Assembly: GCA_948467675.1 (NCBI GenBank)
Contig: CAOKFI010000003.1
Coordinates: forward strand, 1-64,000
DNA: 64,000 bases
Direction: 5' to 3'
DNA from: an uncultured Porphyromonadaceae bacterium
GTDB taxonomy: Bacteria > Bacteroidota > Bacteroidia > Bacteroidales > Muribaculaceae
In this document: in pieces, positions 1-64,000 of the stretch
How the letters are laid out: each line of letters opens with the position of its first letter
Position numbering within the stretch: the first letter of the stretch is position 1
Notes under the pieces: generated by a model
Told to the model about the DNA's origin: nothing
The model's database searches: none
What the model saw: the letters and a program-made list of their open reading frames with translations, nothing else
Position numbers and translations under genes: made by a program

Positions 1-50
1 GTACGCGTCTGGGGGGCGTGTGGTCGCAAGTTCGAATCTTGTCACCCCGA
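1..50 (+). tRNA. tRNA-Pro(GGG), 3' part only
   Basis: The window opens inside a tRNA. Bases 4-8 and 16-20 form the anticodon stem around a seven-base loop (9-15) with anticodon GGG at 11-13. A five-base variable region follows, then the T arm (26-30/38-42, loop TTCGAAT) and the 3' acceptor strand 43-49 with discriminator A at 50. CCA is not encoded. The acceptor and D arm lie upstream of the window. The isotype rests on the GGG anticodon and the A discriminator. Confidence 0.85.
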
Positions 51-57
51 CTGAAGC

Positions 58-95
58 AAGCGTCATCGGCATCCGCCGGCGACGCTTTTCTTTTT
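58..95 (+). terminator. Intrinsic terminator after the tRNA
   Basis: A seven-base stem (58-64 with 81-87) encloses a second short stem (67-70 with 75-78) and runs into a T-rich tract at 86-95. It directly follows the tRNA. Confidence 0.8.
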
Positions 96-136
96 CATGC
101 CACGCCGCTCTATTCCAATACCGAGGCTATACGAAA

Positions 137-802
137 TCAGAAACTGGCGCCGAGTTCCAGAAAAAATCCCTGGACAGGACGATGCTCATAGCGCTTCCGC
201 GAGGTGTACCGTCGCCACAGATCTCCGTACTGCACGATATATCCTGCCGTCAGCGACAGCGCACCCACGTAAAACGTCAGGCCGCCCCGGATGCCGAACG
301 AAACGTTTCCGCACCGGTAGCGCACCGTGTGCGGTTTCCCATTTTCCATATATATCGCGCTATTGTGGCGCGTGGTCGCAAACCGCACCGACGGAGTGGC
401 AGTCAGACCTAATCCGCATGAACCCACCCGCAGCTTTGGCGATGTCAGCAAGACAGACGGCTCTATAAACAACGAGATGTGACGATCCTTATTCTTCTCC
501 CATTTACGATATTCATAATAATAGTCATACGGATCGGATGGATCATAGCTCCAGGCATCAAGCAGATCGATTATCACGTCGCCGTCGGTCCAGTATCCTA
601 TCGAACCGCCTACCCCGACATATTCCCACACACGGTAATGATACGACAGCGACAGATGATGTCCGTCTTCCGTAAAGCCGAGATTGACTCCCATACGGTG
701 ATACTCATCGATCCCATACGCAGGCAGCGCCGCAATCCACACGGCCAGCACCGACAGCCATACCCTCATCCGCATATCTCTCATATCCGTTTTCTTATCC
801 AT
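137..802 (-). CDS. Small outer-membrane beta-barrel-like protein
   Basis: This 221-residue protein has an N-terminal signal peptide (hydrophobic stretch ending near AYG). The mature part is rich in Tyr, Gly and alternating polar/hydrophobic residues and ends in Phe, as many outer-membrane barrels do. No enzyme motif is visible. Function is unknown; it could be a structural or porin-like barrel. A -7 promoter box at 806-813 lies so close that Met-1 would be almost leaderless. Met-7, Met-10 or Met-12 are plausible alternative starts and all keep the signal peptide. Confidence 0.75.
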   Translation of the reverse strand: MDKKTDMRDMRMRVWLSVLAVWIAALPAYGIDEYHRMGVNLGFTEDGHHLSLSYHYRVWEYVGVGGSIGYWTDGDVIIDLLDAWSYDPSDPYDYYYEYRKWEKNKDRHISLFIEPSVLLTSPKLRVGSCGLGLTATPSVRFATTRHNSAIYMENGKPHTVRYRCGNVSFGIRGGLTFYVGALSLTAGYIVQYGDLWRRYTSRKRYEHRPVQGFFLELGASF

Positions 803-805
803 TCA

Positions 806-813
806 CAAATATA
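806..813 (-). promoter_or_regulatory. -7 box (TATATTTG on the minus strand) for the barrel gene
   Basis: CAAATATA on the plus strand reads TATATTTG on the minus strand, matching TAnnTTTG. The predicted transcript start falls near 802, almost on the first ATG. Confidence 0.5.
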
Positions 814-932
814 ATCAACTCAGCCTGCAAAACATCACTCCGCACCCAAAAAAGACATCCCCGCTGCAGAGTATACCCATTTTTAACATTGCTGATATGC
901 TCGAATCGCAGGTCACGCTCTCTTGCGCGCAC

Positions 933-940
933 TATCTTTG
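933..940 (+). promoter_or_regulatory. -7 box TATCTTTG of a short transcription unit
   Basis: TATCTTTG matches TAnnTTTG. It sits about 38 bases before the ATG of a 23-codon reading frame that is followed by a terminator at 1072-1121. No clear -33 element was found. Confidence 0.55.
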
Positions 941-977
941 TAGCATCACTCATCCACACATACTACACCGGACACCC

Positions 978-1049
978 ATGATGTCGGGCCTCGCCAACGG
1001 CGTGGCCGCCTCACTGGGCATAGTCATCGGAGGGCGTCCGAAGAAGTAA
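978..1049 (+). CDS. Possible 23-residue small protein
   Basis: ATG at 978 opens a 23-codon frame ending in TAA at 1047-1049. It encodes a short Gly/Ala/Val/Ile-rich segment that could sit in a membrane, with a basic tail (GGRPKK). It has its own -7 box and terminator, so the region is probably transcribed as an RNA of about 175 bases. Whether the product is the peptide or the RNA cannot be decided from sequence. I do not recognise the family. Confidence 0.4.
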   Translation: MMSGLANGVAASLGIVIGGRPKK

Positions 1050-1071
1050 AAAAAATCACCGTTTTCCGCAC

Positions 1072-1121
1072 AAATCGGGGCTGTCATGCACACACGGCTG
1101 CATTACAACCCCGATTTTTTT
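1072..1121 (+). terminator. Intrinsic terminator
   Basis: AAATCGGGG (1072-1080) pairs with CCCCGATTT (1109-1117), followed by a T run to 1121. It closes the short unit that starts near 945. Confidence 0.75.
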
Positions 1122-1163
1122 ACCTGACATGCCAATTCGGTTTCATACAACGTGAAGATTTCG

Positions 1164-1171
1164 TAACTTTG
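1164..1171 (+). promoter_or_regulatory. -7 box TAACTTTG for the DUF4494/yggS pair
   Basis: TAACTTTG matches TAnnTTTG and lies 39 bases before the DUF4494 ATG at 1211. Confidence 0.65.
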
Positions 1172-1210
1172 CATACAACTAAATTGAATCAAAAAAAGAA
1201 GACATTATAT

Positions 1211-1666
1211 ATGGCAAACTGGTTTGAATGCAAAGTACGCTACGATAAAATGATGGAAAACGGTCTCCAGAAAAAGGTCAACGAACCGTATCTGGTCGAT
1301 GCCCTGTCGTTTACCGAAGCCGAGGCACGCATCATCGAGGAGCAGACTCCGTTCATCTCCGGCGACTTCTCGATATCGGCCGTCAAGCGGACCAAGATAT
1401 CCGAGATATTCTGGGACGACTCAGCCGACAAATGGTATCTCGTGAAGACCAACTTCATAACCATCGACGAAAAGACTGCCGCCGAGAAGAAATCGTCGAC
1501 ACTCATACTCGTGGCCGCCAACGACTTCCGCGGAGCTCTCGACAACTTTATGGAAGGCATGAAAGGCACCATGGCCGATTTCGAGATAGCATCCATAGTA
1601 GAGACACCGATCATGGATGTATATAAAGCCAAACTCCAGGCCGGAAGCAAACCCGCCGAACAATAA
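1211..1666 (+). CDS. DUF4494 domain-containing protein
   Basis: This 151-residue cytoplasmic protein opens MANWFECKVRYDK and matches the small Bacteroidales family DUF4494 over its whole length. No catalytic motif or membrane segment is visible and the function is unknown. The ATG at 1211 is preferred to upstream in-frame starts because homologs begin at MANWF and the -7 box at 1164-1171 leaves a normal leader only for this start. yggS follows after 8 bases, so the two genes are probably co-transcribed. Confidence 0.9.
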   Translation: MANWFECKVRYDKMMENGLQKKVNEPYLVDALSFTEAEARIIEEQTPFISGDFSISAVKRTKISEIFWDDSADKWYLVKTNFITIDEKTAAEKKSSTLILVAANDFRGALDNFMEGMKGTMADFEIASIVETPIMDVYKAKLQAGSKPAEQ

Positions 1667-1674
1667 AACCGGCT

Positions 1675-2346
1675 ATGGGCAATATAGCCGACAGCATCAA
1701 GGCCATCCGCTCCACGCTTACCGAGGGCGTGGAGCTGGTAGCCGTATCCAAATTCCATCCGGCCGAAGCCATTATGGAGGCTTACGGCGCAGGGCAGCGT
1801 GTTTTCGGCGAAAGCCGTGCCACCGAACTGCGCGACAAAGTCCGAGCCCTGCCGGCCGACATCGCATGGCACTTCATCGGACATCTCCAGACCAACAAGG
1901 TGCGGATGATAGCGCCCATCGTATCCATGATCCATTCCATTGATTCCGAACGGCTTCTGACTACTGTCGACACCGAAGCCAGACGCATAGGTCGCAGCAT
2001 CGACATCCTCCTGCAGCTGCACGTAGCGCAGGAAGATACCAAGACAGGGTTCTCGCCCGAAGAGCTCGACACGCTTGCCGCCTCAGGCATATTCGGGACC
2101 CTCGGAGGAGTACGCGTACGCGGCGTCATGGGAATGGCCTCCAACACCGACGACAAAGACCGGATAACAGCCGATTTCCGTGCCATCCGCGCTTCGTTCG
2201 ACCGCCTGGCGGCAGGTCCCTTTGCCGGCCGGCAGACGTTCGATACCGTAAGCATGGGCATGAGCCACGACTATCAAATAGCCATCGCCCATGGAGCTAC
2301 CATGGTGCGCATAGGCACCACAATATTCGGCGACCGCGAATACTGA
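1675..2346 (+). CDS. yggS: YggS/PLPBP family pyridoxal-phosphate homeostasis protein
   Basis: This 223-residue protein is a single-domain alanine-racemase-fold (type III PLP) protein. The PLP-binding lysine lies in VAVSKFHP near residue 26. Also visible are the family segment GESRATEL, the WHFIGHLQTNK motif, and the late SMGMSHDY segment that binds the cofactor phosphate. Members keep free PLP in balance and have no clear enzymatic activity of their own. It is tightly coupled to the DUF4494 gene upstream. Confidence 0.95.
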   Translation: MGNIADSIKAIRSTLTEGVELVAVSKFHPAEAIMEAYGAGQRVFGESRATELRDKVRALPADIAWHFIGHLQTNKVRMIAPIVSMIHSIDSERLLTTVDTEARRIGRSIDILLQLHVAQEDTKTGFSPEELDTLAASGIFGTLGGVRVRGVMGMASNTDDKDRITADFRAIRASFDRLAAGPFAGRQTFDTVSMGMSHDYQIAIAHGATMVRIGTTIFGDREY

Positions 2347-2445
2347 CGGTGCTACAGACTGTGCATGTATCTATAAATCAACATCTACCTTTATCGCGAA
2401 GAATTTTTAGACGCGTAAATTAAATCTCCGTCTGAAATACTTTTC

Positions 2446-2453
2446 TATCTTTG
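2446..2453 (+). promoter_or_regulatory. -7 box TATCTTTG for the large exported protein
   Basis: TATCTTTG matches TAnnTTTG and lies 58 bases before the ATG at 2512. The intergenic stretch 2347-2511 holds nothing else recognisable. Confidence 0.6.
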
Positions 2454-2511
2454 GGCTTATATTATATGACTCTTGGATAATAAATCTATTATTACACACA
2501 TCTGTTCAATT

Positions 2512-5310
2512 ATGAGAAAAAAACTACTTCTTCCCTTGGCGGCATCAACTGCCATCATGGTATCAGCAGCCAGTATCGATAACCGCCCCACAGCCATACC
2601 GGCATACCTGACACCAAGATCCGAATGCACTATCGACATCAACAACATCAAGCCAGTAAGACCAACCGATCACAAAGTTCCAGCAAAAAAGACACAAACG
2701 CCAAAGACTGTACGAATCGAAGGTACCGCACTGGATCTGTCGCGTGCAAAAGTCTCGACAGTCGATACAGTACTCGTGACCAGCTTCGACTACATCTACG
2801 ATTCGGGAGACTCCCGCAACTATAGCACTATCACCTACGACGAATACGGATGGCGCAAAACACTGACAAACGAACAGGAAGAACTGCGCTATACCTATAC
2901 AGCCGATGACTGCTGCCGGTGGCTCTCGCGCACCGTCGAAAGCTCGCGCATCGGCGAAAACACCTGGCAACCCCTCGATAAACAGGAACGCACCATCGAA
3001 AACGATCGCGTAACTTCAGTCACCACCTACGACATACACCAGAACGGAAACAATGAAAAGACTTTCTACAAGGATCATTACTATGAACTGTCATACAAAG
3101 AAGGATACGAGGCCAACTGGAGCAACAGCAGCATAAAGGATGCGGTAATCACCCGCGAGATCTCATACCTCATCAATGGCGACGTAAACTCCGAGACGGC
3201 TTATACATGGATCGAGGCCGCCAACGAATATTTCATGACGTACTCGCTCAACAACTACTCCAAAATGGAATCCGAGATACTCGACGACCGTATATGCTCG
3301 ACAACGTACTACAGGGAGGCATGGGACAGCGACAACTGGACCAAGACCCAATACACAATAACATACTTCGGTCAGCTGAGCGGAAAGATCACCACCTCAT
3401 ACGACGAATCCGGATCTGTGACAGGCCAGGAGTGCAGCGTATATGAATCGTATACAGAGCCGAACGGCAACAAAGTCCGGATCAACTATGAATACATCGA
3501 CGGCTCACTTGTACCGGAGTCGAAAACAGTAATGTCTCCGGACTACTTTAACGAAACCGACTATTCAGCAGATTTCAACAAGGAATATACCAGTTACACA
3601 TATCACGACGGCGAATGGTCTCTTGAACTAAAATCAGTAATAAGCCATCGTCTGCTTCCCAACGGGCTGTCGGAGATAACAGAGACATACAACTCAATCT
3701 CTCGCCATACTGTGTGCAAGATCGAAGCGGTCACAGACGGCGACTACACACATTACGTATCCTACCCTGTGACCATCGCATCCGACGGATCATACATCAT
3801 CACAAAACCGCTCAGAGACGACAACGGCAACGATACCGGATACATCTACGAGTATTACTCCGCCGACAATACACCGCAGAAATATATCAAACAGGAGTCA
3901 TTCGGCGACATCCAGGATGCCACAGTGTTCTCCATAATGATACCCGGCGAAAACGTATGGTCGCCTCTCGATGAACATACCGTCACCAGCTCGGAAGGAT
4001 CCATCTCCTTACGTACAGTATACCACACCAACGCCAACGGGCTTCCGGCATCGATAACCGAATATACCACCCATCCGAGCTACAACGGCGGCAACGAATT
4101 CAAGTCATCGGAAACCAGATACTCCTATGGTTCCAACGGCGACTTCAGGGTCGAATTTTACGAGTTGCTGTCGCCGAGAGACCTTTCCAAGATGTACCTG
4201 TCGCGCTATGACGAAAGGGTGACACTGGCCGACGGAACCATACAGAACACCAGAGTGGAATATAACGACAACGGCAACGGCAAAATCAACTACGGCACAC
4301 GCCTGGATTTCAAGGATTACGTCACACGCTATTACACCTACAACACCTCGTCTGATTCTTGGGTATTCTCCGACGCATACTGCGATACCGAGACCTACGT
4401 GACCGCCGACGGTGTCACTGTCTCGATCATGCGCGAGCTATCCGACGACAACCAGACCGCCATACCCACTTACAAGTATGAGCAGAAAGATATTGACGGT
4501 GATGAAAACGGAGGCTACGGACAATACATGAGTGCCAGCTATGAATGGGACAGCGACTCCGGCAAATGGATAGGATCATACAAGGAGGAAAACATATCCG
4601 TATCATATACGTTCGAGTGTATCCCGTCCTACAAGCTCAACCCTCTCGAAGCCTACAACGACGAATATATGATCCTGACCGATAACGACAATACCCCCTC
4701 TTACGAAAATTACATCTCCGAAAACAACCGCTACGAGTGGGACGACGAAGCCGGCAACTGGATATGCCTCGAGAGCCACGAAGTTTCGGCCGACATAACC
4801 GGCAACGTACTCACCCTCATCAGAAAAAAAACAGAAACAGACAACGATGGCATAGTCCGCATAACCACCGATACCAGCATCAAGGAACGCGACGCAGAGA
4901 ATCGCGAGATACGTTCGGAATCCATCGTCGAAATCAGCACCATTCCCGACGACGGATACGGCTTCAGGAGCCACGAAATAACATCCAGCACCTATAACGA
5001 TCAAAACGGACTGTTGGCCGAACAGCGTATAGAACACTCCTCCGGCAACGATGCCGAGTCTTCTCTGACGATTGCGCGATACACCTATACCGAATTCACC
5101 ATCTCCGGCATAAACGATACGACGGCCGACATAGACAGCGCCATTACCATCTCGGGGCGCACCGTCAACGCTCCGGGGCAGACAATCAGGATCTACACTA
5201 CAGGCGGCATCCTGCTGTCCGTGACAGCCGACACGGCAGTACTGCCCGACGCTGCCGGCCTGTATATCGTAAAGGCAGGCGACCATGCAAGAAAAGTAGC
5301 CGTAAGGTAA
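2512..5310 (+). CDS. Large exported protein with Tyr-rich repeats and sorting-domain-like C-terminus
   Basis: This 932-residue protein starts with a signal peptide (MRKKLLLPLAASTAIMVSA). Its body is a long run of Tyr/Ser/Thr/Asp/Glu-rich segments of the type Y-x-Y-x(n)-W, reminiscent of YD/RHS-like beta repeats but not clearly assignable to them. The last 75 or so residues (IRIYTTGGILL, LPDAAGLYIVKAG, KVAVR) resemble the type IX secretion C-terminal sorting domain, suggesting export to the surface or medium. The ATG at 2512 is chosen over an upstream TTG because it gives a clean signal peptide. No catalytic motif was recognised. It is transcribed alone, with a promoter at 2446 and a hairpin at 5342. 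Confidence 0.8.
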   Translation: MRKKLLLPLAASTAIMVSAASIDNRPTAIPAYLTPRSECTIDINNIKPVRPTDHKVPAKKTQTPKTVRIEGTALDLSRAKVSTVDTVLVTSFDYIYDSGDSRNYSTITYDEYGWRKTLTNEQEELRYTYTADDCCRWLSRTVESSRIGENTWQPLDKQERTIENDRVTSVTTYDIHQNGNNEKTFYKDHYYELSYKEGYEANWSNSSIKDAVITREISYLINGDVNSETAYTWIEAANEYFMTYSLNNYSKMESEILDDRICSTTYYREAWDSDNWTKTQYTITYFGQLSGKITTSYDESGSVTGQECSVYESYTEPNGNKVRINYEYIDGSLVPESKTVMSPDYFNETDYSADFNKEYTSYTYHDGEWSLELKSVISHRLLPNGLSEITETYNSISRHTVCKIEAVTDGDYTHYVSYPVTIASDGSYIITKPLRDDNGNDTGYIYEYYSADNTPQKYIKQESFGDIQDATVFSIMIPGENVWSPLDEHTVTSSEGSISLRTVYHTNANGLPASITEYTTHPSYNGGNEFKSSETRYSYGSNGDFRVEFYELLSPRDLSKMYLSRYDERVTLADGTIQNTRVEYNDNGNGKINYGTRLDFKDYVTRYYTYNTSSDSWVFSDAYCDTETYVTADGVTVSIMRELSDDNQTAIPTYKYEQKDIDGDENGGYGQYMSASYEWDSDSGKWIGSYKEENISVSYTFECIPSYKLNPLEAYNDEYMILTDNDNTPSYENYISENNRYEWDDEAGNWICLESHEVSADITGNVLTLIRKKTETDNDGIVRITTDTSIKERDAENREIRSESIVEISTIPDDGYGFRSHEITSSTYNDQNGLLAEQRIEHSSGNDAESSLTIARYTYTEFTISGINDTTADIDSAITISGRTVNAPGQTIRIYTTGGILLSVTADTAVLPDAAGLYIVKAGDHARKVAVR

Positions 5311-5341
5311 CAATCTACAGACCAATCTCCGACGAGATCAA

Positions 5342-5379
5342 CCGAGGCCGTACCGGGACAGAATCTGGTACGGCCTCGG
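5342..5379 (+). terminator. Inverted repeat, probable terminator
   Basis: A perfect 13-base stem (5342-5354 with 5367-5379) encloses a 12-base loop just after the large exported protein. No strong T run follows, so it may be a weak terminator or an RNA-stabilising hairpin. Confidence 0.6.
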
Positions 5380-5439
5380 CACATTACTGCCGCAACCTTC
5401 CTTTACAACCGATATTTTCCGGAAAATACAGAATTTTCG

Positions 5440-5447
5440 TATCTTTG
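5440..5447 (+). promoter_or_regulatory. -7 box TATCTTTG of the M28 peptidase/sufE/transporter unit
   Basis: TATCTTTG matches TAnnTTTG, 21 bases before the ATG at 5469. Confidence 0.65.
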
Positions 5448-5468
5448 ACGTGCATTAATGCACGATCG

Positions 5469-6440
5469 ATGAAATTCGCAGCTTTAATTATTGCCGCGGC
5501 TCCGCTGTTTATGGCAGCATGCGGCAACAGTTCAGGGCGCACTCCGGCCGAAAAACCGGCGCCACTCGAAGTGGCCGCATTCGATGCCGACAGCGCTTTT
5601 TCATACGTAGCCCGTCAGGTGGCCTTCGGCCCGCGTGTACCGCGGTCGGAAGCCCACTCCCGTTGTGCCTCATGGCTCGAAAGCGAGCTGAAGCGCCACG
5701 GCGCCGATACCGTAATACGCCAGGAAGCCGTTGCCGACAACCGCCAGGGAGGCACCATCCCTGTAGTGAACCTGCTCGGCCGGTTCAATCAGGCATCGCC
5801 CAAACGCATACTTCTGCTCGCACACTGGGACACACGCCCTGTCGCCGACAATGATCCAGATCCCGACAAGCGCGACACACCTATCGACGGCGCCAACGAC
5901 GGCGCCTCCGGAACAGGCGTCCTGCTCGAGATAGCACGTCAGCTCGGGAATAAGACTCCGGCGATAGGAGTAGACATACTGCTCTGCGACGCCGAAGATT
6001 CCGGATCGCACGATAACGACGAAAGCTGGGCCATAGGCACCAGATACTGGACTGAACACATGCCGTATGACGGCGGTATCCTTCCTGAATACGGAATACT
6101 CCTCGACATGGTAGGCGGGCGCGGCGCCAGATTCCACCGCGAATACTTCTCACAGCGCAACGCAGCTGCCATAGTCGACAAGATCTGGGGCACCGCCGCC
6201 GCCATAGGAGAGGCCGACCGGTTTCTCAATGCCATAGGCGGAGCCGTCACCGACGACCATCTGCCGGTCAACGAAGCCGGAATACCTTGCATCGACATAA
6301 TCGAATGCTACAACCGGCAGACCGGATCATTCAATCCTACATGGCACACTACTGCCGACAATCTTGACAATATCGACCCCGACGCACTGCGCTCGGCCGG
6401 AACTACCGTTATAAACGTAATATACAACGAACGCCCATGA
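5469..6440 (+). CDS. M28 family zinc peptidase / glutaminyl-peptide cyclotransferase-like lipoprotein
   Basis: This 323-residue protein has a lipoprotein signal (lipobox FMAAC near residue 19) and an M28-fold domain. Visible metal-site segments are LLLAHWDTRP, DGANDGASGTG, the acidic CDAEDSG and DMVGGRGA. This set is typical of Bacteroidales M28 members related to glutaminyl cyclases, which either trim peptides or cyclise N-terminal Gln in the periplasm. The two activities cannot be separated from sequence alone. The ATG at 5469 gives the proper lipoprotein signal. The stop overlaps the sufE start by 4 bases, and two peptide transporters follow, so a role in peptide use is plausible. Confidence 0.88.
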   Translation: MKFAALIIAAAPLFMAACGNSSGRTPAEKPAPLEVAAFDADSAFSYVARQVAFGPRVPRSEAHSRCASWLESELKRHGADTVIRQEAVADNRQGGTIPVVNLLGRFNQASPKRILLLAHWDTRPVADNDPDPDKRDTPIDGANDGASGTGVLLEIARQLGNKTPAIGVDILLCDAEDSGSHDNDESWAIGTRYWTEHMPYDGGILPEYGILLDMVGGRGARFHREYFSQRNAAAIVDKIWGTAAAIGEADRFLNAIGGAVTDDHLPVNEAGIPCIDIIECYNRQTGSFNPTWHTTADNLDNIDPDALRSAGTTVINVIYNERP

Positions 6441-6862
6441 CAATCAACGAAATACAAGACGAGATAATCGACGAGTTCTCCGAAATAGATGACTGGATGG
6501 ATCGTTATGCCTATATAATAGACCTCGGCAACGCCCTCCCGCCCATCGACGAAAAGTTCAAAACCCCGCAGCACCTGATCGAAGGATGCCAGAGCCGTGT
6601 ATGGCTCAACGCCGAACTTTCCGGAGGAAATATACACTACACAGCCGACTCCGACGCCATAATAGTGAAAGGCATAATCTCGCTTCTCATAAAAGTGCTC
6701 AACGACCACTCTCCGCGCGAGATACTCGACGCCGATCTATATTTCATCGACCGCATAGGCCTGTCGGCACATCTCTCGCCGACACGCAGCAACGGCCTGC
6801 TCGCAATGGTCAAGCAGATGAAGATGTATGCACTCGCTTTCGAGTCCCAACAACATAGCTGA
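6437..6862 (+). CDS. sufE: SufE family sulfur-acceptor protein
   Basis: This 141-residue cytoplasmic protein belongs to the SufE family, which accepts persulfide sulfur from cysteine desulfurase SufS during Fe-S cluster assembly. The acceptor Cys is in EGCQSRVW near residue 51. Other family features are the YIIDLGN and LPPIDEKFK segments and the conserved RSNGLLAMVKQMK tail. It overlaps the M28 gene by 4 bases (ATGA), so translation is probably coupled although the functions seem unrelated. No suf genes are in this window. Confidence 0.93.
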   Translation: MTINEIQDEIIDEFSEIDDWMDRYAYIIDLGNALPPIDEKFKTPQHLIEGCQSRVWLNAELSGGNIHYTADSDAIIVKGIISLLIKVLNDHSPREILDADLYFIDRIGLSAHLSPTRSNGLLAMVKQMKMYALAFESQQHS

Positions 6863-6894
6863 CAATCATTAACACAATCCAAATACCGTTTATT

Positions 6895-8397
6895 ATGCTC
6901 AAGAACCACCCTAAAGGGCTGATCCCTGCCGCATTGTCCAATATGGGCGAGCGCTTCGGATTCTACGTCATGATGGCGATCCTGACATTGTTCCTGATGT
7001 CGAAATTCGACCTTGACGGCACTGAAGCCGGCGCACTTTATTCAACTTTCTACTGCTCGATCTACATTCTCGCGCTTATCGGCGGCATAATCGCCGACAA
7101 GACACGCAACTACAAGGGCACAATTATCGCCGGCCTGCTGGTCATGGCCTTAGGCTATGCGCTCATGTCGCTGCCATTCCTTATCACAACCAAATACATC
7201 GCTCTGGCTGCTTTGCTGGTGATCGCATTCGGCAACGGTCTTTTCAAAGGCAACCTCCAGGCTGTCGTCGGCCAGCTTTACGACAATCCCAAATACAGCG
7301 CCAAACGCGATGCCGGATTCCAGATATTCTATATGTTCATCAACATCGGCGGCTGCATAGCCCCGTTCATCGCCATTTGGGTACGCAACACATTCGTAAA
7401 GATGCAGGGCTACGCATATAATGCCGAGCTTCCAGGCCTGTGCCACAAGTATCTCAACGGAGATGAGAATCTCGATGTGGATCTGTTCATGAACTATGCC
7501 TCGCAGGTATCGCAGACAGAAGTGAATCTCGAATCGCTCAAAGAATTCGCCGGCAACTATCTCGAAGCATTCAACACCGGTTTCCACTATGCGTTCTCTG
7601 TTGCGATAGTAGCAATGATGATCTCGCTCTGCATATTCCTGTGGTGCAAGAAAACACTCCCTACTCCCGGACAGAAAGCAGCCGGCGAGAAACAGCAGCT
7701 TGACAAAGAGGAGATCAAACAGAACGCCAAAGAGATCAAACAACGTATACTGGCACTGTTTGCCGTGTTCGGTATAGTGATATTCTTCTGGTTCTCATTC
7801 CACCAGAACGGTCTGACACTTACCATGTTTGCCAAAGACTATACCCTGCTGCGTCTCGGCAGCCTCGAACTCAGCGCCGAGGTTTTCCAGTCTGTCAATC
7901 CGTTTGTGGTCGTGATACTCACTCCGATAGTAATGTGGCTTTTCAGCGCCCTCGCCAAGAAAGGCAAAGAGCCCTCGACACCCAAAAAGATCGGTATCGG
8001 CATGGCTATCGCCGCCCTGGCCTATGTAGTACTCGCAATAGTATCGGTGTCACTTCCTGACTACAGTACCATTTCCGGATCTCCGCTGGCCGACAGCGCG
8101 CGCGTCACCCCCTGGGTTCTGTTTACTGTATATTTCATTCTCACGGTTGCCGAACTGTTTATCTCTCCGTTAGGCTTGTCGTTCGTATCCAAAGTCGCTC
8201 CGAGCCACCTTCAGGGACTCATGCAGGGATGCTGGCTCGGTGCCACCGCAGTGGGCAATGCCTGTCTGTTCCTCGGAGCTGTAATGTATGAATCGATATC
8301 CCAGACTGCTACCTGGAGCGTTTTCGCCGTAGTTTGCTTCATTTCCATGGCTGTAATGTTCTCCATGGTCAAGTGGCTTGAACGAGTGGCCAAATAA
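6895..8397 (+). CDS. POT/PTR family proton-dependent oligopeptide transporter
   Basis: This 500-residue polytopic protein of the major facilitator superfamily has the POT signature start (GERFGFYVMMAILTLFL), the GGIIADK loop and about 12-14 hydrophobic helices. A long cytoplasmic linker rich in Lys/Glu/Gln near residues 255-285 separates the halves. Members import di- and tripeptides with protons. It lies 32 bases after sufE and 16 bases before the OPT transporter, so M28 peptidase, POT and OPT may act together in peptide uptake. Confidence 0.92.
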   Translation: MLKNHPKGLIPAALSNMGERFGFYVMMAILTLFLMSKFDLDGTEAGALYSTFYCSIYILALIGGIIADKTRNYKGTIIAGLLVMALGYALMSLPFLITTKYIALAALLVIAFGNGLFKGNLQAVVGQLYDNPKYSAKRDAGFQIFYMFINIGGCIAPFIAIWVRNTFVKMQGYAYNAELPGLCHKYLNGDENLDVDLFMNYASQVSQTEVNLESLKEFAGNYLEAFNTGFHYAFSVAIVAMMISLCIFLWCKKTLPTPGQKAAGEKQQLDKEEIKQNAKEIKQRILALFAVFGIVIFFWFSFHQNGLTLTMFAKDYTLLRLGSLELSAEVFQSVNPFVVVILTPIVMWLFSALAKKGKEPSTPKKIGIGMAIAALAYVVLAIVSVSLPDYSTISGSPLADSARVTPWVLFTVYFILTVAELFISPLGLSFVSKVAPSHLQGLMQGCWLGATAVGNACLFLGAVMYESISQTATWSVFAVVCFISMAVMFSMVKWLERVAK

Positions 8398-8413
8398 TCA
8401 AACCCGATACCGT

Positions 8414-10411
8414 ATGTCAAACAAGATCCCGCATAACGCAGCTGCCGACAATCTGTCGGCAGCTGATGTAGATCCGGCCAATCTGCCGGAAAACGCCTTC
8501 CGCGAACTGGCTGCCGACGAAGAATATCGTCCGGTCATGCATCCGGCTCATGAATACCGTGAGGTCACTCCCTATTCCGTGACCATGGGTCTGCTGCTTG
8601 CCATCATATTCAGTGCAGCAGCGGCATATCTCGGTCTGCGTGTAGGCCAGGTCTTCGAAGCCGCCATTCCGATCGCCATCATAGCCGTCGGATTCAGCTC
8701 AGCCCTGAAGAAAGAAAATCCTCTGGGACAGAACGTGATCATACAGTCTATCGGCGCATGTTCCGGCGTGATCGTGGCCGGTGCCATCTTCACACTCCCG
8801 GCTCTCTACATACTTCAGGCCACATATCCGGAAATCACTGTCAACTTCATCGAGATATTCCTCAGCTCACTGCTCGGCGGAGTTCTCGGAATACTGTTCT
8901 TCATACCGTTCCGCAAGTACTTCGTCAAGGACATGCACGGCAAATATCCTTTCCCTGAAGCCACCGCAACAACCCAGGTTCTCGTAAGTGCCCAGTCCGC
9001 ATCGACCGGCAGCCAGGCCAAGACACTGGTCATCGCATCGCTCATAGGCGGTATCTACGACTATGTTGTGGCTACATTCGGATGGTGGGCCGAAACAGTC
9101 ACCACAACTGCCGCATCGTGGGGACAGGCCTTAGCCGAAAAGGCCAAAGTCGTGCTGAGCTGCAACACTGGCGCCGCTCTGCTGGGACTCGGCTACATTG
9201 TGGGGCTGAAATATGCATTCATAATCTTCGCCGGATCCATCTTCGTATGGTGGGTAGTGATTCCTGTCATGGGAACATACGGCTCCGAAGCGATCGTAGC
9301 CATGAGCCCTGACGCCATATTCAGCAACTACGCCCGCCTTATCGGTATCGGCGGCATAGCCATGGCCGGCATCATCGGTATCATAAAATCATGGTCCATA
9401 ATCACACAAGCCGTCGGACTGGCCGGACGCGAGATGCGTGGCAGCGGATCATCCTCCGGACGCACCATACGCTGGCAGACCGATATCTCCATGAAGCATA
9501 TCGTTGTATTCACGACCATTGCGCTTATTGCCGTTCTGGCATTTTTCTGGTTCGGAGTGATACACACATTCTGGCAGGCTCTCGTAGCATGGATAGTCGT
9601 GACCCTCATCTCATTCCTGTTCACGACTGTGGCCGCCAATGCAATAGCCATCGTAGGCTCCAATCCCGTGAGCGGAATGACTCTGATGACCCTGATCGTG
9701 GCTTCCGCCATATTCGTTGCCGTAGGTCTGAGCGGCACATCAGGCATCGTGGCCTCAATGGTCATTGGCGGTGTCGTATGCACCGCTCTCTCTATGGCCG
9801 GAGGTTTCGTTACCGACCTCAAGATCGGTTACTGGCTCGGATCCACCCCCCGCAAGCAGGAAAGCTGGAAATTCCTCGGAACACTCGTATCGGCTGCCAC
9901 TGTAGGCGGTGTAATCCTGCTCATGAACCAGGTTTACGGCTTCACCGGCGACAACGCCCTCGTCGCACCCCAGGCCAATGCAATGGCCAAAGTCATCGAA
10001 CCTCTCATGATGGGCGGCGAGACTCCGTGGACTCTATATATGGTCGGAGCCATACTCGCTTTGATACTCAACTGGCTCGGCGTACCGGCACTTGCATTCT
10101 GCCTCGGCATGTTCATCCCGCTGTCGCTCAATACCCCTCTGCTCGTAGGCGGCGCCATAGCATGGTTCGTGGCCAACAGCTCCAAAATCAAGGAGATCGC
10201 CGATGCTCGCCGCGACCGTGGCACGCTGATAGCATCCGGCATGATTGCCGGCGGCGCACTTTTCGGTGTATTTGCCGCACTTACAAAATTCGTCGGATTC
10301 GAATACACCGCACCCATGTCGGAAGGCACAGTCCAGACTCTCGGTGTGGTAATGTACGTACTGCTCATAGCTTATCTCTGGTGGGACAGCTGTCGCGCCA
10401 AGAAACTCTGA
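8414..10411 (+). CDS. OPT family oligopeptide transporter
   Basis: This 665-residue membrane protein has the OPT family order of helices. Visible family segments are EYREVTPYSVTMGLLLAI near residue 50, the NPLGQNVIIQSIG and KYPFPEAT segments, a central PVMGTYGSEA loop and the WLGVPALAFCLGMFIPL region near the end. OPT members import oligopeptides or metal-chelate peptides. The ATG at 8414 is preferred because an upstream in-frame start overlaps the POT gene and adds no conserved sequence. Confidence 0.92.
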   Translation: MSNKIPHNAAADNLSAADVDPANLPENAFRELAADEEYRPVMHPAHEYREVTPYSVTMGLLLAIIFSAAAAYLGLRVGQVFEAAIPIAIIAVGFSSALKKENPLGQNVIIQSIGACSGVIVAGAIFTLPALYILQATYPEITVNFIEIFLSSLLGGVLGILFFIPFRKYFVKDMHGKYPFPEATATTQVLVSAQSASTGSQAKTLVIASLIGGIYDYVVATFGWWAETVTTTAASWGQALAEKAKVVLSCNTGAALLGLGYIVGLKYAFIIFAGSIFVWWVVIPVMGTYGSEAIVAMSPDAIFSNYARLIGIGGIAMAGIIGIIKSWSIITQAVGLAGREMRGSGSSSGRTIRWQTDISMKHIVVFTTIALIAVLAFFWFGVIHTFWQALVAWIVVTLISFLFTTVAANAIAIVGSNPVSGMTLMTLIVASAIFVAVGLSGTSGIVASMVIGGVVCTALSMAGGFVTDLKIGYWLGSTPRKQESWKFLGTLVSAATVGGVILLMNQVYGFTGDNALVAPQANAMAKVIEPLMMGGETPWTLYMVGAILALILNWLGVPALAFCLGMFIPLSLNTPLLVGGAIAWFVANSSKIKEIADARRDRGTLIASGMIAGGALFGVFAALTKFVGFEYTAPMSEGTVQTLGVVMYVLLIAYLWWDSCRAKKL

Positions 10412-10418
10412 TAAAGGT

Positions 10419-11711
10419 TTGAAGCAGGTCGACCGTCAGATACTCTCATTAGCAATACCCTCGATCATGGCCAACATCACCACCCCTCTGCTGGGGATGG
10501 TCGATGTGGCTGTGACGGGACATCTCGGCAAAGCCGCCTACTTAGCTGCAATAGCTGTAGGCGGCTCTATGTTTAACATGCTATACTGGCTCTTCGGATT
10601 TCTGCGCATGGGCTCCAGCGGTATGACCGCACAGGCATACGGAGCTGACGACCGCAGGGCTACAGATCTGATACTGTATCGCGCCCTGCTCGTAGCCTTC
10701 ATCGCCGGCGCAATCATAATCGCGCTCCAGACTCCGATATCCGGGATTGTACTCCGGTTCATGGATCCGGATCCCGACACCCTCGGATTTGCAACCAGAT
10801 ATTTCGAGATCTGTGTATGGGGTGCTCCTGCGGTACTCGGAACATACGCACTCGGCGGATGGTTTCTCGGCATGCAGAATTCACGCGCACAGATGTGGAT
10901 GTCGATCGTGATAAATCTGGCCAACATAGCCGTAAGCCTAACACTCGTCTACGGATTCCGGCTTACTATTGAAGGTGTGGCCACCGGCACCATGACAGCA
11001 CAGTGGCTCGGATTAGTCACCGGACTTCTGATATGCCGCCGCTATCGCCCTACCGGAAGATCATGGAGCGAGATCGCCGACATGAGGCAGCTCCAGCGGT
11101 TCTTCGCTGTCAACACCGACATATTCCTGCGTACAGTATGTCTTGTCGCCGTGACTGTCTGGTTCACACGAGCCGGCGCACAGCAGGGCACAGTGATGCT
11201 GGCCGTCAATGCCCTGCTAATGCAGCTGTTCATGCTGTTCAGCTTCTTCATGGACGGATTCGCGTTTGCCGGCGAGGCATTGTGCGGACGCGATGTCGGA
11301 CGGCACGATATCGGCGGACTGCGCCGTAGCATCAAAGCACTGTTTTCATGGGGAGCAGGCCTCGCCTTGCTGTTCACACTGCTATACCTGACCGGAGGCC
11401 AATGGTTTCTGTCCTTAATGAGCGACGACGCTCGTGTGGTGGAATCCGCTGGCGAATACCTATGGTGGGCGGCAACCATCCCGATAGCCGGATTTGCCGC
11501 ATTCACATGGGACGGCGTATTCATCGGAGCCACCCGCACCCGATGGATGCTCATATCCATGGCAGGAGCCACCGCCCTCTTTTTCGCCGCCTGCCTCGCA
11601 CTGTTCCCATCGCTCCACAACCACGCCCTGTGGCTTGCCTTCACTCTCTATCTCGCTGCCCGCGGACTCGGCCAGAGCATCCTCGCCCGACGTCTGTACA
11701 CGAATTTGTGA
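10419..11711 (+). CDS. MATE family (DinF-like) efflux transporter
   Basis: This 430-residue MATE protein has two six-helix bundles. The N-terminal VDRQILSLAIPSIMANITTP and the LGMVDVAVTGHLG segment are typical of the DinF-like branch, which exports drugs or metabolites using an ion gradient. The start is a TTG at 10419, seven bases after the OPT stop; no ATG in this frame would keep helix 1 intact. It is the last gene of the likely operon starting at 5440. Its final codons contain the -33 element of the lgt promoter. Confidence 0.9.
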   Translation: MKQVDRQILSLAIPSIMANITTPLLGMVDVAVTGHLGKAAYLAAIAVGGSMFNMLYWLFGFLRMGSSGMTAQAYGADDRRATDLILYRALLVAFIAGAIIIALQTPISGIVLRFMDPDPDTLGFATRYFEICVWGAPAVLGTYALGGWFLGMQNSRAQMWMSIVINLANIAVSLTLVYGFRLTIEGVATGTMTAQWLGLVTGLLICRRYRPTGRSWSEIADMRQLQRFFAVNTDIFLRTVCLVAVTVWFTRAGAQQGTVMLAVNALLMQLFMLFSFFMDGFAFAGEALCGRDVGRHDIGGLRRSIKALFSWGAGLALLFTLLYLTGGQWFLSLMSDDARVVESAGEYLWWAATIPIAGFAAFTWDGVFIGATRTRWMLISMAGATALFFAACLALFPSLHNHALWLAFTLYLAARGLGQSILARRLYTNL

Positions 11712-11735
11712 AATCCGTCTTATTCGCTAATTTTG
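11705..11735 (+). promoter_or_regulatory. lgt promoter (-33 TTTG, -7 TAATTTTG)
   Basis: TTTG at 11705-11708 and TAATTTTG at 11728-11735 are 19 bases apart, a good Bacteroidales promoter. The -33 part overlaps the end of the MATE gene. Confidence 0.75.
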
Positions 11736-11751
11736 CAGAAAATTACTGATT

Positions 11752-12618
11752 ATGCTTACTGACTACATATATTGGACGGTTGACCCCGATGTGTTTTCGT
11801 TAGGACCTGTCACCGTACGCTGGTACGGACTGATGTTCGTAATCGGATTCGCCGTAGGCTACAACATCGTAGCACGAATGTTCAAACACGAAGGAGCCCC
11901 GGAAAGCTGGCTCGGATCGCTGCTGATGTGGGTATTCGCAGGAACCATAATAGGCGCACGCCTCGGCCACTGCTTCTTCTACGAATGGGACATATACTCA
12001 CAGGATCCCATACGGATACTATACTTCTGGGAAGGTGGGCTGGCAAGCCATGGCGGAACCATAGGAGTGATCATCGGCGTAATATGCTTCTCTCTGATCA
12101 CTACCAAACGAAGCCCGTTATGGACATTCGACCGTCTCGTGGTAGCCATAGCGCTGGTTGGCGCCCTGATCCGCATGGGCAACCTGTTCAACTCCGAGAT
12201 ATACGGCCATGCCACAACTTTGCCGTGGGGCTTCATGTTCCCGCTAAGCCGGCAGTGGCACGCATTGTATGAAGGCCAGGCATGCCATCCCACACAGATC
12301 TACGAAGCGCTCTGCTATCTGGCGCTGTTCGGACTGCTCATGTGGATGTATTGGAAGCGTAACGCCGAAGAACGTCCGGGCCTCATACTCGGCATATTCT
12401 TCATAGGAATATTCCTGCCCCGTTTCCTGATCGAATTCATCAAAAACGATCAGGTCGCATTCGAAGCCTCGATGAGCCTCAACATGGGTCAGTGGCTAAG
12501 CATCCCGTTCATTCTTATCGGCATATTTCTTGCCATACGCGCCATGATGCGACCGCGGCTGCATCTGACATTCCCAAACAAGTTCGCGCCCGAACCCGCT
12601 CCGGCCAAAAAGAAATAA
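11752..12618 (+). CDS. lgt: Prolipoprotein diacylglyceryl transferase
   Basis: Lgt moves the diacylglyceryl group of phosphatidylglycerol to the lipobox Cys of prolipoproteins in the inner membrane. The 288-residue protein has about seven membrane helices, the GGLASHGGTIGV motif, the signature RMGNLFNSEIYG and the C-terminal PRFLIEFIKND, all with conserved polar residues. The tail is Pro/Lys-rich and cytoplasmic. It has its own promoter and ends at a bidirectional terminator. Confidence 0.96.
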   Translation: MLTDYIYWTVDPDVFSLGPVTVRWYGLMFVIGFAVGYNIVARMFKHEGAPESWLGSLLMWVFAGTIIGARLGHCFFYEWDIYSQDPIRILYFWEGGLASHGGTIGVIIGVICFSLITTKRSPLWTFDRLVVAIALVGALIRMGNLFNSEIYGHATTLPWGFMFPLSRQWHALYEGQACHPTQIYEALCYLALFGLLMWMYWKRNAEERPGLILGIFFIGIFLPRFLIEFIKNDQVAFEASMSLNMGQWLSIPFILIGIFLAIRAMMRPRLHLTFPNKFAPEPAPAKKK

Positions 12619-12640
12619 CCGTCGATCCTGCAAATTATAC

Positions 12641-12679
12641 GCACAACGGGGCCGCATTCCGAATGCGACCCCGTTGTGC
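12641..12679. terminator. Bidirectional terminator between lgt and the SGNH hydrolase gene
   Basis: GCACAACGGGG...(12641-12658) pairs with the 12662-12679 arm through about 18 bases with one mismatch and a tiny loop. It sits between two convergent genes. Confidence 0.75.
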
Positions 12680-12697
12680 TGCTTATACAGTCCGCTA

Positions 12698-13525
12698 TCA
12701 GTATTTCAGACCGGTGCCTATAAACGCGGCCTGAGAGAAATCCTGCATATTGTGCCGTATGATCCAGTCTATATAGCTCATCATCAGCCATGCGGTATAC
12801 TGGTAACCTGCGGCATTGAGATGGCCGCCCATAAAGAAATTGTTGCGGATATCTGACCCCGCAGAATAATCAGGAGCATATTTCTCCAGATCTATTACAT
12901 ATACATTGTCGAAAATATCAGCCATTTTCCGGATCACTTCCGGATACTCGCCCCAGTCGTTGCCATCGCGAGGCATAGTGACCACAAATATTTTGGCATC
13001 GGGCTGTATCGACTTCACCCGCTGTATGATACCGCCGTAATATCCGGCAAAGGTGCTAGCATTTCCTTTATAGTCATCGTGATTTATATCAGTCTCCGGA
13101 TTTCCGGCCGCATCACCGCGGTTCTTGTCGTTGACTCCGAGCGCTATGATGTAGCCCTGTTTGGGATCGGCCTTGGCATCGATATTGTTGTTGCGGTTAT
13201 TGGGCGCATCCCAGAAGTGCTCTATCCAACCGCCCGCGGTCTCACCTCCCTGCGAATAATTGTCGCCTGTAGCGCCTGTAGCCTGACATATACGTTGCCC
13301 CCATGAATATTCATACAGATCATGGTATCCCGTGGTGCCGTCGTCATTATGGCTCTCATGCTCTCCGCTCGACAGCGAATCGCCTATGAATCCCCAGGAA
13401 TGTATGATGCCGGCGAATCCGGGCAGTTGCGAGATCTGTGCCAGAGGGACATCACCCGACGGAAGTGGCTGCGCGGCAGCGGCCAGCGATACAGCCATAG
13501 ATGCAAATAGTGCTTTAATCTTCAT
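12698..13525 (-). CDS. Exported SGNH/GDSL-family hydrolase
   Basis: This 275-residue protein has a signal peptide (ALFASMAVSLAAAAQ) and an SGNH-fold esterase domain. Block I is WGFIGDSLSSGEH with the nucleophile Ser, the block III-like segment is ALGVNDKNRGDAAG, and the C-terminal GGHLNAAGYQ supplies the His. Members deacylate or deacetylate sugars and lipids; the substrate is not evident. A gap of 86 bases separates it from the upstream permease gene, so membership in that operon is uncertain. Confidence 0.85.
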   Translation of the reverse strand: MKIKALFASMAVSLAAAAQPLPSGDVPLAQISQLPGFAGIIHSWGFIGDSLSSGEHESHNDDGTTGYHDLYEYSWGQRICQATGATGDNYSQGGETAGGWIEHFWDAPNNRNNNIDAKADPKQGYIIALGVNDKNRGDAAGNPETDINHDDYKGNASTFAGYYGGIIQRVKSIQPDAKIFVVTMPRDGNDWGEYPEVIRKMADIFDNVYVIDLEKYAPDYSAGSDIRNNFFMGGHLNAAGYQYTAWLMMSYIDWIIRHNMQDFSQAAFIGTGLKY

Positions 13526-13611
13526 GATAGTTCAGTGAAATGATTGATTATAGTTGTTTATATTATTTATATGATTCCTGATCCTTGTGCAAGGTATCGG
13601 AGTCCGGAGCC

Positions 13612-14826
13612 TCATCTGTCATACCAGGTGCGGATCACACGGCGGCGTATGGCCGCTATATCGAACCCGGTCAGAACTATTCCTGCTGCGGCTGCGGCCA
13701 CGGAAGCAACCCATAATGACGCACCTTTCAGCCCCAGTGCTGCAAATGCCGGCATCCACAGCGAACGTGCTGCCACCATGGCGGCTATCGCCATCAGTAC
13801 CACAGTCGCATTTACCCCGGCCACCAACAGGTAATAGTAACGGGCTACCGCATCGGGCGTGTAGCCCAGAAGCATCAGATCACGCAGTTTTCCACGGCTC
13901 TTCTGCAACAGCAGATATATGCTCAGCAACAGAATGAAGCATGCCAACAGACTTATCACGGCACCTACAGCCATGACCACTCCGGTCACCACCGACAGAA
14001 AATGGGCGGCACGGCCGCTATCGGCCTTGTCGCCTGCACTCTCCATGCCATGATCTTTCAGATAGCCGGCTATCCCCGGGTCGCCAGGAGCGTTGACCTC
14101 AACGATCAGCCGCGACGGTGCGCTATCAGTTCCGTCGCCGAACCGTCCGTTGGCCCAGTCCATGAACTCCTGCGGCACAGCAATCGTGTTGAGCCGCGAT
14201 GAGAACCCTACTATGCGCCCGTCGAACCACTGCTGACGCCCGTTGCCGCTGACACTTATGCGAAGCGGCACCATACCGATCATAGCCTCGCTCACCTGAG
14301 GCAGTCCACGCGACGCAGCGAATCCGAAATTATACAGCGTCAGATAATCTTTCGACAGTACGATAGGTATAAACGGGTCATCCGGGCTGAACGACCAGCC
14401 GTCAGGCTTTATATCGAAAAATCCGTCGGGTATGGATTCGAAAAACAGATATGTGCTCATGGATCGTCCGCCCATCTCCACCGACGCCGATACATTGAAA
14501 TCAGAAGCCGTGAACAGGCCTATCCTTTCTACCCACGGCTGAGACTCAAGTCCGGCTATATCGCTTTTGGAGAACTCGGCCTGAGCACCCCCGAGCGATC
14601 CTAAGCCTTCGACCTTTTTCGACAGGATCAGATAATCGCGCGATATCATGGGATCATCGGACTCGCCGGCACTGTTCACATCACGGTAGAACTGAAGTCC
14701 GGCAAGGACGATGGCGAGACCGACAAAACAGGCCACGGCATATCCTATGATCTGCCCTGTCGAGATATTGCATCGCAACAACCGCCACACCACACTTCCG
14801 CTATGTCCGTTATCATCTTTTTTCAT
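13612..14826 (-). CDS. FtsX-like ABC transporter permease
   Basis: This 404-residue protein has one N-terminal membrane helix (about residues 25-45) and a large extracytoplasmic region (about 50-265). Three C-terminal helices form the FtsX domain, with the cytoplasmic LRDLMLLGYTPDAVARYY coupling segment between helices 2 and 3. This is the MacB/LolC topology in a single-copy form. It starts one base after the stop of its ATPase gene. The cargo is unknown; the lipoprotein at the head of the operon is a candidate partner. Confidence 0.85.
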   Translation of the reverse strand: MKKDDNGHSGSVVWRLLRCNISTGQIIGYAVACFVGLAIVLAGLQFYRDVNSAGESDDPMISRDYLILSKKVEGLGSLGGAQAEFSKSDIAGLESQPWVERIGLFTASDFNVSASVEMGGRSMSTYLFFESIPDGFFDIKPDGWSFSPDDPFIPIVLSKDYLTLYNFGFAASRGLPQVSEAMIGMVPLRISVSGNGRQQWFDGRIVGFSSRLNTIAVPQEFMDWANGRFGDGTDSAPSRLIVEVNAPGDPGIAGYLKDHGMESAGDKADSGRAAHFLSVVTGVVMAVGAVISLLACFILLLSIYLLLQKSRGKLRDLMLLGYTPDAVARYYYLLVAGVNATVVLMAIAAMVAARSLWMPAFAALGLKGASLWVASVAAAAAGIVLTGFDIAAIRRRVIRTWYDR

Positions 14827-14827
14827 T

Positions 14828-15487
14828 TCACAGTCTGATTACTTCTGCGCCGGATATGGCCAGCGGATTGCCGACCGACGTGGATATTATGGATGCCGAC
14901 TGTGTCGCAGCCTCGTCGGCGATCATCGCGGCCACTACAGCATTGTTGCGGGCATCGAGATGGCTCACAGGCTCGTCGAGCAAGAGAAAACCGAACGGCT
15001 GACAGAGCGCACGCACTATAGCCACCCTCTGTTGCTGCCCGACACTCAGACGCCCAGCATACGCATAGGTCCTGGCCTGAAGTTCCACGCGCTCGAGCAT
15101 CTCCTCGATCTCCCGTCCCGACTTATAATCCGTAAGTCTGTTCTTTATAAGTATATTATCCATGACCGTCAGCTCTGGAAACAAGCGCATTTCCTGCGGA
15201 AGCAGAGCCAACGTATCGGTACGCATCCGGCTCCATTGATCCACTGACAACATGCGGGCCGGAACATCGTCGAAAAAAATACTGCCGTCATAGTCATCGC
15301 GGCTTCCATATATAAAACTGATCAGCGACGACTTTCCGGTACCGGACTCCGCCTCTATCAGATAGCGAGCGGGGCGGATCAGCTCAACCGTACGAAGCCA
15401 TAAGGCCGAATCCCTGACTGGAGCTTCGGCATCCATACCCGCGAATACTCGCGGCAACACACGGTCGAGGATTATACGGCTTATCAT
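14828..15487 (-). CDS. ABC transporter ATP-binding protein
   Basis: This 219-residue ATPase has Walker A AESGTGKSS, where the first Gly of GxxGxGKS is Ala. It also has a Q-loop (LLPQEMRLF), signature LSVGQQQRVAIVRAL and Walker B FLLLDEPVSHLD. The usual H-loop His is not obvious: the segment after Walker B reads SIISTSVGNP. It pairs with the FtsX-like permease downstream and overlaps the upstream lipoprotein gene by 4 bases. The unusual motifs may mean reduced or altered ATP use. Confidence 0.88.
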   Translation of the reverse strand: MISRIILDRVLPRVFAGMDAEAPVRDSALWLRTVELIRPARYLIEAESGTGKSSLISFIYGSRDDYDGSIFFDDVPARMLSVDQWSRMRTDTLALLPQEMRLFPELTVMDNILIKNRLTDYKSGREIEEMLERVELQARTYAYAGRLSVGQQQRVAIVRALCQPFGFLLLDEPVSHLDARNNAVVAAMIADEAATQSASIISTSVGNPLAISGAEVIRL

Positions 15488-16923
15488 TTCATCATCTGCG
15501 CCAGCAGAGCCTGGAGCACACTCTGGCTGGAGCCGTTAAGCGAGAAACGAACGTTAAGATCAGATTCTCCGACCTGCATGGAACAGTTGAATCCCCAGGG
15601 CATTCCGAAAGCTTTCACTACTTCGCTGCCGGCCGGTATGTTGACAGCCATCGCCGCACGCTGCGACAGGAATATATCAGTCATGGAATTATCGCCAACA
15701 GGTTTGAATCCGAGGTTCGACACAGCCAGACAGCCGTCGACATTGCCGGCATAGATCACGGTTCCGTCAGGCAGCATCCATGCATCCATACCGGAATCGT
15801 CAGACTCCATCTTGACAGGGCTTGCACCAATATGGGGAGCAAGCGCTCCGAGCTGAGCCAGTGTGGCATCGACATCGGACTGTGCCATGTGAGCCATTAC
15901 AGTGAAATTCCATGTCTTGAGGTTGATATCGGCGATGGCCGGAGCCCCACCGGCAGGACCGGCAGCAACCGCCACCGTGCCGTCTATTCTCGACAAGAAC
16001 GGAATAGCCATCTGCACAGCCGAAGCCACATCGCGGCTGCCCAAGAGCGCTGCGGCCGTGGCAAGCGACGACCAGTCGAAATCAGATGTAAATCCGAATG
16101 CGGCAGCTGCTATATAGCTGCCCGGCACATAATTGAGGAAATCGGTATCGATTTCCTTATAATCAGAAGCGAACCTGGTTATCTCTCCATCTGGAGCTAT
16201 AAGCTGCATATGCATCCCTATGACACTGTCCTCCACTTTCACTCCGAAGCATGCACGGCGTCCTTCTGTTTCGATATTTCCAGAAAGGCCGTCAGCAAGA
16301 ACAGCCACATTAACAGCATTGTCCGCGTTTAGAAAATCCACGATCCCGCTCTGCGACCCGATGCTTTCCTTGCGGTCGGGCGCCGTAAAATAGGAGCGGG
16401 CCTTGTCCGAATCCATTCCCGCAGGAATGAGCCAGCCCTGACCGTCGTGCATGGCCAGTGTCCAATCGGCACCGGCATAAACCTCGATTCCGTCCGATCC
16501 GGTATTCTGCACACCCTTTTCTTTCATTTTGTCTGTTACCGCACCTTCGTCCGATATCATAAATGTCAGAAATGTGCCATTGCTGTCCTGATTCGGATCC
16601 AGCGACACATACACCACCTCACTCATATCTATCGCGCCGTAAAGGTCTACAAGCATGCGGAGTGTCGATGATACGGCCGTCGATGTCTCGGCTGGAGTAT
16701 CCACAATCTTCTGCAGCTCCGGCGACAATGTTACCGCACCGTCAGCCACCTGGCATCCAGATCGTTTGAGAAGCAGTTCGACATCGGCCACCGCTACGAC
16801 CTGAGCCGACGACGGAACGCTGTCAAGAAGCGAACTTTCCACCTTTGAGCAAGCTCCTGACGCCAGCATCACCGCACTGACAACGGCAGCATATATCCAC
16901 CGTACCATAATCTTTGTATCCAT
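15484..16923 (-). CDS. Lipoprotein of unknown function (possibly DUF4836-like)
   Basis: This 479-residue protein has a lipoprotein signal (MLASGAC lipobox) followed by SVPSSAQVVAVADVELLLKRSG. That opening resembles Bacteroidales lipoproteins of the DUF4836 type, but the assignment is tentative. The rest shows no enzymatic motif. It is the first gene of a three-gene operon with an ABC ATPase and permease (4-base overlap, then 1-base gap) and has a -7 box at 17001-17008. It could be the substrate-binding or envelope partner of the transporter. Confidence 0.75.
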   Translation of the reverse strand: MDTKIMVRWIYAAVVSAVMLASGACSKVESSLLDSVPSSAQVVAVADVELLLKRSGCQVADGAVTLSPELQKIVDTPAETSTAVSSTLRMLVDLYGAIDMSEVVYVSLDPNQDSNGTFLTFMISDEGAVTDKMKEKGVQNTGSDGIEVYAGADWTLAMHDGQGWLIPAGMDSDKARSYFTAPDRKESIGSQSGIVDFLNADNAVNVAVLADGLSGNIETEGRRACFGVKVEDSVIGMHMQLIAPDGEITRFASDYKEIDTDFLNYVPGSYIAAAAFGFTSDFDWSSLATAAALLGSRDVASAVQMAIPFLSRIDGTVAVAAGPAGGAPAIADINLKTWNFTVMAHMAQSDVDATLAQLGALAPHIGASPVKMESDDSGMDAWMLPDGTVIYAGNVDGCLAVSNLGFKPVGDNSMTDIFLSQRAAMAVNIPAGSEVVKAFGMPWGFNCSMQVGESDLNVRFSLNGSSQSVLQALLAQMMK

Positions 16924-17000
16924 CTGTTATTTTATTGTATGATAACTATCTGTATAACCCTGTTCATAACCCGATTGTTCCGGATCGGTATATCTCGCCG

Positions 17001-17008
17001 CAAAACTA
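17001..17008 (-). promoter_or_regulatory. -7 box (TAGTTTTG on minus strand) for the lipoprotein/ABC operon
   Basis: CAAAACTA on the plus strand reads TAGTTTTG on the minus strand, 78 bases upstream of the ATG at 16923. Confidence 0.55.
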
Positions 17009-17067
17009 ATTATAAAACCTGACATAGCGAAATAAAAACACCGGGCTGTCGCCAACTGAAAACAGCG

Positions 17068-17102
17068 GGAGACCGTACCGGATCTGTGCCGGTACAGCCT
17101 CC
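17068..17102 (-). terminator. Terminator at the end of the polysaccharide utilization locus
   Basis: A 14-base stem with two mismatches (17068-17081 with 17089-17102) lies 62 bases past the glycan-binding lipoprotein stop and is followed on the minus strand by a short T-rich stretch. Confidence 0.6.
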
Positions 17103-17163
17103 TGCCGAGTCTGATGGGAATCTATGCCGGAAACAACCGGCAATATTCCTCAGCGAATTCTGA

Positions 17164-19056
17164 TTACTCGCCGATGTGTTCCTGAAGTATTACATTGCTG
17201 ATTGTAACGTTTGTTCCGGCTGCGTTGCCTCCGAAGTCGAATACCAGCTTCAGTTTAGAAATGTCGAGACCTTCCATACCGGTCCACCTGAACGTGCAGT
17301 CATCATAAGCAGTGACCTTAACACGGTCGGCCATATAGAATATGTTGTCATCGTCTTCCTGGGTGAGCTTCACTGTAATACCGTTGTGGTCAGTGTTCGA
17401 ATTGATGGTCAGGCGGAAATCATAGCGTTTGTCCGACGATGTGGCAAGGTCTGTATGCAGTAGTACCTGAGCCTGCCACTGGTCGGAAGTAGCCTCCGGA
17501 AGCGCTATAGTGTATACAAGAGAGCCATTGTCGGTAAACGCAGGGGCTTCGATCTCGGCCCAGTTGGGAGCGTAGAAGAATGTCGGATCGTATGTCACGC
17601 CATACCACAGGTTCTGTGACGACAGAGGATCACACCATTCTACATCCGGCTCGGGATCTACCGACGGCAGCACTGTACCATCGTCGTTGGCATGATCCTT
17701 GAACACGATATTGCTTATTGTGACCACAGTTCCGGCTGCGTTGCCGCCGAAGTCGAGCACAAGACGCAATCCGTTGATATCAAGACCCGGCATATCACTC
17801 ATATAGAACACATAGTCCTCATAGGCTTTCAGTTTGATATTTTCCGCAAAATAGAACACATTGTCGTCCGACTCATGAACCAGTTTTACAGTCACATTAT
17901 TGTGATTCTCAGAGGCATTGAACACAGCCGAGAAATCATAATGGCTGGCAGAGCTCGACACGATATCTGAGGCCAGGAACATCTGCGCCTGCCAGGTATC
18001 GGTTGTCGCATCGGACAGAGTCACGGTATAGGCGGCGCCGTCAAGGCTCCATGCAGGATCCGCGATCTGCGACCATCCCGGTGCATAGAAGAATGTCGGA
18101 TCCGCTACAGTGGCCGACTTCCACAGGTTGAACTCGCTGTCATACTTGAATCCGGTAAAGGGAGGTTCGCCGCCTGTCGACAATATATAGTGCCATACTA
18201 TATCATTGTTCGAGATACTCAGATCGATCTGGTCGTTGGTCATCGAATGCACCTTGAATTTCGGCTGGTTATAGGCATCGACATGAGGCAGATAACCGAG
18301 CAGTGTCCCCGCCGGGAAATTCAGATACAGGTCCGTACCCTCCACGGTAAGCTCGAAAGTGGTCTCCTGAAGCTGAGCCGGAGCGGAGTAGTCTACGCCA
18401 TCGCCCGGATTGGATGCGCTGTAAGGGGGCAGCGATGTGATGCCGGTATTGAGATATACAGTGCCCGATGTTCCGGGATCGTATGTATACAGACCGGCCG
18501 ACGACTGTCCGTTGTCAGCGAATATGAAACGGTTCTCGTAAAGACCAGTTCCGGCCTTCTCGTTGGCCTGGGCGCTCCACCATCCGAGACCGTCGCTACC
18601 CGGTTCGCCGCATCCGAGATGTCCAGGCTTATCGGCGGCTATCTGCCAGGTCTTGGACTCTCCGCCGGTCAGACGGCGCATATACGGAGTAAAGTCCACG
18701 AGAGTGTTGTTGAGCGTAAACTCGTATACCTTCGAGCCTTGCGACACCCCGTGACGATTCGACATCTGCACCTCGACCATATATGTTCCGGCCACGGTCA
18801 CGATATCGTGATATCCGTTGACAGTCGAGATCTTGGGTTTGTCACCGGCTGTATAGATCTTCCATACAGGCATGACACCGGGATTGTTGAGAGTGAAAGT
18901 CACCTCGTTGGTCGACTGGTCTACAGTGATGACCGCATCGATATCGGATGCCTCCGGACGCTCCGCCGGATTGATGTCGATCACATCCTCCGTGGTGCAT
19001 GCTGCAAGCATGAGTCCTGCGGCTATGGCTATGCGGCTGAATATTTTTGTGTTCAT
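17164..19056 (-). CDS. Surface glycan-binding lipoprotein (SusE/F position) with duplicated C-terminal modules
   Basis: This 630-residue lipoprotein (lipobox LMLAAC) carries a PKD-like beta-sandwich near residues 40-125, where the repeat of NNPGVMPVWKIY and GTYMVEVQMSN is typical. A central domain contains GGESKTWQIA, and two C-terminal modules of about 135 residues are clearly duplicated. It follows SusD directly, the usual place of surface glycan-binding proteins that hold polysaccharide at the cell surface. The ATG at 19056 gives the lipoprotein signal; an ATG 15 bases upstream is possible. It is the last gene of the locus. Confidence 0.85.
   Translation of the reverse strand: MNTKIFSRIAIAAGLMLAACTTEDVIDINPAERPEASDIDAVITVDQSTNEVTFTLNNPGVMPVWKIYTAGDKPKISTVNGYHDIVTVAGTYMVEVQMSNRHGVSQGSKVYEFTLNNTLVDFTPYMRRLTGGESKTWQIAADKPGHLGCGEPGSDGLGWWSAQANEKAGTGLYENRFIFADNGQSSAGLYTYDPGTSGTVYLNTGITSLPPYSASNPGDGVDYSAPAQLQETTFELTVEGTDLYLNFPAGTLLGYLPHVDAYNQPKFKVHSMTNDQIDLSISNNDIVWHYILSTGGEPPFTGFKYDSEFNLWKSATVADPTFFYAPGWSQIADPAWSLDGAAYTVTLSDATTDTWQAQMFLASDIVSSSASHYDFSAVFNASENHNNVTVKLVHESDDNVFYFAENIKLKAYEDYVFYMSDMPGLDINGLRLVLDFGGNAAGTVVTISNIVFKDHANDDGTVLPSVDPEPDVEWCDPLSSQNLWYGVTYDPTFFYAPNWAEIEAPAFTDNGSLVYTIALPEATSDQWQAQVLLHTDLATSSDKRYDFRLTINSNTDHNGITVKLTQEDDDNIFYMADRVKVTAYDDCTFRWTGMEGLDISKLKLVFDFGGNAAGTNVTISNVILQEHIGE
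17176..18099 (-). repeat. Tandem protein-module duplication in the glycan-binding lipoprotein
   Basis: Two modules (coding 17695-18099 and 17176-17586) share the starts PTFFYAPGW / PTFFYAPNW. They also share the internal WQAQMFL / WQAQVLL, DDNVFYFAE / DDNIFYMAD and the endings DFGGNAAGTVVTISN / DFGGNAAGTNVTISN. A short Pro/Asp linker separates them. They look like two carbohydrate-binding beta-sandwiches of the CBM4/9/CenC type (inference). Confidence 0.85.
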
Positions 19057-19077
19057 TTCGTTTGTTGGCATTAGTTA

Positions 19078-20589
19078 TTAATAGACAGTGTTCTGCTCGA
19101 GCTGGCCGTCGGCCGAGTTGATCTCGTTCTGCGGTATAGGCAGATGTTTCTTGTTTGGCGTCCAGCCTATGGTACGGTATTCGTTGGGGACGAGTGTCGA
19201 CTGAGCCTTATCGCTGCGGATCAGATCGAAATAGCGTTTGCCCTCGCCGAGAAGCTCAACACGGCGTTCGGCCAGCACATTGTCGATCGTAGCCGGTTTC
19301 GATGCCAGGCCTGCACGGCCGCGTACCTCGTCGAACCAGGTCTGAATATCGCCGGATCCACCACCGAGGAGCGAGAGTTCCACAGCATTGAGAAGTGTTT
19401 CGGCATAGCGGTATATACGCAGGTCATTGTTCCAGTTGAGCACAGCATCGGCGATCTGACCCTCATTGTTGCCAGAGCGTGCGCAGTATTTGCGCAACCA
19501 CAGTCCGGTATCCTGATAACGGGCTTCGTACGATACTCCCCGCAGATCGTTGATCGAAGCATCGCGGCGTTTGTCGCCAGCCTCGAACGCGTTGTAGGTC
19601 TCCACCGGAATCGCACCGAATCCCCATCCGTCGACCAGAGCCACACCATTGCATTCCGTACCGGATGCCAGACCGTAAGGACTGATCAGTGTCGGAAGCA
19701 CAGTTCCGCCGGCATAATATGGATTGTCCCACGAGCGTGATGCCCCGTTGGAGAAATAGTTGATCGAGAATATCACCTCCTCGTTCCATTCTCCGGCCTC
19801 TGTCCACAGATGCTCGAGATCGTCGTCGAGACCGTACAGCGGCGACGCTATGATCTCTTTCATATAATCGAGCGCCTTGGAGTAGCGGGCGGCATCTTTC
19901 TGATACATGACAACGTCGGCATATAGCATATAGGCCATGGCCATTGTCACACGACCGCTAAGAGTCTCGTTTTCCTGACGCAAAGGAAGTTTTCCGATAG
20001 CTATTGCTTCCTCTATGTCAGTGATGATTCCAGAATATACGTCATCGGCCGAGGATTTGGCACTCGTATAAGGAAACTGCAGGTTCTCTCGGTAATATGG
20101 AACCGCTCCCCAGAATTTCCACACTATAGAATAGTAGAACGCACGAAGCACCTTGGCTTCCGAGAGCCACAGGCTGCGGGTATCGTCGTCGATATCCTCG
20201 ATATTCGGCATATACTCCTCGACATAGTTGCAACGGCGCACACCATTGTAGCTCGAGGTCCACAGACCGGCGATAACCTTGACAGGAGTGGCTGAGTAGT
20301 TGGCCATAAGATGCCAGTTCTCATTGTCGGTGGCCGACGAACCGCCACAATACATATCGTCGGCCATGATGTCCGACATCACATTGAGAGGATTGTACTC
20401 ATTCTGACCCCAGTCGAAATAGATCAGAGGAGTATAGGCGCTCACAAGCAACTCCTGCATGTGAGCCTTCGACACATAGTATTCGTTGGTCGGGATCTGG
20501 GTCGGCGGATTCAGATCGAGGAAACTTTCGCTGCATGACGATGTTCCGAGCATCAGAGCCGAGCAGATCGGTATGATATATTTTTTCAT
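19078..20589 (-). CDS. SusD/RagB family starch-binding-like outer-membrane lipoprotein
   Basis: This 503-residue lipoprotein (signal ending at the Cys of LGTSSC) opens with SESFLDLNPPTQIPTNEYY, the hallmark of SusD proteins. It has helical TPR-like regions and the C-terminal RRVELLGEGKRYFDLIR motif. It caps the SusC channel and presents glycan for import. It begins 24 bases after SusC and is followed closely by the glycan-binding lipoprotein. Confidence 0.96.
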   Translation of the reverse strand: MKKYIIPICSALMLGTSSCSESFLDLNPPTQIPTNEYYVSKAHMQELLVSAYTPLIYFDWGQNEYNPLNVMSDIMADDMYCGGSSATDNENWHLMANYSATPVKVIAGLWTSSYNGVRRCNYVEEYMPNIEDIDDDTRSLWLSEAKVLRAFYYSIVWKFWGAVPYYRENLQFPYTSAKSSADDVYSGIITDIEEAIAIGKLPLRQENETLSGRVTMAMAYMLYADVVMYQKDAARYSKALDYMKEIIASPLYGLDDDLEHLWTEAGEWNEEVIFSINYFSNGASRSWDNPYYAGGTVLPTLISPYGLASGTECNGVALVDGWGFGAIPVETYNAFEAGDKRRDASINDLRGVSYEARYQDTGLWLRKYCARSGNNEGQIADAVLNWNNDLRIYRYAETLLNAVELSLLGGGSGDIQTWFDEVRGRAGLASKPATIDNVLAERRVELLGEGKRYFDLIRSDKAQSTLVPNEYRTIGWTPNKKHLPIPQNEINSADGQLEQNTVY

Positions 20590-20613
20590 TTTGGTCTATT
20601 AGTTTTAAGGGGA

Positions 20614-23600
20614 TTAGAAACTGACGTTACAACCTATGGTCCATACTTTGGACTGGGGATATACTCCGCGGTCTACACCGAGTGAGGAACCGTTGGTCAC
20701 CTCCGGATCAAAACCGGCATACTTGGTGGCGGTCAACAGATTCTCGCCCATCACGAACACACGCAGATTCTGCACGAAGAACTTCCGGGTAAGTTTCGAA
20801 GGCAGCGTATAGCCGAGAGTGATGTTCTTCAGGCGGAAGTAAGAACCGTCGGTGATATACAGATCGCTCGAACGCGCCCAGTTGGTCTGGTCGTTGGCCG
20901 ATACCCGCGGATAGCGGTCAGATGTTCCCTCTCCGGTCCAGCGGTTAAGCATCCAGCGCGGTAGGTTGGCCGATGTGATATCGTTACGGCGCGAAGCATC
21001 GTAGATATCGTTGCCGGCTGTGCCCTGGCATACTGCCGACAGATCGAAACCTTTCCACTGCACATTGATGCTGAAACCGTATGTCCAGTCAGGAGTACCG
21101 CAGCCGATCATACCCTGGTCGTCGCCGTCGATCTTGCCGTCGCCGTTGCGGTCGACCCAGCGCACATCGCCAGGAACCGCGTTAGGCTGTATCATCTCGC
21201 CGTCAGCGTTGACATAAGAACGTATTTCGTCGTAGTTCTGGAACACGCCGGCCGTCTGATAGCCATAGAAATACGGGTAAGGCATGCCGTTGGTTCCGCG
21301 CACGATCTCGCCGAGGCCCTGAACCGATTCCACAGTACGGAAACCGGAAGCGTTGCCAAGATTGATAAGTCGGTTCTGCAGCCACGATGCATTGCCGGTC
21401 ACACGGAAGTTCCAGTCGCCCACTTTCCACCGGTAGCCGAGCTCGAACTCGACACCGCGGTTCGACATTGTGCCTACGTTGCCCATCGGCGCTACCTCGC
21501 CTACGAAACCGGCGAGCGGCATCTGGATGAGCATACCCTTGGTTTTCTTGTAGAAATAGTCAACTGTGAATGTCAGAGAATTGTTGAGCAGCGCGAAGTC
21601 GATACCTACGTCGGTCTGCTCCGACTCCTCCCAATGCAGATCGGCATTGACAATCTGAGCCGGTTTTACACCTGGTACGATAGCCTGTCCGGCACCGGCG
21701 CCGAAAGGATAGTTGTTGCCGGTCGCAGTCAGTGATATGTATCCGAACGATCCGATATTCTCGTTACCGTTGCGGCCCCATGAGAAGCGCACTTTGGTAT
21801 TGTTGAACCATGTGGGAAGTTTGTCGCGGAGAAGGGGCTCGTTTGTCACGTTCCATCCCACCGATACAGAGGGGAATGTACCGTAACGCTTGTTGGCACC
21901 GAAATTGGAGCTGCCGTCGCGACGCATGATGAACTGAAGCATATAGCGTTCGTCGAAGTTGTAGCTCACACGTCCGAAAAGCGATGAGAGAGTGTGGGGA
22001 TTCCAGACACCGCCCGAACCGCCGCGTTTGCCGTCGGCCTGAGTTCCGGTGGTAGCGTCGATGCTGGCCTTGTCGTCGCTTTCCATGAGCATATCCTGAC
22101 CGGATGCGCCGAGCGAACGGCCTGTGGCCTTCGATGCTGACTGGCCGAGAAGTACCGATACATAATGCTGTCCGAAATGGCGATCCCAATACAGCGTATT
22201 CTCGATCTGCCAGTTGGTGCGCTTGTTCATATTGGAATATACACTCGAAAAAGTAGCCTGATGGCCGGCTGTGTTGAGCCAGTATTTGGGAGTCCATCCG
22301 TCATCGCCGTACCATGCCAGCTCAAGGCCGAAATTGCTGCGGAACTTCAGGGTATCCCATATAGTCAGCTCGGCGCTCCAGTTTCCATAAAGTTTATCAG
22401 TCCAGTTCTTCGCATTTGGAAGCGACATACGGGCCAGCGGATTGGCCATCTCGTTGTAGGCGCTACCAGGAATCGTGTACAGACGGCCGTCAGGGCTGTA
22501 CACAGGGGTAAACCCTTCGATCTTGCCGTACTGCTTCAATGCGGCAGCCTCCTCCTCGGGTGTGTTGTAATACGGTGTCAGTATCGGCGACAGAGCCACA
22601 GCACTGCCGAGAATCGATCCGAACTCCGAGTTGGTATCGATACCGCGTGAATTTTCATGAGTGAAAGTCATGTTCGATGTGAAATCGAGCTTGCTCAGCC
22701 AGCTGCGCTCCTTGGTCACATCAAACAGATGCGCGATGTTGTTGCTGCGTATGCTCAGACGGTCGTAGTTCGAGCGGTCCATGCTGCCGCCTATGATACC
22801 GTCCTGGGTGAAATAAGATGCCGAGAAATAGTAATCGACCTTCTGCGAAGATCCGCTGATGCTCAGCTGATGGTTCATGACCGGTGCGTTCTTGTCGAAC
22901 ACCAGATCCTGCCAGTCGGTTCCGGCACCGAATGAATAAGGATCCGAATAGATCGGTGCCGATCCGTTGTTGAGCTGCATCTCATTCATCATCACGGCAT
23001 ATTCAGTGGCATTGAGCACACTGCGTTTGCGCCAGGGGTTCTGCCATCCGTAGCTGAAGTTGTAGTTCACGCTCACACGCTCGCCGCCGCCCTTTTTGGT
23101 CGTCACGAGAATCACACCGTTGGCAGCACGCGCACCGTACACAGCTCCCGATGCCGCATCTTTCAGCACCTCTATACTGGCTATATCGTTGGGATCGAGG
23201 AAGCCTATGCCGTCATCGACAGGCATTCCGTCAACGATATAAAGAGGATCGGAATTGTTGATCGTACCTATACCGCGCACACGGATCGTAGATCCTGCGC
23301 CGGGCTGTCCGTTGTTAGATGTGACGTTGATACCTGCGGCAAGTCCTTTCAGTGCGTCATCGACACGCACCGGATTCACCTGACCCAGATCGTCCGACGA
23401 TATACGCGCGATAGATGCTGTCACAACGCTCTTCTTCTGAACTCCGTAACCGACTACGACCACATCGTCAAGAGTCTGTGAATTTTCAGAAAGTACGATG
23501 TTGAGATCGGTCATGTCAGCCTTTACGGTAATCTCCTTTGGGAGGAAGCCTATATAACTTACTATCAAGGTGCCGCCTACAGGCGCCTTGATAGAGAACC

Positions 23601-23772
23601 GGCCGTCAAGGTCGGTGCTCTCGCCCAACTGCGTGCCCTTCACCAGCACCGATGCGCCGGGAAGCGGTTCGTTGTCCTGCGCGCTCGTCACGGTTCCGAC
23701 CACCCTGACATCCTGTGCCAGAGCTGTCATCGCCGTCAACAGACCGATGAGGAATAATGTCATTTTTTTCAT
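20614..23772 (-). CDS. SusC/RagA family TonB-dependent outer-membrane transporter
   Basis: This 1052-residue protein has a signal peptide and a carboxypeptidase-like regulatory domain (residues about 22-105, GTVTSAQDNEPLPGASVLVKG). A TonB box region (DDVVVVGYG) precedes a plug with the signature DPLYIVDGMPVDDG, and the barrel ends in VSF. It forms the energised oligosaccharide import channel with SusD. The gene lies in the middle of a GH16-GH3-SusC-SusD-lipoprotein operon. Confidence 0.97.
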   Translation of the reverse strand: MKKMTLFLIGLLTAMTALAQDVRVVGTVTSAQDNEPLPGASVLVKGTQLGESTDLDGRFSIKAPVGGTLIVSYIGFLPKEITVKADMTDLNIVLSENSQTLDDVVVVGYGVQKKSVVTASIARISSDDLGQVNPVRVDDALKGLAAGINVTSNNGQPGAGSTIRVRGIGTINNSDPLYIVDGMPVDDGIGFLDPNDIASIEVLKDAASGAVYGARAANGVILVTTKKGGGERVSVNYNFSYGWQNPWRKRSVLNATEYAVMMNEMQLNNGSAPIYSDPYSFGAGTDWQDLVFDKNAPVMNHQLSISGSSQKVDYYFSASYFTQDGIIGGSMDRSNYDRLSIRSNNIAHLFDVTKERSWLSKLDFTSNMTFTHENSRGIDTNSEFGSILGSAVALSPILTPYYNTPEEEAAALKQYGKIEGFTPVYSPDGRLYTIPGSAYNEMANPLARMSLPNAKNWTDKLYGNWSAELTIWDTLKFRSNFGLELAWYGDDGWTPKYWLNTAGHQATFSSVYSNMNKRTNWQIENTLYWDRHFGQHYVSVLLGQSASKATGRSLGASGQDMLMESDDKASIDATTGTQADGKRGGSGGVWNPHTLSSLFGRVSYNFDERYMLQFIMRRDGSSNFGANKRYGTFPSVSVGWNVTNEPLLRDKLPTWFNNTKVRFSWGRNGNENIGSFGYISLTATGNNYPFGAGAGQAIVPGVKPAQIVNADLHWEESEQTDVGIDFALLNNSLTFTVDYFYKKTKGMLIQMPLAGFVGEVAPMGNVGTMSNRGVEFELGYRWKVGDWNFRVTGNASWLQNRLINLGNASGFRTVESVQGLGEIVRGTNGMPYPYFYGYQTAGVFQNYDEIRSYVNADGEMIQPNAVPGDVRWVDRNGDGKIDGDDQGMIGCGTPDWTYGFSINVQWKGFDLSAVCQGTAGNDIYDASRRNDITSANLPRWMLNRWTGEGTSDRYPRVSANDQTNWARSSDLYITDGSYFRLKNITLGYTLPSKLTRKFFVQNLRVFVMGENLLTATKYAGFDPEVTNGSSLGVDRGVYPQSKVWTIGCNVSF

Positions 23773-23812
23773 GTTGCGATTGTTTTTTGGTAATTATTTA
23801 AGATTAGAGTCT

Positions 23813-26092
23813 TTACTTGACTGTGAAACTGCACGAGAGCTCGGTATCGCTGTCGGGACCTATGCCGAGGGTGAATTCTCCAGCCTCGACATTACGCTGC
23901 ATATCCTGACCGTAGAACGCGAGTTCCGAAACAGGCAGATCGAAATCTACGGTCACCGACTCACCGGGAGCGAGAGTGACACGCCTGAATTCCTTGAGTT
24001 CCTTGACCGGACGGGTAACCGAGCCTACCAGATCGCGCACATAGAGCTGTACGACCTCCGTAGCCTCACGCTTGCCGCTGTTGGTCAGCACTGCACTCGC
24101 ATGAATAGTGTCATCCTTGCCGTAGGCATTCTTGTCGGTTTTCACATTCGAATATCTGAAGTCACCGTAAGTCAGACCGTAGCCGAACGGAAACAGCGGG
24201 CCGAAACCTGCATCGAGCCAGAAACTCGTACACCCGAGAGATGTCTGTCCGGCCTCGAGCTCGATATCGTCGATCAGCACCTCGGTACCGGCGGCCGGAC
24301 GCCCGGTATTCTTATGGCTGTAATACATCGGCAACTGTCCTACGGTTTTGGCGAAAGTCACAGGAGTACGGCCAGAAGGCGATATCTCACCCATGAGAAT
24401 GTCGGCCAGAGCAGGGCCTCCCATAGTTCCGGGATGGAATGAATAAAGCACAGCGTCAGACTCCTCGACCTCTTTGCCTATCGTAAGAGGACGACCGGCC
24501 ATAACCACTGTCACGAGCGGCTTTCCTGTCTTGGCCAGACGGCCGATCAGTTCGGACTGCGCGCCTACCAGATTCAGATCGGCCATGGAATGAGCCTCGC
24601 CTGAAAGGATGGCTTCCTCGCCTACTACAGCCACTATAGCGTCGGCTCCGCGGGCTGCGGCTACAGCACAGTCTATTCCGGAAGTCTCTGTGTCGCGGCT
24701 ATAGGCCAGTCCGGGCTCATATATCACCTTAACACGGCCGCCCCACTGATCCTTAAAGGCATCGAGCAATGTCACCGTATGATCTTTCTGTCCGTCAAAT
24801 ACCCATGTACCCATCTGATCGTGGGGCGCGTCTGCCATCGGGCCGGTAAGCAATATGGTCATACCCTCTTTCAACGGCAGAGTTTCATCCGCGTTTTTCA
24901 GCAGGATAGCGCTCTCGGCTGCCGCTTGCCGGGCGGCGGCAAGATGCTCGGGAGCATACAGCACATCTTGCGGAGTCGTGATGTAAGGATTGTCGAACAG
25001 TCCAAGTAGGAACTTAATCCGCAATACCGATGCCACCGATCTGTCTATATCGTCCATTTTCACCGCACCTTCGTCGATCAGAGCCTTCATATTCTCGATA
25101 TATGTGCCGCTTTCCATCTCCATGTCCACACCTGCATTGAATCCGGTTCTGGCGGCATCCTTGCGGTCTGCGCAATATCCGTGGTTTATCATCTCGGCCA
25201 CACTTGCCCAGTCGCTGACCACGAATCCGTCGAATCCCCACTCGCCACGGAGTATATCGGTCAGCACATGACGGTTGCCTGAAGCGGGTATACCGTCGTT
25301 ATCGTTAAACGACGACATGTAGGTCATGGCGCCTTCGCGGCATACATCCTCGAATGGTGCGAGATACACTTCCCGGAGCTGACGTTCGGGTATAAACGTC
25401 GAATTGTAGTCGCGGCCGCTCTCCGACGCTCCGTAACCTACAAAATGCTTGGCGCATGCCGCCATCGAAGTAGAATCATTGCCGGCATCACCCTGATATC
25501 CGCGCACCATCGCACGTCCCATCTGACGGGTAAGCCACACATCCTCGCCGAAACTCTCGGCTATGCGGCCCCAGCGGGCATCACGGCTTATGTCGATCAT
25601 CGGGGAAAATGTCCAGCGTATACCGTCGGCCGATGCCTCGACAGCGGCTATGCGGGCACCCTGAGCCACGAGTGCGGTATCGAACGTGGCAGCCTGTCCT
25701 AACGGTATCGGGAAGATGGTACGGTAACCGTGTATCACATCGCGCGACAGCAGAACCGGTATGCCGAGACGCGATTTCTCTACAGCCACACGCTGAAGCG
25801 AATCGGCCGATACAGGATCCACATTAAGCAGCGAGCCTATGTTTCCGGCCTCTATCTCTTTTGAGAAATAGCCGGTGGCACTTTCTCCGCCCCAGCTGCT
25901 GCGCTGGTTGAGCTGGCCTATCTTCTCATCGAGAGTCATCCGGCTCAGAAGATCGTCGACACGCTTCTCCACCGGCTGTGACGGATCTTTGTAAAGCGGG
26001 GTACCGCTGTCGTGGCCTGATCCGCATGACACAAGCAGCATACCGGCGGCACACACGGCCAGAGCCGGATGCATTGTCATCTTAAATTTCAT
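23813..26092 (-). CDS. Glycoside hydrolase family 3 beta-glucosidase-like lipoprotein
   Basis: This 759-residue GH3 enzyme has a lipoprotein signal (AGMLLVSC). The N-terminal TIM-barrel has the nucleophile Asp in GFDGFVVSDWASV and the substrate-loop KHFVGYGASESGRDY. It is followed by the alpha/beta sandwich (ILLKNADETLPLKEG, VVGEEAILSGEA) and a C-terminal fibronectin-III-like domain with RPVKELKEFRRV. The family removes terminal glucose from beta-glucan oligosaccharides. The ATG at 26092 is chosen over an upstream start because it gives a clean lipoprotein signal. It lies between GH16 and SusC. Confidence 0.94.
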   Translation of the reverse strand: MKFKMTMHPALAVCAAGMLLVSCGSGHDSGTPLYKDPSQPVEKRVDDLLSRMTLDEKIGQLNQRSSWGGESATGYFSKEIEAGNIGSLLNVDPVSADSLQRVAVEKSRLGIPVLLSRDVIHGYRTIFPIPLGQAATFDTALVAQGARIAAVEASADGIRWTFSPMIDISRDARWGRIAESFGEDVWLTRQMGRAMVRGYQGDAGNDSTSMAACAKHFVGYGASESGRDYNSTFIPERQLREVYLAPFEDVCREGAMTYMSSFNDNDGIPASGNRHVLTDILRGEWGFDGFVVSDWASVAEMINHGYCADRKDAARTGFNAGVDMEMESGTYIENMKALIDEGAVKMDDIDRSVASVLRIKFLLGLFDNPYITTPQDVLYAPEHLAAARQAAAESAILLKNADETLPLKEGMTILLTGPMADAPHDQMGTWVFDGQKDHTVTLLDAFKDQWGGRVKVIYEPGLAYSRDTETSGIDCAVAAARGADAIVAVVGEEAILSGEAHSMADLNLVGAQSELIGRLAKTGKPLVTVVMAGRPLTIGKEVEESDAVLYSFHPGTMGGPALADILMGEISPSGRTPVTFAKTVGQLPMYYSHKNTGRPAAGTEVLIDDIELEAGQTSLGCTSFWLDAGFGPLFPFGYGLTYGDFRYSNVKTDKNAYGKDDTIHASAVLTNSGKREATEVVQLYVRDLVGSVTRPVKELKEFRRVTLAPGESVTVDFDLPVSELAFYGQDMQRNVEAGEFTLGIGPDSDTELSCSFTVK

Positions 26093-26123
26093 GGTTATTT
26101 CTAAATAATTGGTTATGTATCTG

Positions 26124-27485
26124 TCAGTTTTTCTTGAACACACGTACGTAATCGATCTCGTAGGTAGCGGGCAGACAGCTCTCGTCTACGCCCTGGGCGC
26201 CACCCCAGTCGCCGCCCCACGCCAGATTGAGCTTGAGATAGAACGGCTTGTCGAAAGGCCATGTGTCATTGTTGCCCTGATGATCGTTGGGGAAGTTGAA
26301 CAGCTGACGTCCGTCCACATAGGTGCGGATATAGTCGGGAGTCCATTCGAGGGCATAGACATGGAACTCGTCCTGGGCGCCGGCAGTCAGACGCTCGGCG
26401 GTCTTCTGGGTGCCTATCGTATGGTTGTAGGCTGTGCAATGTATGCTCGACGATGTATAGTTGGGATTGTATCCTACTTCCTCCATGATATCGATCTCGC
26501 CGCATGCCGGCCATGCCGAATCCTGTTTGGGCATCATCCAGAACGCCGGCCATGTGCCTTTCCCTTTCGGAAGGCGCAGACGTGCCTCGAAATAGCCGTA
26601 CTGCCAGCTCTCGCGGGTATTGATACGTGCCGATATCACTTCGTTGCCTACCTTTATGGCATGTATCCGGAGTAATCCGCCGGCTTGCTCGGCGGTGACA
26701 TGATTGCCCTGTTTGCCGGCTACATACCGCTGCAGCTCATTGTTCACATATCCGGGGTTCCAGACCTCGTACCACCATTGGCTTTCATCGGGCATGTCAC
26801 GCGACATGTCGTTGAACTCGTCGCTCCATACCAGAGAATAACCAGCAGGGGTATTTACAACATCGCTGAGCTGGGTAACAGTCATCGGCTGCGAACCGCC
26901 ATCGTATGCCACGGTCAGACTTGTCGTACGCGTGGCGGCTCCGGTATTCTCCGCAGCCGAGAGCACAACAGCAGTCTCTCCGGCGGCTCCCGATGCCGGG
27001 CTTGCCGCACACCAGCCGTCGCCACCCGTAATAGTCCAGGCGGTATTAGACACTATTGTCACTTTCATATCGCCGCCCTGTGCACCCACGGTAAACGATG
27101 TCGCGCTCAGCTGCACGCTTGCAGCATGAGTCTGAGTCAGAGACAAATTTTTCTTGGTTCCGTCTGAGGCGGCTACGGTCAGCAACGCCGTACGGCTGCC
27201 AAGATCCTTGTTGGCTCCGTATTTCAATGAAATCTCTACGGTCTGGTTCTTAACGCCTCCCGAAGGGAATACTGTACACCAGTCGGCATCGGATGTAATC
27301 GACCAATCGGCATTTGCTAAGATCTTGAGTGTTGATGTCCCCGCGGCATCGGATACAGTCAAAGCCTCAGGGGTGACCGAGATTGTCGTAGCAGTCGGTT
27401 CTTGCTTGGGTTCGTCCGATGAATTGCCGCATGCAACCAGAGCCAGGCAGATCCACGGGATAAAAGAAAGTGGTATTTTCAACAT
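26124..27485 (-). CDS. Glycoside hydrolase family 16 endo-beta-glucanase (laminarinase-like) with two BACON domains
   Basis: This 453-residue lipoprotein (lipobox LALVAC) has two tandem BACON domains (about residues 35-110 and 112-200; each has an NADWSI/NTAWTI-type strand). A GH16 beta-jelly-roll follows with the catalytic motif EIDIMEE and flanking WPAFWMMP. This is the GH16_3 (laminarinase/lichenase) layout. It would cut beta-1,3 or mixed beta-1,3/1,4 glucan at the cell surface. The ATG at 27485 gives the lipoprotein signal. It is the first gene of the PUL operon. Confidence 0.94.
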   Translation of the reverse strand: MLKIPLSFIPWICLALVACGNSSDEPKQEPTATTISVTPEALTVSDAAGTSTLKILANADWSITSDADWCTVFPSGGVKNQTVEISLKYGANKDLGSRTALLTVAASDGTKKNLSLTQTHAASVQLSATSFTVGAQGGDMKVTIVSNTAWTITGGDGWCAASPASGAAGETAVVLSAAENTGAATRTTSLTVAYDGGSQPMTVTQLSDVVNTPAGYSLVWSDEFNDMSRDMPDESQWWYEVWNPGYVNNELQRYVAGKQGNHVTAEQAGGLLRIHAIKVGNEVISARINTRESWQYGYFEARLRLPKGKGTWPAFWMMPKQDSAWPACGEIDIMEEVGYNPNYTSSSIHCTAYNHTIGTQKTAERLTAGAQDEFHVYALEWTPDYIRTYVDGRQLFNFPNDHQGNNDTWPFDKPFYLKLNLAWGGDWGGAQGVDESCLPATYEIDYVRVFKKN

Positions 27486-27565
27486 GGTATATTTTATTAA
27501 GTGTGATGAGTATTCTGATCTAAGGCCGGGACATTTCTGTGTATCCGACAATGATATTGCAGCGG

Positions 27566-27573
27566 CAAAAATA
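27566..27573 (-). promoter_or_regulatory. -7 box (TATTTTTG on minus strand) of the PUL operon
   Basis: CAAAAATA on the plus strand reads TATTTTTG on the minus strand, about 80 bases upstream of the GH16 start. No good -33 element is visible, as expected for an activator-dependent promoter. Confidence 0.55.
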
Positions 27574-27617
27574 GCGTGGCCAACCCGTCGCCACCTAATA
27601 TATAGCCCCTGCACAAA

Positions 27618-27659
27618 TACGTCAACGCGGATAATAGCGCTACGTCAAAACTACGTAAC
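27618..27659 (-). promoter_or_regulatory. Three TTGACGTA-like direct repeats, candidate activator site of the PUL
   Basis: TACGTCAA occurs at 27618-27625 and 27641-27648 and TACGTAAC at 27652-27659; on the minus strand these read TTGACGTA twice and GTTACGTA. Spacings are 23 and 11 bases, about two turns and one turn of the helix. They lie 45-90 bases upstream of the -7 box and next to the SusR-like regulator gene. Confidence 0.5.
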
Positions 27660-27743
27660 AAATATATAATCCGTTTATTCACAACGGAAATATATCTGTA
27701 TCCAATACTTCACACTTCTTGAAATTCAAATTCTTTCACTTTT

Positions 27744-30623
27744 TCACAGGCTCATTATAAAATCTGTGATCGACACATCCCTGTCGAGTCCGAATTTCTT
27801 GCGCAACCGGTATCGCATGGTCTCGACACCACGCAGAGAGAGATTCAGAAGAGGCGCGATCTCCTTCGACGAAAGATTCATGCGGAGATAAGCACACATA
27901 AGCACTTCGTTTGACGAAAGGCTCGGATATGTCTTGCGGAGTTTCTTTATCATCCCGTCATTGACTATATCGAACTCCTTCTCGATGCGCTCCATAATGG
28001 AATCCGACTCCATATTGGCATTGATCTTGCCATGGAGCAGAGTAATGATCTTCCTGGCCTCAGGATTACCGCCTACAGCCTGCGACAGACGGAACAGTTC
28101 TTCTTTAAGACCAAGCATAGTCTCACGGCTGCGCGACAGCGTCAGCAGCAGATTTACGACCTCCTGCGACTTATGGTCAAGCTCGCTCTGCATCTTCTGA
28201 CGGCGCATCTCCTCGATCTCCGACTCTTTCTGCTGCATCTCTTGCTCGAACACGGTCTGCTGCGACAGCCGTTTCTGTTCCCCCTCGGCGGTGATGGCAC
28301 GCTCCAGACGGATCATACGTTTCCGGTACACCAGATAACCTACGGCTATCAGCCCGAGCACCAGCAGCATATATACGGCTATGAACGCACTGCTGCGGTA
28401 CCATGGAGGCAGCACTTTGAACTCGATACGGTCGCCTATCGTGGATCCGTCGCTCATTTCCGCCACGACCTCAAACGTATAAGTACCCTCCATAAGATCG
28501 GTATATTCCTTGACAGTAGCCAGCGTAGGCTCGCTCCATCCCCTGCCCGACAGCCTGTAACGATAGGCTACCACACTGTGCGCCTCCGGATTTGACACCC
28601 CGTAAGAGATACATATCGAGTTGTCGATATACGGTAGCTCAACAGGATTGCGCCGGTCAAGAAAATTGCTTGTATACAACACGGAATCAGGCGATGACGA
28701 CAGGCGCAGTTCATTGATCCGGCCCACTGGACCCACCTGGCCGCGGTCTGCCATGTCATGGGTGAAATTATAGATGGTAAATCCCTTGTAATCAGGAATC
28801 ACCACCGTAGAATCATCCAGAAAATATAGACGCTCGGCTATTTTCATGGGCTTATCGCTCAACGAGTATATGGGTATCCTGTCCACAACAGTATCCGGAT
28901 GCACGCAAAGACGCATAAGCTCGCGTCCTGTCATTGCGAAGAGATGGTCGCCGCGACATTCGAGCCACAGACATCCGCTGCGGTCACAACCCAACAGACT
29001 GTTCAGACGGTCGGACGCTACAATCGAATCCGCCTGCGCATCGTAACGGTATATACCCTTGTCTGTAGCAAAATATATGTCATCGCCGATCTCGGCTACG
29101 GCAGCCTGCGAAGTCGCAGGAAAACCGCGCCCGGTATCGTAATATGCTACCGAACCCACTTCCAGTGTCTCCGGATCGATTATCATTCTGGCAATTCCCC
29201 TTATGTCATCGTAGGCCCACAGATATCCGCGGCTGTCTTCTACGAAAGCATAGAAACTGCTGTATGCCGGATTTACCGAACCGGCATCTGTCAGAGAGGT
29301 TCCGGTATCGTGTATGGCATATATGCCTGTATATGTACCCACCCATAATCCCGACGGATCGGCGGTGCGCTTGCGGATTGTCCATGTACCCATATTCTGT
29401 CCCACCCTATGGCTCCTGCAGCCGTCGATCTCGAACAGTCCGCGGTCATGCATGCAGAGCAGGCGCCCTGAATATTCTTTCAGATCCCACACCTGACCGC
29501 TTACTCCGGCCACTGGTCTTAACGTGCTGTCAGGATAGCGGACATCCGCTACATAAAGGCCCCGGTTGGTTCCAAGATACAGGCATCCGTCATGTTCGGC
29601 TATGGCATAACCGCGGCCTATCGACTTCTGGCTCGCACGCAATGTCGTGGTACGATGGTCAAGCAAGATGCGGTTTATTCCGTAATCCAGACCTACCCAC
29701 AGATTGCCGCGGCTGTCGAAATTCAGCGAAAGCACAGTATTGTTCTGAAGACCGCGTTCTTCGTCATACACCTCGTAGCTGCCGTCGGCAAGATCGATCA
29801 GTATCACACCTCCGAGTATAGTGCCTATCGCCAGACGGCTGTCAGAGACCGCCGCTGTAAACAATTCGGCTGAACGTATCGCCTCATCGCATCCGGTAGA
29901 GAATTCGGTCAGTCTTCCATCGGAATAGAACCACAGTCCCGACGAGGCGGTAGCGACTATCACACCGTCACCGTAAGGCAATATCGTCCGTATGCGCTCC
30001 CCCGCAAGGGATTCGGCTCCGGGAGCTGCGATTATACTGTTGCCGGCGAGCAGTTTCATTCCGGCCTCGGTTCCGATATAGAGTATGCCGTCGCTCCACG
30101 CCGAACAGTCGAGTTTGACATCCGATGGGATAATACGCATACGACGGTTGTCCAGACCATAGCGCATCACATTGTAATCAGCCTGTATTACCAGCTCGCC
30201 GGCCGACTTGTATATACCCCACATGTTGCCGATATTCTTGTCGTCACCTAACGAATCGCTCAGACAGCTGTACCGCATGGCGCCGGTGACATCGGGCGAC
30301 AGGAATCCGAACTCATTTATGCCGGCCACATATACCCTCTCCTCATCCCGGTCTATCCACAGCGCGCGGGCATCATGACCGTTGTTGAGCGAAAACACGC
30401 GCCATGAATTGCCATCGTATTGCAGCACTCCGTCCTTGTTGGCGAAATATACCCAGTCGTCATCGTACATGTCTATGCTCCATGTCTGCCCTCCGTTGCC
30501 GGGATCATCCGCGCTGTAGTTCTCCACGAAATGATACCCTATGGCAGATACAGGCTGGACATACAGCAGCATAAGCGCCACCGCCACAGACATACGACAT
30601 AATATTCCGCAAACCGTCTCCAT
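27744..30623 (-). CDS. SusR-type membrane-spanning sensor/regulator (two-component propeller, Y_Y_Y, LuxR-type HTH)
   Basis: This 959-residue protein has an N-terminal signal/anchor and a long periplasmic beta-propeller region made of repeats such as YFANKDGVLQYDGNSWRVF. A Y_Y_Y domain near residues 690-760 precedes one membrane helix (FIAVYMLLVLGLIAVGYLVY), a coiled coil and a C-terminal LuxR/GerE-type helix-turn-helix (SSKEIAPLLNLSLRGVETMRYRLRKKF). There is no kinase domain. This is the layout of the SusR regulator, which senses oligosaccharide in the periplasm and activates its locus. It probably controls the adjacent PUL. Eight bases separate it from the CDF gene upstream, so they may share a transcript. 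Confidence 0.93.
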   Translation of the reverse strand: METVCGILCRMSVAVALMLLYVQPVSAIGYHFVENYSADDPGNGGQTWSIDMYDDDWVYFANKDGVLQYDGNSWRVFSLNNGHDARALWIDRDEERVYVAGINEFGFLSPDVTGAMRYSCLSDSLGDDKNIGNMWGIYKSAGELVIQADYNVMRYGLDNRRMRIIPSDVKLDCSAWSDGILYIGTEAGMKLLAGNSIIAAPGAESLAGERIRTILPYGDGVIVATASSGLWFYSDGRLTEFSTGCDEAIRSAELFTAAVSDSRLAIGTILGGVILIDLADGSYEVYDEERGLQNNTVLSLNFDSRGNLWVGLDYGINRILLDHRTTTLRASQKSIGRGYAIAEHDGCLYLGTNRGLYVADVRYPDSTLRPVAGVSGQVWDLKEYSGRLLCMHDRGLFEIDGCRSHRVGQNMGTWTIRKRTADPSGLWVGTYTGIYAIHDTGTSLTDAGSVNPAYSSFYAFVEDSRGYLWAYDDIRGIARMIIDPETLEVGSVAYYDTGRGFPATSQAAVAEIGDDIYFATDKGIYRYDAQADSIVASDRLNSLLGCDRSGCLWLECRGDHLFAMTGRELMRLCVHPDTVVDRIPIYSLSDKPMKIAERLYFLDDSTVVIPDYKGFTIYNFTHDMADRGQVGPVGRINELRLSSSPDSVLYTSNFLDRRNPVELPYIDNSICISYGVSNPEAHSVVAYRYRLSGRGWSEPTLATVKEYTDLMEGTYTFEVVAEMSDGSTIGDRIEFKVLPPWYRSSAFIAVYMLLVLGLIAVGYLVYRKRMIRLERAITAEGEQKRLSQQTVFEQEMQQKESEIEEMRRQKMQSELDHKSQEVVNLLLTLSRSRETMLGLKEELFRLSQAVGGNPEARKIITLLHGKINANMESDSIMERIEKEFDIVNDGMIKKLRKTYPSLSSNEVLMCAYLRMNLSSKEIAPLLNLSLRGVETMRYRLRKKFGLDRDVSITDFIMSL

Positions 30624-30631
30624 ATCAGGCG

Positions 30632-31564
30632 TCAGTCTATACAGGCTCCGGTAGGATCGATCGGCTCCCCCCGGTACGGTTCGACATGGATGTTGACTAT
30701 CATTTCATTTCCGTAAGCATCGCGCAGACGACGCTCCACGGCATCGGCTATATCATGACCCTCGACCACACTGATGGAAGGATCCACTTTGATATGCACA
30801 TCGACTATGATGCGGCTACCGTTACGGCGCGAACGGAAGTGATGAAACGCCTTGACTCCGGACGTACCACGTATTACCGACCATATTCCCGAACACATCT
30901 CTGCGGGCAGAGACACCTCAAGCAGTTCCCTGACAGAGGGCATGCCGATCCTGAACGAGACAAGAACCACGAACACACTTACCAGCATAGCCGCCACAGG
31001 ATCGAGAATCCGCCAGCCGGGACCCAGAAACATCGCGCCGCCAACACCCGCAAGTGTGGCAAGCGACGAAAGCGCATCGCTCCTGTGATGCCAGGCATTG
31101 GCTACCACAGCAGCCGACGATATGCGCTCACCCCACTTTCTGGTATACGCGAACAGCCACTCTTTGGCGACCACCGAGACGACAGCCGCGGCAAAAGCGA
31201 TCCAGCCCGGTCTCGGAAGCTCTCCTCCGTGAAGCGTAGACCACACTTTTCCGGCACCATCGGCAAACAGCATCACACCGGCAGCCATCAGAACCAGCGA
31301 GATCAGCATCGTAGCGAAAGTCTCATACTTCCCATGCCCGTACTGATGGCCGGCATCGTCCCGCCTACGTGACAACGACACGAATACCAGCACGATGACA
31401 TCGGTCACGAAGTCGCTCAGCGAATGTACGCCGTCAGCGATCATCGCTCCCGAACGCCCCGCTATGCCGGCTGCGATCTTGCCGATCCCGAGAGCGGCAT
31501 TGACCCAGAATCCCACCCATGTGACATGTCGGGCCTTACGTACTGTATAATCGGTAGTTGCCAT
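30632..31564 (-). CDS. Cation diffusion facilitator family transporter
   Basis: This protein of about 310 residues is of the CDF (zinc/iron/manganese efflux) family. It has five to six membrane helices, the metal-site segments ADGVHSLSDFVTD and HHRSDALSS (HxxxD-type), and a C-terminal cytoplasmic dimer domain with VDVHIKVDPSISV. The ATG at 31564 follows the promoter so closely that the transcript would be nearly leaderless; an upstream start would precede the predicted transcript start. The metal is not evident from the motifs alone. Confidence 0.93.
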   Translation of the reverse strand: MATTDYTVRKARHVTWVGFWVNAALGIGKIAAGIAGRSGAMIADGVHSLSDFVTDVIVLVFVSLSRRRDDAGHQYGHGKYETFATMLISLVLMAAGVMLFADGAGKVWSTLHGGELPRPGWIAFAAAVVSVVAKEWLFAYTRKWGERISSAAVVANAWHHRSDALSSLATLAGVGGAMFLGPGWRILDPVAAMLVSVFVVLVSFRIGMPSVRELLEVSLPAEMCSGIWSVIRGTSGVKAFHHFRSRRNGSRIIVDVHIKVDPSISVVEGHDIADAVERRLRDAYGNEMIVNIHVEPYRGEPIDPTGACID

Positions 31565-31569
31565 TGGCG

Positions 31570-31577
31570 CAAAGTTA
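31570..31577 (-). promoter_or_regulatory. -7 box (TAACTTTG on minus strand) for the CDF gene
   Basis: CAAAGTTA on the plus strand reads TAACTTTG. It ends only 5 bases before the ATG, which implies a leaderless or near-leaderless transcript. Confidence 0.6.
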
Positions 31578-31599
31578 CTCAATTTTGAGTTTTATTCAT

Positions 31600-31607
31600 T
31601 ATCTTTG
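31600..31607 (+). promoter_or_regulatory. -7 box TATCTTTG for the aminotransferase gene
   Basis: TATCTTTG matches TAnnTTTG, 46 bases before the ATG at 31654. It is divergent to the CDF promoter. Confidence 0.65.
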
Positions 31608-31653
31608 CATGGCTTTAAAGCCTGTTTCATCCTTATTGCATACAATTATTAAA

Positions 31654-32850
31654 ATGGCAAATCGCATTTCCACACGCGTACAGTCGCTCTCGCCATCAGC
31701 CACACTGGCCATGTCGCAGAAGAGCGCCGAACTAAAGGCCCAAGGGGTCGATGTGATCAATCTGTCGGTAGGCGAACCCGATTTCAACACACCGGGCTTC
31801 ATAAAAGAGGCCGCAAAACACGCCATTGACGACAACTATACATTCTACACTCCGGTTGCCGGCTATCTCTCGCTCCGAAAGGCCATTGCCGACAAACTGC
31901 GCAATGAGAACGGCGTAGACTTCGACCCGTCGCAGATAGTAGTGTCGAACGGCGCCAAGCAGTCGCTGTGCAATGTAATCCTGTCAGTCATCAATCCCGG
32001 CGACGAAGTGATAATACCGACACCCGCATGGGTCAGCTACGTGGAGATGGTAAAACTCGCCGAAGGCACCAACGTGCTCGTGCCAGCCACCATCGAACAG
32101 GATTTCAAGATCACGCCGGCACAGCTCGAAGCTGCAATCACCCCGCGCACTCGCATGGTGCTCCTCTGCTCTCCGAGCAACCCCACCGGAAGCGTATATT
32201 CACGCGACGAACTTCAGGCGCTGGTCGATGTACTCGCCCGATATCCTGAGATCATAGTGCTATCCGACGAGATCTACGAACATATCAACTTCACCGGCAG
32301 TTTCACTTCGCTCGCATCATTCCCCGAGCTTGCCGACCGCGTGGTCGTGATCAACGGTGTGTCCAAGGCATACGCCATGACCGGATGGCGCATCGGCTTC
32401 GCTGCCGCACCCGCCGACATAGCCAAGGCCTGCAACAAACTGCAGAGCCAGTATAGCTCCAACCCTTCGTCGATAGCCCAGAAAGCAGCAGAAGCCGCCT
32501 ATACTGGCCCGCAGGAATGTGTCGAGGAGATGCGCGTGGCATTCCAGCGCCGGCGCGACCTGGTGGTAAGCCTCGCACGCGAAATACCGGGACTGAAAGT
32601 CAATGTTCCCCAAGGCGCCTTCTACCTGTTTCCCGAAGTCAGCGCTTATTTCGGCAAAAGCTACGGCAACCGCACCATCAGCAATGCCGGCGATCTGGCC
32701 ATGTATCTGCTCGAGGAAGCACACGTGGCTACAGTCGACGGCGAGGCATTCTGCGTCCCCGGCTACATACGCCTGAGCTATGCCACTGCCGACGATACTA
32801 TCCGCGAGGCTATGCGCCGCATCGGCGAAGCCCTCGGACGTCTGAAATAA
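31654..32850 (+). CDS. aspC: Class I PLP-dependent aminotransferase (aspartate aminotransferase type)
   Basis: This 398-residue fold-type I aminotransferase has the PLP Lys in GVSKAYAMTGWRIGF and substrate-binding Arg in YIRLSYA. Conserved segments are LSVGEPDFNTP and LCSPSNPTGSVYS. It matches the Ib subgroup of aspartate aminotransferases, which transfer the amino group between aspartate and 2-oxoglutarate. The ATG at 31654 (MANRISTR) is chosen because upstream in-frame codons lie before or at the promoter. Confidence 0.92.
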   Translation: MANRISTRVQSLSPSATLAMSQKSAELKAQGVDVINLSVGEPDFNTPGFIKEAAKHAIDDNYTFYTPVAGYLSLRKAIADKLRNENGVDFDPSQIVVSNGAKQSLCNVILSVINPGDEVIIPTPAWVSYVEMVKLAEGTNVLVPATIEQDFKITPAQLEAAITPRTRMVLLCSPSNPTGSVYSRDELQALVDVLARYPEIIVLSDEIYEHINFTGSFTSLASFPELADRVVVINGVSKAYAMTGWRIGFAAAPADIAKACNKLQSQYSSNPSSIAQKAAEAAYTGPQECVEEMRVAFQRRRDLVVSLAREIPGLKVNVPQGAFYLFPEVSAYFGKSYGNRTISNAGDLAMYLLEEAHVATVDGEAFCVPGYIRLSYATADDTIREAMRRIGEALGRLK

Positions 32851-32866
32851 TTATAGCAGCCCCATC

Positions 32867-33907
32867 TTATTCCGCCTGCGGTCTGGCCTTTCCGGCAAGC
32901 ATACCGCAGGCGGCTTGTATATCCTCGCCGCGCGACGCGCGTATGGTTGCCGTGATGCCGGCCTCGTTCAGCCGGTCGCGGAACGCTATCATGGAATGCT
33001 CTGGTACCGGACGCAATGGACTGTCGGGGATGGCATGGAAACGGATCAGGTTCACACGGCAGTCAAGCCCACGGAGTAGACAAGCCAATGCATCGGCATG
33101 ACGTATATCGTCATTGACACCGCGCCATATTATATACTCGAACGAAAGCCTGCGCTGGTGTGAAAAGTCATACTGACGCAACAAAGCCACCACATCACGC
33201 ATCGGAAACGCCTTCTCCACAGGCATCAGCCCCTCGCGCTCCGATGCAAACGGAGAGTGAAGGCTTATGGCCACATGCACCTTGGTACGATCCAGCAGTT
33301 CGCGCAGATGCTTCAGATGGCCTATCGACGACACTGTGATACGCTTCGGACTCCAGGCCAGCCCCCACGGAGCGGTAAGAACCTCTATAGCAGGAAGCAG
33401 AGCCTCCATATTGTCAAGCGGCTCACCCATTCCCATAAACACGATATTGGTCAGATCCTCAGACCGCGGTATGGACAGGACCTGATTGATTATCGCCGAT
33501 GCCGGCAGGCTTCCGTGAAATCCCTGACGGCCTGTCATGCAGAACGTACATTCCATACGGCATCCGGCCTGCGACGAAACGCATAGCGTAGCCCTGTCGC
33601 GGTCCGGTATGAACACAGCCTCGATATCACGTCCGCCCATACCCTCAAACAGATACTTAACCGTACCGTCGGCCGATGCCGCCTCAGCTTTGGGAGCCTC
33701 GCGCCCCACGATATAACAGGATTTCAGCGACTCGCGTCCGCGGAGCGACAGATCAGTCATCGCATCGATATCGGTCACACGCTTCACATACAGCCACCTG
33801 GCAATCTGCTTGGCAGCAAACGAAGGGAGACCGCACTCCGATGCGACTACACGCAGCTGCTCCAGAGTCATTCCTATCAGCGGCGTACAAACTTTATCTT
33901 TCTGCAT
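32867..33907 (-). CDS. rlmN: 23S rRNA (adenine(2503)-C2)-methyltransferase (radical SAM)
   Basis: This 346-residue radical-SAM enzyme methylates A2503 of 23S rRNA (and A37 of some tRNAs). The cluster motif CRMECTFC and the segments FMGMGEPLDNM, VHVAISLHSP and VNLIRFH are visible. The catalytic Cys near the C-terminus is in QAACGML. The ATG at 33907 is used; upstream codons run into the promoter region. It converges with the aminotransferase gene, 16 bases apart. Confidence 0.95.
   Translation of the reverse strand: MQKDKVCTPLIGMTLEQLRVVASECGLPSFAAKQIARWLYVKRVTDIDAMTDLSLRGRESLKSCYIVGREAPKAEAASADGTVKYLFEGMGGRDIEAVFIPDRDRATLCVSSQAGCRMECTFCMTGRQGFHGSLPASAIINQVLSIPRSEDLTNIVFMGMGEPLDNMEALLPAIEVLTAPWGLAWSPKRITVSSIGHLKHLRELLDRTKVHVAISLHSPFASEREGLMPVEKAFPMRDVVALLRQYDFSHQRRLSFEYIIWRGVNDDIRHADALACLLRGLDCRVNLIRFHAIPDSPLRPVPEHSMIAFRDRLNEAGITATIRASRGEDIQAACGMLAGKARPQAE
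32872..32913 (+). terminator. Inverted repeat inside the end of rlmN, possible terminator of the aminotransferase gene
   Basis: CCGCCTGCGGT (32872-32882) is perfectly complementary to 32903-32913. The hairpin lies within the last codons of rlmN and could stop plus-strand transcription. No T run follows. Confidence 0.4.
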
Positions 33908-33936
33908 GACAATCCTACATTTTACGGTAATCAACA

Positions 33937-33967
33937 CAAAGGTAGCCAAAATCCCCGAATCCCCACC
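33937..33967 (-). promoter_or_regulatory. rlmN promoter (-7 TACCTTTG, -33 TTG on minus strand)
   Basis: CAAAGGTA at 33937-33944 reads TACCTTTG on the minus strand. CAA at 33965-33967 gives the TTG of a -33 element with a 20-base gap. Confidence 0.65.
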
Positions 33968-34232
33968 AACAATTCAAATCAGCACCGCCCAAAGACGTAG
34001 CCGCCCTGCGACAACACTCATCTTCAAAATGGTGACATTTATATGTTTTAACTATACGGCGGCAACTTTGCATGGATGCGGAGTGTTATACGATCAAGAC
34101 AAAATGACAGATTTAATGACTATGAGTCCGGTCTCCGGCATGATCGTAATCAGCCGGTCGACTCTGCCAGAGTCCCGTCATGCGTATGGAAGCTACGCAT
34201 CCGGAGATCAGGGAAACACACTCAAATTGAAA
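33968..34232. other. Intergenic region without a convincing gene
   Basis: About 260 bases lie between the rlmN promoter and the transketolase terminator. A CAACTTTG at 34063-34070 resembles a -7 box with one mismatch. Plus-strand frames follow it, one opening at an ATG near 34104, but none encodes recognisable protein. Nothing else was found. Confidence 0.4.
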
Positions 34233-34269
34233 ACCGGAGCCTGCATGGACGATCCATGCAGGCTCCGGT
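34233..34269 (-). terminator. Terminator of the transketolase gene
   Basis: ACCGGAGCCTGCATGGA (34233-34249) pairs with 34253-34269. On the minus strand the hairpin is followed by TTTTCAATTT. It lies 26 bases past the tkt stop. Confidence 0.8.
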
Positions 34270-34295
34270 CTATATCATGTATTGCCGAACGATGC

Positions 34296-36326
34296 TTACG
34301 CACCTATATAGCGGCGTACGCAACCGTAGATATTGTCGGGAGTATATCCGAATTTCTCGTCAAGCACTTTGTAAGGGGCGGACGCGCCGAAGTGGCAAAG
34401 GCCATATACATAACCCTGTGCGCCTACTACACTGCGAAGCGTGGAGGGTAGTCCTGCCGTAAGACCGAACACCGGTATTCCAGCAGGGATAACGGAGCGA
34501 CGGTATGCCTCATCCTGAAGGTCGAAAAGACCGAGAGAAGGCACAGATACCACACGGGCGCCTATTCCGTCAGCCTCGAGCATGGCGGCGACATCGCAGA
34601 GCAGCGATACTTCGGATCCGTTGCCGACGAGGATCACCTGAGGATTGGCGGAATCAACCACCACATAACCGCCTCGCCGGGTACCTTCGGCATCGGCATA
34701 ACGGTTTCCCGAGGCAGAAGGCAGATCTTTCACATCCTGACGCGACAGGATCAGGCCTGTAGGGCTCTGGCGGTTGGCCATGGCTATCTCCCATGCCCAT
34801 GTGGTCTCGGCGCTGTCGGCCGGACGGAACACAAGCATGGACGGATGTCCGGATGCGGTATGCAGCTCCTCGAGCAGACGTATCTGGGCTTCCTGCTCCA
34901 CAGGCTGATGGGTGGCTCCGTCCTCGCCTACCCGGAATGCGTCGTGAGTCCACACATATTTGACGGGAAGTTCCATAAGCGCGGCCATGCGCACTGCCGG
35001 CTTCATATAATCGGAAAATACGAAGAAGGTACCGCATGCGGCATACATGCCGCCGTGAAGCACTATACCGTTCATGACCGAAGCCATGGTCAGCTCAGAG
35101 ACCCCGGCGTGGAGAAACGCTCCTGAGAAATCGCCGTGAGTAAGAGCTCCTGTCTTCTTGAGAAATGCGTCGGTCTTGTCGCTGTTGGCAAGATCGGCGC
35201 TCGATACTATCATGTTGCCGACTTTCTCGCCGAGCACAGACAATACATCGGCCGAGGATGTACGTGTGGCGACATCCGCCTTATGGGCGATCGAAGCCCA
35301 GTCTATCTCAGGAAGACGCCCTTCGATATAGCTGTCGAGCTTGGCGGCAAGATCCGGATTGGCCTTACGCCATTCAGCCTCTGCGGCATGACGTTTGGCC
35401 ACGATTGCGCGCAGTTCCTCATTGCGTGCGGAATAAAGGGCTTTCACCTCATCGCGGATGATCCACGGATTCTCCGGATCCCCACCGAGATTAGCTATGG
35501 TTTTGGCCACATCGGCACCGCTCTTGCTCAGCGGCTGACCATGGGTGCTGCACTGCCCCTCGAAGTTCTCGCCGGTGGCAGTGACGCATCCGCGTCCCAT
35601 AACCGTATGACCGATTATCAGCACCGGTTTTTCTTTTTCGGCGACAGCTCTCTGCAGTGCGTCGGCGATCTCGGTAGCCGATGTGCCGTCTACCTCGATC
35701 ACATGCCAGTGCCATGCACGGTATTTGGCTGCATAGTCTTCATTGTCGACAGCGTCTACATCGGTCGACAACTGCACTTTGTTGGCATCGTAGAACATGA
35801 TCAGGTTGCTGAGTCCGAGATAACCGGCTATACGGCCGGCGCCCTGGGAGATCTCTTCCTGAATACCACCGTCGCTGATGAATGCGAATGTCTTGTGCGC
35901 CCAGACCTCTCCGAAGCGGGCAGCGAAGAAACGTTCGGCAATGGCAGCACCGACAGCCATGGTATGACCCTGGCCGAGCGGACCTGATGTATTCTCGATT
36001 CCGCGGGTGGGATCAAGTTCGGGATGGCCGGGGGTCACACTTCCCCACTGGCGGAACTGCTGCAGCTCCTCTATCGTATATTTTCCGGTCAGAGCCAGTA
36101 CGGCATAGAGCATAGGCGACATGTGGCCCGGATCAAGGAAGAACCGGTCGCGGGCGAACCATGTAGGATCGTCAGGATCTGTCACGAGAAAATTCGAGTA
36201 CAGCACATTGACAAAGTCTGCACCGCCCATAGCGCCACCGGGATGGCCGGACTTCGCTTTCTCTACCATAGAAGCCGCCAATACCCGAATATTATCGGCA
36301 GCCGAGTCCATTATCTTTTTGTCCAT
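34296..36326 (-). CDS. tkt: Transketolase
   Basis: This 676-residue ThDP enzyme of the pentose phosphate pathway transfers two-carbon units between sugar phosphates. Cofactor and substrate residues are visible in SGHPGGAMG, GPLGQGHTMAVGAA, the ThDP motif GDGG-like FISDGGIQEE, THDAFRVGEDGATHQP and GNGSEVSLL. Length is that of the family. The ATG at 36326 gives MDKKIMDSAA; an upstream TTG is less likely. It has its own -7 box and terminator. Confidence 0.96.
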   Translation of the reverse strand: MDKKIMDSAADNIRVLAASMVEKAKSGHPGGAMGGADFVNVLYSNFLVTDPDDPTWFARDRFFLDPGHMSPMLYAVLALTGKYTIEELQQFRQWGSVTPGHPELDPTRGIENTSGPLGQGHTMAVGAAIAERFFAARFGEVWAHKTFAFISDGGIQEEISQGAGRIAGYLGLSNLIMFYDANKVQLSTDVDAVDNEDYAAKYRAWHWHVIEVDGTSATEIADALQRAVAEKEKPVLIIGHTVMGRGCVTATGENFEGQCSTHGQPLSKSGADVAKTIANLGGDPENPWIIRDEVKALYSARNEELRAIVAKRHAAEAEWRKANPDLAAKLDSYIEGRLPEIDWASIAHKADVATRTSSADVLSVLGEKVGNMIVSSADLANSDKTDAFLKKTGALTHGDFSGAFLHAGVSELTMASVMNGIVLHGGMYAACGTFFVFSDYMKPAVRMAALMELPVKYVWTHDAFRVGEDGATHQPVEQEAQIRLLEELHTASGHPSMLVFRPADSAETTWAWEIAMANRQSPTGLILSRQDVKDLPSASGNRYADAEGTRRGGYVVVDSANPQVILVGNGSEVSLLCDVAAMLEADGIGARVVSVPSLGLFDLQDEAYRRSVIPAGIPVFGLTAGLPSTLRSVVGAQGYVYGLCHFGASAPYKVLDEKFGYTPDNIYGCVRRYIGA

Positions 36327-36352
36327 AGTCAACGATGTGGATTTTTATAACG

Positions 36353-36360
36353 CAAATGTA
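36353..36360 (-). promoter_or_regulatory. -7 box (TACATTTG on minus strand) for tkt
   Basis: CAAATGTA on the plus strand reads TACATTTG on the minus strand, 26 bases upstream of the tkt ATG. Confidence 0.6.
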
Positions 36361-36410
36361 GTCAAAAGCGACAATGTGTGCAAATATATAGCCCCTCGCG
36401 CCATAAAAGA

Positions 36411-36443
36411 GTTGCGGCAACCCCTTGTAAGGACTGCCGCAAC
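36411..36443 (-). terminator. Terminator of the MFS transporter gene
   Basis: GTTGCGGCA (36411-36419) pairs with TGCCGCAAC (36435-36443). On the minus strand TCTTTTA follows, a weak U tract. Confidence 0.6.
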
Positions 36444-36479
36444 CGGTATATCGTGACTCTATCGTTTCAGACGATGGAT

Positions 36480-37823
36480 TTATTCTCCGGCAACAGGTAT
36501 GTCGGTATTGACATTCTTCGAGCCGAGAAGCGCGTAATACAGGATGTAGGCCGCACATGCCAGAGGCACGAAGTAGCTTATCATATAGCTTCCGGTGATA
36601 TCGGCTACCCAGGCCTGGATAGCAACCATCACGGCACAGCCGAACACCATGGTCATGAACGCGCCTGACGCAATGGCGGTGTATTTGCCGAGACCTTCTA
36701 CAGCCATGTTGAATATACCGCCCCACATAACCGAAGTGCAGAGACCTACGAGTATGAACGCAAAGATACCGACAGGAACCTCAGCCCAGATCACAGAGAG
36801 CTTGGCCCAGTCGATACCGGGCACATTGACCGTGATACCGGCAGGTGCGAACATACCGAACAGAATCAGAGCCATGCTGGATATCGACACTACGGTGATC
36901 ATCTTGCGGGATGAAACCTTGCCGCCGATCATACCGCCCACGAAGCGGCCCACAAGCATCATCAGCCAGTACACGGCCACTATTAGACCTACTATGCCCG
37001 CATCCATGCCCAGACCGGGAGTCACTGCGTCGGGAGCGGCTGTGAGGTACTGGAGGATATAGGTCGGTGTACCGACCTCAACGCCCATGTAAAGGAAGAT
37101 GGCGAGAATACCGAGACGGAAGTGACGGAACGAGAAAGCGCTGTATTTGTCCTTCTGTCCGGCAGGAGCCGCTTTGGCATGTTCCTTCTCCTCGATCTTC
37201 TTGAGATCGGCGCGTTCCGGTTCGTCTATCTTTGTGAAAAGTATTACAACAAATGCGATGGCGAATATACCCATTGCGATGAACAGTGCCGGTGTAGCAT
37301 CGCTGACAGTAGCTTTCGTAGCATCAGCGATAAGAGCGCCCATGATGATGTAGACAGCCACAGCGGCAGCACTGTTGAACACACCGCCGATCTGGAGGAG
37401 CTGGTTGCCCTTGTCGCCGCCGCCACCGAGTATGTTGAGCATTGGATTGACCACAGTGTTGAGCATACACATACAAAGTCCGCCGATGAACGCACCGGTC
37501 AGATACACCCAAAAAGCACAGCCCTGCATGCTTTCCCATCCGCTCATATACTGGATAAATACGGCCACGAGACCGACTATAAGGGCAAGAAGCGCGGTGC
37601 GCTTGTAGCCGATCTTTTTCAGAAGCATACCGGTCGGGATACCCATTATCAGATATGCTATAAAGTTTCCGTAATTGCCGATCTGCGACTGCAGGTTAGT
37701 AGCGCCGAACTGATTTTTAACAATAACTGCCATCGGAGAACACAGGTTGGTCACGAAAGCAATCATAGCAAACAGGGCAAACATCACGATGATCGCGCCC
37801 CATTGTTTTGACTTGTTACTCAT
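36480..37823 (-). CDS. Major facilitator superfamily transporter, likely sugar importer
   Basis: This 447-residue protein has 12 hydrophobic helices and the MFS loop motif IGYKRTALLALIVG after helix 2. The N-terminal NYGNFIAYLIMGIPTGMLLKKIG and GGLCMCMLNTVVNPML resemble fucose/glucose/galactose-type symporters of Bacteroidota. A Lys/Glu-rich cytoplasmic loop separates the halves. The neighbour is transketolase, consistent with sugar metabolism, but the substrate is inference. A weak -7-like TACCTTTA (minus strand) lies upstream near 37858. Confidence 0.85.
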   Translation of the reverse strand: MSNKSKQWGAIIVMFALFAMIAFVTNLCSPMAVIVKNQFGATNLQSQIGNYGNFIAYLIMGIPTGMLLKKIGYKRTALLALIVGLVAVFIQYMSGWESMQGCAFWVYLTGAFIGGLCMCMLNTVVNPMLNILGGGGDKGNQLLQIGGVFNSAAAVAVYIIMGALIADATKATVSDATPALFIAMGIFAIAFVVILFTKIDEPERADLKKIEEKEHAKAAPAGQKDKYSAFSFRHFRLGILAIFLYMGVEVGTPTYILQYLTAAPDAVTPGLGMDAGIVGLIVAVYWLMMLVGRFVGGMIGGKVSSRKMITVVSISSMALILFGMFAPAGITVNVPGIDWAKLSVIWAEVPVGIFAFILVGLCTSVMWGGIFNMAVEGLGKYTAIASGAFMTMVFGCAVMVAIQAWVADITGSYMISYFVPLACAAYILYYALLGSKNVNTDIPVAGE

Positions 37824-38001
37824 AATTAGAACTGGTATTGATTTTAGTAGATTTTGCTGTAAAGGTAAATATATTTTTTCACAGAATTAACTACATACCT
37901 ACAAAATAATACGATAAATGCCTATATCCGGCAGCAACACTCTTGTATATCCGCCCGATAGCGAAATATGACGTCCCCATTCGACTTCGCCGATTTTTAC
38001 A

Positions 38002-38009
38002 TACTTTTG
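38002..38009 (+). promoter_or_regulatory. -7 box TACTTTTG for the broken TPR gene
   Basis: TACTTTTG matches TAnnTTTG and ends 7 bases before the ATG at 38017, implying a very short leader. Confidence 0.55.
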
Positions 38010-38016
38010 TACTTCT

Positions 38017-39489
38017 ATGAGACAGCCATTATATATAACACTATTATTGTGCGTTCTGCTGTCATGCACCAGCACACCTTATACAGAGCATCTGCAACAC
38101 ATAGAAACCATAATCGAATCCAATCCCGACTCGGCATTGGCCATGTTGCAGACCATAGACCGCAATTCACTGACAAATGACAGGGACAAAGCTCTGTATG
38201 GAATGTTGTATACCGAGGCATTAGACAAAAACCACGAGCCGATACCGGACGATTAGCTGATCGGCTTCGCCGCACAATACTTCTCAGACCACAACGACAA
38301 GCGCCGAAGCATGATCGCACTAAACTACAAAGGGCGAGCCCAATACCTGAATCAGAACCATCCATCAGCCTTAGTCTCTTTTATCAAAGCTAACGAACTT
38401 GCGAAAGAATTATCCGACCCGTTTTGGACAGGTATGACTGCACGCGGCATCGCCGACATCTATCAAGAATCATTCAACACAGCCGAAGCCATAATTTATG
38501 CAACTGAAGAATACAATAATATAATGCAAAGCAGGCGCCAACCATATATAAATTACTCTATATTGGATTTGGCAAGCGCATATTGTAGTGCAGGCAACTA
38601 CGATAAAGCGCTCACTCTATCGAAACAAGCCTTAGATTCAGCTCAAATATATGATGATGTATATCTTTATACATCAGCTCAGCAAATAATCAGTATCGCC
38701 CATATCGGTAATCATGATTTAACACAAGGACAAAATGTATTAGAATCCCTTTGCCAAAGCAACTTAGCCGAAGTTAATGATTCGCTGTATCTCGCATGGA
38801 TATATGCAGCCACCGATAAACCACAAAAGGCAATACAGATATATAATGAGATTTCAGACTCAACAGATGGTCGATATCACATAGCCAAATATAAAACATT
38901 AAAGAAACTGTCATTATATGAAGCCGCCCTACTGGAATTTGAAAAAGTAGATAGCCTGACAAACCTGACATTCAAAACACGTATCAACCAAAATTTAACC
39001 GGCTCAATGGTAGAAACCTTCGATGCAGACAAGCAAAAAGCACATATTCAGCTTCAATCAGCTTATACCAAAACTTGGTTTATCATCATATCATCGAGTT
39101 GCATAATAATCACACTCTTGATATGTGGAATATATGTGTATGATAAGCAACGTAAAAAAATAGAAGCAAAAGTTCTCTTTGCTGAAGAATTGCAAGAACT
39201 TCTAAGCCAAAGCGAATCGAAAAATTCCGAAGCTATAGCTACCATCAAATATATACTCGCATCCAAATACACATTTCTTGAGGATTTATGTTCAATAGTA
39301 CTCCGATACAACAATCTACATTCTGCCAAACAGAAAATTGCCGATTCCGTAACAACACTTCTCGAAAATCTATCAATACAAAGCGAACGCATCGTTCTTT
39401 TGGAGAAACATGTAGACAAAATCTATAACAACGTATTTACCTCAAGAAAAACAAGAAATGTACATGTTCTTTTTCGTCCAATAGATTGA
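38017..39489 (+). pseudogene. Broken TPR-containing membrane-anchored lipoprotein gene (in-frame TAG)
   Basis: One continuous reading frame runs from 38017 to 39489 except for TAG at 38254-38256. The 5' part encodes a lipoprotein signal (LLLCVLLSC) and a first helical repeat (ESNPDSALAMLQTID). The 3' part, resuming from codon 81, encodes TPR-like helices (YKGRAQYLNQNHPSALVSF), a membrane helix (WFIIISSSCIIITLLICGIYV) and a coiled coil. The pattern is that of Bacteroidales TPR proteins with a cytoplasmic regulatory tail, but the end (TSRKTRNVHVLFRPID) does not match that tail. A second lesion or truncation near 39440 is likely. The codon before LIGFAAQYF was probably Ser TCG (one-base change). 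AT-rich compared with its neighbours. Confidence 0.8.
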
Positions 39490-39686
39490 CATTTAGGATA
39501 TTACGATTCAAACAGCCTCCATCCACCATTATTTTACTAATTGTCAGCATATTATGCTCTACATAAAATCAAACACAAAATAAACATAGCACAAAGTCGA
39601 CATCAAGCTGATATTCAGTACAGTATTGCAAATCAAAAACCAAATAAAACTTAGAAGAATATTTAATCAAATCCTTTTCATAGCCC
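39490..39686. other. AT-rich intergenic region
   Basis: Nearly 200 bases of AT-rich DNA follow the broken TPR gene. No reading frame, repeat or terminator is convincing. The lost 3' end of the TPR gene may once have lain here. Confidence 0.5.
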
Positions 39687-39694
39687 TACTTTTG
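39687..39694 (+). promoter_or_regulatory. -7 box TACTTTTG for the DUF3244/lipoprotein pair
   Basis: TACTTTTG matches TAnnTTTG and is identical to the box of the TPR gene at 38002. It lies 31 bases before the ATG at 39726. Confidence 0.55.
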
Positions 39695-39725
39695 CAACAG
39701 ACCAAATCTCATTAAAATTACAATC

Positions 39726-40095
39726 ATGACAATTCAAAAAGTATTTATGACGCTATTTGCGTTTTGCTGTATTGCATCCAGTTGGGCGGATAACGGTGAA
39801 AACTATAACAGCACAACCGTCTTCTTAAATTCTAAAAAAAAGTGATAAAAGGCCTAATGCGCCGTCACGATATCTTATAGAATGCCATTATTGCAATGGA
39901 TACATAGATTTCACATTCCTCCCGAACTCCAATTTTATGACAGTAGAGTTAATGAATGATGAAGTTTCAGTATGGACTGAGTTAATAACTATCGAAAATC
40001 CCCTCATAGAACTACCCTCGAATTTATCAGGCGAATACAATATCGTTTGCACTACCGATAAGGACCAAGTATTTGTCGGAACCATATATCTGTAA
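39726..40095 (+). pseudogene. DUF3244-like small exported protein, frameshifted at an A8 run
   Basis: ATG at 39726 opens a signal peptide (MTLFAFCCIASSWA) and stops at TGA 39843-39845 after 39 codons. Just before the stop lies a run of eight A (39834-39841). Removing one A gives one frame through KKSDKRPNAPSRYLIECHY and on to IVCTTDKDQVFVGTIYL, ending at TAA 40093-40095. That product matches small Bacteroidales secreted proteins of the DUF3244 type. It could be a true pseudogene, a slippage-controlled gene, or a sequencing/assembly indel. Confidence 0.8.
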
Positions 40096-40126
40096 ACATG
40101 ACATACTAAACTTTACCTTATTCACA

Positions 40127-41613
40127 ATGAAAATCAAATATCTATCACTCATTACATTTTCAGTTGCCATTATTACGGCATGTCAAGACGAACTGACGCC
40201 TCCTACTGACGCAACAACAGCGCCTGTAGCCATAAATACGACCAATACAGGCAAAGTTCGCGTAGCAGTTTCATCCCGAGAAGAACTGAAAAATATAATC
40301 TCCCAACTGGAATACACCGATGAACCCATGTCTCGGGTCGCAAGCGGGGTTAAGCCTGGAATGGATTTCCTTCCATTTGATAAGCCAGAAGATTCCATAT
40401 TCGTATCACTTGTTGAGGCAAACCGCCAGAAAGTCATGTCGACATTGACCGAAGCCCAACTTGAGGAGATAAGAAACGATGAAGACGAATTAGAATTCTG
40501 TCCAGAAGATTCAATAATTGCAGATATACGATTTGCAATGCTACTCAACAAAGACCGAGAGATACAAGTGGGAGATACTTTGCCAATGGCGTAGCTTATA
40601 CTCTGGCTTGTTACCAATCAGAACTAGACTCTTTGAAGAACCTGATCCCAACACTTGAATTTGCCCCCAACGACCCAAATCAGGCTCATCCTACCGTCAT
40701 ACCTGGCAGCAACGTGGAATTTCAACCTTTGTATTTCACTACAACTCGAGATGTCACCATTGTCGATGGTGGGGGAATGCCAATTTTAACTGATGATGAT
40801 TATAAGGATCTCTCGGAAATTCCGGCAAGCGATATCCGAGACATATATTATTCACCTGAAAATTGGAAAAATGACACTGACGGCAACTGGTTTCATAAAA
40901 CATGGTCTGGTATCTGGGGAGAAAACGTAACTGCCATAAAGAAGGTTACAGACAATAAAAAACTGACGTTAAATTTTTATGATCAGAACTATTTGATTTA
41001 CGCGACCATCGGCACCTCTCTGAAAATGCAGAAACGAGTTTGCGGAATATGGTGGAACATACAAGCCGAAAAGATGGTTCAAGGGTGGGAAACAGTCACC
41101 ATCCGACACACTAAACCTCAACCGATCCCACCGGAAACATTCACTCATCCTACATGGCAAAATCCTACTATATCCATGGACAATCCATTTGGCACGTCGC
41201 AGAAAGAATTGTTCTATATTCCTTTTACCGATTGTCCGATAACGGCCAAAGATCTCGCCAAAGCATATAAAGCAGCCGCAAAACGGGCTTATAACAAAGC
41301 CTCGGACTGGGCAAAAAAAAATGCAAAAAGTGCTGATAACATTGGACTATTTAGTGTCAACGGCAATGAGGCGTTCGTAGTCCACGGCCCATCCAAATAT
41401 TGCGCCAATAACGTAAAAAGCATGAATTCACGATTCCACTTCAAGATGTTTTCCGGAACATTCCGTCTTGATTTCTCCATCGGCTCAGTTTTAAAATTGA
41501 AAATGATAACGTTAGATACCGACGATGGGGTTGATCTCTATACCGGCCGTGTATTTGGCGCCATCAAATATAAAGGGAAATGGATCGCAGCGAGAATCAC
41601 GAAACATCGCTAA
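40127..41613 (+). pseudogene. Large lipoprotein of unknown function, frameshifted near 40570
   Basis: ATG at 40127 encodes a lipoprotein signal (AIITACQDE) and about 155 residues up to TAG at 40592-40594. A second frame, shifted, is open from AGA at 40573 (RYFANGVAYTLACYQSEL) to TAA at 41611-41613. The join lies after DREIQVGD, where AGATAC occurs at 40560 and 40573. A small deletion between the two repeats would explain the shift. The second part carries basic, Trp-rich sequence and no known motif. It is probably co-transcribed with the DUF3244 gene (31-base gap). Confidence 0.75.
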
Positions 41614-41624
41614 GTGGAAAAATA

Positions 41625-41656
41625 GTTGCATTTTATAACCAAAACGCATATCTTTA
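41625..41656 (+). promoter_or_regulatory. Promoter-like -33 GTTG / -7 TATCTTTA
   Basis: TTG at 41626-41628 and TATCTTTA at 41649-41656 are 20 bases apart; the last base of the -7 box deviates (A for G). It lies 38 bases before the ATG at 41695. Confidence 0.45.
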
Positions 41657-41694
41657 CAACTGATATAGCATAATTCGTCCAAGAAACTGACATT

Positions 41695-42252
41695 ATGACA
41701 CGATTCTTATATACTGCTATAGCAGCCTTGCTATGCGCATCAATGATCCAGGCCAAGACACATCGTCCTGTAACACGCATGGAAGCAGAAGTGCATGCCG
41801 GACTGACATATCCATTAGGCTCCTATCACGGAGGCAAAGCTCAGCCAGGCGGGGGGATAGGCTTTGATATACGCTACAATTTTAAGAACAGCCCCTGGGA
41901 CATAGGCGTATTCGTGCAAATCGACTGCGCAGAGTGGGAATTTAACCATCGCAATCCCAACAACAGATCCATCAACTGCGGCCTGTCAGGGGCATATAAT
42001 TTTCGTCAGGGGCATAAAATCAACCCATTTGCCGGAATAGGCGTGGGAGTTGCCAGTGTTCAGGAAGTAGGGACTTGGAGCTTTTACCCTCCAAGCAGCA
42101 CTGTAAGTGCGTTCATACCTAAGATAGGTGTGGAATTTCTGTATTTTCTCAGGTTGAACGCCTACTGTCAGATATCGCGTAAGGGCTACAATACATTCGG
42201 TCTGAGTCTGGGTCTGACCATAGGCGGCTGGCCCAAGAAAAACAAAGGCTGA
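41695..42252 (+). CDS. Small outer-membrane beta-barrel protein
   Basis: This 185-residue protein has a signal peptide (AIAALLCASMIQA) and repeated amphipathic strands (EAEVHAGLTYPLGSY, NPFAGIGVGVASV, YNTFGLSLGLTIGGW) typical of small barrels of the OmpW/porin-like group. No catalytic motif is present. It is intact, unlike the three genes before it. Function is unknown; it may be a remnant partner of the broken lipoprotein genes or unrelated. Confidence 0.8.
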   Translation: MTRFLYTAIAALLCASMIQAKTHRPVTRMEAEVHAGLTYPLGSYHGGKAQPGGGIGFDIRYNFKNSPWDIGVFVQIDCAEWEFNHRNPNNRSINCGLSGAYNFRQGHKINPFAGIGVGVASVQEVGTWSFYPPSSTVSAFIPKIGVEFLYFLRLNAYCQISRKGYNTFGLSLGLTIGGWPKKNKG

Positions 42253-42320
42253 GACGCCACGCAGTGAACGAAGCGTAAGTGCCATGTGTTTGATATAGAC
42301 AATCAAAGCACACGAATATT

Positions 42321-42515
42321 ATGGCACTTATGAAAAGCAAAGGAGAACGAGAGATAGCATTGCTCGAACAACTCGAACAGCAGATAGCGCGGCGCGAAAA
42401 GCGTCAGCGCTATCTGCGTATTGCCGCAGGCGCCGTGGCTCTGCTCGGCATGGCGGCTATCGCTACGGGTCATGCCCTGTGCGGCAGCCACAAGGAGAGC
42501 CGCCACCGTCGCTGA
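42321..42515 (+). CDS. Small membrane protein with N-terminal coiled coil
   Basis: This 64-residue frame has a charged, heptad-like stretch (REIALLEQLEQQIARREKRQ), then one hydrophobic segment (IAAGAVALLGMAAIATGHAL) and a basic tail. This is a sensible layout for a small inner-membrane protein. Base composition is like the flanking host genes and unlike the AT-rich patch. No promoter was identified, so the call is moderate. Confidence 0.5.
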   Translation: MALMKSKGEREIALLEQLEQQIARREKRQRYLRIAAGAVALLGMAAIATGHALCGSHKESRHRR

Positions 42516-42545
42516 CCCTACCACCTGCCGAAAGAAAAAAAACGA

Positions 42546-42575
42546 CACCCGGCTACTCTCACGAGCTGCCGGGTG
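42546..42575 (-). terminator. Terminator of the NagB-like/PIG-L gene
   Basis: CACCCGGC (42546-42553) pairs with GCCGGGTG (42568-42575). On the minus strand the hairpin is followed by a long T run (the A run at 42534-42542 on the plus strand). Confidence 0.8.
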
Positions 42576-42651
42576 CCTAACCTATGATTCACTTATTTGT
42601 TGTTGCTTTTCCTATTAGTAATTACAATATATCGCTTGAGTTGATTCTTCT

Positions 42652-44640
42652 TCACTCCTGTTCGCGGATAGGATGATATTCGACGAATGCCTCTATGGCT
42701 TCGTAGGATGCGAGGCCGAGTCCTTCGTAGAGTTGTGCGGTAGCACGGTTGCGCTCTTCGGCGCGTTGCCAGAACAGACGGTCATCGTCGCCGAGGAACG
42801 GCGCGTTCTCCATCTGCGACTGGTGCTTGAGGATCGAATTGCGTTTGAAACGCAACTCCTCTGGCGAAATGGGCACTGCCATTTCGATATGGTCGATCTC
42901 CCATTCGGCCCATGCGCCGCGGTACATCCAGATACGGCAGTCTTTCATCCATGGCTCGTCCTTGACCTCATCTATCACAGCCAGCACGGCATCGGTACAT
43001 ACACGGTGGGTGCCATGCGGGTCGGCAAGGTCACCGGCCACGAATATCTGATGCGGTTTTACCGAACATATCAGATCACGCACGATATCGATGTCTTTTT
43101 CGCTAAGATCACCCTTCTTGATGGTACCGGTCTCGTAGAATGGAAGCCTCAGAAAATGCACGTTCTCTGGCTTTACGCCGATATAGTCGCATGCGGTGCG
43201 GGCCTCGCCCTGACGTATCATGGTCTTGATAAGACGCACATCGTCGGTATCCATGTCGCCTGACGCCTTTTTCTTGAGGAATGAGTTGATCTCATCGCTT
43301 TTTGTCTTGAATTCGGGTGTGTCGAATCCGAATGCGGGAGCGAGCTGATCCATCAGCATGATGTAGCGCATCATATCCTCATCGCCTACAGCTATGTTGC
43401 CCGATGTCTCGTAGGCTACGTGCACATCATGTTTCTGGTCGACGAGACGTTTGAGCGTTCCACCCATCGATATGACATCGTCGTCGGGATGCGGACTGAA
43501 TACTATCACGCGTTTGGGATACGGCTTGGCACGCTCGGGACGGTATGTGTCGTCGGCATCGGGCTTTCCGCCGGGCCATCCGGTGATGGTATGCTGAAGA
43601 TCGTTGAATATCTTTATGTTCACGTTGTAGGCCGATCCGTACAATGCCAGCAGCTCTCCGAGTCCGAAATCATTATAGTCCTTGTCGGTGAGTTTGAGAA
43701 TAGGCTTGCCAGTCTTGTGGCAGAGCCATACTATGGCACGGCGTATCAGCTTGTCTGTCCACTCGCAGTTGATCACTTTCCAGGGATGACTGATACGGGT
43801 AAGATTTTCGGCAGCGCTAAGATCTACGGCTATGCGTGCGTGCTGGTGTGTCTGCAGGAACGATGCCGGGATATTGGCTGTGATATCGCCTTCTACAGTC
43901 TGCTTTATGATCTCGGCGCGGTTCTCGCCCCAGGCCATTGCCAGAACCCGCTTGGCCGACAGGAGGGTGGACAGTCCGAGTGTGAATGCCGTCGTGGGTG
44001 CCACATCGCATTTATAGTCGGAGGCGATGCGCTGGCGTGTCTCACGGGTGAGAAGCACAAGACGGCAGGTGCTTGCCGGTGTGGTACCAGGCTCGTTAAA
44101 CGCCAGACATCCGTGAGGACCGATCTCGCATACGGTCAGATCTATGCCGCCGCAGTCCTTGATCTTCTCCTCATAGTCCATGCAATACTGATAGACTGTC
44201 TCTTTGGTGGCGGCGGCACTGAAGGAGTGTATATTGGCCGGACGTATATCTATATGATCCAGAAATACTTCATGGAGACGTGCGAGAGTGCTCGGTCCCT
44301 CCGGGGTCAACGGGAAGAATTCGCTTATATTAAATACGATCACACTCTTGAAGCTGACTTTGCCTTCCTTGTAGAGCTCGATAAGACGGGCATAGACCGG
44401 ATGAGTGCTGATACCGGCTCCGAGAGCGAGGACACAGCGTCCTTTCTCTGCCACATTGCGGTGGATTATCTCGACCACATGCTCTGCCAGATAGTCGCTT
44501 CCTTCGGGAACAGTCTCGAATATCCTGGTGTAGACTTTTTCCTCACGGGTAAGAGCCGCCAACTCCACTTCTCCTTGCGGAGCATAGTAGCGCTTTGGGA
44601 TATGGTCAAGTTTGATTTGTGAACTAAGGTTAGTTTTCAT
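42652..44640 (-). CDS. NagB-like domain fused to PIG-L/LmbE-type deacetylase
   Basis: This 662-residue cytoplasmic protein has an N-terminal domain of the glucosamine-6-phosphate deaminase (NagB) family (about residues 20-290) and a C-terminal PIG-L deacetylase domain (about 375-560, metal motif FSPHPDDDVISMGG). In the NagB domain three catalytic positions differ from the canonical enzyme: FNMDEY is FNISEF (Asp to Ser) and [10 protein letters not shown] is PHGCLAFNEP (Asp to His, His to Cys); the Glu is kept. This two-domain family (annotated as glucosamine-6-phosphate deaminase-like) is known in Bacteroidota. The deaminase activity is doubtful; the deacetylase part may act on GlcNAc-type substrates. 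It is divergent to nagB. Confidence 0.9.
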   Translation of the reverse strand: MKTNLSSQIKLDHIPKRYYAPQGEVELAALTREEKVYTRIFETVPEGSDYLAEHVVEIIHRNVAEKGRCVLALGAGISTHPVYARLIELYKEGKVSFKSVIVFNISEFFPLTPEGPSTLARLHEVFLDHIDIRPANIHSFSAAATKETVYQYCMDYEEKIKDCGGIDLTVCEIGPHGCLAFNEPGTTPASTCRLVLLTRETRQRIASDYKCDVAPTTAFTLGLSTLLSAKRVLAMAWGENRAEIIKQTVEGDITANIPASFLQTHQHARIAVDLSAAENLTRISHPWKVINCEWTDKLIRRAIVWLCHKTGKPILKLTDKDYNDFGLGELLALYGSAYNVNIKIFNDLQHTITGWPGGKPDADDTYRPERAKPYPKRVIVFSPHPDDDVISMGGTLKRLVDQKHDVHVAYETSGNIAVGDEDMMRYIMLMDQLAPAFGFDTPEFKTKSDEINSFLKKKASGDMDTDDVRLIKTMIRQGEARTACDYIGVKPENVHFLRLPFYETGTIKKGDLSEKDIDIVRDLICSVKPHQIFVAGDLADPHGTHRVCTDAVLAVIDEVKDEPWMKDCRIWMYRGAWAEWEIDHIEMAVPISPEELRFKRNSILKHQSQMENAPFLGDDDRLFWQRAEERNRATAQLYEGLGLASYEAIEAFVEYHPIREQE

Positions 44641-44681
44641 GATCTAATCTATATACTGTTAGCTTATTCCTTTTAGTAATA

Positions 44682-44689
44682 CAAACCTA
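44682..44689 (-). promoter_or_regulatory. -7 box (TAGGTTTG on minus strand) for the NagB-like/PIG-L gene
   Basis: CAAACCTA on the plus strand reads TAGGTTTG on the minus strand, about 41 bases upstream of the ATG at 44640. Confidence 0.5.
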
Positions 44690-44829
44690 CAAATAATATT
44701 TGATTGTCATGACACGACCAAAAGCTATTTAGTATTTAATAACACTTTTTTCAACACAACGCTTTGTTTTTCACATTACGGGGTATCATTTTTCAGAGGG
44801 TACGTTTAGATTTATCCGTCGGTTATGAT

Positions 44830-44837
44830 TATTTTTG
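44830..44837 (+). promoter_or_regulatory. -7 box TATTTTTG for nagB
   Basis: TATTTTTG matches TAnnTTTG and lies 69 bases before the nagB ATG. The leader is long enough to hold a regulatory site. Confidence 0.55.
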
Positions 44838-44906
44838 CGAAAATTATCATTTCTAACCGTGCATTCTCCCGCCGCCTTGGCGCCGCACACTAAATGCTTG
44901 AACCAA

Positions 44907-45716
44907 ATGAGATTAGTAATTCAAGAAAACTACGAGAACCTATCACGATGGGCAGGCAACTATGTAGCCGCCCGTATCAACGAAGCCGCTCCGACCGCAG
45001 AACACCCGTTTGTGCTCGGACTTCCCACCGGCAGCTCTCCTCTGGGCATGTACCGCCGTCTGATCGAACTCTACAAGGAAGGCAAAGTCAGTTTCAAGAA
45101 TGTTGTCACATTCAACATGGACGAATACTGCGGCATTCCTCAGGATCACGAACAGAGTTACCATACGTTCATGCACGAGAATTTCTTCAACCACATAGAT
45201 ATCCCGAAAGACAACATCAACATACTCAACGGCAATGCTCCCGATACAAAGGCTGAATGCAGCCGCTATGAGGAAAAGATAAAATCATACGGCGGTATCG
45301 ACCTGTTTCTCGGTGGAGTAGGCCCCGACGGCCACATTGCATTCAACGAGCCGGGATCGTCGCTCACCTCACTGACACGCATGAAGACCCTGACCCAGGA
45401 CACCATCATAGCCAACTCGCGTTTCTTCGGCGGAGATCTCAACCTTGTGCCAAAAACCGCGCTGACTGTAGGCGTAGGAACCGTAATGGCAGCCAAAAGC
45501 GTACTCCTCATGGTCAACGGCCACAACAAAGCCCGCGCGCTGAAACATGGCGTAGAGGGCGGCATCAGCCAGATGTGGACCATCTCGGCTCTCCAGCTCC
45601 ATCCGGCAGCCATAATCGTGGCCGACGAGGATGCCTGCGGAGAACTGAAAGTGTCGACCTACCGCTACTTCAAGGACATCGAGAGCGCCAACCTCGATCC
45701 TGACACACAGCTCTGA
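44907..45716 (+). CDS. nagB: Glucosamine-6-phosphate deaminase
   Basis: This 269-residue NagB converts glucosamine-6-phosphate to fructose-6-phosphate and ammonia. The catalytic segments are complete: [26 protein letters not shown], and the phosphate-binding [12 protein letters not shown]. Length matches the E. coli enzyme. The ATG at 44907 ([13 protein letters not shown]) is the family start; upstream in-frame codons are poorly conserved. It would receive GlcN-6-P made from MurNAc/GlcNAc salvage. Confidence 0.96.
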
Positions 45717-45735
45717 TCCTGCTCTCTCAGCAACA

Positions 45736-45784
45736 CCATACGACAGGGGCTCCGCAATTTGTCTGCGGAGCCCCTGTCGTATGG
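45736..45784. terminator. Bidirectional terminator between nagB and mscL
   Basis: A perfect 21-base inverted repeat (45736-45756 with 45764-45784) with a seven-base loop sits exactly between the stop codons of two convergent genes. Confidence 0.85.
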
Positions 45785-46222
45785 TTACTTATTCTCTTTA
45801 AGAAGATCGCGGATCTCAGTCAGCAGTTTTTCCTCTGCCGACGGTTCCGGGGGCGCGGGTGCAGGTGCCGGTTCCTCGGCTTTCTTGAGCTGAAGTTTCA
45901 TCATCAGCTTTATCATCAGGAATATACAGAATGCTATGATAATGAAGTCCATGACATTCTGTATAAAGTTGCCGTAATTGAGCAGTACGGCCGGTGCCAC
46001 CTCTGCTCCGGCCTCGTCAAGCTGCGCAGGAGTAAGCTCATAACTCAGATGCGTGAAATTTACTCCGCCGGTAATCGTTCCGATCACCGGCATTATGAGG
46101 TCGTTGACCAGCGAGGTCACAATCTTGCCGAAAGCAGCACCGATAATCACACCGACAGCCATGTCGAACACATTGCCGCGCATGGCGAATTCCTTAAAGT
46201 CTTTCAGAAATTTACTTTTCAT
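45785..46222 (-). CDS. mscL: Large-conductance mechanosensitive channel
   Basis: This 145-residue protein opens with [27 protein letters not shown], the conserved first helix of MscL. A second helix follows ([23 protein letters not shown]) and a cytoplasmic helix rich in Glu, Pro and Lys. The pentameric channel opens under membrane tension to protect against osmotic shock. The ATG at 46222 is chosen for [12 protein letters not shown]. It follows serB by 40 bases and may be part of the same transcript. Confidence 0.95.
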
Positions 46223-46262
46223 GATGGAAGGCTTAATATATTTTACATAGTAGTGAATCTCC

Positions 46263-47516
46263 CTACAATGGCTGCCTGGCCGAGGTGTCGGTAATAAACG
46301 AGTCCTTGAACCCGAGGAAGTACAACACACCGTCGAGCCCTATAGTCGAAAGACTCTGCTCGGCGGTCTGCTTGACCTTCGGCTTGGCATGGAATGCGAT
46401 GCCGAGGCCTGCGGTTCCGAGCATCGGCAGATCGTTTGCACCATCACCGACAGCTATGGTCTGGGCTATATTGACATTCTCGACCTGAGCGAGCAGACGG
46501 AGCAACTCGGCTTTCCGGCGGCCGTCGACCACATCGCCGACATATCGCCCTGTAAGTTTACCGTCAATTATCTCAAGCTCATTGGCATATACATAATCGA
46601 ATCCATACCGCTGTTTGAGATAGTTGCCGAAGTATGTGAAACCGCCCGACAGAATAGCCGTCTTGAAACCGGCACGCTTCAGTACCGTCATCATACGATC
46701 AACGCCTTCGGTAACCGGAAGGTTCTCGGCTATCTCTTTCATCACGCTCTCATCAAGCCCTTTGAGCAGCGCCACCCGCTCGGTAAAGCTCTCCCGGAAA
46801 TCGATCTCACCGCGCATGGCCCGTTCGGTGATGGCTTTCACCTTGTCGCCGACACCGGCCCTGACAGCCAGCTCGTCGATTACCTCGGTCTCTATCAGCG
46901 TAGAATCCATATCGAAGCATATCAGGCGGCGGCATCTGCGGTACATAGTGTCTTCCTGAAGCGAGATATCGAACTCCTCGCGCGATGCGATCTCCATAAA
47001 ATAGCGCTGCATCTCATTGCGGTCGTAAGGATTGCCGCGTACCGACAGCTCTATACAAGTCTTGGAGAGCGGCTTGTCGCCGACATTAAGCGGCATACGT
47101 CCTGTAAGACGCTGTATTCCGTCGATATTGAGCCCCTGCTCCGCGATGACGCTTGTCACCAGCGCGATATGCCTGGCTGTCAGATGGCGGCCGAGTATGG
47201 TGATGATCCAGCGGTTCTTACCCTGCAGTCCCACCCACTCGTTATACTCATCGATTCCGATCGGCGAAAAACGGATCTGGACATTGAGCTCGTAGGCCTT
47301 GAACAGCATATCTTTCATTATGTCGCCGGAAACCGAACTGTCGGTACGCACAAGTATGCCCAGCGAGAGATTGTGATGTATATCGGCCTGTCCGATATCG
47401 AGGATAGCCGCATCGTATTTAGCCAGTATACCAGTAAGGGCAGATGTCACACCAGGACGGTCATATCCCGATATCGTAATCATGATCAGCTCTAAAGCCG
47501 GTTCTTTGTCAGTCAT
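46263..47516 (-). CDS. serB: Phosphoserine phosphatase with tandem ACT domains
   Basis: This 417-residue protein has two N-terminal ACT domains (from about residue 8 and residue 103, [17 protein letters not shown] and [16 protein letters not shown]). A HAD phosphatase domain follows with the nucleophile motif [13 protein letters not shown], the [10 protein letters not shown] segment and [11 protein letters not shown]. It performs the last step of serine synthesis. The ACT domains suggest amino-acid control. It lies at the distal part of a minus-strand gene train. Confidence 0.95.
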
Positions 47517-47569
47517 AATATGTCTGGGTTTAGGTCAGTATAGTAGTGTGGAAATATAGCATCCTGTTC

Positions 47570-48238
47570 TCAATCGAGATATGGCTCAAGCATGGAGCGC
47601 CACAGCATATATCCGTCTCCGGTCAGATGCAGTCCGTCGTTGGTATAACGCGTGTCCAACCGGCCTTCTTCATCGGCAAACGATGAGAAAAGATCGATAT
47701 ACACATATCCGTGCTCTGCTGCGTTGCGGTTCAGATGTTCATTGAGCGCGGTAATCCACGACTCCTTACCGAACAGACCCTGGTAGCGCCCGAACGAGGC
47801 GTTGTATGGCAGCACGGACTGCACATACAGAGCGGTTCGGGGCGATTCTGCCGCTATATGGTCGGCCAGATCGAGAATCTTTGCCGCAATCGTATCGACA
47901 GGCATGCCGCGGGCTATATCGTTGACACCGATCATCAGGAATATCTTTGCCGGGCGTCCCGCCACGACCGGATCGATGCGGGCGCTGACACCGTCTATTC
48001 CGTCGGAACTGATACCCCGGTTTTTGATCTCCGGACGCCGGAAAAGCTCATGCCACTCGCAGCCGTTGGTTATACTGTTGCCGAGCATTATGATATCGGT
48101 CGTATCGGCAGGCAGGATCTCGAACAATGATGCTCTCTGATAATAGAACGGTGCCGGCTTATGTGTCTTATAGGCCGGTTCTTCGGCCGTCGCACCCAGT
48201 GCGAGAGCCAGAAGCGTCATCAAAACAATACGTCGCAT
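47570..48238 (-). CDS. Exported SGNH/GDSL-type acyl-sugar esterase
   Basis: This 222-residue protein has a signal peptide (MTLLALALGATA) and an SGNH hydrolase domain. Block I is IIMLGNSITNG, the Gly block is NRGISSDG, the Asn block is MIGVNDIARGM and the C-terminal DGLHLTGDGYMLW carries Asp and His. Related Bacteroidales proteins are sialate or sugar O-acetylesterases. In this peptidoglycan-salvage context a MurNAc O-acetylesterase is one possibility, but that is inference. The ATG at 48238 gives the signal peptide. Confidence 0.88.
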   Translation of the reverse strand: MRRIVLMTLLALALGATAEEPAYKTHKPAPFYYQRASLFEILPADTTDIIMLGNSITNGCEWHELFRRPEIKNRGISSDGIDGVSARIDPVVAGRPAKIFLMIGVNDIARGMPVDTIAAKILDLADHIAAESPRTALYVQSVLPYNASFGRYQGLFGKESWITALNEHLNRNAAEHGYVYIDLFSSFADEEGRLDTRYTNDGLHLTGDGYMLWRSMLEPYLD

Positions 48239-48269
48239 AGGTATATGGATTTTAAGGTTACTACTCCGG

Positions 48270-49112
48270 TCAGCAGTTGGCCTCGGCCATATCATGGCTG
48301 TGGGCACGGAACTCGTCGACAGCAGTCTTGACCGATCCGTACATGAGCAGCAGACGTCGCGACTTGTCGTAATCCAGTCCGAGCTCCTCCGACACCATTC
48401 TGGTGCCGCGATCCACGAGTTTGGCATTTGACAGCTGCATATTGACCATCTTGTTGCCTTTGACACGCCCCATCTTTATCATCACCGATGTAGTGATCAT
48501 GTTGCATATCATCTTCTGTCCGGTTCCCGACTTCATGCGCGAACTGCCGGTAACATATTCCGGACCGACGATCATCTCGATAGGGATATCGGATACCTCC
48601 GATACCGGTGCATCGGGATTGCTGGTGATCGAGGCCGTAAGAATACCGTGACGCCGGCACTCCTCTATGGCGCCGATCACATACGGTGTAGTACCGGAAG
48701 CCGCGATGCCTATCACGGTATCGAGCTCGCATATATCATAGGCCTTCAGGTCAAGCCAGCCCTGACGGGTATCGTCCTCGGCATTCTCCACAGGATTGCG
48801 CAGAGCCGTGTCGCCTCCCGCTATCAGACCTATAACCCATGTCGGTTCCATTCCGAAAGTCGGAGGTATCTCAGAGGCATCGAGCACCCCGAGGCGTCCG
48901 GAGGTACCGGCTCCTATATAAAATATGCGACCGCCACGCTTCATGCGCTTCACTATCTCGGTCACAAGTTTCTCTATCTGAGGCAACGCCTTTTCCACGG
49001 CAAGAGCGACTTTCTTGTCCTCCTCGTTTATATCATGAAGTATCTCCGCAACAGGTTTCTGCTCCAGATCATTGTAAAGCGACGGCTGTTCGCTTATCTT
49101 GACAAATGCCAT
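48270..49112 (-). CDS. murQ: N-acetylmuramic acid 6-phosphate etherase
   Basis: This 280-residue SIS-fold enzyme splits the lactyl ether of MurNAc-6-phosphate to give GlcNAc-6-phosphate and D-lactate. Family segments are visible: IFYIGAGTSGRLGVLDASEIPPTFG, IAGGDTALRNPVENAEDD and GSSRMKSGTGQKMICNMITT. It lies between the SGNH hydrolase and the BadF-type kinase, in the order murQ-murK-membrane protein known from oral Bacteroidota. Confidence 0.96.
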   Translation of the reverse strand: MAFVKISEQPSLYNDLEQKPVAEILHDINEEDKKVALAVEKALPQIEKLVTEIVKRMKRGGRIFYIGAGTSGRLGVLDASEIPPTFGMEPTWVIGLIAGGDTALRNPVENAEDDTRQGWLDLKAYDICELDTVIGIAASGTTPYVIGAIEECRRHGILTASITSNPDAPVSEVSDIPIEMIVGPEYVTGSSRMKSGTGQKMICNMITTSVMIKMGRVKGNKMVNMQLSNAKLVDRGTRMVSEELGLDYDKSRRLLLMYGSVKTAVDEFRAHSHDMAEANC

Positions 49113-49160
49113 AATGTGATAAAAGAGATTGTTTTATTGGTTTCCGAAATTGCATGCGGC

Positions 49161-50009
49161 TCACTCTGCGGCGGAATGGAAACGGATCAGACCTTCCATC
49201 GGGCTCTGCAGCACCGTGCCGACAGTGCAGTCCATGGCCGCCGCGGCTTCCTGCAGGACATCCCGGTAATAATAAGCCACGGATCCTACGAAGTTGACCG
49301 GCAGTGTCTTATAGTAATGATAGTGGGCTACATTACGCACAAAGAACGATTTAAATGAATTGAGAACAAGTCTGTGTATGGCCGGCTCCTCGATATTCTC
49401 GCAGAGAAAACGGGACACAGATGCCAGAAACCGGTTAGGCTGCGGCTCTTTGTAGACACGTTCTATAATGGTGGTGCGGTCAAGCTGATACTCATCCATG
49501 AACTTACGGCACAGATGATCGGGCAACTGCTGTTTCAGCACATCGCCGAGCAGAAGCCGTCCCAGTACCGCTCCGGAACCTTCGTCGCCGAGTATATATC
49601 CGAGAGGCGATACATTGTCGGCGATATTGCGTCCGTCGTAAAAACAGGAATTCGATCCCGTACCGAGTATGCATGCTATTCCAGGCCTGTCGCCACACAA
49701 TGCGCGCGCCGCGGCAAGCAGATCTGTATGCACCTCAACCACAGAAGCCGCGGGGATGTTTGCACGTATGGCACGTTCGACATTGGAACATACACTGCCA
49801 CTGATACATCCGGCCCCGTAATAATATACGCTATCGATGTCGTATCCTTCGATCTCCGGAACGAGTTCACACGCTATGCGGCCTGACATCTCCTCTTCGG
49901 AGAGCAACACGGCATTCATGCCGCCTGTGCAGACCCGTTTGACAACATCGCCACAGTCAACGATACACCAGTCGATCTTGGTGCTTCCACTATCAGCAAT
50001 AAGTATCAT
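49161..50009 (-). CDS. murK: BadF/BadG-type sugar kinase (MurNAc/GlcNAc kinase-like)
   Basis: This 282-residue kinase of the ASKHA superfamily has an N-terminal phosphate loop (LIADSGSTKIDW), the IACILGTGSNSCFYDG segment and GDEGSGAVLGR. That is the set seen in N-acetylglucosamine kinase/BadF-type proteins. The neighbours murQ and the membrane gene (4-base overlap at 50006-50009) point to phosphorylation of imported MurNAc, as for MurK of Tannerella. GlcNAc phosphorylation is also possible, so the symbol is tentative. Confidence 0.82.
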   Translation of the reverse strand: MILIADSGSTKIDWCIVDCGDVVKRVCTGGMNAVLLSEEEMSGRIACELVPEIEGYDIDSVYYYGAGCISGSVCSNVERAIRANIPAASVVEVHTDLLAAARALCGDRPGIACILGTGSNSCFYDGRNIADNVSPLGYILGDEGSGAVLGRLLLGDVLKQQLPDHLCRKFMDEYQLDRTTIIERVYKEPQPNRFLASVSRFLCENIEEPAIHRLVLNSFKSFFVRNVAHYHYYKTLPVNFVGSVAYYYRDVLQEAAAAMDCTVGTVLQSPMEGLIRFHSAAE

Positions 50010-51181
50010 ATCTTGATATATATCCGTTTTTTATATAAAATATAACCTATTATCCAGTTAAATCCGACAAAAGCCAAAGCAAACAGCAACGATGCCAACA
50101 TCTTATCGCCGCCACTCAAAGGCAACATAACAGCCCGGTAGATCCATCCGTGGAGCGAAGTGCTGCCATCGCCGTAAGCTACCGGCACCCGGCTGAGAAT
50201 GATGCTCATGACGGCTGCAAGCACGTACAGGAACAACGGATTGACACCGAATGCCTCAAAGAATCGACACCATCTCTTGTGACCCCTAATGTCGATAATC
50301 CACATAAGCAACCCAAGCAGACTTGCAGCCAGACCGCAGGTGGTCATAACAAAGGTAGGCGACCATATCTTTTTGTTGATCGGCAATCCGTAACTCAGCA
50401 AGAATCCTGCAAAGGTAAGAATTGTTCCGACAATAAACAGCGACTGCACGCGTTTATCATTGTCTTTGGTGCCCATCACAAGCATACCGCACCAAAATCC
50501 GATCAGCACATGCGCTACCGAAGGCAATGTGCTCAGCAGCCCTTCGGGATCGAGTTTTACCGGAACGCCATCGATCCAGTCGGTATACATGTGGGCTTCG
50601 CCAAGCACACACCGGTCCACTACTGCGATTATATTGCGCTCGGAAAATTCATAACCGTAACCGCACAACAACAATACAGTATAGGTCACAAGCATGCCGA
50701 CTACAAGCACCGGCAGCCATCTATGGCGCAATGTCACAGCCAGGACCGACGCAATACCATAACAAAGAGCCAGACGGGGGAGGACTCCGAGGATACGTAT
50801 CTGGTCGAAATTCATGGCAGCATCCAGCACCGCCTTTCCGGAGTGTATGCCTTTAAGAAACAGCCCCAGCCACGCTATGGCCAATCCGATAGCGAATATG
50901 GTCACCGTACGGCGCAGGATCTTGCGGAATGTCGGCCATGATGGAGTAAAATCATATTTCCGCAAAGAAATATAGGTCGATATTCCCATTATGAACATAA
51001 AGAACGGAAATACGAGATCCGTAGGAGTCAGGCCGTTCCATGAAGCATGCCTCAACGGGGCATACACGCTATTCCAGGAGCCGGGATTATTCACCAAAAT
51101 CATGCCGGCAATGGTTATGCCCCGCATGATGTCCAGCGAGAGAAGTCTTTTAGGTCTGTTTGCACTGATTGATTTATTCAT
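50006..51181 (-). CDS. HGSNAT/DUF5009-type membrane protein, candidate MurNAc transporter
   Basis: This 391-residue protein has about ten to eleven hydrophobic helices. Its N-terminal RLLSLDIMRGITIAGMILVNNPGSW and GLTPTDLVFPFFMFIMGIS are hallmarks of the heparan-alpha-glucosaminide acetyltransferase-like family (COG4299, NagX-type). It overlaps the kinase gene by 4 bases. In Tannerella forsythia a membrane protein encoded next to murK and murQ (MurT) imports MurNAc; whether this protein is its ortholog is from memory and needs alignment. Confidence 0.85.
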   Translation of the reverse strand: MNKSISANRPKRLLSLDIMRGITIAGMILVNNPGSWNSVYAPLRHASWNGLTPTDLVFPFFMFIMGISTYISLRKYDFTPSWPTFRKILRRTVTIFAIGLAIAWLGLFLKGIHSGKAVLDAAMNFDQIRILGVLPRLALCYGIASVLAVTLRHRWLPVLVVGMLVTYTVLLLCGYGYEFSERNIIAVVDRCVLGEAHMYTDWIDGVPVKLDPEGLLSTLPSVAHVLIGFWCGMLVMGTKDNDKRVQSLFIVGTILTFAGFLLSYGLPINKKIWSPTFVMTTCGLAASLLGLLMWIIDIRGHKRWCRFFEAFGVNPLFLYVLAAVMSIILSRVPVAYGDGSTSLHGWIYRAVMLPLSGGDKMLASLLFALAFVGFNWIIGYILYKKRIYIKI

Positions 51182-51203
51182 GGCTATTAAACAATTAAAA
51201 TGA

Positions 51204-53999
51204 TTATCGTTCCGGTGTGGTACATTCGTCCACGAGATATACTATCGACTTATATAATACGCCGGAATTGGTCGTTAGTCCTATCTCACACGTACGACTG
51301 TTTGAATAACCCTTTCTCACGCCCGCTCTATCAAGTCCTAAACGCAGGTTTCGCAAGGCATATCGATTGATCTCAGGATGGGTGAAACCTTTGTCGCCCG
51401 CAAAGCCGCAGCAACCCACGCCTTCCGGAACAACCACATCACGGGCACACATACGGGCAAGAGCCTCCATCTTGTCGCCGATTCCCATCAGACGGCTCGA
51501 ACACGTGATATGTATCGCGACAGGCTCATCCACAGGATGAAACTCAAGATGCGGCGCCAGTATATCGTGGATAAACTCAACCGGCTCATACAGGTGCATG
51601 CTTGATATATGTTCCCTCATGCGGTGCAGACAAGGACTCTGATCGCATAGCACAGGCCAACGGCCTCCAGACGATGCCTCCGCGAGCGCCCGTTCGAGTT
51701 CGCGGACTTTACGTTCGGCAACCTCGGGCATGCCTTTACTTTCCCATATCATGCCGCAGCACAGATTGTCCATCCCATCAGGGAATATTACCTCATATCC
51801 AGCCTTGCGGCAAAGCGCCACCATGGTGTCGATAAGCGGACGAGGTTTATCACCTCCGTCCTCACGCGAGGCTCCCATGGTCTGATTGATGCAACTCGGG
51901 AAATAAACCACCTTACGGTCCGAGCTGCCGGTATCGAGCTTATGTCTGTAATATGCCGACGGAAGCGCAGGTGTCCAAAGCGGCATACCGGCACGGTGAA
52001 GCGCCGCACCGACTTTCTCCACTCCTGCAGGCCCGATGACCGCTCCGGCCATACTGGCCGCAGACAATACCGGACGCAGCATACTCTTGACTGTCTTCAG
52101 GCGACGGGCGGCAAGATCACCGGCACGGTACATCATCGATCCCTCCGGAATGTAGCCGGCTCTCAGATCGTGGATCAGATCGGCTGTATTTATGCCCATC
52201 GGACACGAAGTGCTGCACAGTCCGTCGCCGGCACAGGTATCGACTCCGATGCGGCGGAACTCCCGCGACAGTTCATGGAGGCGCCCAGAATCTTCGCCTG
52301 TGCGCATCAGGCGTGTTATCTCGCGCTGCACAGCTATACGCTGCCGGGCCGACAGCGAGTAGCCGCATGTCACGCAGTTGACCTCACAGAAACCGCACTC
52401 TATACACCGGTCTACATGGATGTCGGCCGGAGTCATGCTTTTGACACCGCGTATGAAACAAAGCGGATCATCATTGAATATCACTCCCGGATTGAGTATC
52501 CCGGCAGGGTCGAATATCTGTTTCAGCCTTCTCATCATCTCCCAGGCCTTGTGTCCCCATTCTTTCTCAACGAAAGGAGCCATATTACGACCTGTGCCAT
52601 GCTCCGCTTTCAGCGATCCGTCATATCGGTCCACGACCAGTTCCTCCACCCCTTTCATCAGATCGCAATACCTGCGGATCTCATCGTCGGTATCGAACGA
52701 CTGCGATATTATGAAATGATAATTGCCCTCGAGAGCGTGTCCGTAGATACAGGCATCGTCATATCCGTGATCAGCAAGCAACCGTTGCAGATCTACCGTG
52801 GCATCGGGAAGATCGCCGATATGAAACGCCACATCCTCGATCAATACGGTTGTTCCGACAGGGCGGGTGCCGCCGACAGATGGAAATATTCCGGAACGGA
52901 TGTCCCAGTATCTGGAATATTCGGCCGGATCGGATGTGAAATGTGCCGGCTTGTACAGCCTGAACGGACGGAGAATCTCAAGGATGGTGTCGATATTGGC
53001 CTGAAGTTCCGTCGGTGTATCAGCCTTGGTCTCGGTAAGGACAGCTGTAAGGCCGGTGCCTGTGGGATCTCCCACCGACGAAAGAGACTTGCTGTCGAGC
53101 AACTCCGCTCCCGATACCGGTCCGTTTTTCATGGCGACCACAGCCTCACAGGCCGTGCGCAGATCGTCGAAATAAAGCATGGCGCTTGCCGAACAGGGAT
53201 AAAGATGCGCGGTATCGACAGTCACCTCGCTCAGAAAGGCCAGTGTACCCTCCGATCCGACCATACAGTGCGCTATGATTTCGAACGGATCATCATACCT
53301 GACAAACGGAAGGAGATTCAGACCCGTCACATTCTTGATCGAATATTTATACCGTATCCGGTCTGTCAGTTCCTTGTCGGTACGGATATCGTCGCGCAAC
53401 CGCTCGATCCCGCGCACAAACCCAGGATGCGAACTACGGAATTCGTCGCGCGATTCGCTGTCACCGGTATCGAGCACCGTTCCGTCGGCCAGCACAATGC
53501 GCACCGACCTCAGTATCCTGTCAGAATTGGCATGGGTTCCGCAACTCATGCCGGAGGCATTGTTGATAACGATACCGCCCACCATAGCCGAATTTTTCGA
53601 TGCCGGATCAGGCGAGAACATACGGCCATAGGGCTTCAGCAACGCATTCACCCGGTTTCCGACAAGACCGGGCTGCATGGTGATCGTGGAGCCGTCGGGA
53701 GCCACCGAATACCGCTCCCAGTGCTTGCCGGCCACAATAAGTATGGAATCGCTTACGGACTGTCCTGACAGACTGGTTCCCGCCGCCCGGAAGGTAACCG
53801 GCAGATTATGGCGCGATGCTGTCTCAAGCAGCCTCGACACCTCACTCTCCGATGCCGACCGGATCACAACTTCCGGAGTACGACGGTAGAAACTGGCATC
53901 GGTACCCCACGCAAAACGGCGCAGGCCATCGGTGTAAATACGGTCGCCGGGGATAAACCGGCTTATGTCGTCGACATAGTTCCGATAAGTGATATCCAT
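51204..53999 (-). CDS. FAD/Fe-S oxidoreductase (D-lactate/2-hydroxyacid dehydrogenase-like)
   Basis: This 931-residue protein joins a GlcD-type FAD domain (residues about 35-480; FRAAGTSLSGQSVSD, VVINNASGMSCGTHANSD) to a ferredoxin-like region. That region has CIECGFCEVNCVTCG near residue 540 and CAGDGLCSTSCPMG near residue 595. A C-terminal part carries two CCG-type segments (NLCCGMIWES, GVGCCGFAGDKG). The layout is that of quinone-linked D-lactate or D-2-hydroxyglutarate dehydrogenases. Because murQ downstream makes D-lactate, D-lactate is the favoured substrate (inference). It is 30 bases after namZ and 22 bases before the membrane gene. Confidence 0.88.
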   Translation of the reverse strand: MDITYRNYVDDISRFIPGDRIYTDGLRRFAWGTDASFYRRTPEVVIRSASESEVSRLLETASRHNLPVTFRAAGTSLSGQSVSDSILIVAGKHWERYSVAPDGSTITMQPGLVGNRVNALLKPYGRMFSPDPASKNSAMVGGIVINNASGMSCGTHANSDRILRSVRIVLADGTVLDTGDSESRDEFRSSHPGFVRGIERLRDDIRTDKELTDRIRYKYSIKNVTGLNLLPFVRYDDPFEIIAHCMVGSEGTLAFLSEVTVDTAHLYPCSASAMLYFDDLRTACEAVVAMKNGPVSGAELLDSKSLSSVGDPTGTGLTAVLTETKADTPTELQANIDTILEILRPFRLYKPAHFTSDPAEYSRYWDIRSGIFPSVGGTRPVGTTVLIEDVAFHIGDLPDATVDLQRLLADHGYDDACIYGHALEGNYHFIISQSFDTDDEIRRYCDLMKGVEELVVDRYDGSLKAEHGTGRNMAPFVEKEWGHKAWEMMRRLKQIFDPAGILNPGVIFNDDPLCFIRGVKSMTPADIHVDRCIECGFCEVNCVTCGYSLSARQRIAVQREITRLMRTGEDSGRLHELSREFRRIGVDTCAGDGLCSTSCPMGINTADLIHDLRAGYIPEGSMMYRAGDLAARRLKTVKSMLRPVLSAASMAGAVIGPAGVEKVGAALHRAGMPLWTPALPSAYYRHKLDTGSSDRKVVYFPSCINQTMGASREDGGDKPRPLIDTMVALCRKAGYEVIFPDGMDNLCCGMIWESKGMPEVAERKVRELERALAEASSGGRWPVLCDQSPCLHRMREHISSMHLYEPVEFIHDILAPHLEFHPVDEPVAIHITCSSRLMGIGDKMEALARMCARDVVVPEGVGCCGFAGDKGFTHPEINRYALRNLRLGLDRAGVRKGYSNSRTCEIGLTTNSGVLYKSIVYLVDECTTPER

Positions 54000-54029
54000 A
54001 GTATCAATCAGTAAATTATCCTATATCTG

Positions 54030-55268
54030 TCATTTATATAGATAATACCTGGACGAGGCGCGGCGGAAAGGCTCTACATCCTTGTCCCAGTACGATCTCA
54101 TATCGTCTACGCGGCATTTTACGGAAAACCGGCGGCGTATCTCTTTACTGCCACATACCTTATCGAACATCGCATGACGCTTCGCATCGGATATGGCCAG
54201 CGGATTATGGTCAGGATACATCGCCGCCAGCTCCTGCATGACATAAAACTGTATAAGAGTAAGCGGAGCAATATTCCTGTCAGTAATATAACACTCCACA
54301 CCGCTGATGTTCTCGCCCTTGTAGGTAGAATAAAACGGTTTGATATGTATAGGGCGGAACCGGACCCCGGGTATGGATATAGAGTCAAGCCGCGCAGACA
54401 GAGCTCCGGCATCGACCCAGGGAGCGGCAAACAGTTTGAACGGCAACGTATAACCGACACCGATCGACACCACATAGAGATCGCCCAGAATACCGGACGC
54501 CGGATAATAGAGCGCGGTCTCTGCCGTCGGGATATGCGGCGACGGGAGCAGCCACGGCTGGCCTGTCTGATCAAACGGCATGTCGCGTGTCCAGCCCTCC
54601 ATCGGGACCACCTCCAGATCTACTTTCGCACCGTAGTGGAGCAGCCCCTCGTCGTTGAGATAGCGTGCGAGCTCACCGGGTGTCATGCCGTAAAGATACG
54701 GGATGGGAAAACGGCTCACAAACGACTCGCAGTCCGGCTCGACGAGACATCCTTCGATCTTGTTGCCGCCCACAGGATTCGGCCGGTCGAGCACCATGAA
54801 TTTCTTGCCGAGGGCGGCACATGCCTCCATCGCATTGCCCATGGTCGAAATAAAAGTATAGCTGCGGCAGCCTATATCCTGAATGTCATATACAAGCACG
54901 TCGACATCCTTCAGCATCTCGGCCGTAGGCTTCAGAATCTTGCCGAAGATAGAATATACGGTAACTCCTGTCGCCGGATCCTTGTAGCTGCCCACGTGAT
55001 CTCCGGCATAGACATCGCCGCGCACGCCATGCTCCGGCGAAAAGAGTGCGGTCAGCTCCACCCCGGGAGCCTTATGGAGAATATCTATGGTGGAGTTCAG
55101 ATCCCGGTCTACTCCTGTCGGATTGGTGATCAGACCTACACGCTTGCCCTGAAGTGCGGCGAAACCGCTATCGCGCAATACTTCGATTCCTACTTTTACC
55201 TGCGCTCCGGCGAAGACTGCTGTAAGCGTCAGCGCCAGAATGGTATTGAATATACGTTTCCTGTTCAT
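54030..55268 (-). CDS. namZ: NamZ-type exo-beta-N-acetylmuramidase (DUF1343, GH171)
   Basis: This 412-residue exported protein has a signal peptide (ILALTLTAVFAGA) and the DUF1343 domain. Visible segments are GKRVGLITNPTGVDRDL, the conserved LFSPEHGVRG, VYDIQDIGCRSYTFI, VLDRPNPVGG and PFDQTGQPWLLPSPHIPT. Family members release MurNAc from the non-reducing ends of peptidoglycan chains in the periplasm. It sits between the importer and the oxidoreductase, which fits supply of free MurNAc to MurK and MurQ. Confidence 0.93.
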   Translation of the reverse strand: MNRKRIFNTILALTLTAVFAGAQVKVGIEVLRDSGFAALQGKRVGLITNPTGVDRDLNSTIDILHKAPGVELTALFSPEHGVRGDVYAGDHVGSYKDPATGVTVYSIFGKILKPTAEMLKDVDVLVYDIQDIGCRSYTFISTMGNAMEACAALGKKFMVLDRPNPVGGNKIEGCLVEPDCESFVSRFPIPYLYGMTPGELARYLNDEGLLHYGAKVDLEVVPMEGWTRDMPFDQTGQPWLLPSPHIPTAETALYYPASGILGDLYVVSIGVGYTLPFKLFAAPWVDAGALSARLDSISIPGVRFRPIHIKPFYSTYKGENISGVECYITDRNIAPLTLIQFYVMQELAAMYPDHNPLAISDAKRHAMFDKVCGSKEIRRRFSVKCRVDDMRSYWDKDVEPFRRASSRYYLYK

Positions 55269-55291
55269 AATTCAATGATATGGGATGATTG

Positions 55292-57208
55292 TCATTGTTT
55301 CCTTTCTTTGCGTCCGAACGCCGGATCGATTTTAAGAAATGCACACACTCCGATCGTGGCCACACAGCAGATCATGGTCCAGACAAAGAAATGACGGTAG
55401 CCGATAGTCTCCTGAAGCCATCCGGCAGCCATGCCCGGAAGCATCATTCCCAATGCCATGAATCCGGTACATATAGCGTAGTGCGCTGTCTTGTGGGTTC
55501 CTTCGCTGAAATAGATCAGATACAGCATATAGGCGGTAAAACCGAAACCGTAGCCGAACTGCTCTACGAATACGCATATATTGACCGTAAGCAGCGAATG
55601 ATCCTGGAAGTAGCTGAGATAAACAAATGTGAGGCAGGTCAGCGACATGCTCCAGGCCATTGGCCACAGCCATTTCCGAAGACCGCCGCGGGCAGCGGCT
55701 ATTCCGCCGATTATACCGCCGAGAGTAAGACCGATTATTCCCACAGTGCCATATACGAATCCGACCTGACCCGTAGTCAGCCCGAGACCGCCCTTATCGA
55801 CCGGATCGAGCAGGAACGGGTTTATAAGTTTCACCAGCTGAGCCTCCGGGAGTCTGTAAAGAAGCATGAACGCGATCGCAACCCAGATCTGCTTTTTGCG
55901 GAAAAAGGATTTGAATGTCTCTACGAACTCGCGGAATATTCCGGATGCAGAGCGTGCCGCTCCGGCGCTGCGATCGGCCGGTGGTGTCGGCAATGCCCAG
56001 CTGTGATAGATGCTTACGGCAAAAAAGAATACCGACAGGACAGCAAATACCATCATCCACGCGAACGGAATATTGCCGGAAACGCCTTCGAATCTGGCCG
56101 AGACAGGCTGCGTCAGTTTATGATCCACTTCGTAATAAAGATAGGCGGTCTTATTCCAGTTCTCCTCGTTGAATTCAAAACGCGTCGACAATCGGTTCTG
56201 CTCCAGACGTATGCTCTGATCACCATCCTTATATGTGAAATTGAGCACTATCGTTTCGCCTGATGCCGGTTTCTGCGACAGACGCACACCTGCAATAGCT
56301 ATATTATCGGCTATATCGCCTGCCGCCTCACGATTCTCTCCGAAAACAGCCTTGACCCAGCGGGTAAAAGCCCCGGTGCCTCCGGCTGCCTGCGCAGAGG
56401 CCGATGATGCGGCCGACTGTGTCGGCAACTCTTTACGCACAAAGCCGTTGGCCTCATTCAGCCGTTGCACGGAATCACGCATCATAGACGCATACGCACG
56501 GAAGGGCACTATACTGTCGCGGCCGGCTACTGTGACTGCGACTCCATCCTGCGGAGCCCGGGTGGCTACTGTCAGCTGCGGCGTAGCCGTATAGAACTGC
56601 ATCTCTCCTGCCAGATCCGCACCGGCATCGTCTATCCAGTCGGTTGTGACGGACGTATACTCGGCTGTCGGATCGGCATTGACCGTGATCTGCACCGGAG
56701 GAAGTCCGGAGTTTGTCTCGATAAGACCGGCGATTATCACCAGAAGTCCCTGGCCGGCAACAGTGGCTATACGGTAGAACGTGCTTCGTATGCCCACATA
56801 CAATGACTGTTCATGCTCTGTGAGCGCCAGCATATAGAATCCGTCGGCAGCGATATCGTGGGTCGCCGAAGTAAACCCGACGATCCAGAATACCGCCAGA
56901 GTCAACTGAAAGAAAAATGGCGCAGGAATCGAAAATGCTATTCCGGCAAGCGCGAATGCAATGATCCATTGCATTGTCAGAGTCCACCACCGTTTGGTGC
57001 GGATTATGTCGACAAACGGACTCCAGAACGGCTTTATGACCCATGGCAGATAAAGCCATCCGGTATACAGAGCTATATCGGTGTTGGATATGCCAAGGCG
57101 TTTATACATGATGACAGAGATGGTCATTACAGCCACGTAGGGCAACCCCTGTGCAAAATACAGTGTCGGAATCCATGCCCATGGCGAGCGTCGTTCAGTA
57201 TGATTCAT
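55292..57208 (-). CDS. AmpG-like MFS muropeptide transporter with a large extracytoplasmic insert
   Basis: This 638-residue MFS protein opens with PTLYFAQGLPYVAVMTISVIMYKRLG and GWLYLPWVIKPFWSPFVDIIRTKRWW, the AmpG signature. It is longer than usual: between predicted helices 5 and 6 lies an insert of about 200 residues (roughly 180-390). The insert has Thr/Gln/Ala-rich segments and beta-strand-like sequence and should face the periplasm. The C-terminal half is normal. It likely imports GlcNAc-anhMurNAc or muropeptides. It lies between the SpoIID-like gene and namZ, each about 22 bases apart. Confidence 0.9.
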   Translation of the reverse strand: MNHTERRSPWAWIPTLYFAQGLPYVAVMTISVIMYKRLGISNTDIALYTGWLYLPWVIKPFWSPFVDIIRTKRWWTLTMQWIIAFALAGIAFSIPAPFFFQLTLAVFWIVGFTSATHDIAADGFYMLALTEHEQSLYVGIRSTFYRIATVAGQGLLVIIAGLIETNSGLPPVQITVNADPTAEYTSVTTDWIDDAGADLAGEMQFYTATPQLTVATRAPQDGVAVTVAGRDSIVPFRAYASMMRDSVQRLNEANGFVRKELPTQSAASSASAQAAGGTGAFTRWVKAVFGENREAAGDIADNIAIAGVRLSQKPASGETIVLNFTYKDGDQSIRLEQNRLSTRFEFNEENWNKTAYLYYEVDHKLTQPVSARFEGVSGNIPFAWMMVFAVLSVFFFAVSIYHSWALPTPPADRSAGAARSASGIFREFVETFKSFFRKKQIWVAIAFMLLYRLPEAQLVKLINPFLLDPVDKGGLGLTTGQVGFVYGTVGIIGLTLGGIIGGIAAARGGLRKWLWPMAWSMSLTCLTFVYLSYFQDHSLLTVNICVFVEQFGYGFGFTAYMLYLIYFSEGTHKTAHYAICTGFMALGMMLPGMAAGWLQETIGYRHFFVWTMICCVATIGVCAFLKIDPAFGRKERKQ

Positions 57209-57230
57209 TCGTATAGAGTTTTCGGTTGAT

Positions 57231-58559
57231 TCAATATAGTGTTTCGATTGATGAGCCGGGGAAATAATGCATCAGTATCCGGTCATAGGGTATCCCCTTT
57301 GCACCCATTACTGCGGCGCCGATCTGGCAGAGTCCGGCCCCATGCCCCCATCCGGCTCCATGCAGCACAAAACGTGCCGGTATGCCGTCGGCATCCATTC
57401 CGCTGCGCTCTACCACGAAGGCCGAGCTGTAGAGATGCGATTCCGACAGCCATTTGCGTATCTCGAGTTCTTTGCCCACAGTCACACTGCGTAGTGTGCC
57501 GCGTATAGACAGCCTGTAGATGCGTCCGGATGTACCACGCGCCAGCGGCTCCAGATCGATGATGCTTCCGAAGTCTATGCCTGAACGGCGCAACAGCAGG
57601 CCAGCCAGTTCCTGCTGTGTGTATTCAACCCTCCACCGGTAGAAATCCGAAGTCTCGCGGTCATAGTCGTTGAGCACCTGCGAGAGAATTTCCGGATCAG
57701 AGGTATTGCAATATGCACCGGGGGAGCCAAGAATCCAGGATCGTGCAGTGTCATCATATGTCAGATCCGGCAGATCCGACGGATCAATGCTGTCGCGACG
57801 AGCCTGTATATATGGATGACTGACCGGCTCCCAGCAGTTCTCAAATAGTTCCATAGCGCCGCCGCAACATTTCGAGAAACGGGCATCGCACAGATATCCG
57901 CCATACATCAGCACCTGGCCGCGTGTCGCCGCGACAGCATCGGCTACTGCCGGAGTGGTCTGGCGAAGCACACCCTGATAGCGCTGGCAGTGGTCATCGG
58001 CGCACACATCGAACCGGTCGTGGTCATCCCGGTCATACCACCGTATTATCTCGTCGAAGCCGGCATGTTGCTGTGACGCGACACATTCAGATGGCTGCGT
58101 AAGCGTACGCGTTTCCGCCATCTGGGCCAGAAGCCAGCTGCGCGATATCACGGCATGCGCCCTGAGCAGAGCAGGCGAGGCCGTGGCACTCATCTCCGAG
58201 GATATGACACTCAGCAGATATTCTTCGACCCCGACCACATTGACAGCCGTGATACCCTCAGTCCCCGACAGCATACGCAGCGAGCCTCTGAAACGTTGTG
58301 TCTCACGCCTTTCCCAATGAAAACTGACACCGATAGTCACATCTTCAAGATCGAACACAAACCCGTTGTCAAGCGGCTCGAAAAGAAGTTCAGCGCAAGC
58401 GGATCCATTCCACGGAATCAGTCCGTCGGCATTCATTTCCAGTTCTATGCGGCCGGACACGATGTCTGCGCCACAACGGAATCCACCATGAAACACCACA
58501 CTGATCCGTCGGGATGTCATAATACCGACCTGTACCTGCGGTTCACGCGTAAGCCTCAT
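57231..58559 (-). CDS. SpoIID/LytB domain protein
   Basis: This 442-residue protein matches SpoIID. Landmarks are AVNVVGVEEYLLSVISSEMSATASPALLRAHAVISRSW (with the conserved SEM and Ala-rich helix), the VASQQHAGFDEIIRWYD segment and the late GAGWGHGAGLCQIGA. SpoIID proteins cut denuded glycan strands or activate amidases. No signal peptide is visible, so its compartment is unclear. The ATG at 58559 overlaps the upstream stop by 4 bases (ATGA); earlier in-frame starts lie inside the neighbour. Confidence 0.9.
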   Translation of the reverse strand: MRLTREPQVQVGIMTSRRISVVFHGGFRCGADIVSGRIELEMNADGLIPWNGSACAELLFEPLDNGFVFDLEDVTIGVSFHWERRETQRFRGSLRMLSGTEGITAVNVVGVEEYLLSVISSEMSATASPALLRAHAVISRSWLLAQMAETRTLTQPSECVASQQHAGFDEIIRWYDRDDHDRFDVCADDHCQRYQGVLRQTTPAVADAVAATRGQVLMYGGYLCDARFSKCCGGAMELFENCWEPVSHPYIQARRDSIDPSDLPDLTYDDTARSWILGSPGAYCNTSDPEILSQVLNDYDRETSDFYRWRVEYTQQELAGLLLRRSGIDFGSIIDLEPLARGTSGRIYRLSIRGTLRSVTVGKELEIRKWLSESHLYSSAFVVERSGMDADGIPARFVLHGAGWGHGAGLCQIGAAVMGAKGIPYDRILMHYFPGSSIETLY

Positions 58560-59506
58560 CGTTCTATCTTGTTTCGTACAGCGTCGGCAACAGCGCTTAC
58601 CTGTCCGGGAGTCATACACACTTCAGCCAATATCTCCTTGATACGGTCGGCGGTCAATGCATCGAAGTCCTTTTCAAGAGGGGTGATGAACACTCCGCCA
58701 AGATCGACCGACGCCGGGCTGATCAGCATGGTGTCAGTACCATCCGAGCCGTAGCACGACGGCCGGTGACGGAGACGCGGTATCACAATCAGACGCACAC
58801 CGGAGCCACAGGCATAGCAAAGCAGATTCATCATCGGCTCCTCACCGTCCGACGGCTGCGGAAGCGAATCGTAGAGAGCCGCGAACAGGCTCTCGCCGTC
58901 AGCCGCAGTTTCCGCATCTATCACCAACACACCCATAGGCATTCCCGCGACAGTCGAAAGCCGCGCGCTTCCGACGCAGACCGACTCCGACAACCGGCTC
59001 TGTCCAACAGCCTGAGGCAATGTGAGAAAATCCGTATTGCCGGCCTGAAAGTGCATGTGATCCGGCGCAGACGCCCCGCACCGCGGGCCATTGTAGAACA
59101 CTGTATACCCGTCTAACGCAATAGCCATACTCATCATGTGCCCTATACGCCCCGCTATGCGCTGCTCAGTATGTGCATTCAGCGGGATAGTGAAATGACG
59201 CGGAAAAATCGGAAACGGATTGATCAGTACTGTATAATCGCCCCATGGCAGACCGCGCTGCTGAGCAGGCCGGTTGGATCCGCACAAAAAACAGGGACGG
59301 GCCTTGAGCGATGCGGCATCGACCTTGGCTCCGGACGATACTATACGCGCAGGATTGAACTGAACCTTCATTATTATGCCGTCGATATCGATCTCACGGA
59401 CACGCACACCATCCAGAGCAGCGTAGTTGCTGCCGGCCATAGGCCACTCCGCCAATTGTGCGCGCAGCAGATCCTCGGCCTGTATATGCAGATCTGGAGA
59501 GCTCAT
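58556..59506 (-). CDS. DUF4922 (HIT/GalT-like) protein
   Basis: This 316-residue cytoplasmic protein has the Cys pair segment RPCFLCGSNRP and the HIT-type motif DHMHFQAGN (His-x-His-x-Gln). PFPIFPRHFTIPLN places it with the GalT/Ap4A-phosphorylase superfamily, known in Bacteroidales as DUF4922. Such enzymes move nucleotidyl groups on sugar phosphates. It overlaps both neighbours by 4 bases, so it belongs to the peptidoglycan gene train; a nucleotide-sugar role is inference. Confidence 0.88.
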   Translation of the reverse strand: MSSPDLHIQAEDLLRAQLAEWPMAGSNYAALDGVRVREIDIDGIIMKVQFNPARIVSSGAKVDAASLKARPCFLCGSNRPAQQRGLPWGDYTVLINPFPIFPRHFTIPLNAHTEQRIAGRIGHMMSMAIALDGYTVFYNGPRCGASAPDHMHFQAGNTDFLTLPQAVGQSRLSESVCVGSARLSTVAGMPMGVLVIDAETAADGESLFAALYDSLPQPSDGEEPMMNLLCYACGSGVRLIVIPRLRHRPSCYGSDGTDTMLISPASVDLGGVFITPLEKDFDALTADRIKEILAEVCMTPGQVSAVADAVRNKIER

Positions 59507-60996
59507 CGGTGATCGTTCATGGCTATACGCGCCTGGAGTTCCCAGGTGCGTATGCGGTCTTTATAGAGATTGTTGGCATTCATTTTGACCACATCGAGCG
59601 ATGCGTCGGAATTGTCCTCCCACCGGCGGCAGCAATACAGTTCGTCATATATACGTCCTATCCTGTGTTCGCGCGAGAATGCCAGTCCGAGCGCATAATC
59701 CTCGCCATAACTCGTATTTGGTATATGTATTTCCCTGAGCATGGCGGTGCTGAACGCTCTTGGCGCTCCGAGACCGTTTATACGCAGGGCATTGTTGCGC
59801 CCATTGTCCGGTGTCCACTCCTTATGGTCGATAAGACCCGGAGGAATGGTGTTGAGATCGATATCCGTAAGCCTGTACGATCCGACCACCATGGCACACT
59901 TCTGCGCATAAAACGCTTCCACGATCCTGGCAAGGGTAGCGTCCGACGAATACACGTCGTCACTGTCGAGCTGCACTGCAAACTTACCGCACCGCGGATC
60001 ATGAACCGCCATGTTCCAGCAGCCGCCGATGCCCAGATCGGCACGTTCGGGACAAAGGTGGATCAGACGCGGATCAGACGCGGCAATCTCTGCCAGCGCT
60101 TCGGTCGTACCGTCGGTGCTGTGATTGTCGATCACTATCACATTATAGCGGAATCCGGCTTTCTGGCTCAGCGCGCTCCGTACGGCATCGCGGATAGTGC
60201 GTATACGGTTGCGTACAGGTATTATCACGGAAGCCTCTACCGGGAAATCGCTGTCAGCGCCGAACTCAGCGTCACTGAACTGAGGGGCAAGATACCCCCC
60301 TACGGCTTTAAGATGGGCTGTACACGCCTGCTCCATCTCTATCTGGGATGCCCGGTTGCGAGGATCCACATAATCGAATATTTTCTCGCCCGAACGGCGC
60401 ATATCGGTAGCGACATCGCTGTACAGATATTCGTTGATGTGGACTATTGACCCCTCGCGCGACAGACGCAGACGCAGGTCATACATACCGGCGGCCTTGT
60501 AGTCGGCATCGATGCCGGCAGCAGCCTTTTTGAAGCAGGATGTACGGAATACCGTTACCGATCCGAAGTTGAAATCATCGCGTAACGATCCGAACTGGTA
60601 ATCGATCACCGGAGCATTGCGGCGTATACCGTCCACGACCTCATAATAATCGGCGTATACCATAGCAGCGCCGGAATCATCCGCGATCCAGAGCATGCGG
60701 TCAAGTGCGTAATACCCTAATTCAAGCGTATTGTACTTGCTGTAACACAACATATATTCCGACGACGCCTCCCCTGCCATAGCCTTGACAGTCGCGGAGC
60801 TCACAAGCGAGTCCTCTACAAGGATTTCGCATCCGTCCAACGCCGGCAGCGACTTGTCCGATGTCAGCAGATATATCTTACCGGTCAAATCTGATGACCG
60901 AAGATTACAGACCGTGGCCTTCACCTGTTCCGGCGAGGCATACGGAATAAAGCAGTCAATACGTTTTGCGTTCATATAGTCATTTAAAATTATCAT
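59503..60996 (-). CDS. Glycosyltransferase family 2 protein
   Basis: This 497-residue protein has a GT-A domain in its second half: ASVIIPVRNRIRTIRDAVRSAL, NVIVIDNHSTDGTTEAL and the metal motif QLDSDDVY. The N-terminal 240 residues look like a second, partial GT-A-like fold (DCFIPYASPEQVK, MVYADYYEV). The start at 60996 overlaps the upstream stop by 4 bases; a Met seven codons later (60975) is an alternative. The acceptor is unknown. Its place in a peptidoglycan-salvage operon is unexpected and interesting. Confidence 0.88.
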   Translation of the reverse strand: MIILNDYMNAKRIDCFIPYASPEQVKATVCNLRSSDLTGKIYLLTSDKSLPALDGCEILVEDSLVSSATVKAMAGEASSEYMLCYSKYNTLELGYYALDRMLWIADDSGAAMVYADYYEVVDGIRRNAPVIDYQFGSLRDDFNFGSVTVFRTSCFKKAAAGIDADYKAAGMYDLRLRLSREGSIVHINEYLYSDVATDMRRSGEKIFDYVDPRNRASQIEMEQACTAHLKAVGGYLAPQFSDAEFGADSDFPVEASVIIPVRNRIRTIRDAVRSALSQKAGFRYNVIVIDNHSTDGTTEALAEIAASDPRLIHLCPERADLGIGGCWNMAVHDPRCGKFAVQLDSDDVYSSDATLARIVEAFYAQKCAMVVGSYRLTDIDLNTIPPGLIDHKEWTPDNGRNNALRINGLGAPRAFSTAMLREIHIPNTSYGEDYALGLAFSREHRIGRIYDELYCCRRWEDNSDASLDVVKMNANNLYKDRIRTWELQARIAMNDHR

Positions 60997-63665
60997 TTGC
61001 TTTTAGATAGGAACTCGAGCACCTGTCGCATCAGCTGACTCCGCCGGTCGGAGCCGGATATCGCCTCAAACGGAAAACCGAGCACCACTGTGCGGTACGC
61101 CCCGGTATCGTATGCCGTCCCGGCTATCAGATTATTCTCGCCATAGCGCATTATCGTGGAGCCGCGCTCCGGATCGGAGGGATAGAACGAATCTGGCGAC
61201 TCGACAACGTAGCATTCTTCGTTAAGTTCGTTATTGAAACGGTATGTGCCTTTTCGGAATGCCTTGAACCGCGAGGACACCTCATAAACCTCGCCGGTGA
61301 CCGAGGCCTGTCCAGTGCGCCAGCGATATCCGAGTATATCCGATGCAAAAGCCCTGTCGGCATCGGTGGCCCGGGGATTGTCCCACAAATCGGTCGCCAC
61401 AAACGATCCTGTCACAAACAGATCGGTTCCCTTTTGGGTCAAATCTGCGAGCCGCTTCTGCAATACCTCCGGAAATGCCTTGTATCGCGATCCGTACACA
61501 CCGCGGCCTACTGTGATCTCTTTCTGCTTCCCGAGGATCAGATCCACCACGCCGGGAACCGACAGCGTATCCGTCATGAACCAGTCGAGGCTACAGCTCA
61601 CAAACGGATGGCCGGCAGCGGCGATAGCCTCACCGTGCACATAAGGGTAATCGAATGTATTTCCGGCTATAACCTGGTTCTCATAATTTGCTCGGCTTGC
61701 CCCGAAACCGGCCGCATCGTCGTCCATCCACGGTATGTCGCGGCGGAATTCCGTCTGCGATCCGATATAGCTGATATCGCTGATATACGGCACCCCGTGA
61801 TCACGCCCGTCGTAGAAACCGGCTATGGCTCCGGCATCGAACGTATCGGGACCACTCACACGGGTAAAACCATTGACCACGGTCACACACTCTTTGCCGC
61901 CCTCTCCCTTCAGGCATGCCGCAAGGACTTCACTCGGAAAGCTCTTGCCGCCCTCGTTGCGGGCTATGACACGGTACGAGTGGATTCGGCCATCATCGGC
62001 CTTGAGCTTGTATACTGTATCGCCATCGGTCTCCGCAATGGGCCGGAATGCCAGCTCATCGCCTATACGCTCCTCTATGATATAGCCTGTAGGCATGGCG
62101 GTCGGTTCCAACGGGTCTGCCGTAGGCTGCCATGACAGCACCACTTCGCCCGGAGCTCCCTGCATGACGGCAAACGATCGTACCGGCAACGGCTGCACTA
62201 TGGCGGGTACCCCCTCGGCTGCAGACAGATAACGCAATATCCCTTTATATATCGCACGGCTTACGGTAAACCGGAATCCGGGATCGAGCCCGTATTTCAT
62301 ATCGGCGAAATTCTGATGCGACAGCAGTTCGAGCAGCATCGCCGGAACCTGAGGTATACGCGCCTCGGCATAGCTCTTGTCCCACATCTGCCGCCGCGTC
62401 CATTCCGGCTCGTATGTCGCCCGGACATCCGATACGATCGACGTCATAACAGCGTCAGTCAGATCGCGCGACAGATAGCGAGTGCGTCCGTCGGCAAATT
62501 TCTTGCCTTTTTCCGTACAATATATGCCTAAAGTACCGATTATGGTATCGTCCGTCTTGGTACCCGCATCGGTGTGGAACGCAAACGAAAGATCTATCGG
62601 TATTCCGAGCCCCTGCTCCTTAGGCAGCCGGCACGAACCTCCGGCAAGCCAGTTGACCCATGCGCCACGGCAGCGGTAATCGTCATTATAATCGTTCTCG
62701 CCCGCTGTCGGAGTATACACAGAATCCGGTACTCCGGCCCACTGCAGCCAGTAGCGCGCCCCCTCGGTGAAACGCGGATAGCCGCTGGTATGGTATTCGT
62801 AATCGACTGCCGGATCTCCGGATGCGACACGTCTTGCCACATTGCCCATGCCTCCGCCTATCTTCACCGCATCGGCCGTCACTACAGCACCATGCGCGGC
62901 CGAAATGTTATCCATCTCCACAACCGGTTTATCTCCACGTCCGGCTTTCAGCGGAAAATGTCCGAGATATACCCACGTACCGCCGCCCATACGCTGGTTG
63001 ACGGTAACCCGCCGCGTACCGGCCTGTGAATTGATCCGGTATGTAACATCGGGTGCGCTTTCTGGCAGTGTGGCATAACTGACATATACCGCGTATGTGC
63101 CGTCGGCCGGAATCTCGGCATGCCATGAGGCTGTCGACACATCCGACGGCTTCTCAACCGCCTTGACCATACGCACACCACCGTTGCGGAACATATTGTC
63201 GCCATCCTCGAGCGTGGCTTTCGTATAGCCGAAGCCTGCTGCCGGGGCATCGCTCCAACGACGCTTGCCGTGATGCTCTGAATAGCCGTCATAGGCATAC
63301 CCTCCGTCGCGGTCCACGATAACCTCATAGCGGGATGTATCGCGCTCTCGCGGAGTCATGACATATGCTCCCGCATTTTCGAGCATCGGAATCAGAAAAG
63401 GAAGCACATAGCTCTGCGGATAGAGATCCTCGACCGTCTGGAATATGCGGGCTCGTTGCCACTCCCAACGGTCGAGTTTCTGTTCAAAATACCATCCGTG
63501 GCTCTGCCACAAAGCTATATTGCGGCCGTCGAGACTCCCCGAGAAACCATCGCGGGTGACAAACCGGTCTACAGCCATAGCCGGCACCGCACCGGCCATA
63601 ACAAGCACACATGCTACATACGGCGCCAACCGACGCCACGACGAAATTATATCTTGTATTCGCAC
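60993..63665 (-). CDS. Exported N-acetylmuramoyl-L-alanine amidase-like protein with golvesin-type domain
   Basis: This 890-residue protein has a signal peptide (VACVLVMAGAVPAMA). A golvesin/xanthan-lyase-like beta domain follows near residues 170-270 (ADGTYAVYVSYATLPESA, GTWVYLGHFPLKAG). An amidase_3-like region is split around it (IALWQSHGWYF early; IDLSFAFHTDAG and MLLELLSHQNF later), and a fibronectin-III-like domain (about 500-590) precedes a C-terminal domain. The His and Glu segments fit a zinc amidase that removes stem peptides from MurNAc. It is the first gene of the long operon. Confidence 0.88.
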   Translation of the reverse strand: MRIQDIISSWRRLAPYVACVLVMAGAVPAMAVDRFVTRDGFSGSLDGRNIALWQSHGWYFEQKLDRWEWQRARIFQTVEDLYPQSYVLPFLIPMLENAGAYVMTPRERDTSRYEVIVDRDGGYAYDGYSEHHGKRRWSDAPAAGFGYTKATLEDGDNMFRNGGVRMVKAVEKPSDVSTASWHAEIPADGTYAVYVSYATLPESAPDVTYRINSQAGTRRVTVNQRMGGGTWVYLGHFPLKAGRGDKPVVEMDNISAAHGAVVTADAVKIGGGMGNVARRVASGDPAVDYEYHTSGYPRFTEGARYWLQWAGVPDSVYTPTAGENDYNDDYRCRGAWVNWLAGGSCRLPKEQGLGIPIDLSFAFHTDAGTKTDDTIIGTLGIYCTEKGKKFADGRTRYLSRDLTDAVMTSIVSDVRATYEPEWTRRQMWDKSYAEARIPQVPAMLLELLSHQNFADMKYGLDPGFRFTVSRAIYKGILRYLSAAEGVPAIVQPLPVRSFAVMQGAPGEVVLSWQPTADPLEPTAMPTGYIIEERIGDELAFRPIAETDGDTVYKLKADDGRIHSYRVIARNEGGKSFPSEVLAACLKGEGGKECVTVVNGFTRVSGPDTFDAGAIAGFYDGRDHGVPYISDISYIGSQTEFRRDIPWMDDDAAGFGASRANYENQVIAGNTFDYPYVHGEAIAAAGHPFVSCSLDWFMTDTLSVPGVVDLILGKQKEITVGRGVYGSRYKAFPEVLQKRLADLTQKGTDLFVTGSFVATDLWDNPRATDADRAFASDILGYRWRTGQASVTGEVYEVSSRFKAFRKGTYRFNNELNEECYVVESPDSFYPSDPERGSTIMRYGENNLIAGTAYDTGAYRTVVLGFPFEAISGSDRRSQLMRQVLEFLSKSK

Positions 63666-63729
63666 TATTATCAGATCAGTATTAGGATTACTCAGAATGA
63701 TGACAACGCCATCGCGCCGCCCTACCCCA

Positions 63730-63737
63730 CAAAGTTA
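63730..63737 (-). promoter_or_regulatory. -7 box (TAACTTTG on minus strand) of the peptidoglycan-turnover operon
   Basis: CAAAGTTA on the plus strand reads TAACTTTG, about 65 bases upstream of the amidase ATG. Confidence 0.6.
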
Positions 63738-63865
63738 ACATAATCCTTTTATTCAGTGCTCAAACCTCAAACCAAAACGCCATCCGCAAAATATTTATTA
63801 ACATTTAACTACATGTTTTATATCAGCATTGCCGCATTGTGACATCGCTCTTATCTAAAAACGTG
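63738..63865. other. Intergenic region right of the operon promoter
   Basis: AT-rich sequence of about 130 bases with no convincing gene. CAAA at 63761-63764 could be a distant -33 element, but the gap of 23 bases is longer than usual. Confidence 0.4.
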
Positions 63866-63904
63866 CGTAAGGGACTCGCGGCATCACTCCGTGAATCCCT
63901 TACG
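63866..63904 (-). terminator. Terminator of the gene entering from the right edge
   Basis: CGTAAGGGA (63866-63874) pairs with TCCCTTACG (63896-63904), with further pairing inside. On the minus strand a short T run follows (CACGTTTTTAGA). Confidence 0.7.
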
Positions 63905-63958
63905 TTCTATTTAAATAAAGGTTATCGGCCTATCTATTCATTTAGCCGGAATGGCTGT

Positions 63959-64000
63959 TCATTCCCAGTCATCGGTATCGAAGCCGGAGCCGGAGTTGGC
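63959..64000 (-). CDS. 3' end of a gene running in from the right
   Basis: A minus-strand frame is open from 64000 to TGA at 63959-63961 and encodes an acidic tail, NSGSGFDTDDWE, after which the terminator at 63866-63904 follows. Acidic tails of this kind are common at the ends of Bacteroidales proteins. Only 13 codons are visible, so the product cannot be named. Confidence 0.4.
   Translation of the reverse strand, partial: ANSGSGFDTDDWE

Follow-up and report, generated by a model that had tools for sequence, protein, structure and literature searches.

The closest described system is the peptidoglycan/MurNAc salvage operon Tanf_08345-08385 of Tannerella forsythia, which was found by RT-PCR to be carried on one transcript (PMC5388701, PMC5790795, PMC7670621). 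Upstream glycosyltransferase genes, LytB/SpoIID, AmpG, MurK and MurQ are found there in the same order as in the window (this term refers to the whole stretch of 64,000 nucleotides that was analysed). The fate of the D-lactate released by MurQ has seldom been asked about. In C. glutamicum engineered with MurQ, lactate accumulates during growth on MurNAc (PMC6165865). Mycobacterium bovis BCG uses the lactyl part of MurNAc as a carbon source, and its authors suggest O2-dependent L-lactate dehydrogenases (PMC6572805); this is a different route, with no dehydrogenase inside a NamZ-MurK-MurQ operon. No description of a D-lactate dehydrogenase in a MurNAc salvage operon was found in the open-licence literature, and nothing relevant was found, by title and abstract, on Muribaculaceae combined with D-lactate and peptidoglycan.

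The window, from a gut bacterium of the order Bacteroidales, carries a run of genes on one strand, SpoIID/LytB-ampG-namZ-DLD-nagX-murK-murQ, in which AmpG, NamZ, MurK and MurQ follow the T. forsythia order; Tanf_08370 is taken here to be NamZ. The features are:

57231..58619, (-): SpoIID/LytB-domain protein; upstream part of the salvage operon, conserved.
55292..57208, (-): ampG-like muropeptide MFS transporter, 638 aa; family models.
54030..55268, (-): namZ, exo-beta-N-acetylmuramidase; both NamZ domains (5.8e-85 and 1.5e-36); close solved relative, 4k05.
51204..53999, (-): DLD, predicted FAD and Fe-S D-2-hydroxyacid (D-lactate) dehydrogenase, 931 aa; ATG start, stop inside the coordinates.
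53466..53876, (-): FAD_binding_4 of DLD, aa 42-178 (Pfam, 3.7e-32).
52482..53189, (-): FAD-oxidase_C of DLD, aa 271-506 (Pfam, 6.4e-46).
52191..52415, (-): 4Fe-4S dicluster of DLD, aa 529-603 (Pfam Fer4_8, 7e-8).
51333..51908, (-): cysteine-rich (CCG) part of DLD, with two motifs, C703...C747-C748 and C833...C863-C864.
50006..51181, (-): nagX/HGSNAT-like membrane protein; domain and family models.
49161..50009, (-): MurK-type N-acetylmuramate kinase; closest PDB chains 1zxo, 8oqw and 8ow9 ('putative novel MurNAc kinase').
48270..49112, (-): murQ, MurNAc-6-phosphate etherase, the D-lactate source; curated models and clear solved relatives.

The intergenic gaps are 30 bp (namZ-DLD), 22 bp (DLD-nagX) and 48 bp (murK-murQ), and nagX and murK overlap by 4 bp. 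Promoter and terminator scans gave counts close to background. The MurQ of the window reaches 365 bits with NF003915 (cut-off 168) and 301.1 bits with TIGR00274, marginally below the cut-off of 302. In T. forsythia, the MurNAc transporter MurT is encoded before murK; in the window, this interval is occupied by DLD and the NagX/HGSNAT-like gene (50006-51181), and no murT was found beside murK, where the nagX-like protein stands in its place.

Family matches of the AmpG-like protein fall into two blocks (about residues 13-129 and 382-630); some 250 aa in the centre lie outside the best-stretch model matches. Genes for SpoIID/LytB, DUF4922, GT2 and golvesin-domain proteins are found upstream of ampG (57231-63665), are similar to the upstream section of the operon in T. 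forsythia and are kept upstream of ampG in 46-54 of 81 loci. A fusion of glucosamine-6-phosphate isomerase-like and PIG-L deacetylase-like domains (42652-44640) is encoded close to the salvage genes, and a further isomerase-like ORF is present at 44835-45716.

In DLD, FAD_binding_4 and FAD-oxidase_C are fused to a 4Fe-4S dicluster and a CCG part. The dicluster cysteines are C532-x2-C535-x2-C538-x3-C542 and C589-x5-C595-x3-C599-P. The Pfam CCG match covers aa 827-889 (2e-5); C703...C747-C748 is an extra CCG-like motif beyond this match, and its cysteines, like those of C833...C863-C864, are invariant in 18 aligned homologues. No second FAD-oxidase_C protein was found in the same genome, DLD being the sole one. 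The first-pass annotation had described a FAD and Fe-S protein of the D-lactate/2-hydroxyacid dehydrogenase type between namZ and a membrane protein in the same train; the ORF, the Pfam matches and the neighbours all agree with this description.

The same neighbours recur elsewhere. A scan of GTDB contigs for DLD gave 80 loci, labelled mostly Muribaculaceae or Bacteroidales. In these other genomes, the gene directly upstream of DLD is namZ in 59 of the 73 loci that could be assessed, and the one directly downstream is nagX in 70 of 75, so the placement of DLD is not due to chance; murQ lies no more than 4.5 kb away in 58 of 63 loci, and the median gaps are about 40 bp. In six loci (L015, L016, L018, L019, L021, L022), DLD keeps nagX-murK-murQ and namZ and the upstream genes were not found nearby. 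In two loci of Bacteroidaceae (L080, L081), DLD is present and the salvage genes are absent from its vicinity.

The residues essential in mouse LDHD (Arg347, His398, His405, Glu442, His443; PMC10589216) correspond in a profile alignment to R368, H421, H428, E466 and H467 of DLD. These are located in the FAD-oxidase_C domain and are invariant in 18 homologues; the whole LDHD catalytic set is thus present. The side-chain pocket of mouse LDHD is hydrophobic (Val101, Trp351, Ser365, Ile407), and its Ala363 is replaced by Tyr in GlcD (PMC10589216). LDHD W351, A363, S365 and I407 align to F372, V385, I387 and I430 of DLD, in the same domain and all hydrophobic, which gives a pocket suited to a C3 methyl according to a sequence alignment with LDHD at about 20% identity; V385 is Cys and I430 is Val in some homologues. 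At pocket positions, D2HGDH has Thr390, Lys401 and Asn443. Lys401 was tried as a discriminator and is poor alone, because YdiJ-type enzymes likewise have no Lys there; the position two residues after the His discriminates better. E. coli YdiJ has Arg at this position (I430 in DLD, two after the second metal His), as do the common Bacteroidales paralogues of about 980 aa. The YdiJ-type clade is separate from DLD with 100/100 support in a tree of which, because of its long branches, only this separation is used.

That DLD would be a YdiJ-like enzyme oxidising D-2-hydroxyglutarate made by SerA is extremely unlikely. It belongs to the same superfamily as the YdiJ-type enzymes, serB (46263-47516) adjoins the cluster in the window and a SerA-like protein is encoded in the genome; against this, DLD scores 138.8 bits with the YdiJ model (NF049975, cut-off 1350), the YdiJ clade stands apart with its Arg at the I430 position and without the first CCG motif of DLD, and serB is found in just 9 of 81 DLD loci. 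A role in D-2-hydroxyglutarate oxidation proposed from the nearby serB was rejected on the grounds of pocket residue, clade and conservation. DLD also scores well below the cut-off of the model for the glycolate oxidase GlcD (TIGR00387: 177.7 bits, cut-off 567.9).

The AlphaFold2 model of DLD has a mean pLDDT of 86.6 and a pTM of 0.84. Foldseek places D-lactate dehydrogenases at the top of its matches (TM 0.86-0.89 by target), with D-lactate bound in some of these structures, and D2HGDH ranks below them; since the match covers just the flavin half and the folds are all alike, it is weak support for the substrate. The residues of the active site point to D-lactate rather than D-2-hydroxyglutarate or glycolate, the fold agrees, and DLD very probably oxidises the D-lactate released in MurNAc salvage.

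The first-pass annotation had proposed a survey of the co-occurrence of DLD with murQ, as a test able to refute the link. Its outcome is strongly favourable to a link, also for families in which DLD and murQ lie apart. The searches for DLD (called at 55% identity or more) and for murQ covered one set of 197 home-family genomes: both were found in 93, neither in 102, DLD alone in 1 and murQ alone in 1 (Fisher p = 1e-54, shared ancestry ignored). The contig of the sole genome with DLD alone (G219) ends after namZ-DLD-nagX-murK. Counted by genus, 15 have both and 11 have neither. In a sample of 198 genomes of the order, murQ was found in 16/17 DLD carriers and 29/181 others (Fisher p = 7e-11, shared ancestry ignored) or, counted by family, in 12/13 DLD families and 16/96 others. 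Without the families whose DLD is part of the murQ operon, the counts are 9/10 and 16/96 (p = 5e-6, phylogeny uncorrected). One carrier (G002) has DLD (55%) without murQ. Since 29 murQ genomes of the order sample do not have the DLD subfamily, the coupling is optional. A class-wide search is uninformative for this question because, besides the genome of the window and one more of its order, only relatives at 35-38% identity from one family passed. The genomes of the GTDB locus scan and of these surveys may overlap, so the sets are not independent.

The home-family pattern could come from a few block gains or losses. DLD and murQ are at most 6 kb apart in 68 of the 93 home-family genomes having both, and the pattern tracks genera, as would be expected if the linkage were an inherited gene order gained or lost as one block, with no mutual functional need. 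This explanation is very unlikely: the co-occurrence persists in genomes with the two genes apart, namely some of genus g159 and those of nine other families that pair DLD with murQ although DLD sits outside the murQ operon, and DLD is also joined to namZ in f8, in a different arrangement, and in f37, as a pair. Two genomes of g159 (G330, G350) have an intact salvage operon that does not contain DLD, which lies elsewhere in the same genome; a third (G333) has the operon and no DLD. Two other genomes (G170, G120) have the operon without DLD and DLD elsewhere. In G037 (f37), a namZ-DLD pair is distant from murQ. In G007 and G114 (f8), a relative with 45-46% identity to DLD is divergent from namZ, beside GT2-DUF4922-SpoIID genes. 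Given these loci, the association of DLD with murQ has survived relocation, in more than one arrangement.

No common theme was found among the neighbours of relocated DLD genes (g159, G002, G120): those in g159 are CotH kinase genes and a small protein, whereas G002 has sugar-isomerase-like and CinA genes and G120 a PAS/hemerythrin protein. The small protein of g159 (about 100-160 aa) is encoded directly upstream of DLD in all four loci (L109, L110, L111, L112); two members were searched and gave no Pfam match. Some home-family genomes carry a sister subfamily (34-39% identity) with the motif GHARDGN(I/V)HPL (L104-L108); murQ is absent in 5/5 of these genomes.

As the genome of the window has no lactate permease family (Lactate_perm), no LUD-domain proteins (LutBC) and no LdhA orthologue (best matches 33%, the first being a SerA-like ORF with a SerC-like neighbour), MurQ is its main evident source of D-lactate. 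Another route could be provided by a methylglyoxal-synthase-like protein of the same genome (128.6 bits, under the family cut-off of 146.9). It is highly improbable that DLD serves to clear D-lactate of such a methylglyoxal/glyoxalase route, which has this protein in its favour and leaves both the operon position and the co-occurrence with murQ unexplained.

Alternatively, DLD could be a general scavenger of D-lactate from other gut bacteria, its position in the salvage operon being incidental. In one genome (G012, locus L098, 1795-10415), a DLD relative interrupted by stops is the last gene of a lactate operon, LctP-unknown-LutA-LutB-LutC-DLD relative, and in the order sample a lactate permease is found in 4/17 DLD carriers and 8/181 others. 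However, 13/17 carriers, including the genome of the window, have no Lactate_perm family, this genome also has no LUD protein, and DLD tracks murQ far more tightly than it tracks lactate permease; a scavenging role is considered unlikely.

The preferred reading, held with good confidence, is that DLD is a NAD-independent FAD/Fe-S D-lactate dehydrogenase and a dedicated part of MurNAc salvage. MurQ sets D-lactate free during salvage and DLD would oxidise it. Arg368 would grip the substrate carboxylate, a metal at His421/His428/Glu466 would bind the carboxylate and the hydroxyl, His467 would act as the base, and the hydride would pass to FAD. Electrons would then move from FAD through both 4Fe-4S clusters and the cysteine-rich CCG region; menaquinone would probably take them up and pass them to cytochrome bd (subunit I is encoded in the genome) or a fumarate reductase. 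Menaquinone is proposed because of the Fe-S/CCG layout and of the Dld of S. oneidensis, whose presumed electron acceptors are quinones (PMC5432575). We infer the substrate, the quinone acceptor and the in vivo flux; in this scheme, D-lactate would be oxidised and its electrons passed into the respiratory chain rather than lactate being excreted. Across hundreds of genomes DLD occurs almost only together with MurQ, so the lactyl side chain probably serves as an energy source and is not discarded.

The functional tie of DLD to MurNAc salvage, already put forward in the first-pass annotation, is backed by the co-occurrence with murQ and by the active-site residues, and on this genomic evidence is well supported. 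It is on balance probable that a dedicated D-lactate dehydrogenase subfamily evolved as a module of MurNAc salvage in Muribaculaceae-type and related Bacteroidales, so that peptidoglycan scavenged in the anaerobic gut would yield GlcNAc as well as respiratory electrons, and D-lactate from cell-wall turnover would be consumed, not released. This murQ-tied subfamily offers a directly testable answer on the fate of MurQ-released D-lactate in widespread gut bacteria. It is a possible marker for the use of MurNAc-derived lactate, may bear on gut D-lactate levels and allows better annotation of proteins usually named by their FAD and Fe-S domains alone.

Among known enzymes, DLD is likened to the Dld of Shewanella oneidensis (SO_1521) by its proposed role, a NAD-independent D-lactate oxidation feeding quinones; the gene of the latter adjoins lldP and lldEFG (PMC5432575). 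That arrangement resembles the DLD relative beside LctP-LutABC in G012; the S. oneidensis gene sits with lactate uptake and the DLD of the window with MurNAc salvage. Mouse LDHD (8jde and others) and the Porcellio gut D-LDH (9qit) have the same flavin-half fold as DLD, and mouse LDHD, the one used for the residue comparison, agrees with DLD in the classes of its catalytic and pocket residues; the solved chains of both (about 455-471 aa, about 19-24% identity to DLD) are without the Fe-S and CCG half. E. coli YdiJ shares the fused FAD and Fe-S layout and differs by its separate clade, the Arg in its pocket and one CCG motif fewer. As for the locus, the operon of the window follows the known salvage plan of the T. 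forsythia type, with DLD and nagX in place of murT.
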